Shown here one piece after another: positions 1 through 64,000 of a stretch of DNA of 64,000 nt (position 1 is its first letter; each line of letters opens with the position of its first letter). Below the pieces are notes generated by a model, which did not search any database, was not told where the DNA came from, and worked only from the letters and a program-made list of their open reading frames with translations. Where the stretch lies: positions 4,693,988 to 4,757,987 of the forward strand of contig NZ_CP011272.1 of assembly GCF_001610875.1 (NCBI RefSeq), read 5' to 3'. A program made the translations under genes and the position numbers. Origin of the DNA: Pirellula sp. SH-Sr6A (GTDB lineage: Bacteria > Planctomycetota > Planctomycetia > Pirellulales > Pirellulaceae).

Positions 1-2
1 GA

Positions 3-1223
3 ACGCTACGGGTGCTGGCAACAATGCAGCCTGAAAGCGGCGGCTATTTAGAAGCAACACCATTAACCAGCTTCGTCCTGATGAGCTTGGCTTCGATTGG
101 TTTGGTGCAACATTCTGTTTCTCAAAACGCAGTTCGCTTCTTGGTCGATTCCGCCATGCCGGACGGATCTTGGCCCATCGACACAAACTTGGCCACCTGG
201 GTTACCTCGCTGACCATGCGCTCCTACTACCCAACTCGGGCAGCAACCGGGCCGAATGCCCAGGAGGCAGGAAAGCAAGCGCAATGGGATGCGACGATCG
301 ATTGGCTCCTGAGCTGCCAACACACCAAACGCCATCCCTTTACCGGCGCCGAGCCTGGAGGGTGGGGATGGACCGATTTGAGCGGTTCGGTTCCCGATAG
401 CGACGATACCCCAGCGGCTCTATTGGCACTCGCGCAGTACACTCGCGTTCTTCAACGCAGACCTGTATTGCAACATGCCGCCGAGAGTGAACGGCTCGCT
501 CGAGTGCTCCAAGCCGCAGAGATGGGCTGCAAGTGGCTCCTCCGACTGCAGAACAGCGACGGAGGGTGGCCGACCTTTTGTCGAGGCTGGGGGACCCTCC
601 CGTTCGATCGAAGTGGAACAGACTTGACCGCGCATGCTCTCCGTGCACTTAACGCTTGGAGGCCACGATTGATGGGCTCGTTGCGCGCTCAATCGGATCG
701 TGCAGCGGATAGAGGTTGGCGTTATCTCGAGAGAACCCAACATCGCGATGGCAGCTGGCTCCCATTGTGGTTTGGCAATCAAGATCGCGAAGAGGAAGAC
801 AACCCGTTTTATGGAACCGCTCGCGTGCTCTTAGCGTATGGCGAGTGTGGTGATACGTCACACCCGAGCGCCCAGCGAGCGATCTCCTTTCTGAAACAAT
901 GGCAGAATGCCGATGGCTCGTGGGGAGGCGGGCCTTCGATTCGCTACCCGTCTTCCATGGCCAAACCCAATGAATTCACAGGTACGATCGAAGAAACTGC
1001 CGTCGTATTGGAGGGAATCATGGCCAGCGGTGGAAAAAGGGCTGCCGCTGACTCTATAATGAGGGGCCTCGTTTGGCTGTGTGACGCATTGGAGCGCCAC
1101 GATCACCATACGAGCCAACCGATCGGTTTCTATTTCGCGAAACTGTGGTACCACGAAAAACACTATCCTCTCGCGTTCTCGCTAGCCGCACTGAGAAAAG
1201 GACTTGAGTTTTGTCAACGATAA
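3..1223 (+). CDS. Squalene/hopene-type cyclase, C-terminal part (5' end outside window)
   Basis: The reading frame is open to the window edge, so the true start lies upstream; about 406 residues are visible. Numbering from the GTG at 12, a GGW...PDSDDT segment carries a DXDD motif at 129-132 (nt 396-407), the catalytic acid of class II triterpene cyclases, in the same setting as in squalene-hopene cyclase. Several QW-type repeats follow (QNSDGGW, QHRDGSW, QNADGSW). The family protonates and cyclises squalene or another polyprenoid at the membrane. The stop overlaps the next start by 13 bases, so it is probably translationally coupled to the prenyl synthase. The substrate is uncertain: the C-terminal repeats are divergent from textbook hopene cyclases, and a different polyprenoid substrate is possible. 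Confidence 0.82.
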   Translation, partial: TLRVLATMQPESGGYLEATPLTSFVLMSLASIGLVQHSVSQNAVRFLVDSAMPDGSWPIDTNLATWVTSLTMRSYYPTRAATGPNAQEAGKQAQWDATIDWLLSCQHTKRHPFTGAEPGGWGWTDLSGSVPDSDDTPAALLALAQYTRVLQRRPVLQHAAESERLARVLQAAEMGCKWLLRLQNSDGGWPTFCRGWGTLPFDRSGTDLTAHALRALNAWRPRLMGSLRAQSDRAADRGWRYLERTQHRDGSWLPLWFGNQDREEEDNPFYGTARVLLAYGECGDTSHPSAQRAISFLKQWQNADGSWGGGPSIRYPSSMAKPNEFTGTIEETAVVLEGIMASGGKRAAADSIMRGLVWLCDALERHDHHTSQPIGFYFAKLWYHEKHYPLAFSLAALRKGLEFCQR

Positions 1224-3124
1224 CACCGATTGCCGATTCGAGCGCCGCCCAACCTGACCTGTCAGGAACGGTCAACGCAACTGTCAGCGAGAGCCCCAAA
1301 GCGGACAAGAAAACCCGACGCAAAACCAGCCATTTAAAGCTTGTTCCCGAAACCAAAGAACTTCGTACTTCGCTTCGGGACAAGTGCAGAGAGGTTGCGG
1401 CGAGACTGAACAAGGATCTTCCACCCACGAAAGACGAGCTCGAGCAAATCGCTCGCAGAACGTTGGAAGAAGCAGGCCTGCCGGAAGGATATCTTGGCTG
1501 GGCAATGGTCATCCTTTCGAGCGAGTTCTTTCGGGACTCTGTCGCTTCGATCCCCCCTAGCCGCCGATTGTTTTTGCTCCCCCATTGCTTGAAGCACGCC
1601 GAAGGCTGCCCGGCGGACTACGACGAATTCGGTATGGATTGCAAAAAATGCGGAGCCTGCAGCATCGCCGACTTCCGAACCAAAGCGGAAGAAATGGGTT
1701 ACAAAGTCCTCGTTGCCGAGGGGTCCCCGGTGGTCATGAAGATCATCGTCAGTGGCTATGTGGACTCCATCGTGGGTGTTGCTTGTCTAAATGTTCTCGA
1801 GAAGGCTATCGATAAGATTCTGCTCGCGGGCATCCCCTGTATGGCCGTGCCCCTCCTTTCGAGCGACTGCCGAAACACGAGCGTCGACGAAGACTGGGTT
1901 CAAGAAATGATCCTGACCCAAGGCCCCGCGTTGGAATCGCAAACGCGTTCCTATGTTCACTTGATGCGCGCTGCGAGCGATCTTTTCTCGCAACCGAAAC
2001 TCAATGAACTCGTAGGCCGGCAACGCAGCCAAGTTCACCTCGATCCCAATAGCGACGCACCTCTCGCGGGCATCGATCCCATCGCCGCCACGGAGGCTCT
2101 CGCTACCGATTTCCTCGCGCGAGGTGGCAAGTACTCCCGCCCCTTTATTACCTTGGCCGCGTACGACGCCATGACCGGCGGGCAAGCGACCACGTCTTCG
2201 GGTCCGCGAATTGTCGAACAGTTCACCAAAGGGGTCCAATGCGCTGCCATGAGTATCGAGTGCTTTCACAAAGCATCGCTAGTCCACGACGACATCGAGG
2301 ACAACGACGCATATCGATACGGGATGCCCGCCATGCACCAGCAGTTTGGCCTCTCCACGGCGATCAACGTCGGAGACTATATGATCGGGCTCGGCTATCG
2401 CTTGATCGGACGCGAGACGCAGTCGATCGGCCCCGAAGCAGCCGCTGACATTCTCAATTGCCTCTCATCCGCCCACATGCGATTGGCGGAGGGACAAGGA
2501 GCCGAGCTCCTATGGCGAGACGGTACCGACAAACGTTTGGCGCCACTCGATGCTCTAAAAATCTACGCGTTGAAAACGGCTCCCGCCTTCGAAGCCGCAC
2601 TCTACACGGGTATTCGCTTAGCAACCGACGCGGCACCTTACGCGGAAGCGGTCAAACTGTTTGCACGCAACATCGGCGTCGCCTTCCAGATCATCAATGA
2701 CCTACAAGACTGGCACGGAGACGATCACAACAAGCTTGCAGCGGCCGGAGACATCCTCGGAGGTCGCCCCACTGTCTTGCTCGCCCTCGCACTCCAATCC
2801 CTGTCTCCTGCCGACCAACAGAAACTGTTGGATGCCATGGGCGGACAGGATGGCATGTCCGATTCCTATCGCATCGCAACCGCTCGCGAGTTGCTTGAGA
2901 AAGCACGGGTCTTCGAGCAAGCAGAAAAGCTCATCGAAAAGCACCGAGAACGAGCGCTCGATGCAGCCCAAAGTATCGAACTCGAAGCCCTCCGCCGATT
3001 GATGCTCTACCTCATCGATACAGTGCTGGATCAATCTGGTCTTCAATCTTCCCCCGCCGTACACTCCCCACAACCTCCCGCCGAAATCCATACCTACCAA
3101 ATCGGGATAGCACCCGCTCGATGA
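1211..3124 (+). CDS. DUF116 - polyprenyl diphosphate synthase fusion
   Basis: A 637-residue two-part protein. Residues about 90-260 match DUF116, with cysteines at 126, 133, 144, 147, 150 and 220 that could hold a metal or Fe-S cluster. Residues about 295-600 are a trans-isoprenyl diphosphate synthase. The first aspartate-rich motif DDIED is at 360-364 after HKASLVH, the second, NDLQDW, is at 496-501, and GGKYSRP lies near the start of the domain. The family condenses isopentenyl diphosphate onto allylic diphosphates using Mg2+ at these aspartates. Chain length cannot be read safely from sequence. It overlaps the cyclase upstream by 13 bases and the next gene by the four bases ATGA, so all three are probably co-translated. 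The role of DUF116 is unknown. Confidence 0.9.
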   Translation: MSTITPIADSSAAQPDLSGTVNATVSESPKADKKTRRKTSHLKLVPETKELRTSLRDKCREVAARLNKDLPPTKDELEQIARRTLEEAGLPEGYLGWAMVILSSEFFRDSVASIPPSRRLFLLPHCLKHAEGCPADYDEFGMDCKKCGACSIADFRTKAEEMGYKVLVAEGSPVVMKIIVSGYVDSIVGVACLNVLEKAIDKILLAGIPCMAVPLLSSDCRNTSVDEDWVQEMILTQGPALESQTRSYVHLMRAASDLFSQPKLNELVGRQRSQVHLDPNSDAPLAGIDPIAATEALATDFLARGGKYSRPFITLAAYDAMTGGQATTSSGPRIVEQFTKGVQCAAMSIECFHKASLVHDDIEDNDAYRYGMPAMHQQFGLSTAINVGDYMIGLGYRLIGRETQSIGPEAAADILNCLSSAHMRLAEGQGAELLWRDGTDKRLAPLDALKIYALKTAPAFEAALYTGIRLATDAAPYAEAVKLFARNIGVAFQIINDLQDWHGDDHNKLAAAGDILGGRPTVLLALALQSLSPADQQKLLDAMGGQDGMSDSYRIATARELLEKARVFEQAEKLIEKHRERALDAAQSIELEALRRLMLYLIDTVLDQSGLQSSPAVHSPQPPAEIHTYQIGIAPAR

Positions 3125-3705
3125 ACGATTCGGAAAAAAACAACCATCGCGAGACGTGCGTCAACGCATCGTCCATGATATCCATTTATTACGGAGATCT
3201 CAGCGAACTCGCAGAGTGTACGAGTGTTGCCGCCGAACAAGTCCCTGCACCGTACCACGACTTGCTCGCGCACACGAACCACATGACGGTCACGGTCGAA
3301 GAACATCACGGGGATTCCGTGGATGTTCAAGTCCTCCAATCGCATTCCGCGGGCAACCACTACTGCCGTGAGATTCTCCTACTGGCCCAGAAGAGCCGCT
3401 TGGTGGTCCAATACGGTATTGTCCGATTGAATACGAGCTATCTGCCCGACGCCCCCCGAGATGAAATCCTTGCCCAAACCAAACCGCTGGGACGGGTCCT
3501 CATCGAACACGATGTTCTGCGAAAAATCGAACTTTTCCATCTTCTTCGCGTCACCTGCGGCCCCCGACTCGCCCACCTCTTTGGCGTCCCAGTCGGTACC
3601 ATCACCTACGGTCGAACCGCTATGCTCTATTGCAACCACGATCCGGCGATCGAATTGCTCGAAATCGTCCGCCCCGCAAAGATCGTGGCAAATACCGCTG
3701 GATGA
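3121..3705 (+). CDS. Chorismate lyase-like protein (DUF98/UbiC superfamily)
   Basis: A 194-residue cytoplasmic protein. The segments HMTVTVEEHHG (about 59-69), GIVRLN, PLGRVLIEHDVLR and TYGRTAMLYCN...AIELLEIV match the layout of the DUF98/chorismate pyruvate-lyase superfamily (Rv2949c-like), where the late ELLE/TEHF region belongs to the active-site fold. Known members convert chorismate to 4-hydroxybenzoate and pyruvate. Its ATG overlaps the stop of the polyprenyl synthase gene (ATGA), so it is tied to that operon. An aromatic acceptor made next to a polyprenyl diphosphate suggests a prenylated aromatic product, which is inference. The assignment rests on motif layout; catalysis is not proven, and a related ligand-binding role is possible. 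Confidence 0.6.
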   Translation: MNDSEKNNHRETCVNASSMISIYYGDLSELAECTSVAAEQVPAPYHDLLAHTNHMTVTVEEHHGDSVDVQVLQSHSAGNHYCREILLLAQKSRLVVQYGIVRLNTSYLPDAPRDEILAQTKPLGRVLIEHDVLRKIELFHLLRVTCGPRLAHLFGVPVGTITYGRTAMLYCNHDPAIELLEIVRPAKIVANTAG

Positions 3706-3782
3706 CGGATCGATCGGATGGTCCGGTCTCGATTTCACCATCCTCCGCGATCTTTTCCTCAAGGTACTCACGCCACGTTTTC

Positions 3783-4979
3783 ATGACTCTCCAGTCCTCT
3801 CTCTCCTTCCTTGCGACCTGGCCAGCGATCCTCATCGGCGCATCTCTTCGCAACAAGTCGGGCGCCCTTCTCCTTTCTCTCCTTCCCTGCGTCTCTCCGA
3901 TTCAGGTTTGCGCGCAGCAGTCCGCCGTGGAACGAAAGACCATAGTCTCGGTGGAGGGAAGCAAGTTCGTGATCAATGGTCGCCCCACCTACGAAGAGAG
4001 GTCCTGGAACGGAATCCCAATCGAGGGGTTGCTCCTCAATAGCAGGATGGTCCAAGCAACCTTCGACGACCGAAATCCGGATACTGCCAATCGCTGGGCC
4101 TATCCGGATTCCAAGATTTGGGATGCCGATCGCAATACTCGTGAATTCATTTCTCAGATGCGGACTTGGCGAGACCACGGATTGCTCGCCATCACTTTGA
4201 ATCTGCAAGGCGGCAGCCCGGAGGGTTACTCCAAATCACAGCCGTGGCACAACTCCGCCATCTTGGCCGACGGTTCTCTCGACCCACGCTGGATGAAACG
4301 GACAGAAGCCGTTCTCGATGAAGCAGACCGAGTGGGAATGATCGTCATCCTCGGTCTTTTTTACTTTGGACAAGACGAACGGATCCGCGACGAACCAGCG
4401 ATCCTACGTGCAGTCGATGCGACGTGCGACTGGCTACTCGATCGCCACTACACCCACGTGCTGATCGAGATCAACAATGAATGCAACGTGCGCTATGACC
4501 ACCCCATCTTGCAACCAGACCGCGTCCACGAACTAGTGGTTCGTATGCAGTCACGGTCCGAATCCAAAGGGAATCGGCTCCTGGTTAGCACCAGTTATGG
4601 AGGAGGAACGATTCCCAAACCAAACGTTGTCGCAGCCTCCGACTTCGTGCTCCTCCATGGAAATGGCGTCTCCGATCCCCTTCGAATCGGAGAAATGGTT
4701 CGCCAGACCAAAGAAGTTGCCGGCTATCGCGGACAGCCCCTGCTCTTCAACGAAGACGACCACTTTGATTTCGACAAACCCTCTAATAATTTCGTCGAGG
4801 CCCTTCGACATGGCGCTTCCTGGGGATACTTCGACTTTCGTATGAAGGGAGAGTCCTTCGACGATGGCTATCAGTCAGTACCCGTGAACTGGAGCATTTC
4901 CAGCCCAAGGAAACAGAGCTTTTTCCGCACCCTCCGTGAGATCACCGGAGTGCGGCCCATGCAAGACTCTCAGCGCTAA
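3783..4979 (+). CDS. Secreted glycoside hydrolase-like protein (GH5/cellulase-type barrel)
   Basis: 398 residues from the ATG at 3783, chosen because a hydrophobic export signal follows (GALLLSLLP, probable cleavage after VCA near residue 44). An ATG 153 bases upstream in frame would add an Arg-rich tail in front of the signal and is unlikely. Glu233 in the EINNECN motif sits where clan A glycosidases carry the acid/base Asn-Glu pair, and Glu324 in FNEDDHF is a candidate nucleophile. W/G-rich strands between them fit a TIM barrel. The polysaccharide substrate is unknown. It follows the terpenoid operon with a 77-base gap and converges on the PEP-CTERM gene. Confidence 0.65.
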   Translation: MTLQSSLSFLATWPAILIGASLRNKSGALLLSLLPCVSPIQVCAQQSAVERKTIVSVEGSKFVINGRPTYEERSWNGIPIEGLLLNSRMVQATFDDRNPDTANRWAYPDSKIWDADRNTREFISQMRTWRDHGLLAITLNLQGGSPEGYSKSQPWHNSAILADGSLDPRWMKRTEAVLDEADRVGMIVILGLFYFGQDERIRDEPAILRAVDATCDWLLDRHYTHVLIEINNECNVRYDHPILQPDRVHELVVRMQSRSESKGNRLLVSTSYGGGTIPKPNVVAASDFVLLHGNGVSDPLRIGEMVRQTKEVAGYRGQPLLFNEDDHFDFDKPSNNFVEALRHGASWGYFDFRMKGESFDDGYQSVPVNWSISSPRKQSFFRTLREITGVRPMQDSQR

Positions 4980-4993
4980 CGCACAAAGCGAAA

Positions 4994-5063
4994 ACAGCGT
5001 GCACCCCATCGACAGATACCCACGAAACCTGTCTATGCACCGAAGTGAGCGAGTGCACGCTGT
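4994..5063. terminator. Nested inverted repeat between convergent genes
   Basis: ACAGCGTGCAC at 4994-5004 is the perfect reverse complement of GTGCACGCTGT at 5053-5063. Inside it a second hairpin pairs GACAG with CTGTC. It lies between the ends of the glycosidase-like gene (+) and the PEP-CTERM gene (-), so a bidirectional terminator is the simplest reading. No long T run follows on either strand. Confidence 0.45.
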
Positions 5064-5081
5064 GGTTCTAGAAAAATGGGG

Positions 5082-5798
5082 CTAGTCCAGATTCTTGTCG
5101 AGGAAATGCAAAGACTCGCCTCCACGGCGTACCATGCGTCTTCGAAACCAAAACCCGCCCATCATCGCAGTTCCGATCAATAACGCAGAACTTGGCTCTG
5201 GTACCGCTGCGACTGTGCCATTGAGAACAATGCCCCCGTAGTCCGGATGATGGACCAGCCTCCAAGTTCCCGCCGACGACTCCGCGGCAAACCCATAGAT
5301 TCGTATGTCCACCGTATCGGTAACGCCGGAAAGCCCCGTCAGACTAATGGAATGGTCTCGCAGCGCATCGCTGTCAGGCACAGAAAACGAATACTGAGAA
5401 GTGAAGGTGGAGAACTGATCAAGGCTCGTCCTGATTTGGAATTCTCGAACCCCGCTAAGAGACCGACGTTCCCCCAACACAAGATCTTCGAGATCCAGAG
5501 CGTAACCTGGCGCTGCCGTGACGGTGAATTGAAAATAGTCGGTCAAATCGATCGAAGGCATAGTAGTGAAACCGCTCGCGTTGAACGACCCGATTCCCGA
5601 TGACGTATTGAGACCGGGCCCGCGCACGAGGGAAGTAGCAAAGACATTCGGTGCAACCACGGGCGACGTAGAAGCTTGATTACCCGGTTGCGAACTCACA
5701 TCAAACGTAACGATACCCGCGTTTCCTACCAAGGTGCTGGAAAGGATCCAAGCCGTCCAGGCAAACAGACGGAGACCAACTGCATAGACTCGTTTCAT
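5082..5798 (-). CDS. PEP-CTERM sorting domain protein
   Basis: 238 residues. An N-terminal signal peptide (LRLFAWTAWILSSTLVGNAG) is followed by a Ser/Thr/Gly-rich secreted body with no recognised catalytic motif. The C-terminus is the classic sorting tail: VPEP at 199-202, a hydrophobic helix (ALLIGTAMMGGFW) and an RRRMVRR cluster. Such proteins are processed by an exosortase/archaeosortase-type system and delivered to the cell surface or matrix. No exosortase gene is in this window. About 18 residues extend beyond the basic cluster, longer than usual, so the tail may have drifted. Confidence 0.85.
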   Translation of the reverse strand: MKRVYAVGLRLFAWTAWILSSTLVGNAGIVTFDVSSQPGNQASTSPVVAPNVFATSLVRGPGLNTSSGIGSFNASGFTTMPSIDLTDYFQFTVTAAPGYALDLEDLVLGERRSLSGVREFQIRTSLDQFSTFTSQYSFSVPDSDALRDHSISLTGLSGVTDTVDIRIYGFAAESSAGTWRLVHHPDYGGIVLNGTVAAVPEPSSALLIGTAMMGGFWFRRRMVRRGGESLHFLDKNLD

Positions 5799-6189
5799 CG
5801 CAATACTCCAAGTGACATATCTGGTTGAACCGGTCCAAAGGACAGGTCAACAGGAATCGAAACGACTATGAGAGAAGCACACCGATCACGGACGAAGACG
5901 AAAAGCGACCTTAGTTAGGTGCCAGCCTTCGGGGACCATCCAGGTCGTGCAACGAGAGCGTTCACAACGCGCGCGGTAGAAACCGCAAAAGAAAAGGGCG
6001 TGGGCATTTCCAGTTCCTCATGGAGATCGGGCGTACAACTCACATGTCAACTTCCATCACCATACAAGATTCCCCCGCGGAGATGCCACGATTTGGCGCA
6101 TGATTTTTTTAAAAATAAGGAGAATAGTTTCGCTCGCACTTTGTGTTAGACACTGCTGAACTGGGCCGAACCGACCACGGCTGTCTTCA
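5799..6189. other. Intergenic stretch, no gene seen
   Basis: Upstream region of the PEP-CTERM gene and left edge of repeat array 1. I see no credible coding frame. The last part (from about 6160) contains decayed pieces of the repeat units, for example an incomplete CAACAGAT arm. Confidence 0.6.
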
Positions 6190-6327
6190 GCCCTCAACAG
6201 ATTTGCATCGCCTGACGCATCGCGCAAACTCAGAAACCTATCCCACACCCCTGCCTTCAGACGGCGTTTGAGGCAGGTGATCTCCGCGAGAATGTCGCGA
6301 ATCGAGCGGTCGTTCGTTTGCGTCATA

Positions 6328-6516
6328 GATCCTGAAAGGATCCAAGCTTGTAGCCGGGGGTCGAACGTAAGCGACACCCCCGGTCACCCCGCGCCTTCTC
6401 CTATCCCGAAGGGATTAAAGATTCATCTTGCATCCCGTTGGGATGCGTCCAACGAAATCCACCGGGGGTATCGCTCGCGCTCAACCCCCGGCTAATGGCT
6501 CAAGTCCTTTCAGGAC
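6328..6516. repeat. B-unit palindromic core, array 1 copy 1
   Basis: Imperfect inverted repeat of about 190 bp with nested hairpins: GATCCTGAAAGGATC at the left, GTCCTTTCAGGAC at the right, long CCGGGGG...CCCCCGG stems on both sides and the small hairpin ATCCCGAAGGGAT near a centre at AAAGATTCATCTT. The central palindrome is broken by one base compared with array 2. Confidence 0.8.
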
Positions 6517-7048
6517 AAAAGAGCTAACCGGTCGGCATTGTGGATCTGTTGTCCTCAACAGATCAGCATCGCCTGACGCATTGCACCCGTTAAGAAACTT
6601 CCCCCCGGACTATGGACCAGAGAGCTTGGGGGGAGAAGTGGTTTGGTCGATAGAGCGGTGGTCTATAACGCTGGAACGGTCGAGGACGACCGTTCGACAT
6701 TGTCTAGCCGTCGTCCATTGTGGATCTGTTGTCCTCAACAGATCAGCATCGCCTGACGCATTGCACCCGTTAAGAAACTTCCCCCCGGACTATGGACCAG
6801 AGAGCTTGGGGGGAGAAGTGGTTTGGTCGATAGAGCGGTGGTCTATAACGCTGGAACGGTCGAGGACGAACGTTCGACATTGTCTAGCCGTCGTCCATTG
6901 TCGATCTGTTGTCCTCAACAGATCAGCACCGCCTGACGCATCGCGCAAACTCAGAAACCTATCCCACACCCCTGCCTTCAGACGGCGTCTGAGGCAGGCG
7001 ATCTCCCCGAGAGCGTCGCGAATCGAGCGGTCGTTCGTTTGCGTCATA

Positions 7049-7235
7049 GATCCTGAAAGGATCCAAGCTTGTAGCCGGGGGTTGAGCGCAGCGACACCCC
7101 CGGTCACCCGAGCCTTCTCCTATCCCGAAGGGATTAAAGATTCATCTTGCATCCCGTCGGGATGCGTCCAACGAAATCCACCGGGGGTATCGCTCGCGCT
7201 CAACCCCCGGCTAATGGCTCAAGTCCTTTCAGGAC
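7049..7235. repeat. B-unit palindromic core, array 1 copy 2
   Basis: Same nested architecture as the first copy of this array, including GCATCCCGTCGGGATGC to the right of the centre. The copies differ by scattered substitutions that mostly leave the stems paired. Confidence 0.8.
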
Positions 7236-7445
7236 AAAAGAGCTTAACGTTCGGCATTGTCGATCTGTTGTCCTCAACAGATCAGCACCGCCTGACGCAT
7301 TGCACCCGTTAAGAAACTTCCCCCCCGGACTATGGACGGGAGAGCTGGGGGGGAGAGGTGGTTTGGTCGATAGAGAGGTGGTCTAGCGCGCAGAACGGTC
7401 GAGGACGACCGTTCGACAGTTTGACAGTTCACTTTCTAGCTCTGA

Positions 7446-8042
7446 CTATTTAGACGTCTTTCCCCGTTTGCCAGCGTCTCCTTTGCCCTGTCCTTCTCCA
7501 CCCGCTCCAGGACCACGCTTTCCGGGTCCAGGCCCCCCCTCGCCTTGCGCGCCAAATCCTTGCCCCTGCTGGCCGCCCCCGGGCTGACCGAATCCTCCTG
7601 GGCCACCTGCTCCAGGTCCAAAGCCTTGGGGACCGCGTCCCATTTGCTGCAATGCTTGAAGCTGCATAGGGGTTAGGATTTTGGCAAGCTCCGCATCCAC
7701 GGTCGCTTGCAACTTCGCAATGGCGGCCCGTTGTTCTGGCGTCGCCTGAATCTGCTCGATCAAGGGATCAGGAAGTATGATGCCCGGGCGCATCATGAAA
7801 CCCATCCCCCACCCCTGCCCTTGGCCGGCAGTACCCTGGCCACGCGGACCACCTCCACCTTGACCACGAGGACCACTAACACCTCCACCTTGACTGGACG
7901 CATTACCCGCTTGCCCCTGAGCAGCCTCCCCTCCCTTACCGCCTTGCCCCTTTTTCGCCCCCCCTCCCTCTCGGGGTGGTTGGGCCAACGATCCAGTCGC
8001 AATCATCCCAGCCATGGCCATGGCAAGTGTTATTCGTTTCAT
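7446..8042 (-). CDS. Exported Gly-rich protein of unknown function
   Basis: 198 residues. Signal peptide MKRITLAMAMAGMIATGSLA, then a Gly/Gln/Pro-rich low-complexity region (about 22-75), a short structured helical segment (about 80-130: LIEQIQATPEQRAAIAKL... and ILTPMQLQALQQM), and another Gly/Pro-rich tail ending in basic residues. The helical part resembles the LTxxQ-containing segments of Spy/CpxP-like periplasmic proteins and of planctomycete exported proteins, but the match is weak. The next gene upstream is 174 bp away. Its 3' end lies next to repeat array 1. Function unknown. Confidence 0.65.
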   Translation of the reverse strand: MKRITLAMAMAGMIATGSLAQPPREGGGAKKGQGGKGGEAAQGQAGNASSQGGGVSGPRGQGGGGPRGQGTAGQGQGWGMGFMMRPGIILPDPLIEQIQATPEQRAAIAKLQATVDAELAKILTPMQLQALQQMGRGPQGFGPGAGGPGGFGQPGGGQQGQGFGAQGEGGPGPGKRGPGAGGEGQGKGDAGKRGKTSK

Positions 8043-8216
8043 CGTTCTGTCTTTCCTGAGAGAAGAGTCTTTGTCGCCGTTCGCAATCGTACCGCAGGTC
8101 GCGCGTCGAAAGATCGAACAGCTCTAACAGACCATTAGATCCGACGTGCGACGGCAAAGTTACAAATATTCTCTCCTTATTTGATGCGAATAGGAGGACA
8201 ACCCCTCCGCAGTCGT

Positions 8217-9206
8217 TCAAGCCATCAATCGGTACATGCCATACCCAAGCCAAACGGCGATAACGAATCCACTCGCCAAGGCAAATCCCCCCCATCGACG
8301 CGTCGCTTTCATCTGCCACCACATCGCGATACCACTAATCCCCCAAAACACCATGACAGCCGCCATGACATCCACCACGATCGCCCAGATCCACCGCGTT
8401 CCTCCGTCAGGGTGATAACCATGCGAGGTGTGCAATCGCAGCCAGAACTGACGCCACGAAAAAGACGTTGCAACGTTGTTGTCAACTGGCTTGGTGGAGA
8501 CTGACCCCACCAACGCATCGTGCTTGCACTCCCAACTCTGGCCGTCGGCATCCACTTGAAATACCAATGCCGGGAGATAGGAAACGCGAAGGGAGGACGC
8601 CTGGACATCTAGTTCTGGATCTCGCTGGTTGGCGATCTTTGCAACCTGCGATTGGAGTCGTTCCAACAACCCTTCTTCCAATCGAAGAGGGAGCTGCTGA
8701 AGGGTCGGCTCCCCGTCGGACACCGGGCCTCCGTTTGAAGGCGTTCTCTTCGCTTGCACTTCAAAGAATGCTTTCCCCGTCGGAGATGCAGGATTCCCTT
8801 TGGGAGCGATCCGGAGAACCCCCGCCTGGCTTCCGGACATTGGCAAGGAATAGCTATAAGTCCTCTCACCCCGATCAAACGACGCTATCAATCCGCTGCC
8901 ATCAAATCGCGGGGTCTTGCTCGTATCCAACCGAATGCGATCGTCTCCGTTCGAAAACCGTTCATTGAGTTGCTGCACGATCGCTTTGGCTCGTTCTTCC
9001 GGTTTCCAAGCCCGAGTCGCCCAATCGTCGGGTAAGAGGGATTGGGAAACAGACTCCACATCCACCGGCGAAAAATGAGCTGGATGATTGAACAGATAAG
9101 CGGTTACTCCATAGAGAAACACCCACGGAATCAATGCGAGCCCCAGATACAGGTGACAGCGTCTCAACACACGAAAAAGCAATTTGATCGTTCGATTGCG
9201 AACCAT
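8217..9206 (-). CDS. PepSY-associated transmembrane protein
   Basis: 329 residues. It starts with basic residues and a transmembrane helix (about 17-40: HLYLGLALIPWVFLYGVTAYL), then a large extracytoplasmic part, then two C-terminal helices (about 270-292 and 305-326) preceded by LRLHTSHGY. This is the layout of PepSY-associated TM proteins, often linked to iron-siderophore reduction or to peptidase control. RRCHLYLGL and HTSHGY supply histidines that in related proteins might bind heme (inference). It lies 41 bp behind the XRE-NTF2 gene, so the two may be co-transcribed. Confidence 0.75.
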   Translation of the reverse strand: MVRNRTIKLLFRVLRRCHLYLGLALIPWVFLYGVTAYLFNHPAHFSPVDVESVSQSLLPDDWATRAWKPEERAKAIVQQLNERFSNGDDRIRLDTSKTPRFDGSGLIASFDRGERTYSYSLPMSGSQAGVLRIAPKGNPASPTGKAFFEVQAKRTPSNGGPVSDGEPTLQQLPLRLEEGLLERLQSQVAKIANQRDPELDVQASSLRVSYLPALVFQVDADGQSWECKHDALVGSVSTKPVDNNVATSFSWRQFWLRLHTSHGYHPDGGTRWIWAIVVDVMAAVMVFWGISGIAMWWQMKATRRWGGFALASGFVIAVWLGYGMYRLMA

Positions 9207-9247
9207 AGATTAAGAGGAGTCAGAGGGTTGTTAACAACTGCAGTCAA

Positions 9248-9892
9248 TCAGAGGCGTCCAAGCCGCTGCAGAAGTTCCATGAAACACTGGGATGCGTAGC
9301 GCGTATCATACTCGTCATCGACGCGAACGATTCGCCCATCCTGGAATTGAAAATGCAGATTGACCCAAAACGGTGGCATCGGGTGGGACTCGAAGAAGAC
9401 CTGATCCTCATAGCGTGCCACGATGCGATGATCCGACTCCAAATAAACCGGCTTTAAACTACCCCGCGTCCGCGAGAAAACACTAAAAAAGAGATCAAAG
9501 AACAATTGCAATCCGTCTCGGCCTCTCCAGACTCCCGCGAAAGGTACTTGCGCGTTATCCCCTGGGCAATGCAACTCCACGTCCTCCGAAAATATCTCAC
9601 CACAATGCTGCATCATGGCAACTCCATGTCGATCGTACGCGTCGACAAATTGCATCGCCATCGTTAGCTGATTCAGAACCAACTCCTGCACTGCTACTCG
9701 GCGTTCCGCGGTCGACAATGCCTCTGCTAGATCGTGCAAAGTGCTAATGCGAAGGAATCCTCCCGCTTCTGCTTTTCGAATAGCCCTCTCCGAATAACCT
9801 GACCGGGCCGCAAGATCGAGTTGCGTCATCCCCGCCAGCTTCCGAAACTCGGCAAGCCTCCGTCCGTTCACAACCCATCCCGAATTGTTCAT
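9248..9892 (-). CDS. XRE-type HTH regulator fused to an NTF2/SnoaL-like domain
   Basis: 214 residues. Residues about 10-60 form a helix-turn-helix of the Cro/C1 family (RRLAEFRKLAGMTQLDLAARSGYSERAIRKAE, quoted here in short pieces: GMTQLDLA, GYSERAIRK). Residues about 80-210 look like an NTF2/SnoaL fold: MQFVDAYDRHG, FSEDVELHCPG, F..GVWRGRDG, and the closing F.FQDGRIVRVDDEYD. Such folds bind small hydrophobic ligands, so a one-component ligand-responsive regulator is a fair inference. It lies 10 bp behind the sialate-esterase/NHL gene and 41 bp before the PepSY gene. Confidence 0.7.
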   Translation of the reverse strand: MNNSGWVVNGRRLAEFRKLAGMTQLDLAARSGYSERAIRKAEAGGFLRISTLHDLAEALSTAERRVAVQELVLNQLTMAMQFVDAYDRHGVAMMQHCGEIFSEDVELHCPGDNAQVPFAGVWRGRDGLQLFFDLFFSVFSRTRGSLKPVYLESDHRIVARYEDQVFFESHPMPPFWVNLHFQFQDGRIVRVDDEYDTRYASQCFMELLQRLGRL

Positions 9893-9902
9893 CGCCAGAA
9901 TC

Positions 9903-12900
9903 TCACTCGTTGGTTATGCGAAGAATACGGTCATTATAGGTATCCGTGATCCAAAGCTCTCCGGTCTTCGGATGAATCGATACCCCGTGGGGACGAGCGA
10001 GCTGACAATCCAGAGGCTCACCACCTACTCCAACGTCTCCCCGCTGGCCCGTTCCTGCAATCCGCTCAAGACGATCGATTCGCGGATCATATCGCAAGAC
10101 CACATGGTTTTCTGCATCGGCTATGACCACGCGGTTTTCGAGATCGATGCACAAATGCTTGGGGCCAAAAAGCCGCCCATCGGCCCCCGTTGTTGTCTCG
10201 AGCTTCACTCCCTTTTCACCCGAAGGATTGATCAATGTCCTTATACGTCCAAAGGGGTCGACGACGCGCAGCGCATTCCCATTCCTCTCCAACACATAAA
10301 CATTCCCAAGACGATCCGCCGCCACCGCACGCGGATCCACAAGCGGGGATTCGGTGGCGAGCGCCCCATCTTTCGGAATCCCTTTCTTTCCATTCCCGGC
10401 GACGACCTCTATTGCCCCATCTCGACAATCGATTCGCAGTACCTGCCTCAAGTCGGCGACGAACAAGTAGCGTCCAGTGAAATCGATCGTCGCGCAGTAA
10501 GGACCGTTTCTCCTCGCTTGCTCCTCTGGCACCGCGTAACCCTTCAGACTCTCCACGATCCCCGTACCAGAATCAAAGGTTCGAATCCGCCCATTCCAAG
10601 TATCCGCGATGTAAAGGCGTCCCGAAGGAGCCATGGTCAGATTATGGGGCCCCTGAAATTGAGCCTTCAAACCATCGCCACCATCCCCGAAAAACCCAGG
10701 CTCTAACTTTCCTGCTCGATGCCTGAGAACGCCTTCCAGATCGATGCTCAAGAGGCGATTCCCTGCTGCCATTTCAATGATCCAAGCTGTCCCGTCGGCC
10801 CCCCAATCCAAACCGAATGGCTCATGCAGCTTTGCCTCCGTTGCTGTTATCTTCACTTCCTCACGTTTGCCGCCCGCCACCAGTTCAATCACTTGCTTTT
10901 GGATCGGAACACTTGGCTGCACCTTTTTTCTCAATACCCGAATGCGGTGGGTCTCGCTATCACCGATCCATACCGATCCATCGTAATCGACAAAGATTCC
11001 ATGCAGCCTCGCTAATTGGCATCGCAAGGGATCACCGTCGGGTCCATCCCCTTTCTCACCTGTACCCGCCACCAACTCCAGGATTCCACTATCCGCTCGA
11101 ATCCGCCGAACCGAATGGCTTTCCGTGTCAGCCAGCCAAACGTTTCCATCCGCATCGATAGCAATCCCCTTCGGTCCCTTTAGTCTGGCTTGCGTGGCAG
11201 GCCCACCATTCCCATCGAAACCGCTCTCGCCTGTCCCGGCCATATGTTGAATCGTACCGGCCTTGCTATCGAACCGGAAAACTTGATTCCCTTCGCGCGT
11301 GGCCAACCACAAATTACCGTGACGGTCAAAATCAATGGAACGGGGCCCCTTCAGCGGAGTACCAACAATAGGAGCAACGTCGGGAGTAGGCCCCGGTTTT
11401 CCTGTCCCTGCATAAGTCGTGATCACCCCTGTTTCACGATGGACTCGCCGGATCACATGGTTGCCGATATCGCAAATAAAGAGATCGCCATCGGGGCCGA
11501 ACTGAATGCTGTGCGGTTGCTTTAGCTGCGCCTGGCTCGCCAATCCGCCGTCACCCGAATAACCAGGGGACCCCGTCCCCGCGATGGTGGAAATTATGCC
11601 GGACCGGAGGTCGATTTTACGCACGGCGTGATTGGACATATCGACCACATAAAGATCCCCTTTCGAGTCGAACCGGATTTCGTGCGGCAGATTAAATGTC
11701 GCTTCGAGCGCAGGTCCACCATCACCCGAGTATCCCTTCTCCCCCGACCCGGCGATGGTTTGAATCACCCCGTTAGGCAGGATCCTTCGAATCCGCTGTC
11801 CCGTGTACTCACAGAACCAGATTGCATGATCCGGTCCTCGAATGACTCCGAACGGATTATCCAGCTTGGCCATGCGAGCCGGTCCTCCATCCCCGCTGTA
11901 CCCCTGCTCACCCGTTCCCGCAAACGTCTCTATCGTCCAATGCTCCGGACTCTCCAAAGGCTTCTGCGAACTTCCCGCAAGTGGCTTCTGAGCCGGGAGC
12001 AGCTTTAGCATCGCGTCCGCGAATCCAACTCCAATCCCTCCTAAGATTTTTGCAGAGCCTAAATAATGGAACTCCAGATTCGAGATCCCTTTGACAAGGA
12101 TCTCTCGCTCCCGATCGGTAAGCTCCTGCTGCACCAACTCGTCGGCGACCTTTCTCTCCTCCTGCGCCCCGAGCTTGCGCTCTTTTGCCAACTCCTTGGC
12201 GCGCTGGCGAGTTCGATTCTCTTTCGCCTTGGCATCCGAAAGTTCTTTGTCCCAAAACGCTTCTGTCCGGATGGCCACGACATTGTTTTGAAACTCGGGC
12301 AATTTGGCGGGCGCTGCCATCGCATCCCGAAAATGATTGTGCGTCGCTTTGTACCTCTGTTCATCCGGACCATAAAGCTCCGTTGGTCCTCCAACCCCCA
12401 AAACGCCAATCACAAACGGGAGCTTCGGCGCATGGAGATCGGTCCTCACATCGCGAATGAAATGGGCCATGGTTTCACTGTAAGCATCGTACCCCCCCGG
12501 TTTGTCCCGGTTCGGATACGCTCCAGAGTCGACCATGTCGTTCCACCCCTGAAACCACACAAAGCCAGCCAATTCGTAGCCTTCGTCAGGCCGATACCCC
12601 GGGACTACTCGCGGGATATCCGATAGCACGTGCTTCACATGCTCGATCATCATTCGATAGTAAACACCCGTCCCCTTCTCTTTCTCGGCCCGAACGGCAT
12701 CGATGTCTTTCCCTTGTTTCTGAAGATTGGCCAACTGCTCGGGAGGAAACGGATAGGCTCCCGCACTTGGAGGCCGAAAGTCCGTGTGCAGACTCTTTCC
12801 CCCCCAAGCAGTCTTGATGATCAAGATGGGACCCTCGAGTTCCTCCTCCATCCTCAATCCAAACGTATATTCTGGTCCCAGCTTCGGACCGTTTTGGTTC

Positions 12901-13235
12901 GCGCCATAGCCGACGGACAGCAATCCTGTCTTCTCGCTCTCAGCGTTGCCCAGCGAGGAGATCCAAACGCGTTGGCAAACCTTCGGTGAGCCATCTGCCG
13001 TCTCGATCAAGTCTCTCAGTGGCTTCGCATCCGGGGAAATCTTCAAATGCTCCAATGTCCGAACATGCGCATGCCCCTGCATGTTCGATTGCCCAGCTAA
13101 GACAAAAATCTTCAGTGGCTGGGCCTGCGCCTCCTTGATTCCTAAACTCCAGGCCCCCCCCAGCATGGCGATGCACTGCAGCAGACGTACTAGAACGGGG
13201 AGAGCGGCGGTAAATGATTTCATCATGGAGAGCAA
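9903..13235 (-). CDS. Sialate O-acetylesterase-type domain fused to NHL repeats
   Basis: 1110 residues, secreted. Three Met codons lie close together at the start; a signal peptide follows (VLVRLLQCIAMLGGAWS...AQA). Residues about 40-410 form a SASA/DUF303 esterase: the block I motif GQSNM at 48-52 with Ser50 as nucleophile, and WFQGWND further on. From about residue 430 to the end there are at least ten NHL-type blades (repeated GTGE.GYSGDGGPA.A.L..P.G motifs), forming one or two beta-propellers. The family removes acetyl groups from sugars; the propeller probably binds carbohydrate or protein. The esterase-NHL fusion is unusual in length. Confidence 0.85.
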   Translation of the reverse strand: MLSMMKSFTAALPVLVRLLQCIAMLGGAWSLGIKEAQAQPLKIFVLAGQSNMQGHAHVRTLEHLKISPDAKPLRDLIETADGSPKVCQRVWISSLGNAESEKTGLLSVGYGANQNGPKLGPEYTFGLRMEEELEGPILIIKTAWGGKSLHTDFRPPSAGAYPFPPEQLANLQKQGKDIDAVRAEKEKGTGVYYRMMIEHVKHVLSDIPRVVPGYRPDEGYELAGFVWFQGWNDMVDSGAYPNRDKPGGYDAYSETMAHFIRDVRTDLHAPKLPFVIGVLGVGGPTELYGPDEQRYKATHNHFRDAMAAPAKLPEFQNNVVAIRTEAFWDKELSDAKAKENRTRQRAKELAKERKLGAQEERKVADELVQQELTDREREILVKGISNLEFHYLGSAKILGGIGVGFADAMLKLLPAQKPLAGSSQKPLESPEHWTIETFAGTGEQGYSGDGGPARMAKLDNPFGVIRGPDHAIWFCEYTGQRIRRILPNGVIQTIAGSGEKGYSGDGGPALEATFNLPHEIRFDSKGDLYVVDMSNHAVRKIDLRSGIISTIAGTGSPGYSGDGGLASQAQLKQPHSIQFGPDGDLFICDIGNHVIRRVHRETGVITTYAGTGKPGPTPDVAPIVGTPLKGPRSIDFDRHGNLWLATREGNQVFRFDSKAGTIQHMAGTGESGFDGNGGPATQARLKGPKGIAIDADGNVWLADTESHSVRRIRADSGILELVAGTGEKGDGPDGDPLRCQLARLHGIFVDYDGSVWIGDSETHRIRVLRKKVQPSVPIQKQVIELVAGGKREEVKITATEAKLHEPFGLDWGADGTAWIIEMAAGNRLLSIDLEGVLRHRAGKLEPGFFGDGGDGLKAQFQGPHNLTMAPSGRLYIADTWNGRIRTFDSGTGIVESLKGYAVPEEQARRNGPYCATIDFTGRYLFVADLRQVLRIDCRDGAIEVVAGNGKKGIPKDGALATESPLVDPRAVAADRLGNVYVLERNGNALRVVDPFGRIRTLINPSGEKGVKLETTTGADGRLFGPKHLCIDLENRVVIADAENHVVLRYDPRIDRLERIAGTGQRGDVGVGGEPLDCQLARPHGVSIHPKTGELWITDTYNDRILRITNE

Positions 13236-13420
13236 AAAGGGAGATAGGCGACGGCGTCGACAAAGGGATTTAGTATAACCAAGCCGAAAGGGGACCGCTG
13301 ACCTGCCACCTATCCCCGACTCCCATCCCCGTCTCTCCTAGCTGCTTCCCAAGCTAGAATCCTCATGAGAACGGTTCGGGGGAAGGTCAACATACTAGAA
13401 ACCTTAGTAAGGAACGATCG

Positions 13421-14902
13421 ATGCGATCCATCAATCCCTTTTTCCATTTCCATGCGAACTTATTGCGTAGCATGGTCTGGTTCGCGATGAGCCTTGCTTT
13501 CTGTTTTGGTGGAGTTGCCACACAAAGCGTTCTCGGAGCCAAACCGAACTTCGTGGTTTTCCTATCCGACGACCATTCGCAACGCGATTCGCAACCCTAC
13601 GGTGCAACCGACATTCGCACCCCCCACTTGATGCGACTTGCACAACGGGGACTGCTATTCGAACAAGCCTTCATTGCCAGCCCTGCTTGCGCTCCCAGCC
13701 GAACCGCCATGCTCACCGGACGCATGCCTGCGAGAAACGGGGCTGAAGCCAACCACAGTTACAAACGGGACGATGTTCTCTCGCTCCCCAAGTTCCTACA
13801 AGAACTTGGATACGAAACGGCCGCCTTCGGGAAAGTAGCCCACGGCAAGACAGATATCTCGAGGCATGGCTTCGATCGCTTCGAGGAGAAACACGACATC
13901 GAAACGGTTCGGGCCTTTTTAACTTCCCGCGATGCAAACAAACCTCTTTGCCTTTTCGTCGGTACCCACGAACCCCATGTCCCTTGGCCTGAAAACCGGG
14001 GATATCAACCTCGCTCTCTGAACCTTCCCCCGACGCACATCGATACACCGGAGACGAGGAATTTCCGCAGTCGATATTATTCCGATGTGACCGAGGCGGA
14101 TCGACGACTCGGGGAAGTCATGGACGCGGTCGACGAGCTGCTCCCCAAAGAATCCACCGCTTTGATCTACACCAGCGACCACGGAGCCCAATGGCCTTTC
14201 GGAAAGTGGAATCTTTACGACGAAGGGATCCGAGTTCCATTGCTCGTCTCGTGGCCCGGCGTCGTTCCAGAAAAGGCACGCACCCAAGCCATGGTCCAAT
14301 GGATCGATCTCTTGCCGACCCTCATCGATCTCGCGGGCGGCGTTCCCCAACCCGACTGGGACGGCAGATCGTTCACACCCATCTTGAAGCAACCCGAAGG
14401 CGCGCATCGCCAAGAAATCTTCACCACCCATAGCGGGGACGGAAAGATGAACGTTTATCCCATTCGAAGTATCCGAACCAAGGAATGGAAACTAATCTGG
14501 AACCTGCACCCAGAATTCGCACACACCACACACATCGATAAAGCCTTGGCTCGAGATGGCGGGCGATACTGGATCTCTTGGTTCGAGAAAGCCAAGATGG
14601 ACGAGAAAGCGGCGGCGACGGTGCGTCGATACCATGAACGCCCAGAATGGGAACTCTATTACCTCCCCTCGGATCCTTGGGAAACAACCGATGTCGCATC
14701 CGATCCCACCCACGCCAAAACCATGGCCAACTTGAAAGCAAAGCTAAAGCAATGGATGCTGGAGCAGGGAGACACGAAACAAGTTTTCAACGAACCTCGA
14801 CTCTTGTCCGATCCCACTTCGACCGTACCCGGTGAGAATGCACACACCGACACGCCCAACGCCCCTGTTGCGAAACCACAAAATCCTCCTAACACGAAGT
14901 AA
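13421..14902 (+). CDS. Secreted sulfatase (type I, Cys formylglycine)
   Basis: 493 residues; AAGGA lies six bases before the ATG. A hydrophobic export segment (about 18-40) precedes NFVVFLSDDH, with Asp50/Asp51 as metal ligands. CAPSR at 90-94 is the CxPSR motif whose Cys90 is oxidised to formylglycine by a sulfatase-modifying enzyme. GKVAHGK and YTSDHGAQ supply further active-site residues. The family hydrolyses sulfate esters, in marine and freshwater planctomycetes mainly on algal polysaccharides; SPACAPSRTAMLTGR and the overall length fit N-sulfoglucosamine sulfohydrolase-like members. It is divergent from the esterase-NHL gene and 27 bp ahead of the DUF885 gene. Confidence 0.92.
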   Translation: MRSINPFFHFHANLLRSMVWFAMSLAFCFGGVATQSVLGAKPNFVVFLSDDHSQRDSQPYGATDIRTPHLMRLAQRGLLFEQAFIASPACAPSRTAMLTGRMPARNGAEANHSYKRDDVLSLPKFLQELGYETAAFGKVAHGKTDISRHGFDRFEEKHDIETVRAFLTSRDANKPLCLFVGTHEPHVPWPENRGYQPRSLNLPPTHIDTPETRNFRSRYYSDVTEADRRLGEVMDAVDELLPKESTALIYTSDHGAQWPFGKWNLYDEGIRVPLLVSWPGVVPEKARTQAMVQWIDLLPTLIDLAGGVPQPDWDGRSFTPILKQPEGAHRQEIFTTHSGDGKMNVYPIRSIRTKEWKLIWNLHPEFAHTTHIDKALARDGGRYWISWFEKAKMDEKAAATVRRYHERPEWELYYLPSDPWETTDVASDPTHAKTMANLKAKLKQWMLEQGDTKQVFNEPRLLSDPTSTVPGENAHTDTPNAPVAKPQNPPNTK

Positions 14903-14929
14903 CCCCCAAGCGAGTCTTGTAGAATCACC

Positions 14930-16696
14930 ATGAAGCATTTAAACACTCCATTGCACCTAAGCCTTTGCGCGTCGGTCTTTATCCTGCTTGCCGTGACAAC
15001 TCCGTGGGTATGGGGTCAATCCACGGGGGCTCCGAAATCGATCGATAGCGCCTTTCGGGAGTGGCTCGACGAAGAGTGCAAACGCCACCCGATCTTTGCA
15101 TCGCAATTAGGGAAACGAGACTACGATGGATTGATGGATGATCTTTCCCCTGCGGCTCGCAAATCCGACCGCGAACGGGATCAATCGGTCCTAGCCGAAC
15201 TGAAGACGAAGTTTCAGGGGAAAGAGCTAACGCGAGATGAACAGATCGATCTCGAGATTTGGCAAAACTATCTGCAGTACCGGATCTGGCAATCGACGCA
15301 AATGGATGATTTCGCCAACGATCCGAGGGTCTATTTGTCTTACTGCTCCGACAGCGTCTTTGGACTTTTCACGCAATCCTCTTTGCCAAAGCACCGAAAT
15401 ATCGCCAATGCCGCCTCCCGCATGGGCTTCGTCCCACAAGTCATCGCGGCAGCCAAACAATCGATCCAGAATCCGCCCAAAGTGCTCACCGAAATCGCGA
15501 TCAAGCGCACGGAGGGTGCAATCTCCTTTTACGAGCGCGAGATTTTTGAACTGGCAGACGAATCTCCGCAGCTAAGCTCGCTGGCGACGCCAGCTCGGGC
15601 GGCCGCAGCGGCCTTGAAGGAATTCAAAACCTACCTGGAGAAGGATGTTCTCCCCCGATCGACGGGTGATTGGCGAATTGGCAAGGAAAAATTTGCCGAG
15701 AAGCTAGCGATGGAATTGGACGCAGGCCTCACCGCGCAGGACGTTATTGAAACGGCGGAATCGGAAGCAACTCGCGTCGAGCGGGAGATGTACTACGTTG
15801 CCAAACAGCTTTGGAGCTCTCTCTTCCCAAGTAAAACACTCCCTCCCGAGGATGAAGCGGGCAGACGCGACACGATACGGCTTGTCCTGAAGGAGCTGGG
15901 CAAGTCCCATGGGACCGAGGCGACGCTTGTCGAAGATGCGAAAGCCACCGTGCAGCGAATCAAGGACTTCATCGAAGACAAGAGAATCCTCACCCTTCCG
16001 AATCCCGATCAATGCGACATCATTTTGATGCCGGAGTTCCAACGAGGCTTTTCCGTGGCCTACTTGAACCCAGCCCCCCCTCTGGATCCCAGCTCGAAGA
16101 GTTTGTACGCCATTGCACCACCTCCTTCGGACTGGCCCGATGATCGGAAAGAAGCATTCCTGCAGGAATACAATTCGGCCATGCTTCAAATCTTGACCAT
16201 TCACGAAGCCTATCCTGGTCACTATGTGCAATTGGACTACAGCAATCGATCGCAATCGCTGGTCCGCAAGGTCCTTTATTCGGGAGTCTTTGCCGAAGGT
16301 TGGGCCGTTTACACCGAACAGATGATGTTGGACCAAGGATACGGTGAAGGCGATCTATCGCTCCGACTCCATCAGCTCAAGTTCTACATTCGCGCGGTAC
16401 TCAATGCGATCCTGGACTATCGGATGCACTGCACGGAGATGACCGATGAGGAAGCGTTGTCACTCCTCGTGGATCGGGGGTTTCAAACGACCGGGGAAGC
16501 GGTTGGAAAAGTTCAACGAGCCAAACAAAGTTCGTGCCAGCTATCCACCTACTTCGTTGGCCGCACCGCCTTCTACCGATTGCGTCAGCAAGTGCAACGA
16601 GCGCGGGGCGAGGGATTCGACTTAGGCCAATATCACGAAGAAGTCCTCTCCCACGGCACCTTGCCCGTGAAGTATTTGCCCGAACTGGTCAAGTAG
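14930..16696 (+). CDS. DUF885 family protein (putative metallopeptidase-like), secreted
   Basis: 588 residues with a signal peptide (LSLCASVFILLAVTTPWVWG). The family hallmark HEAYPGH is at 425-431, followed by FAEGWAVYTEQ about 30 residues later, a pattern like gluzincin peptidases with a distal Glu. DUF885 members are probably zinc-dependent hydrolases; substrates are mostly unknown. The N-terminal RxGxRDYDG-type segment (LGKRDYDGLMDD) is also typical of this family. It is 27 bp downstream of the sulfatase gene and probably in the same transcript. Repeat array 2 begins about 25 bp after the stop. Confidence 0.85.
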   Translation: MKHLNTPLHLSLCASVFILLAVTTPWVWGQSTGAPKSIDSAFREWLDEECKRHPIFASQLGKRDYDGLMDDLSPAARKSDRERDQSVLAELKTKFQGKELTRDEQIDLEIWQNYLQYRIWQSTQMDDFANDPRVYLSYCSDSVFGLFTQSSLPKHRNIANAASRMGFVPQVIAAAKQSIQNPPKVLTEIAIKRTEGAISFYEREIFELADESPQLSSLATPARAAAAALKEFKTYLEKDVLPRSTGDWRIGKEKFAEKLAMELDAGLTAQDVIETAESEATRVEREMYYVAKQLWSSLFPSKTLPPEDEAGRRDTIRLVLKELGKSHGTEATLVEDAKATVQRIKDFIEDKRILTLPNPDQCDIILMPEFQRGFSVAYLNPAPPLDPSSKSLYAIAPPPSDWPDDRKEAFLQEYNSAMLQILTIHEAYPGHYVQLDYSNRSQSLVRKVLYSGVFAEGWAVYTEQMMLDQGYGEGDLSLRLHQLKFYIRAVLNAILDYRMHCTEMTDEEALSLLVDRGFQTTGEAVGKVQRAKQSSCQLSTYFVGRTAFYRLRQQVQRARGEGFDLGQYHEEVLSHGTLPVKYLPELVK

Positions 16697-17517
16697 TCGT
16701 TGGCAATATGCTGTCCACGATCGTCGATCTGTTGTCCTCAACAGATCAGCATCGCCTGACGCATCGCGCAATTTAAGAATCTTTCCCCCACGGACGATGG
16801 ACCGGAAAGCTCGGGGAGAGAGGTGGTTTGATCGATAGAGCAGTGGTCTAGCGCGCAGAACGGTCGAGGACGACCGTTCGACATTGTCGATCTGTTGTCC
16901 TCAACAGATCAGCATCGCATGACGCATCGCGCCAGCTAAGAATCCTTCCCCCCCGGACGATTGACCAGAGAGCTTGGGGGAGAGGTGGTTTGATCGATAG
17001 AGCAGTGGTCTAGCGCGCAGAACGGTCGAGGACGACCGTTCGACATTGTCGATCTGTTGTCCTCAACAGATCAGCATCGCATGACGCATCGCGCCAGTTA
17101 AGAATCTTTCCCCCCGGACGATTGAACAGAGAGCTTGGGGGAGAGGTGGTTTGATCGATAGAGCAGTGGTCTAGCGCGCAGAACGGTCGAGGACGACCGT
17201 TCGACATTGTCGATCTGTTGTCCTCAACAGATCAGCATCGCATGACGCATCGCGCCTGTTAAGAATCTTGCCCCCGGACGATTGACCAGACAGCTTGGGG
17301 GAGAGGTGGTTTGATCGATAGAGCAGTGGTCAAGCGCGCAGAACGGTCGAGGACGACCGTTCGACATTGTCGATCTGTTGTCCTCAACAGATCAGCACCG
17401 CATGACGCATCGCGCAAACTCAGATACCTATCCCACATTCCTACCTACAGACGGCGTTTGAGGGACGAGATACCCACGAGAGCAATGCCCATCGAGCGAT
17501 CGTTCGTTTGCGACATA

Positions 17518-17708
17518 GATCCTGAAAGGATCCAAGCTTGTAGCCGGGGGTTGAGCGCAAGCGACACCCCCGGTAATGCCCCGCGCCTTCTCCTATCCCG
17601 AAGGGATTAAAGATTAATCTTGCATCCCGTCGGGATGCGTCCAACGAAATCCACCGGGGGTATCGCTTACGCTCAACCCCCGGCTAATGGCTCAAGTCCT
17701 TTCAGGAC
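17518..17708. repeat. B-unit palindromic core, array 2 copy 1
   Basis: About 190-bp imperfect palindrome centred on the perfect palindrome AAGATTAATCTT at 17610-17621. Outward from the centre lie paired small hairpins (ATCCCGAAGGGAT and GCATCCCGTCGGGATGC), then CCGGGGG...CCCCCGG stems, then GATCCTGAAAGGATC and GTCCTTTCAGGAC at the ends. Confidence 0.85.
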
Positions 17709-17880
17709 AAAAGAGCTTAACGGTCGACATTGTCGATCTGTTGTCCTCAACAGATCAGCATCGCCTGACGCATTACGCAAACTCAGATACCTATCCCACA
17801 TTCCTACCTACAGACGGCGTTTGAGGGACGAGATACCCACGAGAGCAATGCCCATCGAGCGGTCGTTCGTTTGCGACATA

Positions 17881-18069
17881 GATCCTGAAAGGATCCAAGC
17901 TTGTAGCCGGGGGTTGAGCGTAAGCGACACCCCCGGTACCCCCGCGCCTTCTCCTATCCCGAAGGGATTAAAGATTAATCTTGCATCCCGTCGGGATGCG
18001 TCCAACGAAATCCACCGGGGGTATCGCTTACGCTCAACCCCCGGCTAATGGCTCAAGTCCTTTCAGGAC
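17881..18069. repeat. B-unit palindromic core, array 2 copy 2
   Basis: Near-identical to the first copy of this array; centre AAGATTAATCTT at 17971-17982. Differences are few (for example in the GGTAATGCCCC versus GGTACCCCC stretch), pointing to recent duplication. Confidence 0.85.
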
Positions 18070-18263
18070 AAAAGAGCTTAACGGTCGACATCGTCGATCT
18101 GTTGTCCTCAACAGATCAGCATCGCATGACGCATCGCGCCTGTTAAGAATCTTTCCCCCGGACGATTGACCAGACAGCTTGGGGGAGAGGTGGTTTGATC
18201 GATAGAGCAGTGGTCTAGCGCGCAGAACGGTCGAGGACGACCGTTCGACTTTTGAGACCAACG

Positions 18264-18296
18264 AAAAAAGCCTGCAGAGGATCTACAGGCTTTTTT
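18264..18296 (-). terminator. Rho-independent terminator of rplL
   Basis: AAAAAAGCCTG at 18264-18274 pairs perfectly with CAGGCTTTTTT at 18286-18296; on the minus strand the stem ends in six T. It lies about 40 bp beyond the rplL stop, so the ribosomal protein transcript ends here. The hairpin is symmetrical and could also stop transcription coming from the DUF885 side. Confidence 0.88.
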
Positions 18297-18336
18297 GCAT
18301 TTTTGGGGTAAGCAGGCTCCAATTTGGAGCCAGACC

Positions 18337-18744
18337 TTACTTGAGTTCGACGGTGGCGCCAGCTTCGGTGAGTTCTGCCTTGACCTTCTCGGCATCTTCC
18401 TTCGAAACTTGCTCTTTGATCTTGGCAGGAACGCCTTCGACCAACTTCTTGGCGTCCATGAGCGAGAGGCCGGTGAGGTTCTTAACAACCTTCACGACGT
18501 CCAGCTTCTTGTCGCCGAACGAAGTCATCACGACGTCGAATTCGGTTTGTTCAACAGCAGCGGCAGGTGCTCCGCCGCCATCTGCAGGTGCTGCCATGAC
18601 AACGGCGCCGCCAGCAGCAGCTTCGATGCCGTGAACTTCCTTCAAATAGTCACTCAATTCCTTGGCTTGCTTGAGCGTCAGGCCGACGATCTTCTCGCCC
18701 AGGGTCTTGATCTCTTCCGCGAAAGCGGTTGCCGACTCGGACAT
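18337..18744 (-). CDS. rplL: 50S ribosomal protein L7/L12
   Basis: 135 residues, the usual length with a slightly long hinge. The N-terminal dimerisation domain (about 1-40), an Ala/Gly-rich hinge (about 42-65) and the C-terminal domain with [20 protein letters not shown] and [15 protein letters not shown] are all typical. It forms the flexible ribosomal stalk that recruits translation factors. It is 100 bp behind rplJ. Unlike in most bacteria, no rpoB follows; a terminator and then the repeat array lie downstream. Confidence 0.97.
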
Positions 18745-18844
18745 AATTCACTAATCCTCAAATTGGAAAGAACTAACTAACGAAACTCACCGGCGAGAAA
18801 TTGGAACCGGCTGTTCACCCACGTACGATGGTTCAAGCAGGCGA

Positions 18845-19378
18845 TTATTCGCCGGCTTCCTCCTGGTTCTCGATCATCTTCTTGACCTGACCAGCGATCT
18901 TTCGAGCCGGACCGACCAATTGACCGGAGAGCGTCGCTCCCGGTGACAAGATCTGTCCAACCAGAATAGAAATCTGTTCTTGTCGGCTTGGCCACTTGCT
19001 AACCTTCTTCACTTGGTCAGCGGTGAGAGCCTCACCATCCATTACCCCGCCTTTGATTTCCAGCTTGGGGAATTGCCCAGAGTTGACGAGCTTGGTGATG
19101 CTGCGGGTCAACGCAACAAAATCCTCGCATCCCCAAATCACCGCAACGCTTCCAGCCAGATCATCGAACGCAGGACGGAGCGTAGTACCTTCGGTGGCAC
19201 GAGCAGCAAGCGTTCGCTTGACCACCATGATACCGATACCTTGCTCTCGCAAAGTCTTGCGAATATTGAAATTCTCTTCGCCGGTCATCCCGACGATGTT
19301 GACGACCATCGCATCATTGACTCCCTTGAGCCGCGCTGCGATATCGCGTGAGACAAGCTTTTTAACAACTTTACTCAT
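18845..19378 (-). CDS. rplJ: 50S ribosomal protein L10
   Basis: 177 residues. MSKVVKKLVSRDIAARLKGV and the VKRTLAARA region fit the rRNA-binding N-terminal domain of L10; the C-terminal helix (VGPARKIAGQVKKMIENQEE) anchors L7/L12 dimers. It begins 11 bp after the rplA stop. Some L10 genes are autoregulated through a leader; there is no room for one here because of the tight spacing to rplA. Confidence 0.95.
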   Translation of the reverse strand: MSKVVKKLVSRDIAARLKGVNDAMVVNIVGMTGEENFNIRKTLREQGIGIMVVKRTLAARATEGTTLRPAFDDLAGSVAVIWGCEDFVALTRSITKLVNSGQFPKLEIKGGVMDGEALTADQVKKVSKWPSRQEQISILVGQILSPGATLSGQLVGPARKIAGQVKKMIENQEEAGE

Positions 19379-19389
19379 GACAACCTTTC

Positions 19390-20070
19390 CTAGGCAGATA
19401 CGCGGATGCTGGGAGACATCGTCGCGCAGATGGCGATCGACTTGATGTACGTTCCTTTGCAGGCGTTCGGCTTGAGCGACTGCACGAACGAGATGAACGC
19501 CGAAAGGTTCTCCGCCAACTTCGCAGCATCGAAACTCATCTTGCCGACAACGGCGTGAACATTCGATCCTTTGTCGTTTCGGAACTCAACCTTACCCGCT
19601 TTGTATTCCTTGACAACGCGCGAAACATCGGTGGTGACCGTTCCTGCTCGAGGCGAAGGCATCAATCCGCGAGGACCGAGCACCTTTCCGAGAGGACCGA
19701 CCATCCCCATCATGTCCGGCGTCGCAATGCAGACGTCGAAGTCGAGCCAACCATCTTTGATTCGCTTCGACAGATCTTCAGCGCCAACCGCATCGGCACC
19801 CGCTTCCTCTGCAATCTTTGCCAAGTCACCCTTGGCAAAGACCACCACGCGTTGGATTTTTCCAATACCGTGAGGAAGTACCACCGAACCGCGGACGATC
19901 TGATCGGCTTGAGCTGGGTCAATGCCCAAATTCATATGGATTTCGACCGTTTGATCGAATTTCCGACCACCGAACTGCTTGAGCAGTTCTACCGCTTGCT
20001 GCAAAGGAACCGGCTGTTTACCCGGTGTCTTGGCAAGCATTGCCTTCATTGCTTTGGTTGCTTTCACCAT
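19390..20070 (-). CDS. rplA: 50S ribosomal protein L1
   Basis: 226 residues, normal length. Motifs include [24 protein letters not shown], seen in pieces such as LGIDPAQ and VLPHG, then [12 protein letters not shown] and the [20 protein letters not shown] segment, all typical of the L1 stalk protein that binds 23S rRNA and helps release deacylated tRNA. It lies 20 bp behind rplK. Confidence 0.96.
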
Positions 20071-20090
20071 TCTCTTGCTTGCTCCTCTGC

Positions 20091-20516
20091 TTACCCTACG
20101 ATCTCAATACCCATGCTTCGGGCCGTCCCCTCGATCATGCGTCGAGCATGTTCCAGGTCCCGCGCGTTCAAGTCTGCCATTTTCTTTTTGCAGATATCGT
20201 CGACTTGATCACGGGATACTTTTCCAACCTTCACTTTGTGAGGCTCACCGGAACCGCTGGCGATTCCCGCTGCCATTTTCAACAACGCGGAGGCTGGAGG
20301 ACTTTTGGTAATAAACTCAAAGCTGCGGTCGGAATAAACCGTCACCACAACAGGAATGGGAGTCCCATTGAACTCTCGCGTTCGATCGTTGAACTGGGAG
20401 ACGAACTGTCCCAAGTTAATACCGAACTTACCGAGAGAGGTACCCACAGGTGGAGCCGGGGTGGCTTTGCCCCCAGGCACCTGAAATGCCGCTTTTCCGA
20501 CGACTTGCTTGGCCAT
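20091..20516 (-). CDS. rplK: 50S ribosomal protein L11
   Basis: 141 residues from the ATG at 20516, chosen because [25 protein letters not shown] matches the conserved start (MAKKV...KLQ.PAGKA.PAPPVG); AAGG lies upstream. An in-frame start 93 bases earlier would add a tail not seen in the family. FVTKSPPAS-like residues ([13 protein letters not shown]) and [20 protein letters not shown] close the protein. L11 binds the GTPase-associated region of 23S rRNA. Confidence 0.96.
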
Positions 20517-20743
20517 GTGTCCGTGAACCTTGTGTCGTTTGTCTAAACTAAAACGTGATGATCCATGTGAAAATTGCTGTCGATTCGCTTTCGACTCCCC
20601 GATCAGCAAACCGATCCCTCCCTGAAAAGGTCAAATCTTTTCGCGAGAGGCCGCTGCGGGAAGTGCCGCACCACCGACAACGCTTGCTTCCAAAAAAGAC
20701 ATCCCAGCGCTCGGAATCTCACCAAGCACCTGAGAAGCCGATT

Positions 20744-21328
20744 CTAGAGCGACTCGATTTGCCAGTGATCCAACACGACAGGGGTACTGCGACCAAAGAT
20801 ATTAATGATCACAGTAACTCGGCCGTTTGCTTCATCGATACGATCGACATCACCCTCGAGACTCTGGAAGTTTCCTTCCTTCACTCGAACGCGATCGCCA
20901 GGCTTGAACGGGATGGCCGTCTTGGGAGCTTGCTCTTCGTCAGCATCTGGATACGCAAGCTTCAAGATCCGATCGACATCCGCATCGCTCATAGGCGTCG
21001 GTTTGCCAGCAGATCCCGTGAAGTCTCCAACACCGGTGGTCTCGCGGACCAAGAACCATGTGTCGTCGTTGATGATCATGCGGATCACCAAATATCCAGG
21101 GTAAAGCTTTCTCTTTACCACGCGGCGCTTACCGGCTCGCGTAAACTCCACAACATCCTCGGTGGGGACAAGAATCTCCCCGAACGAAGTTTGCATGTTG
21201 GACAAGCGAATTCGCTTTTCCAATGCTTCGCGAATCGTGTCTTCGCGATTGAACTGAACCTTCAATATATACCAACGCATCTCGGATGCATCGGGAGATT
21301 CAGTAGTGGTTGATGCGGAACTGTTCAC
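20744..21328 (-). CDS. nusG: Transcription termination/antitermination factor NusG
   Basis: 194 residues from the GTG at 21328, chosen because AAGG stands seven bases before it; the ATG at 21280 (MRWYILKV) begins exactly at the conserved domain but has no ribosome site. The NGN domain spans about 17-125 (RWYILKVQF, EILVPTEDV, RKLYPGYLVIRM, GDFTG) and the KOW domain about 140-194 (FKPGDRVRVKEGNFQSLEG). NusG binds RNA polymerase and couples transcription to Rho or ribosomes. It sits 227 bp upstream of rplK in the same direction. Confidence 0.95.
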   Translation of the reverse strand: MNSSASTTTESPDASEMRWYILKVQFNREDTIREALEKRIRLSNMQTSFGEILVPTEDVVEFTRAGKRRVVKRKLYPGYLVIRMIINDDTWFLVRETTGVGDFTGSAGKPTPMSDADVDRILKLAYPDADEEQAPKTAIPFKPGDRVRVKEGNFQSLEGDVDRIDEANGRVTVIINIFGRSTPVVLDHWQIESL

Positions 21329-21620
21329 TCGAAAACCTTGCGCCAGTACTGACGAATGATCAACTACCCTCCGAGCACAGACTACGCCTGCACCGTCCGG
21401 TACCAACCAATCTCCTGGCTATGTGACCGATTCATCGCTGAACCAGCCATGTGCCAAAAAAACGGCGTAACCACTGCTGGGTCACACCACTCCGCTCGAC
21501 CATCCCAAATGAACGGCCAAGCAACATCTTTCTTCGATAGCGAACGTTATCGCCATCTTCTTATTGTCTCATTAACCTACCTGGGCATTTGAACAACCGC
21601 GGCTCCAAACCGACGCTCGA

Positions 21621-22085
21621 TCAGCTGACTCGCAAGTAGTCAAAAATAGCCTGCCAGAGCAAATCGTACGCGAAAAGCAATACGGCCAGGAAAGCCATGG
21701 TGAATATAACGACCATCGAAGCCTTGTAAAGCTCAGATTTGGTCGGCCAAGACACCTTGCTCATCTCGGACTCGACGCTGATCAAAAAATCAGCAAACCT
21801 CGGCCAATTCACCAATCGGTAACCCAGCCAAGTCCCACCGAGGGCGAACAACAACGGCACGCCGTAAACCACCCAATTGCCGTAGGAGGATTCTCGCAAT
21901 CCTTCGAAAAACCCCGCCCGGAGCGCCTCGAAGAGCTGCCAAGCTCCCAGCCAGAACGTGAGCCAAATCGCCAAGCAAGTCAACTGCCGGACGATTCGCC
22001 CCTGACGCCCTTTGTACACGGACCCCGCAAACAACTCGGACAACAACGACCGAGAGGATGAGGAGTCTTCTGCTACTGTTGCCAT
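21621..22085 (-). CDS. secE: Preprotein translocase subunit SecE
   Basis: 154 residues with three predicted membrane helices (about 37-60, 70-92, 122-150). The last part, SVESEMSKVSWPTKSELYKASMVV, carries the conserved SKVSWPTK.E signature; the final helix is the essential one. Most bacteria have a one-helix SecE of about 60 residues; the extra two helices resemble the longer E. coli form. SecE joins SecY and SecG in the protein-conducting channel. It lies 292 bp upstream of nusG and 124 bp downstream of tRNA-Trp; no rpmG is present in that gap. Confidence 0.93.
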   Translation of the reverse strand: MATVAEDSSSSRSLLSELFAGSVYKGRQGRIVRQLTCLAIWLTFWLGAWQLFEALRAGFFEGLRESSYGNWVVYGVPLLFALGGTWLGYRLVNWPRFADFLISVESEMSKVSWPTKSELYKASMVVIFTMAFLAVLLFAYDLLWQAIFDYLRVS

Positions 22086-22208
22086 AAATTATGCGGTTCG
22101 TTAATCGACCCTTCGGGACAAACCGTACCCCTCAGCCGACGACCAGGATCGCTCCTCATATCTCGCCAGACTGAATGGCTCCTGCCGCGATCGCTGCGGG
22201 ATCGCGAA

Positions 22209-22281
22209 CAGGGGCGGCAGGAATCGAACCCGCAACCCCCGGTTTTGGAAACCGGTGCTCTGCCAATTGAGCTACACCCCT
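22209..22281 (-). tRNA. tRNA-Trp (CCA)
   Basis: 73-nt cloverleaf: acceptor AGGGGTG pairs with CGCCCCT, discriminator G, D arm GCTCAATTGGCAGAGC, anticodon loop with CCA, T arm GGGTTCGATTCC. It lies between tuf and secE in the same direction. Confidence 0.97.
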
Positions 22282-22289
22282 AACCGAAA

Positions 22290-22319
22290 GCTGCCGCAGA
22301 AGACAATCTTCGCGGCAGC
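22290..22319 (-). other. Stem-loop between tuf and tRNA-Trp
   Basis: GCTGCCGC at 22290-22297 pairs with GCGGCAGC at 22312-22319, with an AGAAGA/TCTT extension. It has no long T run, so it is either an inefficient terminator after tuf or an RNase processing hairpin that frees the tRNA. Confidence 0.5.
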
Positions 22320-22383
22320 CAACAATTTTCAATCGCCTCGGGAATCTAGGCAATCCCAAATCCCGATCCACGCGATCTTGTCA

Positions 22384-23580
22384 TTACTCGATGATCTTGG
22401 TGACAACACCCGATCCTACCGTCTTGCCCCCTTCGCGAATCGCGAAGCGTACACCGTCATCAATCGCAACGGTCTTCTGCAACTCGACTTCAACCTTGAC
22501 GTTGTCGCCAGGCATGCACATTTCTGCGCCGATCAAATTCGCGGTTCCGGTCACGTCGGTGGTGCGGAAGAAGAACTGAGGTCGGTATCCCGAGAAGAAC
22601 GGGGTGTGACGCCCACCTTCGTCTTTGCTCAAGCAATAAACTTCGGCTTCGAACTTCTTGTGCGGGGTAACCGAGTTTGGCTTCGCCAAAACTTGACCAC
22701 GCTCGATGTCTTCACGCTTAATACCGCGGAGAAGGCAACCGACGTTGTCCCCGGCCTTGCCTTCCTTCATTTCCTTGCGGAACTGCTCAACACCCGTGAC
22801 GGTGGTCTTCTTCTTTTCTTCCATCAAGCCGACGATTTCGACTTCTTCACCGACCTTGATCATGCCGCGCTCGATACGACCGGTCGCTACCGTTCCCCGA
22901 CCTTCAATCGAGAAAACGTCTTCGATCGCCATCAAGAATGGCTTGTCTTCTTCACGGGTCGGTTGTGGAATGAACGAGTCGATTGCTGCGATCAAGTCGC
23001 TGATGCACTTGCTAGCAACAGGATCCGCTGGCTTATCGTAAGCAGCCTTGGCGTTGCCGCGAACGATAGGGGTCTCTTCCCCTGGGAAACCGTTCTTGCT
23101 AAGGAGCTCGCGAATTTCCAACTCAACAAGTTCCAACAACTCTTCGTCGTCCACCAAATCGCACTTGTTCAAGAACACGACGATCGCAGGAACGTCAACC
23201 TGACGTGCAAGCAGAACGTGCTCCTTGGTCTGAGGCATCGGGCCGTCCGCTGCACTCACGACCAAAATCGCGCCGTCCATCTGTGCGGCACCGGTGATCA
23301 TGTTCTTGATAAAGTCCGCGTGACCAGGGCAGTCGATGTGAGCATAATGTCGGTTTTCCGACTCGTACTCCACGTGCGACGCAGCGATCGTAACCGTCTT
23401 GGTCGCATCCCGAACCGTACCACCCTTGGCGATATCCGCATACGACTTTGCTTGAGCCAAACCCTTCGCAGCTTGAACCGCGAGCAACGCACCGGTGGTG
23501 GTTGTCTTGCCGTGGTCGATGTGACCAATCGTTCCTACGTTGCAGTGGGGCTTGGTACGTTCAAATTGCTCTTTGGCCAT
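22384..23580 (-). CDS. tuf: Translation elongation factor Tu
   Basis: 398 residues from the ATG at 23580 ([20 protein letters not shown]), the universal start. GTPase motifs are complete: GHIDHGKTT (P loop), DCPGHADF, and [10 protein letters not shown]. Domains II and III are typical ([24 protein letters not shown]). EF-Tu-GTP delivers aminoacyl-tRNA to the ribosome. It stands between tRNA-Thr(GGT) and tRNA-Trp, the same order as the E. coli thrU-tyrU-glyT-thrT-tufB operon. Confidence 0.99.
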
Positions 23581-23877
23581 TATTAACTCACAACACCTAT
23601 ACAGATAAAAAACTCGAACACCGCGTTGTGTGATCTTTGTCGTGTGATCCTTACCGAGCGATCTTTGCCGAATGACCTCCAACCTGCAATCGCAAGCCTA
23701 GGAGCTCAATCTATGACGCAAACACAACGCAACCACTTAGTTGACTTCCACTCCATCGAAAGATCTGCTGGCGACCACTCCCTGTCGCGACCGTCATCCA
23801 ACTGTCGCAACCATCACCAAACCCCTCGAAGCCCCCCGGGAATCCCCGGGCCCCTCAAGCCAGGCCAGTGTCGACAG
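23581..23877. other. tuf leader region
   Basis: No gene seen. At about 23627-23672 there are three imperfect direct repeats of roughly 14 bp sharing GATCTTTG or GATCCTTA. A short hairpin CCCGGG-AATC-CCCGGG stands near 23837. These may shape the tRNA-to-tuf processing site or a tuf promoter; neither is established. Confidence 0.4.
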
Positions 23878-23950
<73 letters not shown>

Positions 23951-23997
23951 TTTCCGAATCCATTCCAAACAAACATGCCAGCACATCATTCTTGGAA

Positions 23998-24068
23998 AGC
24001 GGGTGAAGGGAATCGAACCCTCGTATTCAGCTTGGAAGGCTGCTGCTCTACCATTGAGCTACACCCGC
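23998..24068 (-). tRNA. tRNA-Gly (TCC)
   Basis: 71-nt cloverleaf: acceptor GCGGGTG/CACCCGC, D arm GCTCAATGGTAGAGC, anticodon loop CTTCCAA (anticodon TCC), T arm GAGGGTTCGATTCCCTT. Confidence 0.97.
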
Positions 24069-24254
24069 AATACCGCAGGAAGACACCTCGCCGCGGTCAA
24101 GCTGCTATTCGTACAGCCTCGCGACAAAGACGCCAACCCTAATTTCTCGCGTTTCCAGCGATCCTCACCCAAAAGCCAACGGCTTTCAAGCTCCAGACCG
24201 ACAAACGCACCCAAATCCCCACGTTTGGCACAAACCAAACCCTCGGATCTGAAA

Positions 24255-24336
24255 TGGGAGGTGTAGGATTCGAACCTACGTAGGCATAGCCAACGGATTT
24301 ACAGTCCGTCCCCTTTAACCGCTCGGGCAACCTCCC
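24255..24336 (-). tRNA. tRNA-Tyr (GTA)
   Basis: 82-nt class II cloverleaf: acceptor GGGAGGT/ACCTCCC, anticodon loop CTGTAAA (anticodon GTA), a long variable arm, T arm GTAGGTTCGAATCCTAC, discriminator A. Confidence 0.97.
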
Positions 24337-24427
24337 AACCCATACAGCACCCGCTGCTTCCAGACAGGCCTGCTTTTCTTTCGATCTCTATTTCCCCAGC
24401 CAGAGCCGGGACTCGCACCCCAGCAAG

Positions 24428-24500
24428 AGCCGGCGAAGGGACTCGAACCCCCGACCAGCTGATTACAAATCAGCTGCTCTACCAACTGAGCTACGCCGGC
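24428..24500 (-). tRNA. tRNA-Thr (TGT)
   Basis: 73-nt cloverleaf: acceptor GCCGGCG/CGCCGGC, D arm GCTCAGTTGGTAGAGC, anticodon loop TTTGTAA (anticodon TGT), T arm GGGGGTTCGAGTCCCTT. First gene of the tRNA-tuf cluster. Confidence 0.97.
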
Positions 24501-24556
24501 AACTACGTCCTGGGAACAATCCCCAAACCGCCTACCGGCTAGTTCAGAGTCGCACT

Positions 24557-24584
24557 AGTGTACAAAGGAGATATTCGGCTGCAA
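24557..24584 (-). promoter_or_regulatory. Candidate promoter of the tRNA-tuf cluster
   Basis: On the minus strand TTGCAG (24584-24579) and TACACT (24562-24557) are spaced 16 bp apart, 57 bp upstream of tRNA-Thr(TGT). The -35 match is only partial. Position between folE and the first tRNA makes it the best candidate in this gap. Confidence 0.35.
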
Positions 24585-24610
24585 GACGAATTTGACTCTG
24601 AAAAAGACCG

Positions 24611-25276
24611 CTATCCGTGCCGCTGGTTCATGATCAACCCGAGAATCTCGGCGCGCGAGGAAAGATTCTCCCGGAATACACCCCGCATCGCACTGGTCAC
24701 GCACATGCCACCCGACTTCTTGATGCCGCGCATCGTCATGCAGGAATGACTCGCTTCAATCATGACAACCACGCCGCGAGCCCCCAATTCCTGCTCCATC
24801 ATGTCGGCGATGGTCTCGGTCATTCGCTCCTGAACCTGCGGCTTGCGGGCGACTTCGTCCACCACACGCGCCATCTTGCTCAACCCTACCACCTTCCCAT
24901 TCGGCAAATACCCTACATGGGCACGACCGTGAAACGGGAGCAAGTGATGTTCGCACATGCTGTGAAAATCGATGTCTTTCAACAATACGATTTCGTCATA
25001 ACCCTCCGTGAAAACACGGCTCAAATGGACCCGCGGATCCTTGTGTAACCCCGCGAACACCTCGGCATACATGCGGGCTACCCGAGCCGGGGTCTCGAGC
25101 AACCCCTCGCGGTCCGGATCCTCTCCTACGGCTATCAATATCTCGCGAACCGCTCGTTCGATTCGTTTGTGATCCACGGGTGACTTCGTTTCGTTGTGGG
25201 ACTTGCTCGACCGGAGAGGAATCGCAACGCTCTCCTCGCCCTGATCCAATACCGGATGGGTTGGCTTGCTTATCAT
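24611..25276 (-). CDS. folE: GTP cyclohydrolase I
   Basis: 221 residues; the catalytic domain starts near residue 37 after a variable tail, normal for bacterial FolE. Zinc ligands are in place: Cys108 and His111 in [12 protein letters not shown] and Cys179 in [17 protein letters not shown] and [14 protein letters not shown] complete the signature. The enzyme converts GTP to dihydroneopterin triphosphate, the first step of folate synthesis. folK, a later step, is also in this window but 26 kb away. The gene is divergent from the MazG-like gene. Confidence 0.97.
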
Positions 25277-25585
25277 AGTTGAAGTTCGCTACCTGTTCAC
25301 TTGCTAATAGGGCTGTTGACTTGCTCAAGAGAAATCGATGCCTCGCAGCAGCGATTCGACCCGTTGCCGCTCCCAAATCTTCACTGGTTTTTTTACCGGC
25401 GTCTTTGCGGCATCTTTGCGGCGGCCAAAACATTGCGGCCCCCAACGCGGGCGATCAGGTCGAACAACTATAGGGAATCGGGCAAGGGGAATACGGTTCA
25501 CAACGAGACGGCTATCATGGGGATTCCCCCGATTACCTCCCCCCGAACCACCCGCTTTCCTGCAACGAACCGCGAGATCGTATCG

Positions 25586-25912
25586 ATGACGAACCAACTA
25601 GACTCCGACGTCTCTCTCCGTGATTTCCAAACCCTCATCCGGACCATGTACTTCGAGAAAGATGCCGAGCGCGGCGTTTCCGGTACGTTCATGTGGCTCA
25701 TGGAAGAAATAGGAGAACTCGCCTCCGCTCTTCGCGCCAACAACGATCGAGAGAACCTCGAAGAAGAATTTGCCGACGTCGTGGCTTGGCTCACCACCAT
25801 CGCCAACGTAGCTGGGGTCGATCTCGCTCAAGCCCTTACAAAGAAATACGGGGCAGGCTGTCCAGGCTGCAAAAAGCTAGCCTGCGATTGCCCGATGAGC
25901 GAAAAACCTTGA
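25586..25912 (+). CDS. MazG-like nucleotide pyrophosphohydrolase
   Basis: 108 residues from the ATG at 25586; an earlier in-frame ATG at 25517 adds only a Pro/Thr-rich tail. The all-alpha NTP-PPase pattern is visible: FMWLMEEIGELASAL (EExxE) at about 31-45 and EEEFADVVAWL (ExxD) at about 55-65, the Mg2+-binding residues. Such small dimeric enzymes hydrolyse (d)NTPs to monophosphates, often for house-cleaning. The C-terminal GCPGCKKLACDCP adds four cysteines, perhaps a zinc site, which is less common. Confidence 0.82.
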   Translation: MTNQLDSDVSLRDFQTLIRTMYFEKDAERGVSGTFMWLMEEIGELASALRANNDRENLEEEFADVVAWLTTIANVAGVDLAQALTKKYGAGCPGCKKLACDCPMSEKP

Positions 25913-25938
25913 TCTGCACCTGCGCAAAACAGCACGCC

Positions 25939-26166
25939 CTAGCGACGCGCTTTGGCCTCTTCCCGAGCCGCCTTGAGCGCTGCGGTCTCATTGGCCAACT
26001 TGTTCTCCGGTCCGGCTGGAAAGTACTGAACGTCGTCGTCCAAATAATAAGGGCTGGGCAATGTCTGACCCGCTACGTGCACCTGACATCCCGTGCTGAC
26101 CGATCCAAGCCCCACGCATGCGGCGACCGCCATCCAAACCTTGAGGTCGTTTAACTTCCTTGCCAT
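25939..26166 (-). CDS. Small lipoprotein of unknown function
   Basis: 75 residues. A basic start, a hydrophobic segment and a lipobox GSVSTGC with Cys27 as the lipidated residue. The mature part (AGQTLPSPYYLDDDVQYFPAGPE, quoted here as SPYYLDDDVQYF) is short, acidic then basic at the end. I recall similar short proteins in planctomycetes but cannot name a function. It converges on the MazG-like gene. Confidence 0.65.
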   Translation of the reverse strand: MARKLNDLKVWMAVAACVGLGSVSTGCQVHVAGQTLPSPYYLDDDVQYFPAGPENKLANETAALKAAREEAKARR

Positions 26167-26379
26167 TTTGATTCTGATCTCCGCACAGGGACGAATGATT
26201 CCGCGACCGAACCGCTCACGCGAATCGGATTGTAGAAGTAGTATCGGTCATTCCCGCATTCCTCTTGAGGTAAAGTCTGCCGGTTATACGAAGCATTTCA
26301 CCCCCCATTCCTCTCCGCATGGGTCATAATGGATGCTAGCTATCTCCAAAGCCTTCCTTCTCTCAGCCCGATCGCTCCC

Positions 26380-29300
26380 ATGCTTACTCGATACCCTCCC
26401 CTCGTCACCCTCTTTCTCCTTGCAGCCGTTGCCTGCCCATCCGCCTCGGCCCAACCACCCAACAACAGTTCTCGGGCCAGCCGATCGACGAAGAACTTGA
26501 TCCAACCGGGCTACTACACCGGCCTCGACCTGCTAGCGGACGGCCAAACCATGGGGGCCTATCAAGCCTTCGAGGAGGCCTACACGCAGTCCCGCCAAGC
26601 CGGAAACGATCGAGGCATCGACAGCGTCCCCCCCTTGGTCATGATGGGGGAATGCCTCTACCTGCAAGGCGACATCGGGGGGGCGCTGCAATACTTCGAC
26701 GCAGCCCTCAACGTCTCCGTCCAATGCTCCCATTGGCTCTCCTTGCTAGGCCCCTCTGCACCCGTCGACCGAACCGATTCTCGAAACAAAGATCCCCTCT
26801 GGTCGCCCCCGAACAGCCGAAACGCCGCGATGGGAATGGCCCCGGGCGTTTGGCAAATCCGACTGGGTGGCGCGAATCGACTGCCGGAGCGAATTCCTCC
26901 CTCCCAACAAAACAGCTCCCCCAACAACATTCCCCCTTCGCCACCCGGGGACCCGATCTGGATCGACGCCTTGGAAGTTCTTCGTTGTCAAGCCATCGCA
27001 CTTCGACGGCGCGCCAACCTCTTAGGCCCCCTCGCAAAGTACAACCCTCTTACCCCCTCTCTTCCCAGCGCCTTCACCCTTCCACCCGCTGCACAACCAT
27101 CGGAGTGGATCAAATCAGGTGCATCGATTTGTTCGGCTATCGCCGCGTTGGAACCCTCCACTGCGAACGAAATCGGCACGCAATTGAAACAGCAATTGAG
27201 CCTCGGGTCGGGCAAGGACCACCCGCTCACCGCCATCGCCCTGCTTGTCTTGGCCGATTTCGCTGTCGAATCCAACAGCTTTCCCGCAGCGAGCGAATTC
27301 GCTTTGGAGTCGAGTCTCAGTGGCGCGCGAGCTGGTCAACCAGAACATGTCGAGGAAGCGATCGAACTCTGGTCCCAATGCGCCTTTCAGAACCAGCTCG
27401 ACTACCAAGCGACCGGAAAAACATTGCTAGGTGTTTCGAAATGGGCTTCCGGACAAAGCCGGCTTGTCCTGCTTCGGGCCCAGCTGGAAGGGGTACGGCA
27501 AGCCGCGTTGCGAGGAGACTGGGAGACCGTTCGCAAACAATCACCGGCGATCACGGCCGCGATCCTACCGAAACAGATCCTCCTGCCTCGCATGGACGCC
27601 GGCATCGCCTACGCACAGGCGAAACTGGCATTTGCCGAGAACAACTTGGCGACGGGAATTCAAAAGCTCGAAGAAGCCTTAGCCATCCTTCGCGGAAACT
27701 CCGCGATGAGTTCGGCCTCCACACGCCTTTACCAGCTTCAACTCACGCAATACTTGATCGCAGAAAATGCAATCTCTTCGGAAGTCGGTCTTGCAATCCT
27801 AAGCGGCTTGCTCGACGCCGACCGCATCGGGGCTTGGAAAACCAAAGTCCTCGAGGAATTGGTCTTCCAAATGGCGGACAAGCTGGATGCCCGCCGCTTG
27901 GCCGTTCGATTGGCGCTCGATTCCAACGACCTAGAACTGCAAGTGGACGCATGGGAACGCTGGAAATCCGCCCGATTTTTGAACGGGAGCGTATTGCAAG
28001 GCAGGTTGGCAGAGCTTCGTCGAGCCCTCCATGCCCCTTACGATTCGGTCAGCGCCGAGGAAAGTAAAAAGTGGGAGTCGATCCGCGTCGCGTTCCCTGC
28101 GTTAGCCAAAAACGCCAAGACTCTCGAGGAATGGACCCGCCCCTTTGCGACCACTCCCAAACCAGATCTTCGAAAATGGAGCGACGAAGAAACGAAACGC
28201 TGGGAGAGCGTGGTCAAACTCAGCAGCGTCCAAGAATCGTTGCTTTGGTCGGCGACCCTATCCCCTGTCGCCGTCCCCGAGACTCTGACTCCGCGCTGGA
28301 ATCGCAAGACTCTGTTCGCCACGCTCTCAGATCAGGACGGCGTCTTGGCCTACTACTCCCTGCAAGGAGAATTGCACGGGTACTACGTGACCAAGAAAGA
28401 AATTCGAAGCTGGAAGATCGATGAATCTCAAAATGTTGGCCCGGATGTTCGCAATCTCATGGCGGTTTGCTCCAAGGCATCGTCCGAATTACCCGCCGAC
28501 TTCTCGAAACAAACCAATGCACTGAGGCGACGGTGGATTCCCGATGAAATCTGGGAAAGGATGAAGAGTGCGGATCGTTGGATCATCGCCCCCGATGGCT
28601 TGGTCTGGGGATTTCCATTGGAACTGTTCCCCCTCGCGAGCGCCGGCGAATACGAGCCCGCTCTTTCCCGCTATCGCATCTGCTACACCCCGACCTTGGC
28701 CGCTCTCGAACCCTTGATTCGACCTCGACCGTTGGCTAGGCGAGAACGAATTACCCTTCAATCCGCCGACTTTTGGGATCCGAATGGCGGGAATGGCAAA
28801 GGCCTTCTCGAACGTTCGGCAACCCTCTGTGGAAAAGACCGCACGCTGGATATTCCGAGCAACGGGGCCATGGTTCCATCGCCGTACCTCAAGATCGCGA
28901 GCGGTCACTACACGTCGCTGTCTCCTCTACGTTGGGACGATCCCAACCGATTCCCATTGGTTCCCGGTTCCGATGCCGTGGCCAATCAGATAGCGGGCTG
29001 GAACCCATTACCATGGGGTGCACCGGAGTCCATCTGGCTGCTTGGACATGCCCATGCGAATGGCGAAATACCAGGAGCGATCGAACCAGGGGACGAATGG
29101 CTCAGGTGGACGCTCGGACTGCTCTCGCAAGGCACGCGACATATCTGGATCTCCCGCTGGCCGGTCGGGGGTGAGTCCACGCTGTCACTGCTGACGCAAT
29201 TGCAAGACAATTTGGAGGGGGCGCCCTTCACCGAAGCTTGGCAGCGTTCCGTCGCGACGGTTTGGCTTGAAGAATTCCAACCGACGAAGGAACCGATTGC

Positions 29301-29418
29301 TTGGTCGCAGGGTAAAGAACCTACCGCTTCGTCCCGTCCTATTCCGGGTACCCATCCCGGCCTTTGGGGGGGCTACCTATCGATCGGGGATCCAAACTCC
29401 CCGGAAGGCTCGCGTTAA
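26380..29418 (+). CDS. Exported TPR-like protein with degenerate CHAT-type C-terminus
   Basis: 1012 residues from the ATG at 26380, chosen because a clean signal peptide follows (YPPLVTLFLLAAVACPSASA); an ATG 51 bases earlier is possible. Residues about 40-600 are helical with TPR-like stretches (GALQYFDAALNVS, FAENNLATGIQKLEEAL). The C-terminal 300 residues follow the CHAT caspase-like plan: WIIAPDGLVWGFPLELF, then GTRHIWISRWPVGGESTLSLLTQL and FTEAWQRSVA. Where CHAT proteases have LSACET with the catalytic Cys, this protein has WLLGHAHANG, so it is probably not an active Cys peptidase. Function unknown. Confidence 0.7.
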   Translation: MLTRYPPLVTLFLLAAVACPSASAQPPNNSSRASRSTKNLIQPGYYTGLDLLADGQTMGAYQAFEEAYTQSRQAGNDRGIDSVPPLVMMGECLYLQGDIGGALQYFDAALNVSVQCSHWLSLLGPSAPVDRTDSRNKDPLWSPPNSRNAAMGMAPGVWQIRLGGANRLPERIPPSQQNSSPNNIPPSPPGDPIWIDALEVLRCQAIALRRRANLLGPLAKYNPLTPSLPSAFTLPPAAQPSEWIKSGASICSAIAALEPSTANEIGTQLKQQLSLGSGKDHPLTAIALLVLADFAVESNSFPAASEFALESSLSGARAGQPEHVEEAIELWSQCAFQNQLDYQATGKTLLGVSKWASGQSRLVLLRAQLEGVRQAALRGDWETVRKQSPAITAAILPKQILLPRMDAGIAYAQAKLAFAENNLATGIQKLEEALAILRGNSAMSSASTRLYQLQLTQYLIAENAISSEVGLAILSGLLDADRIGAWKTKVLEELVFQMADKLDARRLAVRLALDSNDLELQVDAWERWKSARFLNGSVLQGRLAELRRALHAPYDSVSAEESKKWESIRVAFPALAKNAKTLEEWTRPFATTPKPDLRKWSDEETKRWESVVKLSSVQESLLWSATLSPVAVPETLTPRWNRKTLFATLSDQDGVLAYYSLQGELHGYYVTKKEIRSWKIDESQNVGPDVRNLMAVCSKASSELPADFSKQTNALRRRWIPDEIWERMKSADRWIIAPDGLVWGFPLELFPLASAGEYEPALSRYRICYTPTLAALEPLIRPRPLARRERITLQSADFWDPNGGNGKGLLERSATLCGKDRTLDIPSNGAMVPSPYLKIASGHYTSLSPLRWDDPNRFPLVPGSDAVANQIAGWNPLPWGAPESIWLLGHAHANGEIPGAIEPGDEWLRWTLGLLSQGTRHIWISRWPVGGESTLSLLTQLQDNLEGAPFTEAWQRSVATVWLEEFQPTKEPIAWSQGKEPTASSRPIPGTHPGLWGGYLSIGDPNSPEGSR

Positions 29419-29549
29419 CCCTCAACTCACTTTAACGGACGGTCGGCGTCGAACCTACGCGGGCCTTAAACCGTCGCGGGACTTGAGCCTTTGCAGGCCG
29501 TCACCCAGCCACCTCATCTCGCATACGTTCCGCATCCCAAGGAATCGCT

Positions 29550-30686
29550 TTAGCGAAACATGCTCGCATCGGGCTGCTGGGCGCTCTGGGGAGGGGGTGG
29601 GAGCGCAAAGGATGGCGTCGCGGCTGCAGCGGCACTTGGCAATCCGGCGGTCGATTGGCCAGCTGCTGCTTGGGGAGCAGCGGCTCCCACCGGTGTTTGC
29701 ATCAAGGTTTGGACATTGGTGGAGATCGCCGAGGCTTGCTGCATAACGCCTTGCGCCTGCCCCATCCACTGATTCCCCTGTTGGGCCAGATTTTGGAGCG
29801 ATTGACCACCTCCCATGCTGGCGAGCAAATCGCGAGCTGGTTTCAGATTCGGGTCGATCTGAAGAGCGGCTCCCAAATACTGCTGGGTAGCAGGGACGTT
29901 TTTGCGACTGAAATGGAGGTAGGCCATTTGATAATTGGCCATTGCAGGTTGATGCACCTGAGCGAGCTCGGCCATTGCACCATCCGCGTTCCCCATGTCG
30001 AGCAGGACGCCTGCGAGGGCCGATCGATGGTTCGCGTTTTTGGGATCCAAGTTGACTGCTTTTTGAAACTGTTCCTTGGCCGCGTTCAAGTTTCCGGATT
30101 TGACATAGATCGCCCCGAGTTCTGAGTAGCTCGCCGCGTTGTTCGGAGCGACTTCGATGGCTTTGTTGAAGAAGCTAATCGATTTGTCTTTTTCGTTTTG
30201 TCGATCGTAAAGGCGGGCCATGCTCAGGAGTGCCGAGATGTTCTTGGGCTCGGCTTCCAACGCTTTGCTGTAGCTGTCCAGCGCCTTGGCGTAGTCCCCT
30301 TTCGATTCATGCAACTGCCCTGTCATGACGTAAACTTCCGGACCGATCGAACCGGTCTTGGCCAAAGGTGCCGTCGCGCTGTTAGGGGCTGCTGCCTCGG
30401 TGGTGGTGGGAGCGCTGAAGGGAGCGGTGATCGCTGTCTTCGCCTTGCCATAAGCGGAAGTGACGGCGGTTCCCATCGAAGAAAACTGTCCCTTCACCGC
30501 TTTGGTCGTCGAGGCGAGTGTTCCCCCCACTCCCGGGGACGTCACCGCGTCGGCGCCTACCTTTTGGGTCGGCCAAATCGACGACTTCACACCGGGTGAC
30601 GTTTTGCATCCGCTCGCAATCGAAACAGAGAGTGCTCCCAAAGCGAGAAGCCGCCAAGGGTTCGTTCTGTGGTTTGGCATGTTCAT
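29550..30686 (-). CDS. TPR-repeat lipoprotein
   Basis: 378 residues. Lipobox SIASGC with Cys27 (first ATG) indicates an outer or inner membrane lipoprotein. A low-complexity linker (about 30-110) is followed by at least four TPR motifs at about 115-260 (VMTGQLHESKGDYAKALDSYSKALE..., seen as GDYAKALDSYSKALEAEP, KSISFFNKAIEVAPNN, AKEQFQKAVNLDPKN). The last 100 residues are Gln/Ala/Pro-rich. TPRs mediate protein contacts; the partner is unknown. It converges on the CHAT-like gene. Confidence 0.8.
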   Translation of the reverse strand: MNMPNHRTNPWRLLALGALSVSIASGCKTSPGVKSSIWPTQKVGADAVTSPGVGGTLASTTKAVKGQFSSMGTAVTSAYGKAKTAITAPFSAPTTTEAAAPNSATAPLAKTGSIGPEVYVMTGQLHESKGDYAKALDSYSKALEAEPKNISALLSMARLYDRQNEKDKSISFFNKAIEVAPNNAASYSELGAIYVKSGNLNAAKEQFQKAVNLDPKNANHRSALAGVLLDMGNADGAMAELAQVHQPAMANYQMAYLHFSRKNVPATQQYLGAALQIDPNLKPARDLLASMGGGQSLQNLAQQGNQWMGQAQGVMQQASAISTNVQTLMQTPVGAAAPQAAAGQSTAGLPSAAAAATPSFALPPPPQSAQQPDASMFR

Positions 30687-31234
30687 GAAAGTTCAACTGC
30701 GGAATGGAAACGGAAAGGTCGCCGTATCCCTCACGATCGGCAACTTCCGCGGCACTCCTTGAAGGATATTTCACCTATTCGGAAAACTCGCGCAGACCGG
30801 AACGAATCGCGTCGCGGTGCCATAGTGTTTCGGCCTTTTACGAAAAATTCGATGAAAGGAAAAAACTGCAATTGACGCCCGGGCAAAGGTTGTCGTATTT
30901 CCTCTTTCTGTCAGGAAAAACCAATCAAGCTCTGTCGTCGGTCGAGGATTTGCGGGAATACTCGACTGGCCTTCCTCCTGGGTTGGAGCAGCATAGAGCC
31001 ATCGCAAACAATTACTGGGTCGATTGTTTTTGATGGTGCTTCACGATAGAGCTTTCGACTGCGTGCGGGGGCAGGCTACTGCTTGCCCCCGCACCAGGGA
31101 ACACCAAGCCGACTGAGGTTTCTCAGTCGGCTTGTTTTTTGCGCTCGCGTTGAGAATCGCCGCGATGGCCAACGCGGCGAGTATAATGCACGGTCCAGTC
31201 TTTCCCCCCCTCTCCAGCCTCCCCAAGGACCACT
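30687..31234. other. Intergenic region with hairpins and an orphan terminator
   Basis: No convincing gene in 548 bp. One + frame (30704-31033) is open for 109 codons but has no ribosome site and no family resemblance. Two strong hairpins stand at 31064-31134. A TATAAT at 31182-31187 lies 48 bp before the next gene, but I see no -35 at the right spacing. Confidence 0.5.
31064..31140 (+). terminator. Twin hairpins ending in a T run; possible end of a small RNA
   Basis: First hairpin: TGCGGGGGCAGGC at 31064-31076 with GCTTGCCCCCGCA at 31081-31093. Second: CAAGCCGACTGAG at 31105-31117 with CTCAGTCGGCTTG at 31122-31134, followed by TTTTTT. The second is a textbook + strand terminator, but no + strand protein gene ends nearby (the last ended at 29418), so it may close an untranslated RNA. 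Confidence 0.7.
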
Positions 31235-32662
31235 ATGCCACGCGAAACGCACCCTCTCGCCTCGTCTCGAACTGGCTCCCACCCCTCTTCCCCGGAATTC
31301 GCATCGGCTATCGACTCAAAACCAAAAGATGCACCGAACAACAATCTGGGTGATCAACAAGGTGGGACTGGCCCACATCGACGACAACTGCTAAAAGGTT
31401 GCGTCCAAGCATCCCTCGCGTTTGCCGTCCCAACAATCATCCCCGCCTCGGTTCTAGGGCGGGATGGTGGTGTCGCTGCAAATGATCGAATCGAACTGGG
31501 CGTGATCGGAATCGGCCCCCGCTGTCGCTACGTTTTGGCCCCTATCTTGAAGTTCGCGGATGTGCGCTGCTCCGTCATCGCGGATGTTCAAGCCACTCGG
31601 CGAACGGAGGGCAAAGCATTGGTGGACCAAGCCTATGGGAATTCCGATTGCAAAACACTGCGGGATTTTCGCGAAGTCCTCGGACAAAAAAATATCGATG
31701 CCGTGCTCATCGCGACCGGAGATCGCTGGCACGCGACCGCCAGCATGCTCGCGGCCGAAGCAGGGAAAGACATTTACTGCGAGAAACCTTGCGGACTAAC
31801 GGTCGATTACTGCCAACGCATCGATCAAACGATCCAGAACACCAAGCGGGTGTTCCAAGCTGGAACACAACGGCGAAGCGTCCCGAACTTTCAGCAAGTC
31901 ATTGCGATGGCGCATCGGGGGGAATTGGGCAAGATCCAAAAATTGGTTGCCTCCGTTTATGTCCCCACGATCGACACCGCTTGGCTACCCGGTCAACCGA
32001 CCCCTGACCGCGAAGTATGCGATTGGAATATGTGGCTCGGCCCCGCACCTTGGCGGCCCTACAACGAGCAATACGTCTCCGGCAAGTGGCGTGGTCAATG
32101 GGACTTCGATTCGGGCGCTCGGCTGCTGGATTGGGGTGCCCACACCGTCGATCTCTGCCAATGGGCCAATCAGTCCGACGGAACCATGCCGATCGAATAC
32201 CGGCCTCACGAAAAGGGGATCACCTGTCGCTACGACAACGGAGTGATCTTGGAGATCGATTTCCTAGAAACCCCCTTTGGCAAACGCCCCGGTTGGATCC
32301 AGTCCAATGGAACTTGCCCGATCCGCATCGAAGGGGAAGCCGGTTGGGTCGAGACGGGGGATAGCGGCGAGATCCATGTGCACCGGGACGGTAAGACCGT
32401 GGACATCAGTCAGGGCGCGACGAGGAAGAACGGCCTCGATGTCGATCTCCACGCTAGGAACTTTTTCGACTGCATGAGAAGTCGGACCGCCCCGGCCGCC
32501 AATTCGACCGTGATGAAGCGATCGCACATCGCTTGCCATGCTGCTGCGACCGCTTGGATTCTCCAGCGTCCGCTTCGTATCGATCCGGTTACCGAGCGAT
32601 TTGTCGACGATGCAGAAGCGAATCGATTGATCGCCCGTCCTCAGCGAACCGATTGGGCTTGA
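31235..32662 (+). CDS. Gfo/Idh/MocA family oxidoreductase, Tat-exported
   Basis: 475 residues; AAGGA five bases before the ATG supports this start. A long leader precedes a Tat motif (HRRQLLKG, Arg49-Arg50) and a hydrophobic stretch. The Rossmann fold follows (ELGVIGIGPRCR, about 87-98), with the family EKP motif at 183-185 (YCEKPCGLTV) carrying the catalytic-region Lys. Members oxidise or reduce sugars and inositols with NAD(P). Planctomycetes have many Tat-exported copies. The MFS gene begins 249 bp downstream, perhaps its transporter partner. Confidence 0.88.
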   Translation: MPRETHPLASSRTGSHPSSPEFASAIDSKPKDAPNNNLGDQQGGTGPHRRQLLKGCVQASLAFAVPTIIPASVLGRDGGVAANDRIELGVIGIGPRCRYVLAPILKFADVRCSVIADVQATRRTEGKALVDQAYGNSDCKTLRDFREVLGQKNIDAVLIATGDRWHATASMLAAEAGKDIYCEKPCGLTVDYCQRIDQTIQNTKRVFQAGTQRRSVPNFQQVIAMAHRGELGKIQKLVASVYVPTIDTAWLPGQPTPDREVCDWNMWLGPAPWRPYNEQYVSGKWRGQWDFDSGARLLDWGAHTVDLCQWANQSDGTMPIEYRPHEKGITCRYDNGVILEIDFLETPFGKRPGWIQSNGTCPIRIEGEAGWVETGDSGEIHVHRDGKTVDISQGATRKNGLDVDLHARNFFDCMRSRTAPAANSTVMKRSHIACHAAATAWILQRPLRIDPVTERFVDDAEANRLIARPQRTDWA

Positions 32663-32911
32663 TCGCTCCCGACCGGATGCGATCTTCCACCTAAACTACC
32701 TAGCCTGCCAAAGCGAGGAAGGTGCGTCGTGCGGTCTCCGATCGCTTGGGGGAATTTGCGCAACCTCAAAGCCCGCCTATGGTAGCGGAACGCTGCTTGG
32801 CCGATTACACTTCGACATCGCACGGCGTCCTTTGCGAGCGATCGTCGCTTCGGAGCTACCACGCCGAATCCATTCCCCATCGTAACCTCTCCAAGTCAGA
32901 GTTTGACACAC

Positions 32912-34483
32912 ATGAGCCAATCTCACTCACAAGATCCGGGGGCCGCCGTCGCTCCCAATGCCCATCGACTGCTATGGGCCGGTTTTATGGCTATCCTCGC
33001 CGCAGGTGTGGGGTACTCCGTTCGGGGCGGAATTCTCGGACAATGGGCCGAACAGTTCGGATTCACCATGACCGAACTCGGGACCATTACGGGTGGCGGA
33101 CTGACAGGGTTTGGTATCGTTATCATTCTGAGCTCGCTTGTCGCAGACAAGATTGGCTACGGAAAGCTGATGATTGCTGCGTTTCTGCTGCACCTCATCT
33201 CCGCCGTGATGACCTTGGCAACTCCGATGGCATTTACAGCTGGGGGTAAGGACGCTGCGTTTCAATGCTTGTTCTGGGGAATGTTCATTTTCGCCATCGG
33301 AAATGGCCTTTGCGAAGCGGTAGTGAATCCTATGACCGCAGCGCTTTTTCCTAAGAACAAAACACACTATCTCAATATCCTGCACGCAGGTTGGCCGGCT
33401 GGTCTGGTTTGCGGTGGGCTTGCATCCTTCTTTATGGCGGCCCAAGTCAATGAAGCTGGTGAGGTCCTTCGCAAAGCGGTCGATTGGAAGATTCAAATGT
33501 CTCTCTTCCTCATTCCCGTTGTTGCTTACGGCGCGATGCTAATCGGTCAGAAGTTTCCAAAGTCCGAGGCAGAATCGGCAGGAACCTCCATTGCTGAGAT
33601 GCTCGGTACCGTTGTTGCTCCGTTGATGATCGTCTTGCTGATCATCCACGCAATGGTTGGTTATGTTGAGCTTGGTACAGACTCCTGGATTCCGAAGATC
33701 ACGGGAGCCATTATGGCAAATGCCGCGTACGGCTTGGCTCTGTTTGTGTACACCTCGCTCCTGATGTTTACGCTTCGATTCTTCGCAGGGCCGATTGTTC
33801 ACAGGATCTCTCCACTTGGATTGCTTTTCGTCAGTGCGATTCTAGGCGCAATCGGACTCACCCTGTTGGGTAACGCCAGCACGATCCCCGTTTGCATCAT
33901 TGCCGCGACGATTTATGCGTGTGGAAAGACATTTTTGTGGCCCACCATGTTGGCGGTCGCATCGGAGCAATTCCCGAAAGGGGGTGCGGTATCGATCGGT
34001 GTTTTGGGAGGGGTCGGAATGCTTTCAGCTGGTTTGCTAGGCGGTCCTGCAATCGGCTTTAAACAAGATTACAACGCCAGCGCCGAGCTCAAGAACGTTT
34101 CGGCAGATACATATGATCGCTACAAGGCGTCGTCCGAAAGTAGCTTCTTCGGTTTCAAGACCGTCGGGCTGGACGGAGCAAAGGTCGCCATTTTGGAAGA
34201 CAACGGGAAAGAACTTGCCCGGGCAACTGAATTAGCACAGAAAGATGGCAAAGAGGACAAAAACCTCGAAGCCCTCAATCAGTGGTGGGGAACAGCAAAA
34301 GAATTTGCTTCCACAGACAAAGCGCCTACTAAATCTGCTGGGATTTATGGTGGCAAGAAAGCCTTGCAATACACTGCGTACGTTCCTGCAACGATGGCGA
34401 TTCTCTACCTGCTGCTTATCCTCTATTTCCAGGCGAAGGGTGGTTACAAAGCGAAGTCGATCGACGGATCCGTCGCTCACTAA
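32912..34483 (+). CDS. MFS transporter with long loop before the last helix
   Basis: 523 residues from the ATG at 32912 (another ATG stands three codons earlier). Twelve hydrophobic helices can be counted; LSSLVADKIGYGK between helices 2 and 3 is the MFS loop motif. A hydrophilic insertion of about 100 residues (from QDYNASAELKN to KKALQYTAY) separates the last two helices, longer than in typical MFS proteins. The next-door sugar oxidoreductase suggests sugar or polyol transport, which is inference. A terminator follows 26 bp after the stop. Codon use looks less C-rich than its neighbours, for example many GCT/GTT codons. Confidence 0.85.
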   Translation: MSQSHSQDPGAAVAPNAHRLLWAGFMAILAAGVGYSVRGGILGQWAEQFGFTMTELGTITGGGLTGFGIVIILSSLVADKIGYGKLMIAAFLLHLISAVMTLATPMAFTAGGKDAAFQCLFWGMFIFAIGNGLCEAVVNPMTAALFPKNKTHYLNILHAGWPAGLVCGGLASFFMAAQVNEAGEVLRKAVDWKIQMSLFLIPVVAYGAMLIGQKFPKSEAESAGTSIAEMLGTVVAPLMIVLLIIHAMVGYVELGTDSWIPKITGAIMANAAYGLALFVYTSLLMFTLRFFAGPIVHRISPLGLLFVSAILGAIGLTLLGNASTIPVCIIAATIYACGKTFLWPTMLAVASEQFPKGGAVSIGVLGGVGMLSAGLLGGPAIGFKQDYNASAELKNVSADTYDRYKASSESSFFGFKTVGLDGAKVAILEDNGKELARATELAQKDGKEDKNLEALNQWWGTAKEFASTDKAPTKSAGIYGGKKALQYTAYVPATMAILYLLLILYFQAKGGYKAKSIDGSVAH

Positions 34484-34508
34484 AGCATTCCACTAAAAAC
34501 TACATTTC

Positions 34509-34546
34509 AAAAGCCAGAGCGGTAAAATGCTCTGGCTTTTGTTGTT
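34509..34546 (+). terminator. Rho-independent terminator after the MFS gene
   Basis: AAAAGCCAGAGC at 34509-34520 pairs perfectly with GCTCTGGCTTTT at 34529-34540, followed by GTTGTTT. It closes the oxidoreductase/MFS transcript. Confidence 0.88.
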
Positions 34547-34583
34547 TACCCGAGCGGCGGTCCACCCACCGCGGAGATGAGAA

Positions 34584-35432
34584 ATGTTAGATCGCGAAGA
34601 GTTCGTCGAACAAGCTTATTTCTTCGGTGTGCTATACGAACGGCTCGGCCAAGACAACACGTTGCAAGAGCTGCTCGAGCAAGGCCGATTTGAAGTGCTG
34701 GCCACCACCAAATTGCCGATGGCGATCGAATTCCTCTCGAATGAGCTCAAACATTCCGGCACCATCGCGCCGGCCATGAAGAAGATCAGCCACTACTTCA
34801 CCCCGTTCCAACGCTATATCGTCGAGCAGTCGGAAACCGATCGAGGCCGACTCGACTTCAAAACTGCTCTCCTTATCCTGAAACACGAAGCAGAATACCG
34901 AAGCCGTTCCGACAACCGACAAGGCTTCTTTCTTTATCAATTCGAAACCCTCTGCCGGAATCGTCTAAACTACGACCTCGGGCTTAAAGCGATGAGCGAA
35001 GACCCCCTTTACTCCCCCGAGTGGAAAGAATGGATCTTGATCGTTCGCAAACAGCTAGGCTTCGTCGACATCGCCGACTTGATCTACGGTCGGAGCCAAG
35101 AGTTTGTGAAATATCGAAAACGCCATCTCGGGGACGACGCCGAGGCGGACTACCCGATTCTTTTCGGGGAACGGGAAGGAAAGATCGCTTTCGCCAACCG
35201 TCGCAAGGACCCACTTTTCTTGTTCGCCGCGATGCAACGGCATTTGGCTTACCCCCCCGTCCCCAAACGAGAGGTCCGGGAAGACGCGTTGGAAATGGTC
35301 CCGCAAATGCACCGGCGAATCGAGCGACTGGAGCAACGGATCAAATTGATGGAAGAGGAACAGCGGCACGGAATCGACATCACCAAGTTCTACGCGAGTC
35401 ACCGCCCTGCCCCCCTCGACGAAATCGAGTAA
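34584..35432 (+). CDS. Conserved protein of unknown function
   Basis: 282 residues, cytoplasmic, no signal or membrane helix. GGAGATGAG precedes the ATG. The N-terminal 200 residues are helical and rich in Phe, Tyr, Leu and charged residues (REEFVEQAYFFGVLYERLG, TPFQRYIVEQSETDRGRLDF), ending in a coiled-coil stretch at about 238-265 (MHRRIERLEQRIKLMEEEQ). I do not recognise the family, though the sequence looks like a single-copy planctomycete housekeeping protein. It starts behind the MFS terminator and precedes glnS on the same strand. Confidence 0.75.
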   Translation: MLDREEFVEQAYFFGVLYERLGQDNTLQELLEQGRFEVLATTKLPMAIEFLSNELKHSGTIAPAMKKISHYFTPFQRYIVEQSETDRGRLDFKTALLILKHEAEYRSRSDNRQGFFLYQFETLCRNRLNYDLGLKAMSEDPLYSPEWKEWILIVRKQLGFVDIADLIYGRSQEFVKYRKRHLGDDAEADYPILFGEREGKIAFANRRKDPLFLFAAMQRHLAYPPVPKREVREDALEMVPQMHRRIERLEQRIKLMEEEQRHGIDITKFYASHRPAPLDEIE

Positions 35433-35693
35433 CCCCTCAATTAGTCGGCCACTTTCCAAACGGTGCCCTCGTAATAGCAGTTTTCCAAACGGCGTTCCCA
35501 GCAAACCGCAACACGACGCGGAGCGTGGATAGCTCGGGGAATGGGGTCTTGCGCGCGGACGCCGCTCGGGAGAGCGGCTACTACTTGCGGAACCAACTTT
35601 GGAAATGCCATTGGGGAGATTTCGGGGATGCTGCATAATGGCGAGCAGGAACGGGAGCCTCTCGATTTCTTGCCAACCGAAAGAAACACCGCT

Positions 35694-37385
35694 GTGAACG
35701 ATCAGACTCCGAACGAAACCAGTAAGAACTTCATCGAGATTGAGATCGAAAAGGACTTCGCGACGAAACCTGCTTTGGCAGGTAAACAAGTCGCCACGCG
35801 GTTCCCTCCCGAACCAAACGGCTATTTGCACATCGGTCACGCAAAGAGCATCTGCCTGAACTTCGGTCTTGCCCGCACCTATGGGGGGACTTGCAACCTC
35901 CGCTTCGACGACACAAACCCAACCAAAGAGAATGACGAATACGTCCAGTCCATCATGGAGGACGTCCGATGGTTGGGATTCCAATGGGATGCCTTGTACT
36001 ACGCCTCAGATTACTTCGAGCAACTCTACCAATGGGCGGTGCAGTTGATCCGTGACGGAAAAGCGTTTGTCTGCGATCTTCAAAGCGAGCAGATGCGCGA
36101 ATATCGAGGGACATTGACGGAGCCTGGCAAAAACAGCCCGTACCGCGATCGATCCATCGAAGAAAACATCGATCTGTTCCAACGGATGAAAGCGGGTGAG
36201 TTTCCCGATGGCGCTCGTACCTTGCGGGCCAAGATCGATATGGCGGCGCACAATCTGAACTTGCGCGACCCAGTCATGTACCGCATCATGCACGCCCACC
36301 ACCACCGGACCGGTGACAAGTGGTGCATTTACCCCATGTACGATTGGGCCCACGGCCAAAGCGATTCGATCGAAGGGATCACCCACTCGATCTGCACTCT
36401 CGAATTCGAAAACCATCGCCCCCTCTACGACTGGTTCTGCCAGTCGCTCGGCATCTATCATCCGCGCCAAATGGAATTCGCGCGGATGAACCTGTCGTAC
36501 ACCGTCATGAGCAAACGCAAATTGCTGCAACTGGTGACTGAAAAACATGTCGAAGGATGGGATGATCCTCGCATGCCGACGATCAGCGGTTTGCGACGCC
36601 GTGGCTACACCCCGGAAAGCCTCCATCTCTTCTGCGAACGAATCGGCGTGGCCCGCTTCAATAGCACCATCGATGTGATCGTGCTCGAGAGCAGCGTTCG
36701 AGACCATTTGAACTCCATCGCTAGTCGGTACATGGCAATTCTGGATCCGATCAAAGTCGTGATCACCAATTACCCCGACTCGACCGAGTTCTTGGACGCG
36801 GTCAATAATCCAGAAGACGAAAGCGCTGGCTCGCGACAACTCCCTTTCTCGAAAGAGCTGTACATCGAGCGTGAGGACTTCATGGAAACCCCACCGTCGA
36901 AGTTCTTCCGACTCAAACCGGGTGGAGAGGTTCGATTGCGTTACGCCTATATCATCCGCTGCGATGAAGTCGTCAAAGACGAAGCGGGGAACATCGTGGA
37001 GCTTCGGTGCACCTACGATCCAGAAACCAAAAGCGGATCGGCGACCGCGAGCGAACGCAAGGTCAAGGGAACGATCCACTGGGTCTCTGCCAACCATGCG
37101 GCCTCGGTCACCGTTCGGCTCTACGACCGGCTCTTCCTCAACGAAAACCCGGAGGATGTTCCCGCTGGAAAAACTTTCTTGGACAATATCAACCCCGATA
37201 GCGTGCGATCGGTCCAAGCCTTCGTGGAACCCGAACTCGCCGCGCAGGCCCCCGGCACACGCGTTCAGTTCGAACGAAACGGTTACTACTGCGTCGATAC
37301 AAAGGACTCCCAGCCAGGACATCCCGTCTTCAATCGCATCGTGACCCTCAAAGATACTTGGGCCAAGATCGCGGCGAAAAAGTAA
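35694..37385 (+). CDS. glnS: Glutaminyl-tRNA synthetase
   Basis: 563 residues from the GTG at 35694, which gives the family's usual N-terminus; an ATG at 35628 has the better ribosome site (GGGGAG nine bases before) and would add 22 residues, so the start is open. Class I motifs are clear: [12 protein letters not shown] with HIGH at 46-49 and VMSKR (KMSKS equivalent) at 271-275. RFDDTNP and [22 protein letters not shown], in pieces, are typical of GlnRS. The C-terminal beta-barrels bind the anticodon. Presence of GlnRS means Gln-tRNA can be charged directly rather than only by transamidation. Confidence 0.97.
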
Positions 37386-37456
37386 GACCTATCCAACAGA
37401 CGAGAGAAACCGGAGCAGCGAGCCTCGACGGATCTTGTAGGGTAGGCCAGTCATCT

Positions 37457-37479
37457 GCCGGCACGCTTTAGCGTCCGGC
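37457..37479. terminator. Hairpin between convergent glnS and cytochrome genes
   Basis: GCCGG-C-ACGCT-TT-AGCGT-CCGGC forms a strong stem with one bulge. It lies between the 3' ends of glnS (+) and the PVC-type protein gene (-). There is no T run, so bidirectional termination is a guess. Confidence 0.35.
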
Positions 37480-37509
37480 CAACAGGATAGCGACTCAGAG
37501 ACGGCTAAT

Positions 37510-40476
37510 TCACCGCTCGTTCTTCGGCGCGGGAACTTGGGTGGGGTGCATGAGGTACGACAGTAAATCGCGTTGCTTCTCCCATGGCAAGTTCTGCAAG
37601 ATGCCATCGGGCATGGGGGAGAGCGAGGTTAGTTTTTCCTCATCGATCTCCGACAAAGCGATCGTCTCGAGCGAGGTAGGTGTTTGCATTACCACCGATT
37701 GCTGGTTTCTTCGAACCACTAGCCCGCTAACGGTTCGGCCATCCACCGTTCGGATCAATGTCATCCGATAATCCTTCCCAACCACCGCGCTCGGCTCCAC
37801 GATGTTCTCGAGGAGGTAGTCCAAACTCATCCGTTGGGCGCCTGTCAAATCAGGACCAACCGCTGCACCGACGCCGTAAAGTTTGTGACATTGCGAGCAT
37901 TGCTGCTCGAACAAAGCTCGACCTTGGGACAAATCGGCTTCATCCTGTTTTGTATTCTTCCACCGAGTGCGGAAATCCGAGATCCATTTCGCCCTCTCTT
38001 GATCGGTCTCCCGAAGGCCGCCCCAGACCCGTTCCAACTGCTTCGTCAGCGATTCATCCTCGAGAGCGAGAATCTGTCTAGCTTGAAAAGGCTGCAGGTC
38101 CGAGGTCGACACTGGGCCGCTCTTGTCTTCCATCACTTGCAGAAGGGCCTTTGCATAGCTCTTTCGCGATACAAGGACTTCGATCACTTTGCTCCGATCT
38201 TCGGGTTGAAATCGCTTGAGCTTGCGAGCCAATCGAACTCCGAGCTCTTCGTCGTCGAGTTTGGCGAACCCGGCTAATGCCGTGCCGTTGAGAATACGGG
38301 TGTCGAGTACTTTTTCACAGAGCTCTAACATTCCCGATCTATCCGCGAATCCGTCCGCCTCGATGATCGATGCGAGAGCTTGCTGCCGCATCTTCATCTC
38401 CGCTTTGCCGTCCAAGACAATGCTGCGAAGTTCGTCCAGGGCCTTTCCACTACCGAAAATAACGCTCAGCTCGCGGAACTCTTTGACAAACTTTCCATCT
38501 CTGTCGCTTGCCACCAGTTTGTCCCAACTCGAAGGGGCAGTCACCTTTCTCATCCCACGAAAGGCGTCGTTCCACCCTTGGAGCAGCACTTCTTTGTCGG
38601 CAGACTCACGGGAAATGGCCATGGCACAAAGTTGCTCGACATGTTGGGGATGGTCCTCGACTCCCTCGGCGATACTGCGGATCACCCACCGTTGCAGCTT
38701 GCGCCATCGCGTTTCAAAAACGAGCGAAAGGAGTGCGTCGGGAGAATGATCCGCAACTGGAACCAGTCCGAACCAGACCAAACCGGGCAAATCTCGATCG
38801 TCGGCAAACTCATCCCGAGCGGCCAGACGCGATGCCAGTTCGATGCGGCGGTCGACGGGCAAGCGTTGCAGAGTAGATGCCAAGGTCGACATTACGAGTC
38901 CGGAGGAATCCTTCGACAAACCCAATAACTTGGGTAGAACCGTGTTCACGTCTTCGGGATAGACCGCATCGGGTTTGGGGCCCAGGATTGTATCGAGGGG
39001 CCATCGATCGGTCAGAAGTCGAATCCCCCACACGCGAACGCTTTCATCGGGGTGCTCTAAGCAAGCCAACATGTCTGCTTGCGATAACTCTCCCGCTCGA
39101 TAGGACCGCCACAACCTTTGCAGAAAGCCATCCCCTGCAGCGCATGCTGGTTTAGAAAGGGACGACAAAACGGATACGTCCCCTCGAACCAAGTCCTTTG
39201 AATCCTCCGATTCCATGGCGATACGGAAAATCCGTCCGCTTGTACGATGAACGCCCGTGGAATCATGGCACTCCCCGGTATCGCTCCAATCGATGACGTA
39301 CAGACCTCCATCCGGGCCGAACTGCAAATCCAGACCGCGGAAGAATGAGTCCGCGGCGACTAGGAAATCAGGCTCATGCCGTCCGACGAATCCCGCCCCC
39401 GAACGCTCCAATCGCTCGACGTTCGCCCGACGTCCATGCATGTTGAGCGTAAAGAGCTTGTGCCGGTATGCATCAGGCCATCGAGAATCCAAACAAATTG
39501 CTGCACCGATGTGAGCATGCCCTCCTCCGAGGTCGTTCGCTTTGCCGTCACGACTATCCGACCAAGATGTCCCTGTATCAAAGTGGTAGTGATCAGCGAT
39601 CATGTCCAAGCGTTCGTAGACGCGAGAATTCATGCTTTCGCCAAACGACTCCTTCAGATGGGAGCCGGGCATCAGATGCCACAGGTGGCCGATCACGGTG
39701 TTGATGAAAAAGAGTTCGCCATTCGCGTCCCAATCGTGCCCCCATGGATTCGTAGTACCATGGCAGAGGCCTTCGAAAACCATGGTTTCCGGGGAGTACC
39801 GCCAGATCCCCCCATCGATGGGAACACGGTGCGTCGGGAGAGTCCCAGGTCGACCGATTTTGCCCGGGCAGGAGTGGCCACACCGACCGTAAAGCCATCC
39901 GTCAGGCCCCCACTTGAGTCCGTTGGCAAAGTTATGGTAGTTGTCTTGCGCTACCTCAAAGCCGTCCAAAACAACTTGAGCGGGTCCATCTGCGACTCCA
40001 TCCTCCTCGGCATCGGGCACGAAAAGGAGTTGTGGTGGACACATCAACCAAACGCCACCGCGTCCCACTTCCACGCTGGTGAGCATTTGGACGTTATCGA
40101 CGAACACCCGCCGGCTTTCAGCTCGCCCATCCCCGTCCAAGTCCTGAAAAATAAGGACCCGATCGCGGAGCGATAGGTCGAACCGCACGCCCCGCTCGGA
40201 ATAGGTGTAGTTCTCTGCCACCCAAAGTCTTCCCTTGGTATCCCAAGTCATCCCGATGGGATTCTGCACGTCGGGTTCGGATGCGAAGACCGTCGCGCGA
40301 AAACCAGCGGGAAGCTTCATTCTGTCCGCCGCAGCGTCCGCGCTCATCGGAAGCGCGTCGCGATCCCGTTCACTGTTGTAGACTTCAGGAAAGGAATCGG
40401 TCTGTGCGAGACAGACGGTTGCACCGCAGAAGAAAACGACCACGCAGCATGCTGCGCGAAGGGGAAGGCTTGCCAT
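37510..40476 (-). CDS. PVC-type heme-binding CxxCH protein (propeller-HEAT-cytochrome c)
   Basis: 988 residues, secreted (signal ACCVVVFFCGATVCLA). Residues about 50-430 form a sugar-dehydrogenase-like beta-propeller (GMTWDTKGRLWVAENYTY, GLKWGPDGWLYGRCG, DLQFGPDGGLYVIDW). A helical HEAT-like middle follows, and the C-terminal 120 residues are a cytochrome c-like domain with CSQCH at 860-864 and GPDLTG. This domain set is a planctomycete/verrucomicrobial hallmark, possibly oxidising sugars and passing electrons to heme; substrates are unknown. The Dabb gene is 17 bp upstream, so the pair is probably co-transcribed. Confidence 0.88.
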   Translation of the reverse strand: MASLPLRAACCVVVFFCGATVCLAQTDSFPEVYNSERDRDALPMSADAAADRMKLPAGFRATVFASEPDVQNPIGMTWDTKGRLWVAENYTYSERGVRFDLSLRDRVLIFQDLDGDGRAESRRVFVDNVQMLTSVEVGRGGVWLMCPPQLLFVPDAEEDGVADGPAQVVLDGFEVAQDNYHNFANGLKWGPDGWLYGRCGHSCPGKIGRPGTLPTHRVPIDGGIWRYSPETMVFEGLCHGTTNPWGHDWDANGELFFINTVIGHLWHLMPGSHLKESFGESMNSRVYERLDMIADHYHFDTGTSWSDSRDGKANDLGGGHAHIGAAICLDSRWPDAYRHKLFTLNMHGRRANVERLERSGAGFVGRHEPDFLVAADSFFRGLDLQFGPDGGLYVIDWSDTGECHDSTGVHRTSGRIFRIAMESEDSKDLVRGDVSVLSSLSKPACAAGDGFLQRLWRSYRAGELSQADMLACLEHPDESVRVWGIRLLTDRWPLDTILGPKPDAVYPEDVNTVLPKLLGLSKDSSGLVMSTLASTLQRLPVDRRIELASRLAARDEFADDRDLPGLVWFGLVPVADHSPDALLSLVFETRWRKLQRWVIRSIAEGVEDHPQHVEQLCAMAISRESADKEVLLQGWNDAFRGMRKVTAPSSWDKLVASDRDGKFVKEFRELSVIFGSGKALDELRSIVLDGKAEMKMRQQALASIIEADGFADRSGMLELCEKVLDTRILNGTALAGFAKLDDEELGVRLARKLKRFQPEDRSKVIEVLVSRKSYAKALLQVMEDKSGPVSTSDLQPFQARQILALEDESLTKQLERVWGGLRETDQERAKWISDFRTRWKNTKQDEADLSQGRALFEQQCSQCHKLYGVGAAVGPDLTGAQRMSLDYLLENIVEPSAVVGKDYRMTLIRTVDGRTVSGLVVRRNQQSVVMQTPTSLETIALSEIDEEKLTSLSPMPDGILQNLPWEKQRDLLSYLMHPTQVPAPKNER

Positions 40477-40493
40477 GGAACGCGCTCGCGAAG

Positions 40494-40907
40494 TTAGTCT
40501 TGGGCCCAGTAGTCGATGACCTGCACTTTGTCCAAGTGTGGCTTGAGAACTTCTACGAACTCTTTGTGTTTGGGATGCGGGAGATAGGCGTCGCGATCTT
40601 TCTCGCTTTTGAAGGTCACGAGGAAGCAGTGGGTGAAACCATTGGCGAGGCCTTCGGGGCTGTTGTCGGTTCCATACTCGAACGCCGCCACTTCAGGGAT
40701 CGATTTCTTGAGCGAACGAAATGCGTCAACGACTTTCTGAACATCTTCTTTGCTGCTCGTCTCTTTGAACTTGAATAGGACGACGTGACGCAGCATGCGA
40801 TTCGACTTTTCTTGCGCGAGAGTAAGGGGCAGGGCCGAAGCGAAAGCGGCTAGGAAAAGCAGCGATAGGAGCGTGACCAGCCAGGGAGCTTGGGTGCGCG
40901 ATTGCAT
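40494..40907 (-). CDS. Dabb (stress-responsive alpha/beta barrel) domain protein, exported
   Basis: 137 residues from the ATG at 40907, chosen for the signal peptide that follows (WLVTLLSLLFLAAFASALPLTLA). The mature part is one Dabb domain: MLRHVVLFKFKE at the start, FRSLKKSIPEVAAFEYG in the middle, HCFLVTFKSEKDRDAYLPHPKH and VQVIDYW at the end. The fold is a dimeric ferredoxin-like barrel; functions vary from polyketide cyclases to stress proteins. It stands 17 bp upstream of the large cytochrome gene. Confidence 0.85.
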   Translation of the reverse strand: MQSRTQAPWLVTLLSLLFLAAFASALPLTLAQEKSNRMLRHVVLFKFKETSSKEDVQKVVDAFRSLKKSIPEVAAFEYGTDNSPEGLANGFTHCFLVTFKSEKDRDAYLPHPKHKEFVEVLKPHLDKVQVIDYWAQD

Positions 40908-41004
40908 AGGGCAGAGTTCCTCACGGAAAAGGGGACATCTATCGCGGGGCAAACGCCCGCAGGTCCTGTGAGGATAACAGCGCGCAGTGGGCGATTCCAG
41001 CCCC

Positions 41005-41448
41005 TTAAGCAGCCCGCTTGGTGGCCTGGACCTCGATAAGTCCCAGCGGGAAGGCGAGCGGTTGATTGTCGGTTACGGTGGCTTGAATGGCCACGTGCCG
41101 AGTGGCGTTCAGCAGAATCGGGCTTTTGAGATTGGCGGTGAGATTATTGCCATTCTTGCTTACCACACATAGGAAGTAGAGCAGATCATCCGAGTGGAGA
41201 TTGAGAACAGCGAGATCCCGCTTGTGGACATGCGCCTTGTAGTCGGGCAAGTATCGGCGAGGGCTAACTACCGGAAGAGCGACATTCGCGAGCGCCACCG
41301 ACTGCAGCCAAGCCACTTGGCTGTCGTCGTCCGTCGACAGGAGAATCCAATGCCGACAAGTCTCGAATCCGACCAGACCATGCGGCATCAGCAACATGTC
41401 CGAGTGATTGATTTCAATCTTTCCGAAACGTGACGATTGGATTTGCAT
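41005..41448 (-). CDS. fliW: Flagellar assembly factor FliW
   Basis: 147 residues. FGKIEINHSDMLLMPHGLVGFETCRHWILL, seen as MPHGLVGFE and the later DLAVLNL...YFLCVVS and NLKSPILLN, is the FliW signature. FliW binds flagellin and the regulator CsrA to tune flagellin translation. In many bacteria csrA is the neighbour; no csrA frame is visible in the 98 bp downstream or elsewhere here. It is divergent from prfB. Confidence 0.93.
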   Translation of the reverse strand: MQIQSSRFGKIEINHSDMLLMPHGLVGFETCRHWILLSTDDDSQVAWLQSVALANVALPVVSPRRYLPDYKAHVHKRDLAVLNLHSDDLLYFLCVVSKNGNNLTANLKSPILLNATRHVAIQATVTDNQPLAFPLGLIEVQATKRAA

Positions 41449-41603
41449 GGCTACACCGTGTATCGAATTTCGTCCTTTTTGTTACAATCGTTTGAATCGG
41501 CAGATGCGGGGTCGAAGCGTGAACGCAATTCCAGCATCTGCTCTTTTTTTCTTGAGTCATTTTCCTCGTCATTTTGCAAATTCCTGCAACCGAAGCTTTC
41601 TGA

Positions 41604-42714
41604 ATGAGTGACAGCAATCTTTCGAAACGGATCGAAGACATCCGCGTGAGGCTCGCCCCGCTGCGAGACGGTCTTTGACTACGCTGGGAAACTGCAGGAG
41701 ATTGCCTTGCTCGAGGAAACGATGGTCCGGCCCGACTTCTGGGATCAGTCAGACAAGGCTCAGCAAGTCGTTCAGAAACTGAAATCGCTCAAAGGAGTTG
41801 TCGAACCTCTCAAACATGCCATCCATGCCTGCAATGATCTTGCAGAACTGGTGGAAATGCTGGAGGAAGACCCCGGCGCCGAGGAAGAAGTAACGTCGGA
41901 ACTGCAGCAGCTCGAGAGCTCGGTGGAACAATTGGAACTGCAGGCGTTGCTCAACGGACCGAACGATAGCTGCGGCGCGATTCTCTCGGTCCATGCGAGA
42001 GAAGGGGGTCTCGACGCGAACGACTGGGCTGAAATGCTACTCGGCATGTACGCTGCTTGGGCGCAGCAAAACGGCTATAGCGCCGAAATTGTCGATCGCT
42101 CCGACAACGAAGGGGCCGGAATCACGCAAGCCACCATCATTATCCGAGGTCCCTTTGCCTACGGATACCTCAAGGGCGAAGAGGGGATCCATCGGCTCGT
42201 CCGAATCAGTCCTTACAACGCGGAAGGCAAACGGCAGACCAGTTTCGCAGCGGTCGACGTTTCCCCCGAAATCGAGGACAGCGTCGAGGTGGAAATCGAC
42301 GAAAAAGATGTGCGCGAGGACGTGTTCCGCGCCTCGGGTGCCGGCGGCCAGCACGTCAACAAAACCAGCTCGGCGATTCGATTGACCCACATGCCCACCG
42401 GTATTGTGGTCCAGTGCCAGAACGACCGGAGCCAACACAAAAACCGCTCGCAGGCTTGGAAGATGCTCCGCGCTCGGTTAGCGCGGATCGAAGAAGAAAA
42501 GCGAGAGGCCGAAATGGCGGCCAAATACCAAAACAAAACGGTCACCGGCTTCGGTTCACAGATCCGCAACTACTTCCTGCACCCCGACCAGCGGGTGAAG
42601 GATTCACGAACCGGTTTTCAAATGGGAAGCTTCCACGCCGTCCTCGGTGGCGACATCCAAGGCTTCTTAGAAGCTTTCCTCAAATACCGCATGGTAAACG
42701 CGACTGAGTCCTAA
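41604..42714 (+). CDS. prfB: Peptide chain release factor 2 (programmed +1 frameshift)
   Basis: The frame from ATG 41604 stops at TGA 41676-41678 after 24 codons (ending ...RDGL); shifting +1 at CTT-TGA-C continues without break as DYAGKLQEIALLEE to 42714, giving a 369-residue RF2. This is the classic autoregulated frameshift: when RF2 is scarce the TGA is bypassed. GGQ, the peptidyl-hydrolysis motif, is at 247-249 (ASGAGGQHVNK). The stop-recognition tripeptide, usually SPF, reads SPY at 202-204. The Shine-Dalgarno-like stimulator before the slip site is weak (GAGACGG). An unknown gene starts one base after the stop. Confidence 0.95.
41673..41679 (+). promoter_or_regulatory. RF2 programmed frameshift site CTTTGAC
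   Basis: CTT TGA C, identical to the E. coli prfB slip site. tRNA-Leu slips one base forward at the slow TGA, so the next codon read is GAC (41677-41679). Confidence 0.93.
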
Positions 42715-42715
42715 C

Positions 42716-43300
42716 ATGGCGGAATTGGAATTTGCAGACACGAAAGTCATCTACGAGTGGGACGTCGATCGATTCCGCCATCGTTTGGCAATTCGAACTC
42801 CCGACGGATGGCTCGATCTCATGGAATCGGTCGAGGGAACCAGCAGTGACCCTTGGCCCCCCAGCCCCCCCTGGCAACAAATCGTACGCGAAAGCATGGG
42901 GCACCGAGGCGAAGACGTATTGCTCGGTGTGGGACTTTCAGGGAACGGACACTGGTCCATCGCGGTCCACCCTACCAACACCGAACCAAGCCAATCCCAC
43001 CCGACAACCTATCAAGGCCTCGCGTTCGATGTGGCCTGTAAAACCAGCAAACCGGCCATTCACCTTGGATCCACCTGGAAGGTAGGTCCCCTTTGGGCCG
43101 TTCCGAGCATCAGCCCTACAGAGGTGATCTTTAGCACCCGATCCTCAGGATCGGAAACTCAGGCTCATCTTTTTGTAATGCACGGTGCAGCGTCCGTGCG
43201 GATCGAGGGCGCGCACACGATTCTCGAAATGAGCCCGAGCAGCGATCCAAGGACGCCTCATACCCACCGCTGGGCCATGCGAGTCGAAACATCGACCTAG
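42716..43300 (+). CDS. Conserved protein of unknown function coupled to prfB
   Basis: 194 residues, no signal peptide or membrane helix. The ATG lies one base after the prfB stop, so translational coupling is likely. The sequence is beta-rich (TKVIYEWDVDRFRHRLAIRTPDGWLDLMESVEG, seen as RFRHRLAIR and WLDLMESVEG; later GSTWKVGPLWAVPS). I do not recognise a family or catalytic motif. A role near translation termination would be inference from position only. Confidence 0.7.
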   Translation: MAELEFADTKVIYEWDVDRFRHRLAIRTPDGWLDLMESVEGTSSDPWPPSPPWQQIVRESMGHRGEDVLLGVGLSGNGHWSIAVHPTNTEPSQSHPTTYQGLAFDVACKTSKPAIHLGSTWKVGPLWAVPSISPTEVIFSTRSSGSETQAHLFVMHGAASVRIEGAHTILEMSPSSDPRTPHTHRWAMRVETST

Positions 43301-43304
43301 TCGT

Positions 43305-44579
43305 TTAAGGTCGTTTGTCGAAGTAATTCTGAAAGACAAGTGGCAACTGGTAACCATACGCTCGCCAGTGCTTCGCCAGCGGTCGCTCATGCAAACCTGC
43401 GATGATGTTGCAGTTGAATTCATGAACCACGGCATCGACTCCAAACCGCGTATGCCAACCTTCCCCCAGCGTTCCCGGATTGCGGAACGAGGGCTGGGTC
43501 GAGCCTTCGGTGAACCAGGTGTATCGCCGAAGCAGCGATTCGAGAAGTTCCATTCGCGTGAGGTACCGCGTTTGATCCCCATCCGGAGGACGGCTGATAT
43601 GGAGTTTGCCGTTCCCATCATTGTGCAGCTCGATTGCGAGATCTGGACGATCCCCACGATCAATCTCTCGCTGCAGCCAGCTCTCCAACGCTTGATTTTC
43701 AGGGGACAGAACGGGATCGGCGGGATTGCCCCATTCTCGATTCAAATCCTTCCCGCGAGAGTTGAAGCGGGTTCGCCCCCGAGCTACCCCATCTTTGTTC
43801 GCCATAGGGAGGATAGCAAAGGAGACCTTCTCCAAAATCCGCTTGGCTTCCTCATCCCCTTGAAGCAATCGCTCAACCAGTCCCTCAACGACCCAATTCC
43901 CACCCGCCTCCCACGGATGCGCGCGAGCGCGGAGGAACACGCGATAGGGTGCGGAAAGAGCGCCGATTTGCACGACTTCGAGAGGCCGTCCCTCCACTGT
44001 CTTCCCAATCGTTTCGATGGATACACCGGGAGTTTTTCGGAGCTTTTCTAGAAGCCTATCGCAATCGGAAAGCCGATACGGCTCGACCCGGGCCACGTAG
44101 ATCGCCCCCCCGCGAAGAGGAATCAATCCGAACACACGACCATCCCCGGTCGGCTCGAGGGACAAGGATTCCCACTCTTTTCCATCCTCCGATATGACCA
44201 AGCTCAACAACTCGCGAGCCACCGAACCGGGTTGTCCATTCCAGACATTCTCCAGATTGTTGAACTCCGTCCGAACGGTTGCCCCTGCTTTTCCATGGAC
44301 TCGAAAGTGAATATGCCCCGCGGCTCGATTCGGCGAGTCCCGTTCGTGGTCGTAGAGCAAATGGATCTGAAGAGTCCCCTTTTCATCCTGCTCGTACCAA
44401 AGCGGCGACGCGTTCTCGAAAAGGGCATCGACGTAAGTGATCTTCTCTTGGGCCGCGACCGCGACCGTCGCCCCCTGTCCCCCCAACTCCTGCCCCATCA
44501 ACGCGTACGGTTTCGCGTCCCCTCCCATGACAGCCCATGCCACGCCCACAACCGCCCCCAATGCCTTCCATCTTCTCAT
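43305..44579 (-). CDS. M14-family zinc carboxypeptidase, exported
   Basis: 424 residues from the ATG at 44579, which gives a signal peptide (ALGAVVGVAWAVMGGDAKPYA). A GTG at 44609 lies in the adjoining heptamer repeat and is less likely. An N-terminal beta domain (about 45-165) resembles cytosolic carboxypeptidase-type M14 proteins; the peptidase part follows with ARAHPWEAGGNW (His and Glu zinc ligands), FNSRGKDLNREW, and AIELHNDGNG (third ligand His). Members cleave C-terminal residues or peptidoglycan peptides. It is the last gene of the DUF1501 cluster on the minus strand. Confidence 0.87.
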   Translation of the reverse strand: MRRWKALGAVVGVAWAVMGGDAKPYALMGQELGGQGATVAVAAQEKITYVDALFENASPLWYEQDEKGTLQIHLLYDHERDSPNRAAGHIHFRVHGKAGATVRTEFNNLENVWNGQPGSVARELLSLVISEDGKEWESLSLEPTGDGRVFGLIPLRGGAIYVARVEPYRLSDCDRLLEKLRKTPGVSIETIGKTVEGRPLEVVQIGALSAPYRVFLRARAHPWEAGGNWVVEGLVERLLQGDEEAKRILEKVSFAILPMANKDGVARGRTRFNSRGKDLNREWGNPADPVLSPENQALESWLQREIDRGDRPDLAIELHNDGNGKLHISRPPDGDQTRYLTRMELLESLLRRYTWFTEGSTQPSFRNPGTLGEGWHTRFGVDAVVHEFNCNIIAGLHERPLAKHWRAYGYQLPLVFQNYFDKRP

Positions 44580-44591
44580 CGATCTTGCCCC

Positions 44592-44681
44592 CCACTCGCC
44601 ACTCGCCACTCGCCACTCGCTACTCGCTACTCGCTACTCGCTACTCGCTACTCGCTACTCGCTACTCGCTACTCGCTACTC
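44592..44681. repeat. Heptanucleotide tandem repeat (CTACTCG)n
   Basis: Four CCACTCG units (44592-44619), then eight CTACTCG units (44620-44675) and a broken copy, about 12.7 copies in all. It fills the gap between the M14 gene and the PPC-like gene. On the minus strand the PPC-like gene's TAG stop (44678-44676) is part of the first unit, and the M14 start lies 13 bp past the last. Confidence 0.95.
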
Positions 44682-46832
44682 TTTTGGCGGCAAGACTCGA
44701 ATCCTTACCGGAGCCGTGTAAAAAAAGGTTGGGAAATCGCGAGGTGCAATTTCTTTCGCCAGTTGCTCGATCTTCATGTTGGCCGCCGCAATGGCTTGAT
44801 CGAGCGCCCCTTTCTCCGCATCGGTGGTCGCTTTCTCTTTCTTGCTCACCAAGCGATCTCGGTACGCGACGTGCCGAGCGTGCGACTCCGGGTGGACACT
44901 CATCTTCCAAGTCATTTCACCTTGAAAACAAAGAACGTATTCGCCGGGTGGAGTGTCTTTTGCCGTGGTCAACTCCGGTGCAACTTCTTGTCCGTTAGCC
45001 GCCAATTCGATATCGGGCAACGTGCATTTCGGGGGAATATACTGACCTCGGAGAATGCATTTGGCTTCCCCTCCGGCTCGTCGAATGGCGACCAAGGGAA
45101 TGGAAATCTTTTCGCCTGCCGCCACTGTAAGTTCGTCTGGGGTTTTGCTTTGAATGGTGATCGGTGCGGGCTCCGAACTGGTGCGGAGCCAAAGCGAGGA
45201 GGCAAGACGCGAAAGAGGTTGCCCTCGCTCCGCGGTAGCGCTCTGAAATAGGGTGCCAATCGATACGGGCGACTCCACTACGGCATCGCCAATCTTCCCT
45301 TTGGCAACCAATTCCAAGGACGCAACGGAATCCCCGAGCTGCTCCGACCCGCTCAAGAGCAAGACTCCTTCGTTCTGTCCCGGCGCGATGCGAGCGGGCA
45401 GACATGCAATCCCCTCGGGCAAAACACGGGGAGTGACTTCGACTTCGCCCGTAAATCCGCCCGATCGGACGATTGCGACATGCAACGCGACTTGCCCGCC
45501 GCGCGGTAGCAAGGCTCCGGTCAACCCCGCGATAGCGGGATTATTGGTCCACGGGCTCCAATGGGCCATGCCATAAAACCGTGGAGCAGGAGGTCCAATT
45601 CGCAACCGAAGTGGGTGGGTGCCAGGGCTGGAAATCACCGATCTCGACTGTTGATCCGACAAGCTGAGCGTTACGCGCTTTGGGGTGGATTCTCCTGGAA
45701 TGGAAATGGAGACTCGTGGATCGTAGGACAGAAGAGAGATACCCTTCGATCCTACCGCGGGGGAGTCTTCTCCTACCTGCGAAAACTTCGGTGCTTCTTT
45801 TTGTTCCAATTCCGAAAGGGAAACCGTCAGCCTAACGTCGGTGGAATGCCCCAATGAGTGCGAGAGTACCTCGGCTTCCAACGTCGTCCCAGCGGCTTGG
45901 TCCCATTGAAACACCGCGCCCCGCGATCGATCCAAGAGAACTTCGCAGGGAGGTGTGAGAAGAACCGGTGCGTCGTGAGCGGCCGTTTCGATGGAACGCC
46001 GATCGAGGATCGGCCAAGCCGGCAGGTTTTGAGTCGCCGCCGAGCTAGCAGGTGCCACAAAGGGACTGGCGTGAAAGGGAGTTTCCGGCGTTGGACTTAG
46101 ACCGATCAGAAAAGGAAAGGCCTCTCCGCCCCGGTACAAATCATCGCTGATCTCAATGGTTCCTCGAAAGCCGTTTGGAATCGCTCTCACAATTGGCAAG
46201 CGATCCTGCCACCGCATCGATTGCACGGCAACGCCCCTCTCGTCGCGAATTACCAATCGAGGGAGCATCATCGAATCCAATCCCGTCGTGATACATACCA
46301 GATAGTTGGGTTCACCTCCCGTTTCAATCGGAATCTGGATTCTCTCTTGCCTTCGTGCTCGGCCCGCCATCCAGACCCCGGTTCGAAGAGGCTCGACCGC
46401 ACCCGTGGCTGGGATCTCCAAAACCTGGGACGAAGCGGGAGCAATGGCGAAGAGACGTGGGTTCGAGACTCCGTACTTACCCACCGCATGGACCTCCACG
46501 ACTCCGGGCGGAACCTCCGGTGCAATCGTCACTTGGAAAACGCCATACTCGCTTTGAGCCTCATCATCTCCCGGGAGCGGTCCTCCCTTTTTCAGCTCGG
46601 CCTGGATTCCCGGATGAGTGAATATCAACCGATCTACATCCTGCGCATTGCGACCGATCACACGGAGCTCGAAGGCCCCACCTGCGACAGCCGCATGGGG
46701 CGAGATAGCATCCAACGCAATACGTGGAGGCTGAGCCTCGGACGGGCGCCCCCCCAACGTTCCAAGTACAACCAAAGCGCAAACGATCGACGATAGAATT
46801 CTCAAGGTGGGGAATCGCATGGTGGGTGGCAA
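44676..46832 (-). CDS. Planctomycete exported PPC-like/beta-sandwich protein
   Basis: 718 residues with a signal peptide (ILSSIVCALVVLGTLGGRPSEA). The body is all beta: an IPT/TIG-like opening (AISPHAAVAGGAFELRVIGRN), PPC-like modules about 150-260 and 440-640, and a short helical Lys/Glu-rich tail before VRIRVLPPKE. No catalytic motif. Genes of this type regularly accompany DUF1549/DUF1553 and DUF1501 genes in planctomycetes, as here: it starts 3 bp after the DUF1549 gene. Probably a secreted binding partner; function unknown. Confidence 0.75.
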   Translation of the reverse strand: MPPTMRFPTLRILSSIVCALVVLGTLGGRPSEAQPPRIALDAISPHAAVAGGAFELRVIGRNAQDVDRLIFTHPGIQAELKKGGPLPGDDEAQSEYGVFQVTIAPEVPPGVVEVHAVGKYGVSNPRLFAIAPASSQVLEIPATGAVEPLRTGVWMAGRARRQERIQIPIETGGEPNYLVCITTGLDSMMLPRLVIRDERGVAVQSMRWQDRLPIVRAIPNGFRGTIEISDDLYRGGEAFPFLIGLSPTPETPFHASPFVAPASSAATQNLPAWPILDRRSIETAAHDAPVLLTPPCEVLLDRSRGAVFQWDQAAGTTLEAEVLSHSLGHSTDVRLTVSLSELEQKEAPKFSQVGEDSPAVGSKGISLLSYDPRVSISIPGESTPKRVTLSLSDQQSRSVISSPGTHPLRLRIGPPAPRFYGMAHWSPWTNNPAIAGLTGALLPRGGQVALHVAIVRSGGFTGEVEVTPRVLPEGIACLPARIAPGQNEGVLLLSGSEQLGDSVASLELVAKGKIGDAVVESPVSIGTLFQSATAERGQPLSRLASSLWLRTSSEPAPITIQSKTPDELTVAAGEKISIPLVAIRRAGGEAKCILRGQYIPPKCTLPDIELAANGQEVAPELTTAKDTPPGEYVLCFQGEMTWKMSVHPESHARHVAYRDRLVSKKEKATTDAEKGALDQAIAAANMKIEQLAKEIAPRDFPTFFYTAPVRIRVLPPKE

Positions 46833-46835
46833 CGA

Positions 46836-49322
46836 CTAGTGATTGAACAAAAACTCTTTGCTGTTCAATACGCTCCAAGTCAAATCTTCGTACGCCTCCC
46901 GCAATCGGTCTTGCCGGCCAAGCAAATACTCCAGTGCAGCGGTTTGTTCGGAAGGAGTCGGCTCACGAGACAACGCGAGCAAGTAGAGTTCGGAGATGTT
47001 CGCCAGACCCTTTTCGCGGATTACCTCGGCTGGTGATTTTGCCTCGTTCGGAGGAGGGATCTCAGACCAAATCGATAATCGATTTCCCGCCGCAGAGAGC
47101 TTGGTATGCATCTCTTTGGAATTCATCAAATGGAGACTTTGAGCCAAGTTCGACGCAGTCGTCCGCTCGCATTCGCAGGAAGTGGCCGATTCTGGGCGGC
47201 CGAACACAGTCAAGAAATACGACTGAAAGGAAGTATCGGGAAGCTGGATGGCCCTCGTACCGGCCGGCATTCCTTCGAACCCGGAACGGCTCGCTGTCAC
47301 ATCGTCGATCGCATCGAGAAGCAATTCAGCCGGCAAACGCTTGGGGTAATAACGCGAGTAGCAATTCGAGTCGCGAAGATTTTCTGCATTGGCATTTTCA
47401 CTGAGCTGGTAGGTGCTCGAGTTGCAAATGGTCCGAATCAAATGTTTCAGATCGAATTTCGACTGGATCAATTCGTTCGCGAGCGCGTCCATCAGTTCCG
47501 GATTCGACGGTGGATTCGTAACGCGCAAGTCATCTTCCGGTTCTATCAGTGCCCGTCCGAAAAAATGTTTCCAGTATCGATTCGCCACCGATTTCGCGAA
47601 GAACGGGTTGTCCTTTTCGGTCATCCAATCGGCGAATGCCTCCCGCGGGTCCGCGTCGGGTGGCAATTGCAGCGGAGGTGCGTCGAGGCCTGACGCCGGC
47701 AAAGCCTGCCCCGACTTCGGATGTTTGGCCGCTACATCTCCCAGTCTGGATACGAAGCGAGGCTCTTGCGGGCTCAACCCGTCACGCCGCTCGACTTTCG
47801 AGAAGAAGGCAGCCATCTGAAAGTAGTCTTGCTGGCCCCATTTTTCATAGGGATGGTGATGGCAACGGGCGCATTGCATCCGCTGCCCCAAAAAGAGCTG
47901 TGCGGCATCTTCGATGCGAGACTCGGTATTGTTGACTTGCCGATACCAAATCACAGCCGGATCGACCTGCGGTGACCCCGAAGCCGTGAGAAGCTCACGC
48001 ACGAATTGACTGTATGGTTTGTTGGATCGGAAACTATCCACTAGCCAATCGTGGAACGCGAATGCCCCATAACGAGTATCCTCGCCCGTATGTCGATTCC
48101 GCAGGATCGCGGACCATTTGCCGGCGAAATGATACGCATAGTCGTCACTCTCCAGGAGCCGATCGACAATCTGCTCGCGAGGCGCTCCCTGGCTCGATCG
48201 TATCTCGTGCAAGGTTGGCAATCGGCCAGCAATATCGAGGGTTACTCGGCGCAAAAACGTCGCATCATCGCACGGTTCAGACGGAGGAATCCCGAGCGCT
48301 CGCAACTTGGCAAATACGGCGCTATCGAGCGAGTTTCTTTCTTCCGGCCAGCGATCGATGGCAGTTCCCAGAGGAATACTAGCCCGAAACACGGCCACCT
48401 TGCCCTGGTACCGGGCCATGACGGATACCTCGCCTGCCATGTCGCGGAGCTGCACTAACCCGGTTGCGGATACCTCTGCCATATCCAAATTATTCGACTC
48501 GTATTGAACGGTCCGCGAGATGTCTTCTTTTTGTCCATCCACATAGGTTGCGATCACCGATAGCTGCTGACTCGCACCTCGCTGCAACCTGCTCGCTGCA
48601 GGAATGACTTCGATCGACGCGACCTTCTTCTCGTTTTCATCGCCGTAGGGCATCGCCTGCGAGATCCATCGCCTCAAGATGCGGTACTCGTGCGAATCCA
48701 TTTCCATCCTCTGCCCGCCCCCATGCGGAACAGTCCCTACCGATTTTTGCAGCAACAGACTGGCATCGGGGGAAGCAGGAAACAAACGCCTTCCTCGCGA
48801 CTCCCGAACCAAATGCTCGAAGTCTTCGCGAGGCTCAAACCCCAAGAGCGACAGTCGGAAACCATTTTGCCCCGCCATCTTTCCGTGGCATCCACCACCA
48901 TTACAACCGTACTTGGTAAAGATCGGTACAACTTGATTCGCGAAATTGATCAATGGCTCTTCATCGGGAAAAGCCACGGTAATCGGAATCGAATGCGAGG
49001 CTCCATCGGCGGATCGCGCCGTGATGGTTCCATTGCCGGATTGTTGCGGAACGATCAACCCGGTAGCGTCGATTTTCCCCAGTTCGGCCGGGGCGACGTC
49101 CCATTGGACATCCCGCGTCGCATCGACCTTTTCTCCTGTTGCCAAGCTTCTGTCCACCAAAAGCTGGACGCGGGAATCGCGGCTCCGGAGCTCGATCCGA
49201 TCCTGGTGGATGCGCAGCGTGTCGTCCGCTCGCGATAACGCGGACAAACCGAGCAGTGCCAAGGCGAAAACGCTTGCGAGGCGAGACCAAGCCAAGGCAA
49301 CCCGGAGGGCTCGAGGTTTCAT
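46836..49322 (-). CDS. BIG2-cytochrome-DUF1549/DUF1553 protein
   Basis: 828 residues, exported (VFALALLGLSALSRA). A BIG2-like domain (about 35-120) precedes a planctomycete cytochrome-type segment with a CX4CH site (Cys140, Cys145, His146 in YGCNGGGCHGK); a second BIG2-like part lies near 245-320. DUF1549 (about 345-540) includes RVTLDIAGRLPT and CARCHHHPYEKWGQQDYF with a CXXCH site; DUF1553 (about 580-810) includes ANRYWKHFFGRALIEPEDD in pieces. Function is unproven; the family always pairs with DUF1501 proteins. The DUF1501 gene is 105 bp upstream. Confidence 0.9.
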   Translation of the reverse strand: MKPRALRVALAWSRLASVFALALLGLSALSRADDTLRIHQDRIELRSRDSRVQLLVDRSLATGEKVDATRDVQWDVAPAELGKIDATGLIVPQQSGNGTITARSADGASHSIPITVAFPDEEPLINFANQVVPIFTKYGCNGGGCHGKMAGQNGFRLSLLGFEPREDFEHLVRESRGRRLFPASPDASLLLQKSVGTVPHGGGQRMEMDSHEYRILRRWISQAMPYGDENEKKVASIEVIPAASRLQRGASQQLSVIATYVDGQKEDISRTVQYESNNLDMAEVSATGLVQLRDMAGEVSVMARYQGKVAVFRASIPLGTAIDRWPEERNSLDSAVFAKLRALGIPPSEPCDDATFLRRVTLDIAGRLPTLHEIRSSQGAPREQIVDRLLESDDYAYHFAGKWSAILRNRHTGEDTRYGAFAFHDWLVDSFRSNKPYSQFVRELLTASGSPQVDPAVIWYRQVNNTESRIEDAAQLFLGQRMQCARCHHHPYEKWGQQDYFQMAAFFSKVERRDGLSPQEPRFVSRLGDVAAKHPKSGQALPASGLDAPPLQLPPDADPREAFADWMTEKDNPFFAKSVANRYWKHFFGRALIEPEDDLRVTNPPSNPELMDALANELIQSKFDLKHLIRTICNSSTYQLSENANAENLRDSNCYSRYYPKRLPAELLLDAIDDVTASRSGFEGMPAGTRAIQLPDTSFQSYFLTVFGRPESATSCECERTTASNLAQSLHLMNSKEMHTKLSAAGNRLSIWSEIPPPNEAKSPAEVIREKGLANISELYLLALSREPTPSEQTAALEYLLGRQDRLREAYEDLTWSVLNSKEFLFNH

Positions 49323-49427
49323 AGAATCACGTTTGCGAGGGGGGAAGTAAGGCGGGGATTGGGCAAGGCCTTCGAGATCGTCGGACCTCGAAGGGATTCC
49401 ACGCGTTGGGGGAAGGAAACGCGAAGG

Positions 49428-50771
49428 CTAAATCAATTCTTTGATCGGGTCATGGTCCACCAAGAATTGGGGGCGTCCTGTCGGATCCGCGATGGTGGTA
49501 GCTGCCGTATTGATGCCCAAATTGTGGTAGAGGGTCGCGATGATCTCCTGCATATGGACAGGACGGAGGGCCGCGTATTCCCCAAGCCGATTGGTTGCCC
49601 CGATCGCTTGCCCGGTTCGCATGCCTCCCCCCGCTAAAAACGCACTGCTGACCTGTGCCCAGTGATCGCGTCCACCCTCGTTGTTGATCTTGGGAGTCCG
49701 TCCGAATTCACCCCATACCACCACGGTGACATCGTCCAACATTCCGCGGTCGTGCAGATCGTCGATCAGCGCACTCAAACATTGATCAAGCTTGCTACCA
49801 TGGTCGCGAACCAAATCAAAATTCTTGCCGTGCGAGTCCCAGCGACCAAAACTCAAACTAACGACTCGCACCCCGGCTTCGATGAGACGCCGAGCGAGCA
49901 ACAAGTGATCATTGCAAGTCGGTGCACCATCGTACTGGTATTTATAAGGCTTTCCATCGCCGTAACGCTCCAATGTTTTGGGATCTTCTTTCGTCAGATC
50001 CAAGGCATCGAGCAATTTGCTGCTGGTGAGGACGTCCAGAGCCCTTTGTTCAAATGCGTCCATCCCGGACATGATGCCGCTGGTGTCGATGTCGCGTCGC
50101 ATCGTGTCCAAGCTTGTCAGCAGCCGGCGGCGATCTTGCAATCGATCCATCGAAATGCTGTTGAGCTTCATGTTCTCCATACCGGGGCCATCCGGCTTGA
50201 ACGCGCTATATGCAGCGCCGAGAAATCCGGCTTCACCGGAGTTGGACCAAGGCATGTGCTGAGTCTTTTGGGCCAATCCCACAAAAGGAGGAACAGCCGC
50301 ATCGACCGGTCCGTGCAATTTGGAGACGGCGGAGCCGATGGAGGGCCGGCCACCGAGCGATCTGAGATCATCGGGAAACCATCCGCTCATGCATTGATGG
50401 GACTCATGGCGATCTTTGCACCCGACGACCGATCGGATCACCACCGACCTGTCCATGCGCGCAGCGATTTTCGGAAAGACTTCGCAAATCTGGATGCCTG
50501 GAACGTTGGTCGCAATCGGGCTGAACTCCCCGCGGATTTCAGCTGGAGCTTCGGTCTTGATCTCCCACATATCTTGATGGGGAGGACCTCCACCCAAAAA
50601 GATGTTGATCAGTCCCTTATGAGAACTCTTTCGCCCCGCTTGCTCATCGGCTCGGAGCAGGTTGGCCAGTGAGAAGCCTCCCATACCAAAGCCCAAACTG
50701 CCAATCGAAAGGAAGCTGCGGCGAGAAAGACCACTGCATAACGACGTCGGACGACCTAGAAAGTCAAGCAT
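49428..50771 (-). CDS. DUF1501 family protein, Tat-exported
   Basis: 447 residues from the ATG at 50771; earlier in-frame starts add a Pro-rich tail. The Tat motif SRRSFLSIGSLGFGMGGF has Arg17-Arg18. Conserved family segments include LGGGPPHQDMWEIKTEAP, quoted as GGGPPHQDMW, CKDRHESHQCMSGW, VVVWGEFGRTPKIN and GGRDHWAQV, which recall alkaline-phosphatase-fold sulfatase relatives. No enzymatic activity is established. Export by Tat suggests a cofactor or folded metal site. It heads the DUF1501-DUF1549-PPC-M14 run. Confidence 0.9.
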   Translation of the reverse strand: MLDFLGRPTSLCSGLSRRSFLSIGSLGFGMGGFSLANLLRADEQAGRKSSHKGLINIFLGGGPPHQDMWEIKTEAPAEIRGEFSPIATNVPGIQICEVFPKIAARMDRSVVIRSVVGCKDRHESHQCMSGWFPDDLRSLGGRPSIGSAVSKLHGPVDAAVPPFVGLAQKTQHMPWSNSGEAGFLGAAYSAFKPDGPGMENMKLNSISMDRLQDRRRLLTSLDTMRRDIDTSGIMSGMDAFEQRALDVLTSSKLLDALDLTKEDPKTLERYGDGKPYKYQYDGAPTCNDHLLLARRLIEAGVRVVSLSFGRWDSHGKNFDLVRDHGSKLDQCLSALIDDLHDRGMLDDVTVVVWGEFGRTPKINNEGGRDHWAQVSSAFLAGGGMRTGQAIGATNRLGEYAALRPVHMQEIIATLYHNLGINTAATTIADPTGRPQFLVDHDPIKELI

Positions 50772-50905
50772 GATCGATTTGTGAAGTGGGAAGGATGTGG
50801 CGGGGAGGTAGGAGGGAGGCACGCCCCTCGGACAGGATGACGCACCAAGACTATTATCGACTGGCAAGGGAAGTGGATGCAATACCCTTTACAGCGCCCG
50901 CAAGG

Positions 50906-51760
50906 TTAATCTTGACCACAAATTGGCTCGACCGGGCAGCACATCGCCTGCCTGGCGGCCAGGATTTCATGTGCTGCCCAAGTTCGATGGTTCGCAGGCA
51001 ATAAATAGCGGGGGCCGCTCAGCAACGATTCGCTACCCCCTAAGAAGTCATCGGTCGCCAGCCCCAGCTGTAGAGCCCAAGGCCTCGAGTAATCCTCCCA
51101 AAGGATCGTCTCCGGCTCCGGGGTCGAGACGGCGGCGATCCAAAGCTTCGCTTGGGGCATCGGATCCAATCGCAACAAATCCTCTGGCTTGGGACAGCAG
51201 ACCCATTCCAAATCGTGCAGATCGTCGGTGCGCCGCAGTTCTTCCTTGAGCTCCAGCTCCAACTCAGACGACGGCGTCGCGATCACGATCGGTCCGGGGA
51301 ATGCTAAATGGTCAGAGAGGGTCGCCAAAGTCCAGCCAGAAACGGGGTCCACCCAATCCGCAGCGATTTGCTTCGCAGGGGTGAGAATGAACGAACGCAT
51401 GCACATCCGAGGATGAGGGACTTTGAAATGGGGAGTCCAAATCCGCAGATCATCGTGTAACAAGATATCGATATCAATCCGTCTGGCTTCCCAACGTTGC
51501 AATCGATGCCGCCCCAGCTGCGCTTCGATCCCCTTGATTGCATCCCAGACCGTCCAAACGTCATGATCGGATCGCAATGCCAGAACGCAGTTGATGAAAT
51601 CCCCTTGGCCGGACGGTCCCCCAACTGGCGGCGTCCGAAAAAGACTCGAGAACCGTAGATCGCCCGCTGGAAACGCTTCTCGAAGCAACTGCTGAGCGTA
51701 AGAAATGGTCTCGGCTACATTTCCTAAGTTCGCTCCCAAGCTGATCAGTGTTCGAGGCAT
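50906..51760 (-). CDS. folK: Dihydroneopterin-pyrophosphokinase (HPPK) with C-terminal extension
   Basis: 284 residues; standard HPPK is about 160. Residues 1-155 are HPPK: LISLGANLGN, SSLFRTPPVGG, RWEARRIDIDIL with Asp96 and Asp98 binding Mg2+, and VPHPRMCMRSFIL. The enzyme transfers pyrophosphate from ATP to 6-hydroxymethyl-dihydropterin in folate synthesis. Residues about 156-284 form an extra region (IVIATPSSELELEL..., KLWIAAVSTPEPE, YLLPANHRTWAAHEILAARQAM) that I do not recognise. Its start is one base after the membrane-protein gene, so the two are coupled. Confidence 0.87.
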   Translation of the reverse strand: MPRTLISLGANLGNVAETISYAQQLLREAFPAGDLRFSSLFRTPPVGGPSGQGDFINCVLALRSDHDVWTVWDAIKGIEAQLGRHRLQRWEARRIDIDILLHDDLRIWTPHFKVPHPRMCMRSFILTPAKQIAADWVDPVSGWTLATLSDHLAFPGPIVIATPSSELELELKEELRRTDDLHDLEWVCCPKPEDLLRLDPMPQAKLWIAAVSTPEPETILWEDYSRPWALQLGLATDDFLGGSESLLSGPRYLLPANHRTWAAHEILAARQAMCCPVEPICGQD

Positions 51761-51761
51761 A

Positions 51762-52511
51762 TCACTGCATTTTCAAGGCGGATTCGATGGTGTCCAGATA
51801 CCAGTGCACCACCATGTCACTGGGTTGGAGCACCTTTCCCTTATTGTAAGGGGCCGCCGCGGGTCCTGCTTTAGGACAATCCTTCCGAACATAAACAAAA
51901 TAAGCGGGAGGGTTGGTCTGTCCGTCGTCTCGGAAATGAAGTTTGTAAATGTGGGAATTCTCCATGGCATACTCCGCACTCATACCCAGATACGTCCATT
52001 TGGCTGGTGACTTTCGGTTGCGGATCTCCCGAAAAACGGACTCGGACTCGAACTTTTGCTTGGCTAAATCGACAGGCGATGGCTGCGAATCCTTGAGCGT
52101 CGTGGGCGGAAGTGCGACCACATCGGCGGGAACCCCCTGCAACATCATCGCTTTGTACGGTTCATTTTTGGACAAATAGGTCAGATAGTCCTCGGCCAGA
52201 TTTCGGGCGTACTGCAGATCGTAATTCGTCAACATCGAACGCCGAAATACCCCCCAGGAACCGGTCGTCGCGCTAATTGCGATTGCGACAAACGCCAGCA
52301 GCTTGGAGAGTCCGCTCAGCTGGTACTTGGGAGCAATCCGCAACACGGCGCATCCGACGATGGCGGCAATGATCGCGATCGGCAAGAAATGGACATAAAG
52401 CACGGAAAAGGATCCCATCAACGACAGAACCACCGCGACCAACGAAAGACCCGAGAAATTCTTGGCATCGACAATCTCTTCGGTTTCAGCGTGGAGGTAG
52501 GTCTCGGTCAT
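51762..52511 (-). CDS. Membrane protein of unknown function coupled to folK
   Basis: 249 residues. Three hydrophobic helices at about 20-40, 42-62 and 68-88 anchor the N-terminus; the remaining 160 residues are soluble (Tyr/Lys-rich, WTYLGMSAEYAMENSHIYKLHF). I see no family motif. The folK start follows the stop by one base. Probably a conserved planctomycete protein; no function proposed. Confidence 0.65.
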   Translation of the reverse strand: MTETYLHAETEEIVDAKNFSGLSLVAVVLSLMGSFSVLYVHFLPIAIIAAIVGCAVLRIAPKYQLSGLSKLLAFVAIAISATTGSWGVFRRSMLTNYDLQYARNLAEDYLTYLSKNEPYKAMMLQGVPADVVALPPTTLKDSQPSPVDLAKQKFESESVFREIRNRKSPAKWTYLGMSAEYAMENSHIYKLHFRDDGQTNPPAYFVYVRKDCPKAGPAAAPYNKGKVLQPSDMVVHWYLDTIESALKMQ

Positions 52512-52689
52512 GTTGTTCTGTCAAGAAAAGGGAATGAGATGGACTCGTGGAAGGCGCTGGGCTGAGCCTTTAAATTTATCTAGGATCCGCTCTTCGGTGC
52601 AGTCCTAAGTATCGCTGTCCTTTAAGATAGAACGATCCGCTGGCCATTACGCCCCTCCCTCCTGTATGGTTCACCCACCGAGAAATCTG

Positions 52690-55600
52690 ATGAAAATCCG
52701 ACAGCCTCTTCTCCCAACCAAGTCCCGTCTTCGAGCTCCACACCGCTTGCTCCCCCATTCCCTGACCGCGTTGGCCATGGTTTTGCTCGCCTCTTCTCCC
52801 GGGCTCGGGCAGCAACCAGTCCCGACAGGGAAATCGATCGACGGTTTCACCTTCCAGCTTGCCGACGGCTGGGAATTGGAAAAGATCGCAACTTCGGAAT
52901 TGGTAAAATGGCCCATCGCAGCGACATGGGACCCCTCCGGAAATCTCGTGATTGCGGAATCCGCCGGGGTCAAACAATCGGTCCAGGAGCAATTGCAGTC
53001 CCTCCCGCATCGTCTGGTTCGATTGATCGACGAGGACCGCGACGGTAGCTACGACAAACGACAGGTCGTCGCGGAGCAGCTCGCTTTTCCAGAAGGGGTC
53101 CTCTGTTTGGGTAACGACATCCTCGTTTCTGCTCCCCCTCAAATCTGGCGTTTGATCGACTCCGACGGAGATGGAGTGTGCGAACGACGAGAAGTCTGGC
53201 ATGACGGAAAAACGCTCACCGGATGCGCCAACGATTTGCACGGCCCGTTCGTCGGACCAGAAGGCTGGATCTACTGGTGCAAAGCCGCATTCGCAGAACA
53301 ATCCTTCCCGATCGCCGGCCCCTTTCCCGCCAAGAGCACCGCATCGCACTTGTATCGACGACAAGTCGATGCACCGAAGTCGGATCGTCTCATGACCGGC
53401 GGCATGGATAACTTGGTCGATATCGCCTTCGACGATCTCGGCGACAAATTTTTCGTCTCGACTTTTTTACACCATCCCGGCAACGGTCTTCGCGACGGGA
53501 TCGGGCACGCGGTCTACGGCGCTGTCTTTGGAAAGGATCACGCGGTACTGCGTGGACATCCGAGAACCGGCCCCCTTATGAAGCCCTTGGTAGAACTGGG
53601 CCCTGCAGCCCCCGCCGGGCTCCTCGCGGTTACCGACGACTGGAGCAACGAGTTGCCCCCCTATGCAAAAGCTCGCACCGCAACGGGAACCACTCCTCGC
53701 AATACCTCACTTGCCACGTCCCCCCAAACCACCTTGATCGCCGCCCAGTTCAACCTCCAGCGAATATCGATGCACCGATTGACTCGTGAAGGTGCATCCT
53801 ATCAATCCAAAGATTCCGATCTTCTTGTGTGCGATCAACTCGACTTCCATCCCGTCGACGTTCTTCAAGACGTCGACGGTAGTCTGATTGTCGTCGACAC
53901 AGGAGGCTGGTACGACCTCTGCTGCCCAAGCTCCGGGACAGAAGAAAGGGTGGCGGCGGGCGGGATCTATCGGCTCCGTCATGTCCGAACCCCTCGCGAC
54001 TACCACAGCCGATGGACTCAGGTGCAACAGCGTGTTCAAGATGGACGGTGGCGTGAATTGCTTCGAGATCCGCAGCGGCGGGTTCGTGAACTAGGTACGG
54101 AGCATTGGCTGAACGCGGGATTCGATGCGACGGTCCATTCCTCGGACCATGCAGAGTTGCAATGGCTTCACGACCTCATGAACGATTCCAATGAACCAAT
54201 GGCTCATCGCGCATCGGCCTTTTGGGCGCTCGCGAAGTGGATCGAGCGATTCCAAAAGACCGAACAAGCTCCTGGATTCGTAGTGCGTGCACTGGCCGAA
54301 GAATCGGATCCGCTTTGCGAATCAGCCCTCCACCTTGCGTCCACCTATCGATGGCCCGATGTCGCTCCTCGATTGCGAGAACTCGCTCGCAGCCTTGGAA
54401 ACCCAATGGTACGTCGATTGGCAGCGGAAGCCCTGGGCCGGATCGGGGATGCCGATAGTCTCCCCTCCCTGCTCGAAGCGTGGTCGGTAGCCGATAGCGC
54501 TCCATCGGATTCGACGGTGGATCGCATGCTGGAACACGCCATCCTGTTCGCCATGCTGGAGATTGCCCAAGGTGACGAGCAAAAAACAAAAGGTGTCGCA
54601 GTTCTCCGATCGATCTGGATCGATCCGACCTCGAGCCCATCGCTCAAATTTGCAGCATTGCACGTTCTTCGCGAACGAGGTCTCGACGAGGGACTCACAA
54701 ACGATTCGGCCTTCTCCGAAAGATTGATTGCCTCGGTCGATTCTCCCCATCAACGCTTGGCGCAAACGGCACAAGAAGTCCTCGCATCAAACCGCGACTT
54801 GATGGCGGTTTTCATCGAGCGATTGAACTCGATGTCCGACTCGCAATTGGAGGCGTCCAGCCCAACTATCCATCGGGTCTTTTCCAAAGCCTACACCCAA
54901 CCTATGGTTCTCGCCTGGGTCCAGCAACGGGTGCTCCAAGCCGATCGACTGGCCCCCTGGCGCATCGATTTGTTCGAAAATCTTCTCGAACAATATCGCA
55001 ACCAATCCTTGCCGGCAGAATGGGCCGACGGGTTGGCCCAATGGGTTCAGACGGGTTCGCAAACGGCCTCCCGACTCCTAACGCTGCTTCAAACAGTGAA
55101 AGTACCTGCAGGTAGCAGGTCGCTCATCGATGCCCTCCACGCTCGTTTGAGCGAAAAAGATTTGCCCGGTTCTGCCCTAGCGATCGGCGCCATGCCCGAA
55201 GGTGCGGCCAATATCCCGGACTCGATTCAGCAGGCCATCGTGACCGACGCGATTCAACTCGAGAATGCAGACAAGAAGCTATTATGGAATGCGATTTCCA
55301 AGTTAGAACTGAGTGACACATCTTGGAAACTCCTGGCTCGCTCGCTGCCATCCCTTCCCCCCACTGCGTTTTCGAAAGGTCTGGAGAAGCTCGCCACCAG
55401 TCGTCTCGCTCAATCCCCCGAGGTGGGAAAGGAGTTGCTCCGTGCTATCGAAACGATACCGACGACCAAGACCCTCGCACGCGAAACGCTTGAAAAGTGG
55501 TTTGCAGGGCACCCCGCTCCCACCCGAGAAACTTTACGGGACTCGCTCGATCGACTTTTTGCCCCTCCGCAAGAAGTACAGTCCTCCATCGACGCTGCGA

Positions 55601-56034
55601 TGACCTCCCTTCCCAAAGGAGACGCGCATCGAGGGCAAGACATCTATCGCAGCAGCAAAGCTGCGTGCAGCGCGTGCCATCGGATCGGATACGTCGGAGG
55701 CAACATCGGACCAGAACTGACTCGAATCGGTCGTTCCCGCACCCAACGAGACTTTATCGAGTCCATTCTCTTCCCCAGCCACCGGATCGCACAGGGATTC
55801 GCGTCCACCAATATTTTGACAACGGACGAGGAAGTCATCTCGGGACTCGTTGCCTACGAAGACGATCAACGCGTGGAACTGATCGTGTCGGCCGACAAGC
55901 GTGTATCGATTGACAAATCGACCATCGAGAAGCGATCCACCAGCACGGTATCTTTGATGCCAGCTGGGATCGATAAACTACTCTCTCCTCAAGAACTCGC
56001 CGACTTGCTCGCGTTCCTCGAGCAAGCTCGTTAG
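52690..56034 (+). CDS. PVC-type heme-binding CxxCH protein (propeller-HEAT-cytochrome c)
   Basis: 1114 residues from the ATG at 52690; the signal peptide (LPHSLTALAMVLLASSPGLG) follows. Propeller motifs: ATWDPSGNLVIAESAGV, LVRLIDEDRDGSYDKRQVV, DLHGPFVGPEGWIYWCKAAF, LQDVDGSLIVVDTGGWYDL. The middle (about 460-950) is helical HEAT-like. A C-terminal cytochrome c-like domain has CSACH at 993-997 and GPELTRIG. It is unlike the copy at 37.5 kb in the propeller details but has the same plan, so they probably act on different substrates. The lipid kinase gene follows by 12 bp. Confidence 0.86.
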   Translation: MKIRQPLLPTKSRLRAPHRLLPHSLTALAMVLLASSPGLGQQPVPTGKSIDGFTFQLADGWELEKIATSELVKWPIAATWDPSGNLVIAESAGVKQSVQEQLQSLPHRLVRLIDEDRDGSYDKRQVVAEQLAFPEGVLCLGNDILVSAPPQIWRLIDSDGDGVCERREVWHDGKTLTGCANDLHGPFVGPEGWIYWCKAAFAEQSFPIAGPFPAKSTASHLYRRQVDAPKSDRLMTGGMDNLVDIAFDDLGDKFFVSTFLHHPGNGLRDGIGHAVYGAVFGKDHAVLRGHPRTGPLMKPLVELGPAAPAGLLAVTDDWSNELPPYAKARTATGTTPRNTSLATSPQTTLIAAQFNLQRISMHRLTREGASYQSKDSDLLVCDQLDFHPVDVLQDVDGSLIVVDTGGWYDLCCPSSGTEERVAAGGIYRLRHVRTPRDYHSRWTQVQQRVQDGRWRELLRDPQRRVRELGTEHWLNAGFDATVHSSDHAELQWLHDLMNDSNEPMAHRASAFWALAKWIERFQKTEQAPGFVVRALAEESDPLCESALHLASTYRWPDVAPRLRELARSLGNPMVRRLAAEALGRIGDADSLPSLLEAWSVADSAPSDSTVDRMLEHAILFAMLEIAQGDEQKTKGVAVLRSIWIDPTSSPSLKFAALHVLRERGLDEGLTNDSAFSERLIASVDSPHQRLAQTAQEVLASNRDLMAVFIERLNSMSDSQLEASSPTIHRVFSKAYTQPMVLAWVQQRVLQADRLAPWRIDLFENLLEQYRNQSLPAEWADGLAQWVQTGSQTASRLLTLLQTVKVPAGSRSLIDALHARLSEKDLPGSALAIGAMPEGAANIPDSIQQAIVTDAIQLENADKKLLWNAISKLELSDTSWKLLARSLPSLPPTAFSKGLEKLATSRLAQSPEVGKELLRAIETIPTTKTLARETLEKWFAGHPAPTRETLRDSLDRLFAPPQEVQSSIDAAMTSLPKGDAHRGQDIYRSSKAACSACHRIGYVGGNIGPELTRIGRSRTQRDFIESILFPSHRIAQGFASTNILTTDEEVISGLVAYEDDQRVELIVSADKRVSIDKSTIEKRSTSTVSLMPAGIDKLLSPQELADLLAFLEQAR

Positions 56035-56046
56035 GAAGTAATCGGT

Positions 56047-56949
56047 TTGAAGACAGTACTCATCGCCGCCAATCCTAAATCAGGCAATACCGACCGAATG
56101 GAATTGGTCGAGGCGTTGGCCCGTCACCTAACAGTCGACGGGTATCACGCCGAGATTGTGAGCGAGCTTGAAAAACTTCAAGGCAGAATCCTGTGCTTGC
56201 ACGCGGAGGGGGAACTGCATGCCGTCGTGGCGGCGGGAGGAGATGGTACGGTCAGCGCCGTAGCCACCCGCACGCCAACGGAAACCCCCATCGCGATCCT
56301 TCCTCTTGGCTCCGAGAACTTGCTGGCGCACTACTACGGAATACCCCGCAACCCCTCGCACTGCGCCAAAGCGATCGCGAAGCGGGATCTTCGTATCCTA
56401 GATGCCATGGAGGTACAAGGTACGATCTCGCTCCTGATGGCATCTGTCGGCTTTGATGCCGAAGTGGTTCGACGAGTCCATCAGCATCGAAAGTCCCATA
56501 TCACGCGTTGGGCCTATCGCTATCAAGCTTGGTGCACCTGGTGCACTTACAGCTGGCCCAAGCTAGATGTGACGATTTCCCAATCCGTGGGCGATGGCTT
56601 TGATTCGAACTCCACGACTTACCCGTCCCAGTGGTGTTTCGTTTTCAACGTCCCGCGTTACGCCGCGGGGCTTTCCATCATCGAGCGTTCCGATCCTTCG
56701 GATGGCAAGCTCGATGTCGGACTGTTCGAGAAGAGCGGGCCGATTCGTGGATTGATGCAATTTTGGGATGTCCTGCGAGGCCGGCATATGCAACGCCCCG
56801 ATTGGCGTCATCTTTCTGCATGTGAGATCGACATTCGACTGGCGACGAAATCGAGTGGGGAGGCCAGCGTGCAGCTCGACGGGGATTGGGCTGGGCTTTT
56901 GCCTATTCGCATCCGCATTGCCCCCCAACGGGTTCGACTGATCGTTTAG
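56047..56949 (+). CDS. Diacylglycerol/lipid kinase family protein
   Basis: 300 residues with a TTG start 12 bp after the cytochrome gene. IAANPKSGN at 7-15 and the nucleotide motif AAGGDGTVSAVA (GGDGT at 64-68), then ILPLGSENLLAHYYGIP, are typical of the DAGK catalytic family (YegS/BmrU/DgkB type). These phosphorylate diacylglycerol or other lipids at the membrane using ATP. NVPRYAAGLSIIERSDPSDGKLDVGLF in the second half is the conserved metal/lipid part. A TTG start is unusual but no better start is visible. Confidence 0.85.
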   Translation: MKTVLIAANPKSGNTDRMELVEALARHLTVDGYHAEIVSELEKLQGRILCLHAEGELHAVVAAGGDGTVSAVATRTPTETPIAILPLGSENLLAHYYGIPRNPSHCAKAIAKRDLRILDAMEVQGTISLLMASVGFDAEVVRRVHQHRKSHITRWAYRYQAWCTWCTYSWPKLDVTISQSVGDGFDSNSTTYPSQWCFVFNVPRYAAGLSIIERSDPSDGKLDVGLFEKSGPIRGLMQFWDVLRGRHMQRPDWRHLSACEIDIRLATKSSGEASVQLDGDWAGLLPIRIRIAPQRVRLIV

Positions 56950-57148
56950 TCGCGGTCGCATTGTCTAGTCGAGGTCGCATTGTCGCACACACCGGGCCCG
57001 CCGTGACCGCAACCTTCTCATCTGATCCAGTTCTCGGGGGAGAGTGGTCCGACGTCAGTTTTTGTACCTGACGCGCGAGTCCTTGTGTTCTTGATTTCTT
57101 CGCAAAGCAAACCGAAACATCGCAAGGTTACTTTACGGGCAATGCCGG
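56950..57148. other. Intergenic stretch before the DUF1559 remnant
   Basis: No gene seen. The frame leading into the remnant is closed by a TGA at 57092-57094 and shows no DUF1559 core residues. Confidence 0.5.
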
Positions 57149-57475
57149 TTGTGTTTGTTTACTCCGCGTTGCCACTCGCCGGAAGGACGCTTGGCTTGGG
57201 CCAGTGAAGACGCGATGGAATCACCTTCCTACGCTGTTCTTTCCACGGACGATATGGATCGAGAGACGACGACTCTCGTACGACGAACCGCATGGATGGA
57301 CATGAACACATGCGGCTATGGAATTTTCGGTGCGAGAAGCCATCACACCGGAGGCTTGCAGGTCGCAAGGTGGGATGGAAGCGTCGGTTTCCATTCGCAA
57401 AATATCGACGGGAGAGCGTGGCGGGCACTAGGCACTCGCTCCGCCGACGAAGTTTTGACGAGGATCGACGAATGA
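57149..57475 (+). pseudogene. Remnant of a DUF1559 protein gene (C-terminal part)
   Basis: A 108-codon frame whose end, YGIFGARSHHTGG...ARWDGSVGFHSQNIDGRAWRALGTRS, matches the conserved C-terminus of planctomycete DUF1559 proteins (the H-X9-DG region). DUF1559 proteins are normally over 250 residues with a prepilin-like N-terminus, which is absent. The start is TTG or an internal ATG at 57212. It is most likely the decayed tail of a once larger gene; a small functional protein is possible but less likely. Confidence 0.55.
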
Positions 57476-57569
57476 GTCCCGTTTGGTGCGGCCGTAGACT
57501 TTGATACAATGAGGCATCGGTGTGCACTGCTATGGGGAGTTTCGATCAGACTCAAAGGAAGAAAGTTAT

Positions 57570-57872
57570 ATGAAGTCGCTTTGTTGGATGTTCTCCATCG
57601 TCTGCTTGGGTTTTGCCGGATGCGGCGCGCCACAGCCTCCCAATACGGGTGAGACCGTTGCGAGCCTGTTGGCTAAAGCAGACGCATTGGATGGCCAAGT
57701 CGATAAAGTGGTCCACCGCTGTTATGTCTGCAATCTAGGAATGGATGGCAAGGAGAAGTTGGCCGTTAAACATGCGGGATACACGGCACACCTTTGCAGC
57801 GAAGGTTGCAAGCAGGAGTTTGCCGCCAACGCCGATTCGATCATCGCTCAGACGTCGATTCCGACAAAATAA
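57570..57872 (+). CDS. Small lipoprotein with a Cys4 metal-site-like domain
   Basis: 100 residues from the ATG at 57570, with AAAGGAAG upstream. Lipobox LGFAGC (Cys18) follows a short signal. The rest has CYVC at 51-54 and CSEGC at 76-80, spaced like TRASH/YHS-type metal sites, around GYTAHLCSEGCKQEF. Such domains bind copper or other soft metals. It precedes apbE by 52 bp, and in nos operons a metal lipoprotein (NosL) accompanies ApbE/NosX and NosR. Metal identity is inference. Confidence 0.7.
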   Translation: MKSLCWMFSIVCLGFAGCGAPQPPNTGETVASLLAKADALDGQVDKVVHRCYVCNLGMDGKEKLAVKHAGYTAHLCSEGCKQEFAANADSIIAQTSIPTK

Positions 57873-57924
57873 TTCTTGAGATGCCAGTTCGATTCGTGTT
57901 TTGAAATCGCACGGCCGCAGCATC

Positions 57925-59127
57925 ATGCCGTATCCGAATCGGAAAGGTTATTGGTACGTTTGCATCAGCTTTGCACTGATTGCTTGCACCTCGCGAACGG
58001 TGGCACAGGAGGGGGCCCCCCTCGAGGTGCACCGTATCCGAGGTACGACGATGGGGATGGCGTTCCAATGCCAAATCGCAGATGCCATCGATCCGTCTCA
58101 TCTCGAATCCATCCACCAAGAAACCGCCGCGGAACTCGAACGCCTTGAAGCGATATTCTCCCTCTACCGTCCCGAGTCAGCTCTATCCCGTTGGAATGCC
58201 TGCTCCTCGACCGATTGGAACTCGGTACCGTCGGAAGTCATACAGCTACTGGATTTCGCACTGGTACTTCACCACAAAACGTCTGGCAAGTTTGATCCTA
58301 CGATCGCCCCATTGATGCGAGTGTGGCGTGTCGGATCGCTTGCTCAAGACTGGCATCCCCCTACCCAAGCGGAGATCGGTGCCGCCAAGAATCTGGTAGG
58401 CATTTCGCGTTTGGAATGGCGCGCTTCACCACCGCAATTGCGCAAGAACCATCCTGCGATGGAGCTCGATCTAAACGCGTTAGTAGAAGGCCTTGCGCTC
58501 CGAAACCTGGAGAGAATCTTGGACCAACACGGAGTCTCGAACTACTTGCTGCACCTGGGTGGCGAATTCTACGCGAGAGGAAACCATCCTAATCGGGGCG
58601 ATTGGACCGTTTTGTTGGAGGATCCTGAAGGGCCCGGGGGGAATGATCTAACCCACGATTCGAAGTATGCGATTTCGCTTCGTGATGAATCCATTAGCAC
58701 CTCTGGGAGCTATCGAATTGGTAAAGAGTACGAAGGCCGTCACCACTCCCACTTCATCGACCCCGGAACTGGGGACACTGTTCAGAACCGGAACCGGAGT
58801 GTGAGTGTGGTGTCGAAAGACCCGTTGGAGGCAGATGGATGGGCGACGGCCTTGATGTTGCTAGAGCCAGAGCAAGCAATCGAGTTGGCCAATGAACGCA
58901 ACTTGATAGCGTGCTGGGCCACCCAGGACGGATGGCAATTTTCGCAAGCCGCTATCCGGCAGTCCACCTTTCAATCGTTATCGGAGCACGCGAGTCAGCC
59001 CCCGCGACCTTCACCTCAAAAAATCGCGCCGAACTCTTGGCGTTGGCTTCAATCTGTTTGGCTTCTTTGCCTCGGTGTTCTATTGGCTGCTAAACTATGG
59101 CATATCCTTCGCGGAGCGCGCTCCTAA
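57925..59127 (+). CDS. apbE: FAD:protein FMN transferase ApbE, lipoprotein form
   Basis: 400 residues from the ATG at 57925. The lipobox ALIAC gives Cys21. ApbE motifs: GTTMGMAFQCQI (about 41-52), SLYRPESALSRWN, GKFDPTIAPLM, ELDLNALVEGLALR, LLHLGGEFYARG (flavin site), and SGSYRIG...HFIDPGTG. It moves FMN from FAD to a Thr of target proteins outside the cytoplasm using Mg2+. A C-terminal helix (WLQSVWLLCLGVLLAAKLW) adds a second membrane anchor, unusual for ApbE. The flavoprotein target is the NosR-like protein two genes on. It overlaps no neighbour; the next ATG is 26 bp away. Confidence 0.9.
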   Translation: MPYPNRKGYWYVCISFALIACTSRTVAQEGAPLEVHRIRGTTMGMAFQCQIADAIDPSHLESIHQETAAELERLEAIFSLYRPESALSRWNACSSTDWNSVPSEVIQLLDFALVLHHKTSGKFDPTIAPLMRVWRVGSLAQDWHPPTQAEIGAAKNLVGISRLEWRASPPQLRKNHPAMELDLNALVEGLALRNLERILDQHGVSNYLLHLGGEFYARGNHPNRGDWTVLLEDPEGPGGNDLTHDSKYAISLRDESISTSGSYRIGKEYEGRHHSHFIDPGTGDTVQNRNRSVSVVSKDPLEADGWATALMLLEPEQAIELANERNLIACWATQDGWQFSQAAIRQSTFQSLSEHASQPPRPSPQKIAPNSWRWLQSVWLLCLGVLLAAKLWHILRGARS

Positions 59128-59153
59128 TCCTCTCGTCAACAGGCTACACCCTC

Positions 59154-61463
59154 ATGGCTCGTCAGCTCGTCCTGCTCCTCTCTGTCCTTCTATTCGATGT
59201 TGGCATCGTTCTCGCGAAATGTGCGAGTGCAAATGAGTCACCCGCAGCCCCCCGACGGGACGCCTCGTTGTTGGTCGAAGCAGAGAGTTTTCAGTCCTAC
59301 GGTGGATGGGGCCTCGATACGCAGTTTATTCGAAACATGGGCTCCCCCTATCTGATTGCCCATGGTTTGGGCAAGCCGGTTGAGGATGCGGTCACCACTA
59401 TCGAATTGCCCGCTACGGGTACCTACCACGTTTATGCTCGAACCAAAGATTGGGTAGCTCGGTGGAAAGCGCCTGGAAGCCCTGGTCGTTTTCAAATCCA
59501 CGTGAACGGCAAACCGCTGCCCAACGATCTTGGTACCGAAGGCTCGGAATGGCATTGGCAGAAAGCAGGATCCGTGGATATCGCGACAACGCGTGTTGAG
59601 CTTCGCTTGAAAGATCTCATGGGGTTCGATGGACGCTGCGATGCGATTTACTTTAGCCAGAGCGATACTCCGCCCTCCAACAGCAATGACATTCTCCCAG
59701 CTTGGCGCAAAGAGATGCTGGGGCTTCCAGCTCAAACTGAGCAAAAGGGTGGTTATGACTTGGTCGTCATCGGGGGTGGCTACGCGGGGATGGGAGCTGC
59801 CATCTCCGCAGCCCGAATGGGTTGCAAAGTAGCGCTCATTCAAGACCGCCCTGTTCTCGGAGGCAATGGATCGAGCGAGATCCGTGTTTGGGCGATGGGC
59901 TTAATTCGCCGTGGTAAATATCCTCGCATCGGCGAAATCGTCGAAGAGTTTTCCGACAAAGCCAAGAAGTCTCCTGGGACCTTCGAGGAATTTGAAGATG
60001 CCAAGAAAGAAGCGTTGGTGCGAGCGGAAAAGAACATCGATCTGTTTCTGGAGCACCACGCCCACCAAGTGAAGATGGATGGCAAACGGATCGAGTCTGT
60101 GACCGCCTTTGAAGTTCGAACGAGTCGCGAACGCGAATTCCGCGGCAAATTGTTCGTCGACGCGACCGGGCATGGAACACTGGGAGCGCTTGCGGGAGCC
60201 GATTGGAACTTGGAAGAAAAGGGTCGGATGGGAATGAGCAACATGTGGGCTTGGGATGAAGCGACCGCGCCTACCCAGTTCCCCAAAACACCTTGGGCAT
60301 TGCCGCTGGAAATGAAGGACTTTCCCTACCCGGTCGATCATCATGGGCAATGGTTTTGGGAAAGCGGTTTCGACAAAGACCCGCTCGGGGATGCAGAAGC
60401 GATTCGTGACTGGAATTTGCGAGCCGTCTTCGGGGCCTTCAACGCCATGAAGAATGGGGATGGCGCCACCAAGCATCCGACGGCCGTTTTGACCTGGGTC
60501 GCTTACATCGGAGGCCCCCGAGAATCTCGGCAGCTTTATGGGGATGTGATTCTCACCCAAGACGATGTTGTTTCGAAAAAGGAGTTCCCCGACGGCTGCG
60601 TCCCGAGTACTTGGAGCATCGACCTGCACTATCCTAAAAAACAGTTCGCCCAAAAATTCCCCGACAATCCATTCATCTCCATCGCCGAACATGATCGGCG
60701 CATCGACCGCAACTACGGTTACCCCATCCCCTATCGATGCTTCTATTCACGCAACATTGAAAATATGTTCATGGCGGGGCGTTGTATCAGCGTGACCCAT
60801 GAAGCGTTGGGTACCGTCCGCGTCATGAAAACCTGCGGCATGATGGGTGAGGTCGTCGGCAAAGCAGCCTCGATTTGCGTTCAAAACGACTGTCTTCCTT
60901 ATGCCGTCTACGAGCGGTACTGGAAACAGATGGACGAGCTTCTCCAGCTTCCCGGCAAAGCGTTCCGCCAAAACGTGAATGCCCCTCTCACCATTCCCGC
61001 TGACTCCCTTCCCCTGGCGAGCGAATTCGGCCCCATGACCGGAATCGATCCCGCGACACTCCCAGGCGTTGTCCTCGACAATCGGCAAGCAAAAACCACG
61101 GGCAAATGGACCAGCGGCGAAGGCCTGAAAGGATACTTCGCCCATGACTACGTTTATGCGGGCTCCGACTCCGGCGCATCCATTCGTTATGAATGGACTG
61201 CGGATCGCGATGGCGAGTTCCTTGTTCGGATTGCTTACCAGCCCCATGAGAATCGAGGATCTCGAGTACCCGTTCTCATCGAAACACCTGCCAAGTCCGA
61301 AACGGTGCGAGTCGATATGCGAAAGCCACCACGCGAGGACGGATGGGTAGAGGTGGGCCAAGTTCGATTGCGAGCGGGCGAAACTCTTGCCGTTACGTTG
61401 TCGACCGAGCAATCAGGTGGGTTCGTCCATGCCGATGCTCTTCAGATCCTTCCAACCCCTTGA
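59154..61463 (+). CDS. Exported FAD-dependent oxidoreductase with flanking CBM-like domains
   Basis: 769 residues from the ATG at 59154, followed by a signal peptide (LVLLLSVLLFDVGIVLA). An N-terminal beta-sandwich (about 28-180: LLVEAESFQSYGGW, GTYHVYARTKDW) looks like a carbohydrate-binding module. The FAD domain begins with VVIGGGYAGMGAA (GxGxxG at 207-212) and LGGNGSSEIRV, as in the FAD_oxidored (PF12831-like) family. A C-terminal domain (about 640-765) resembles the golvesin/xanthan-lyase CBD fold. It probably oxidises a carbohydrate or glycoconjugate outside the cell (inference). Confidence 0.8.
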   Translation: MARQLVLLLSVLLFDVGIVLAKCASANESPAAPRRDASLLVEAESFQSYGGWGLDTQFIRNMGSPYLIAHGLGKPVEDAVTTIELPATGTYHVYARTKDWVARWKAPGSPGRFQIHVNGKPLPNDLGTEGSEWHWQKAGSVDIATTRVELRLKDLMGFDGRCDAIYFSQSDTPPSNSNDILPAWRKEMLGLPAQTEQKGGYDLVVIGGGYAGMGAAISAARMGCKVALIQDRPVLGGNGSSEIRVWAMGLIRRGKYPRIGEIVEEFSDKAKKSPGTFEEFEDAKKEALVRAEKNIDLFLEHHAHQVKMDGKRIESVTAFEVRTSREREFRGKLFVDATGHGTLGALAGADWNLEEKGRMGMSNMWAWDEATAPTQFPKTPWALPLEMKDFPYPVDHHGQWFWESGFDKDPLGDAEAIRDWNLRAVFGAFNAMKNGDGATKHPTAVLTWVAYIGGPRESRQLYGDVILTQDDVVSKKEFPDGCVPSTWSIDLHYPKKQFAQKFPDNPFISIAEHDRRIDRNYGYPIPYRCFYSRNIENMFMAGRCISVTHEALGTVRVMKTCGMMGEVVGKAASICVQNDCLPYAVYERYWKQMDELLQLPGKAFRQNVNAPLTIPADSLPLASEFGPMTGIDPATLPGVVLDNRQAKTTGKWTSGEGLKGYFAHDYVYAGSDSGASIRYEWTADRDGEFLVRIAYQPHENRGSRVPVLIETPAKSETVRVDMRKPPREDGWVEVGQVRLRAGETLAVTLSTEQSGGFVHADALQILPTP

Positions 61464-61478
61464 TCGAGTCGCGCAGCG

Positions 61479-63194
61479 GTGAATCCAAGATTGACTAAGC
61501 GATCTACTCCGTGGAAGAAGCAGTATGGTGCGCAAGGTTTCCGAGTGGCCTTGTTCGTTGCGATTCTAGCACTCTTTCACACCCTCGCAGGAGCGACGAA
61601 ACAGGCGACCCGTTTCGATTCCAATGCAGATCAAATCGCCTTAGGAATGCTGCAACTTTATCCTCAGGGTGCGGTACGAGATACTCTTACCGATCAAGGA
61701 AAGTGGCTTGTTCGCGATGCCGAAGGAGAACCACTCGGTCAAATTATCCAAACAGCACCGGAGAGCGATTCGGCCATTGGATTTTCAGGCTCTACCAATC
61801 TGCTGATCGCATTTGACGCATTCGACATCGTCCTCGATATTCAGATCGCGCGTAGCGACGACACTCGCGACCACGTTGAATTGATTCAACAGCACGAATC
61901 CTTTCTCAAGCAATGGATCGGGAAGAGCCGCGCCGAATTGATCCAAGCATCGCAAGTTCTCCCCGTCGCAGGTGCGACCTTGACCAGCACCGCGATCATT
62001 CAGGGGATGCAAAAGCGACTTGGAGGGAGAACCGTCATGTCCAAATTCTCCCCCAGCCTTTCCCTCGCGAGCGCCCAAGCCCTCATCCCCAACTGCGAGC
62101 GAGTCGAACGAGACAAGTCGTTCCACAGTCTTTGGATCGCCAAGGATAACCGAGGGCGCGAATTGGGTTGGATTCTTCGTACAAGCCCAACCGCTGACAA
62201 CTTGATCGGTTATCAAGGTCCTTCGGACACTCAGATTGCATTCGCTCTGGATGGCAAGGTGATCGGTATTCACATCGGAGAAAGCTTCGATAACGAACCC
62301 TATGTAGGATATGTCCGACAAGATGCCTGGTTTGCCGAAACATGGACCAACTACCCATGGCCGGGGATAAGTGAGATCGATTTGAAGCAGGAAGGAATAG
62401 AAGGCGTCTCGGGAGCGACGATGACCAGTATGTGCATCGCGGAGGGACTCGTCGCGACGGCGAAGGCATTGCATGATGTGCAAGAAGCGGAGCGAGTGAA
62501 TCGATTTCAATGGTTTGCGGCGCTGGAGCAACATGGAGGAACGGTTGCGATCACGCTGTTCGGAACGTTGTTCGCATTGAGCTCCTGGAGAAGTCATCCT
62601 TGGTTGCGGCCGCTGCTGCAGATCGCTGTGGTCGGATATCTCGGATTATTCCAAGGAGATCTGTTATCGATCGCGATGTGGGTGGGCTGGGCCAAGCATG
62701 GAGTCCCCTGGGCAAACAGTCTCGGGTTGATAGTCCTCACCGTCGCGGCAGTAATCGTTCCTATGGCGACGAAGCACAATGTCTATTGCTCCCATGTTTG
62801 TCCTTACGGAGCTGTCCAACAAATGTTGCCCCGGCGTTGGCGAATCAAGACTCCGCACGCGAAGTGGCTCAGCGGTTTGCTACGAACGATTCGTCCATTG
62901 CTGTTCGGTTGGGTCTTCTGCGTGGGCCTCCTTTCAGTACCAGGAAATTTGGCGGATATCGAACCGTTTGATGCGTTCCTATGGCGAGTCGTGGCGATTC
63001 CAAGCCTCATCGTAGCGATCCTGGGAATTCTTCTCTCTCTCGCAATTCCGATGGGATATTGCAAACATGCTTGCGTGACCGGGAGTGTCATCAACTATCT
63101 GCGGCCGGGGACTCACAAAACATTTTTCATGCGGTCCGACCAATTTGCACTCGGATTCTTCTTGCTAGGGCTCGTCATCTACTGGATCGCCTAA
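61479..63194 (+). CDS. NosR-like membrane flavoprotein: two FMN-binding domains and Cys-pair membrane part
   Basis: 571 residues; the GTG start lies 15 bp behind the FAD-oxidoreductase stop. One N-terminal helix, then two extracytoplasmic FMN-binding domains with covalent-site motifs AGATLTS (Thr167) and SGATMTS (Thr314), the sites filled by ApbE. Then five to six membrane helices with CSHVCPYGAVQQML (Cys437, Cys441) and CKHACVTGS (Cys528, Cys532), as in the polyferredoxin-like NosR/NapH half. The usual 2[4Fe-4S] CxxCxxCxxxCP ferredoxin tail of NosR is absent. It probably carries electrons across or out of the membrane to a partner enzyme. Confidence 0.85.
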   Translation: MNPRLTKRSTPWKKQYGAQGFRVALFVAILALFHTLAGATKQATRFDSNADQIALGMLQLYPQGAVRDTLTDQGKWLVRDAEGEPLGQIIQTAPESDSAIGFSGSTNLLIAFDAFDIVLDIQIARSDDTRDHVELIQQHESFLKQWIGKSRAELIQASQVLPVAGATLTSTAIIQGMQKRLGGRTVMSKFSPSLSLASAQALIPNCERVERDKSFHSLWIAKDNRGRELGWILRTSPTADNLIGYQGPSDTQIAFALDGKVIGIHIGESFDNEPYVGYVRQDAWFAETWTNYPWPGISEIDLKQEGIEGVSGATMTSMCIAEGLVATAKALHDVQEAERVNRFQWFAALEQHGGTVAITLFGTLFALSSWRSHPWLRPLLQIAVVGYLGLFQGDLLSIAMWVGWAKHGVPWANSLGLIVLTVAAVIVPMATKHNVYCSHVCPYGAVQQMLPRRWRIKTPHAKWLSGLLRTIRPLLFGWVFCVGLLSVPGNLADIEPFDAFLWRVVAIPSLIVAILGILLSLAIPMGYCKHACVTGSVINYLRPGTHKTFFMRSDQFALGFFLLGLVIYWIA

Positions 63195-63239
63195 GTCCGA
63201 CTTGACTCCCAATTTACCAATTCTCTATAGATTGCCAGA

Positions 63240-64000
63240 ATGATGAGAGTTGCTGTATTGTTACCAAATTGGGTAGGGGACACCTGCATGGCAACGCCGA
63301 CGCTACGTGCGATCGCGCAGTTGCCATCCGTGGAGGAATTGGTTTTGGTAGGAAAGCCCGGACCACTTTCAGTTCTAGAAGGGCTCCCATTTGCCCAACA
63401 CCAAATCGCCTACAAACCTAGATCTCGCTCCCCCGAATTGCTGTCGCGGCGGGGGGTTGCTGCAGAGCTGCGTCGGCGCCATCTCGACGCCATCGTGCTG
63501 CTGCCTAACTCCTTGTCGACCGGATTGATAGCATGGCTTTCCCGTATTCCCAGACGCATCGGCTATGTCAAGAACGGCCGCGGCCTTCTCCTGACGGACG
63601 CCATCGCGATTCGCACCACCTTGGAACGCCCCAATGCCGATGGATCTTTGACGTCCCGAACCAGCATCAACTGGTCACGGCAGCCCGCCATCGATTACTA
63701 CCTTCACCTAGCAGAACAATTAGGGGCTTCCTCCTCGGATCGCCGGATGGAATTAGCGGTGCGAGAAACTGATCGCGTCGAAGCGGAAAGATTGTTGGAT
63801 CGAGTGGGATTCGATCGAACTCGCAAATTGATCCTCATCAACAACGCCTCGGGGAGTTCACCCGCGCGACTTTGGCCCCAAGAATACGCAGTGCAGCTCG
63901 CAAAACGTCTGGCGGAGTCGGGGCATCAAGTCCTCTTTCACGCAGGTCCTGCCGATCGCCAGGTCTCGCTGGCGTATGCGACTGCCGCGAATCATTCCGC
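63240..64000 (+). CDS. Glycosyltransferase family 9 (heptosyltransferase-like), truncated by the window
   Basis: Two tandem ATGs start the frame 45 bp after the NosR-like gene; 253 residues are visible and the frame is still open at the window end. RVAVLLPNWVGDTCMATPTLRAI is the GT9 opening, seen here as PNWVGDTCMATPTLRA; ARLWPQEYAVQLAKRL near 215 is the second-domain signature. GT9 enzymes transfer heptose or other sugars onto LPS core. The gene may belong to a new operon, as LPS synthesis is unrelated to the flavoproteins upstream. Confidence 0.85.
   Translation, partial: MMRVAVLLPNWVGDTCMATPTLRAIAQLPSVEELVLVGKPGPLSVLEGLPFAQHQIAYKPRSRSPELLSRRGVAAELRRRHLDAIVLLPNSLSTGLIAWLSRIPRRIGYVKNGRGLLLTDAIAIRTTLERPNADGSLTSRTSINWSRQPAIDYYLHLAEQLGASSSDRRMELAVRETDRVEAERLLDRVGFDRTRKLILINNASGSSPARLWPQEYAVQLAKRLAESGHQVLFHAGPADRQVSLAYATAANHS

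Follow-up and report, generated by a model that had tools for sequence, protein, structure and literature searches.

Tandem arrays of GTCG-tagged, BIME-2/REPIN-like units and a RAYT-type transposase gene in a Pirellula genome

REPtrons combine BIME-2 or REPIN elements with a RAYT (TnpAREP) gene. Their unit is an inverted pair of REPs that occurs in tandem copies with the RAYT among them; the hairpin stems are lineage-specific, and the copies sit in intergenic regions at the 3' ends of genes. The published REP tag is GTAG (or GTGG). None of its bases could be changed in E. coli, the third- and fourth-base changes tested in S. maltophilia abolished cutting, and GTCG is not mentioned among the changes in the available text of the report (PMC8266576). 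TnpAREP subclass 2.7 is characterized, in the accessible part of PMC6006769, by the motifs [ND]HVH, WQ and YI[LR][NQ]NP and by REPs of the GT[AG]G type. REPINs of P. fluorescens SBW25 form ordered tandem clusters and adjoin RAYTs, the largest ordered cluster in the excerpted account comprising four REPINs and one REP (PMC3116915). The CGTC/TGTC REPs, a separate superfamily, have an 8-9 bp stem opening with A-T pairs, a 4-5 nt loop and a CCA-like tail, and the available text of PMC3733652 associates no transposase gene with them.

We analysed a 64,000-nucleotide stretch of the Pirellula sp. SH-Sr6A chromosome (the window), in which two tandem arrays enclose a 9.3-kb gene block (Table 1). A previous sequence-only reading had proposed that both arrays are built from the same two unit types, A and B. 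The positions, unit order and single orientation it gave were all reproduced by sequence comparison and TRF, with scores of 791-1481 for the rows of both arrays. The opening hairpin that it described as common to A and B units is present as GATCTGTTG-TCCT-CAACAGATC. A units also close with an inverted partner hairpin, GAACGGTCG-AGGA-CGACCGTTCGAC, so that in the window they carry two inverted hairpins at their ends, each with a 9-bp stem, a TCCT loop and an outer GTC-G tag. In array 2 the A units are 160-163 nt long; most of those in array 1 have 180 nt. B units measure ~359-363 nt. Folded as single-stranded DNA, one A unit gave a z-score of -3.35 (equalled by 0 of 200 shuffles) and one B unit a z-score of -9.15 (0 of 100).

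Table 1. Coordinates of the arrays, their units and the enclosed genes in the window.
Feature	Position	Strand	Remark
Array 1 (B-A-A-B-A)	6190..7417	+	
B unit 1 of array 1	6190..6536	+	head hairpin degenerate
A unit of array 1	6537..6716	+	GTGG as head tag
A unit of array 1	6717..6896	+	99% identity to preceding A unit; GTGG as head tag
B unit 2 of array 1	6897..7255	+	
Final A unit of array 1	7256..7417	+	tail hairpin 7391-7417
Array 2 (A-A-A-A-B-B-A)	16723..18249	+	flanked by convergent DUF885 and rplL
Four A units of array 2	16723..17365	+	163, 162, 161 and 160 nt
Two B units of array 2	17366..18089	+	363 and 361 nt
Final A unit of array 2	18090..18249	+	
Inverted-repeat element nested in B, TAGCCGGGGGT...ACCCCCGGCTA	6328..6518	.	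approximate ends
Inverted-repeat element nested in B	7049..7235	.	approximate ends
Inverted-repeat element nested in B	17519..17708	.	approximate ends
Inverted-repeat element nested in B	17892..18069	.	approximate ends
Enclosed gene block (Gly-rich, PepSY_TM, XRE-SnoaL, SASA-NHL, sulfatase, DUF885)	7418..16719	.	array neighbour, outside the element

Open reading frames run across the arrays, for example at 6428-7312. Because most unit lengths are not divisible by 3, these frames are probably not genes, and the Rfam search gave no match in either array; both observations agree with the proposal that the units are non-coding. A lone sub-threshold Rfam match (E 0.4) lies outside the arrays, at 18261-18323.

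The family extends well beyond the window, and the other copies that the sequence-only reading had called for do exist. In the stretches examined of this 6.53-Mb Pirellula-type genome we found 148 head hairpins at 24 places, two of which hold single units; nearly all of the heads found sit in arrays. A genome-wide scan with the hairpin pattern (heads and tails, at most 2 mismatches) returned 204 matches, and the reversed control returned none. Thirteen of the 24 places and 94 of the 148 heads fall within a single 136-kb hub among polysaccharide genes, a setting that resembles the EPS gene cluster of Thauera sp. MZ1T, which is flanked by GTAG-1 arrays, in another phylum and with another tag (PMC3733652, available text). 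The longest arrays have 13 heads, more than the largest SBW25 cluster. Heads start with GTC in 142 of 148 cases, the next base is G in all 148, and the loop is TCCT in 142; both GTGG heads belong to array 1. Head stems are paired in 1317 of 1332 pair cells. Tails are less regular, and just 57 passed the scan because many in the hub depart from the window tail hairpin. A-type units range from 147 to 192 nt, with conserved ends and interiors that vary between arrays. Among 107 units of 135-200 nt, mean identity is 0.90 within arrays (293 pairs) and 0.77 between arrays (1490 pairs). Half of the array places (12/24) lie between convergent genes, compared with ~22 of the 179 other pairs of neighbours (Fisher P 5e-5).

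The RAYT-type transposase gene whose presence was to be checked was found inside the densest hub (G000:C1:1680501-1681208), with units on both sides. Its product matches Pfam Y1_Tnp at 24 bits, barely above the cut-off of 23, and NCBIfam REP_Tyr_transpos at 53.6 bits, below the cut-off of 80. With this sequence alone, a PDB search at E up to 1 returned E. coli TnpAREP (4er8) as the sole match (E 0.0025); a 16-row profile reached the same entry at E 8.3e-6. The NHxH motif and the tyrosine are invariant in all 16 genus rows. Relative to the subclass 2.7 motifs, NHVH fits and YIRENP is close, but the protein has WK instead of WQ, that is, a lysine in place of the guide-contacting glutamine found in most relatives, and the associated tag is GTCG.

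Most RAYT homologs in relatives have flanking hairpins with a constant TCC apex and lineage-specific stems. Across the order, 59 of 83 RAYT loci have at least two GTAG- or GTCG-tagged hairpins with a TCC or TCT apex within their 1-kb flanks. None of 23 DUF885 loci of the genus and none of 83 shuffled RAYT loci reach two, and one shuffled locus has a single tagged hairpin. For six control tetramers, two hairpins were reached at 0-3 of the 83 loci. Seven of the 83 have no TCC-apex hairpin. Across 27 genus genomes, most of them incomplete drafts, RAYT presence (cut-off E 1e-10) and apex-motif counts agree loosely: G019 and G017, with 73 and 80 motif copies, lack a RAYT match at that cut-off, and G012 and G004 have a RAYT with 4 and 2 copies.

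The arrays and the RAYT together form a REP/RAYT system, and its tandem arrays are BIME-2/REPIN-like. An HUH Y1 transposase gene is flanked by the hairpins, a fixed 4-nt tag stands at the 5' foot of short hairpins in inverted pairs, and these pairs are repeated head to tail, as in BIME-2 or tandem REPIN arrays. Lineage-specific stems and intergenic siting at 3' ends are further shared features. The system differs from described REPtrons in its GTCG guide, which departs from the published GT[AG]G, in units of ~150-190 nt with large linkers, in the length of its arrays and their concentration in one hub, and in the second element nested in B units. With the CGTC/TGTC superfamily as described in the available text of PMC3733652, the units share TGTC before the stem, a 9-bp stem, a 4-nt loop and outer tags. 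They are not members, as their stem starts with G-C, their tail is AG or TG in place of CCA, and a transposase gene is associated. The kinship to REP/BIME elements is thus stronger than the likeness in style first claimed, given the number of heads, the RAYT-like gene in the hub and the recurrence of hairpins around the RAYTs of relatives.

We therefore read the arrays as tandem runs of a non-autonomous REP doublet of the BIME/REPIN type, most likely served by the hub RAYT, and assign this reading a probability of about 0.87. By analogy, the HUH-tyrosine enzyme would bind the hairpin in single-stranded DNA, with the adjoining 4-nt guide selecting the cut, and, as in published REP/RAYT work, would then move or copy the unit. 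Since units are far more alike within than between arrays, arrays probably expand on the spot through tandem duplication. B units are probably A-type units that were invaded by an unrelated inverted-repeat element (with TAGCCGGGGGT ends) and then co-amplified. Convergent genes would offer the insertion sites of least harm, and any host role there, in mRNA 3' ends or supercoiling, would be secondary. Several observations weigh against this reading: the tag is not GT[AG]G, hub tails are degenerate, RAYT presence and motif counts fit loosely, the window enzyme has Lys for Gln, some RAYT loci lack a TCC-apex hairpin, and the closest relative compared has mostly GTCC or GTCT hairpins and no RAYT homolog.

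This relative, Pirellula sp. Prado168 (G040), has a fragmented genome that is 82% complete, in which a RAYT homolog was not found. Its hairpins are paired in 174 of 180 stem cells despite differing sequences; the stem swaps include G-C to C-G (pair 1) and A-T to G-C (pair 3). The heads carry GTCG; over all 20 hairpins the base after GTC is G in 7, most others reading GTCC or GTCT.

Prado168 also bears on the proposal that the two arrays recombine as a pair to delete, duplicate, invert or move the block between them, as a composite mobile unit. The six enclosed genes are as first listed: Pfam identifies, in order after a Gly-rich protein without a Pfam match, PepSY_TM, HTH_3+SnoaL_2, SASA+NHL, sulfatase and DUF885. 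Their order is kept in Prado168, but the block is inverted beside the same left flank (LF), and the LF-DUF885, Gly-X and DUF885-rplL junctions are all changed. On the window side the breakpoints lie at the edges of the arrays (6116/6190 and 16695/16723), and the block neighbour X is located at 4.12 Mb in the window genome, 0.58 Mb away. Two array sites thus coincide with rearrangement breakpoints. However, direct repeats predict deletion or duplication and do not explain an inversion, and the LF-DUF885 junction in Prado168 contains no unit of the family. A link from X to another array in the window genome found no support, as no family hairpin occurs within 1.5 kb after X. The region after rplL also rearranges in array-free genomes, since DUF885 follows rplL in none of four relatives and the sequence that comes next varies among most of them, with a short match between G022 and G024 (64 aa at 69%). 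With arrays at 24 places, 12 of which lie between convergent genes, this pair does not stand out as a special structure. The 9.3-kb block is probably no defined mobile unit, the composite explanation is improbable, and the position of the block between two arrays would reflect how common arrays are.

Marginally less probable still is that the arrays are plain satellite-like tandem repeats which the host retains for 3'-end or topology functions, as mRNA stabilisers, terminators, gyrase sites or sites of chromosome organisation, with the RAYT irrelevant. The enrichment between convergent genes, the strong local homogenisation, the genus genomes rich in apex motifs without a RAYT match and the host roles of REPs published in the available texts of PMC3733652 and PMC6006769 would fit such elements. 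Against them stand the RAYT inside an array, its recurrence in relatives with different hairpins, and positions that are not conserved: in the window-genome stretches compared, one of eight Prado168 hairpin sites coincides with an array site. An array of conserved non-coding RNAs or riboswitches, or one of integron-like recombination sites, would share the strong secondary structure and tandem layout but is highly implausible and unsupported, as the arrays have no Rfam match, interiors and lengths vary while the ends are conserved, and the units contain no gene cassettes.

Within the REP-doublet reading, the tag raises a further question. Counted separately, at least two GTCG hairpins occur at 32 of the 83 RAYT loci and at least two GTAG hairpins at 28 (controls, 0 of 23), and the RAYTs of G002 and G012 likewise have GTCG hairpins next to them. 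On slightly better than even odds, RAYT guides in the Pirellulales have switched repeatedly between A and C at the third base, GTCG being as frequent as GTAG and the canonical GT[AG]G too narrow. The window species would then represent a switch within a GTAG neighbourhood of the RAYT tree, with the GTCG element amplified into long tandem arrays around a RAYT hub. The odds are lowered by Prado168, where most hairpins are GTCC or GTCT. A change of Gln95 to Lys was considered as a general cause of the GTCG tag and rejected, as WQ is found at most other GTCG loci and in the second piece of the RAYT from G002, itself tagged GTCG; the pair at this site is WK in the window species and WF in G012.

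If the guide has switched, the published guide-pairing model predicts that GTCG enzymes should cut at CG rather than CT. A comparison of CG and CT at fixed places near the hairpins, as a candidate footprint of this predicted cut, gave a mixed result: CG is commoner on the 3' side of GTCG hairpins (0.40 versus 0.19 of loci at offset 2), but GTAG loci have no matching CT there (0.04). Related RAYTs, which are domesticated single-strand transposases, with GTAG or GTCG hairpins in one order offer a natural experiment on guide reading and cut choice. They also bear on the apparent lack of an enzyme for CGTC/TGTC-tagged repeats in the available account (PMC3733652). To this the window genome contributes a chromosome in one contig, with long BIME-2-like arrays and a single hub.

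The window holds two arrays built from the same two unit types, A and B, with the positions, unit order and common orientation that the sequence-only reading had claimed, and the six genes it listed between them (Gly-rich, PepSY, XRE, NHL, sulfatase and DUF885; a 9.3-kb block) agree with ours. The A unit has a hairpin of the same build at either end, the two mutually inverted: the head reads GTC-GATCTGTTG-TCCT-CAACAGATC and the tail GAACGGTCG-AGGA-CGACCGTTC-GAC. Both are predicted, along with weaker inner hairpins, when one A unit is folded as a single strand (z -3.35, better than 200 of 200 shuffles). The B unit consists of an A-type head, a large inverted repeat whose ends are TAGCCGGGGGT, and a shortened tail; one B unit folded as a single strand reaches z -9.15. 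The array unit is best read as a REP doublet linked to a REP-associated tyrosine transposase (RAYT, TnpAREP). Elsewhere in the window (44594-44681), the heptamer ACTCGCT is repeated in tandem 12.6 times at the border between the minus-strand ORFs 43305-44609 and 44676-46832.

Arrays in the window and Y1_Tnp genes of the window genome
Feature	Position	Length	Arrangement or setting
Array 1	window, about 6190-7417		B-A-A-B-A, single orientation
Array 2	window, 16723-18249		A-A-A-A-B-B-A, single orientation, same as array 1
RAYT-like gene	contig, 1680501-1681208	236 aa	in the hub, A-type units on either side
Second RAYT-like Y1 gene	contig, 1925401-1925922		own GTAG-AAGCGGCG hairpins nearby, different from and unrelated to the arrays
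Third Y1 gene	contig, 864235		scores as IS200-type transposase

The units also occur beyond the window. A scan of fetched stretches of the genome (one contig, 6.53 Mb) gave 148 heads in 24 same-strand groups, all counted as array places, including two with one head each. Only 57 tails pass the scan, because many tails in the hub, the region densest in arrays (1.545-1.682 Mb; 94 of the 148 heads, 13 of the 24 places), diverge from the window's tail form. A binomial figure for this clustering assumes that places are independent and serves as a rough guide. Across the whole genome, a degenerate pattern for heads and tails (up to two mismatches) has 204 matches and its reversed control none. In part of the hub (1616711-1618000), unit lengths rise in ~22-nt steps (148, 170, 192), which would fit the gain or loss of an internal module of 22 nt. 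The hub (1545317-1681668, stretches L021-L028) also carries ParA/ParB-like genes (1554637-1556539) and, among eight hub proteins scanned, surface-polysaccharide types: GDP-mannose dehydratase, UDP-GlcNAc 2-epimerase, UDP-sugar dehydrogenase and glycosyl/sugar transferases.

The doublet would have spread through single-strand transposition and multiplied locally by tandem duplication, a step supported by homogenisation. Among 107 units of 135-200 nt, mean identity is 90% within arrays (293 pairs) versus 77% between them (1490 sampled pairs); arrays therefore appear to grow in place. Arrays are commonest between convergent genes. Such a setting applies to 12 of the 24 places (13 by our home-made gene caller, before one missed gene was added), compared with about 22 of the 179 remaining pairs of neighbouring genes in these stretches (Fisher P 5e-5). 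B units are best read as units that a second element has invaded. Matches to the TAGCCGGGGGT end number 40 at up to two mismatches (reversed control, 5), and 36 of them fall within or next to arrays of the A/B family, so this is a second element co-carried in B-type units.

The suspected kinship to REP/BIME elements is confirmed and extends to a partner enzyme: among three Y1_Tnp genes found in the genome, one encodes a RAYT-like transposase in the hub. Its match to NCBIfam REP_Tyr_transpos lies under the cut-off and that to Pfam Y1_Tnp just over. E. coli TnpAREP (4er8) is the only PDB sequence match of the single protein (E 0.0025); a 16-row profile improves this to 8.3e-6 and adds a marginal match (0.55) to the putative transposase 2f4f. 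Searches for homologs were positive in 18 of 27 genomes of the genus (E 1e-10) and, at E 1e-40, in 67 of 396 genomes of the order, the latter an even sample of a larger group.

Hairpins around the nearer genus homologs share the array apex (TTG-TCCT-CAA or a close variant) but have differing stems; they form inverted pairs, often in tandem. We compared 83 RAYT loci (the best 21 of 37 genus matches and 62 of 76 from outside the genus). Two or more TCC/TCT-apex hairpins tagged GTAG or GTCG, the tag being the 4-nt foot beside the hairpin, lie within 1 kb of the RAYT at 59 loci; none of 23 genus DUF885 loci and none of 83 shuffled loci show this. Six other tetramers used as tag give two or more hairpins at 0-3 loci and at least one at 0-9. 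Split by tag, two or more hairpins occur at 32 loci for GTCG, 28 for GTAG, 6 for GTGG and 4 for GTTG, the last two ambiguous because GTCG-TGG and the like can be read as either. A majority-tag tally gave GTAG 30, GTCG 28, GTGG 6, GTTG 4, other 8 and none 7 before four loci misread in this way (L151, L153, L168, L179) were reassigned to GTCG by hand. A quick-method RAYT tree of 82 rows has weak support at 33 of its 79 inner branches. On it the GTCG label requires 8 gains or losses, at least six of which are forced by starred branches; shuffles require 25.1. The window genome's RAYT stands at an open fork together with GTAG relatives. In one genus genome, the RAYT (L050/L115, G002:C90) is split into two frames; even so, seven GTCG hairpins lie in its flanks. 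Counting against GTCG tracking, only 7 of 20 hairpins carry GTCG in Pirellula sp. Prado168 (G040), the closest relative compared, most others having GTCC or GTCT; the genus-wide RAYT search (27 genomes, E 1e-10) found no homolog there.

The G040 and window DUF885 proteins share 95% identity across the 220 residues compared (at most 76% in other genus genomes), and window 1234-6116 is collinear in G040. About 270 bp follow, with no hairpin of the A/B family, and then the DUF885 3' end in opposite orientation. Two more contigs hold sulfatase-NHL-XRE and XRE-PepSY-Gly in window gene order, and their broken genes suggest that all three adjoin. After Gly come a hairpin unit, its orientation relative to Gly opposite to the window's, and X, a gene for a kinase (Pfam Pkinase). 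The window genome carries X at 4.12 Mb; homology with G040 ends where X ends, and no A/B-family hairpin lies within 1.5 kb after it. From gene order, orientation and junctions, we therefore read the block as a conserved gene run, inverted and re-joined, with arrays at both window junctions.

The arrays are a possible cause of this, no more: direct arrays alone cannot turn a segment round, and what follows rplL varies in array-free genomes too. After rplL, G040 has a gene read as Wzz-like, with no Pfam family assigned; the sequence in G022, G015 and G024, other genus genomes, differs from it, although one short stretch, which resembles part of a recombinase, is common to G022 and G024. Apart from that stretch, the window genome (18337-18744) and four relatives (L120, L122, L123, L124) all differ here. 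Of eight G040 hairpin sites compared in the stretches fetched, a single one, at the Gly 3' end, falls at an array site of the window genome. That the block between the arrays is a mobile unit is unproven.

In published work, most REPs belong to one of two superfamilies, GTAG or CGTC (often TGTC), with transposase genes reported there for GTAG only (PMC3733652). GT[AG]G is termed canonical, and automatic search used GTAG/GTGG feet, atypical feet of other subclasses, such as CnGA in class 3, coming from manual inspection (PMC6006769). E. coli TnpAREP is described as tolerating no tag change, and in S. maltophilia the tested third- and fourth-base changes abolish cutting; in Marinomonas a tag change shifts the cut dinucleotide, in line with guide pairing (PMC8266576). 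Under such a guide model, the GTCG tag would predict a CG cut. An in-silico footprint gave mixed signals: at offset 2 on the 3' side, CG is more frequent for GTCG hairpins (0.40 versus 0.19 of loci), yet no corresponding CT stands out at GTAG loci (0.04). Tandem REPIN clusters, the largest described having four REPINs and one REP, and RAYTs with adjoining REPIN clusters are also on record (PMC3116915). Among the matches listed from open-licence PMC papers, none described a GTCG tag on REP or TnpAREP systems. The system differs from the REP/RAYT systems of these papers in its GTCG guide, the apparent repeated switching between GTCG and GTAG, and its long arrays.
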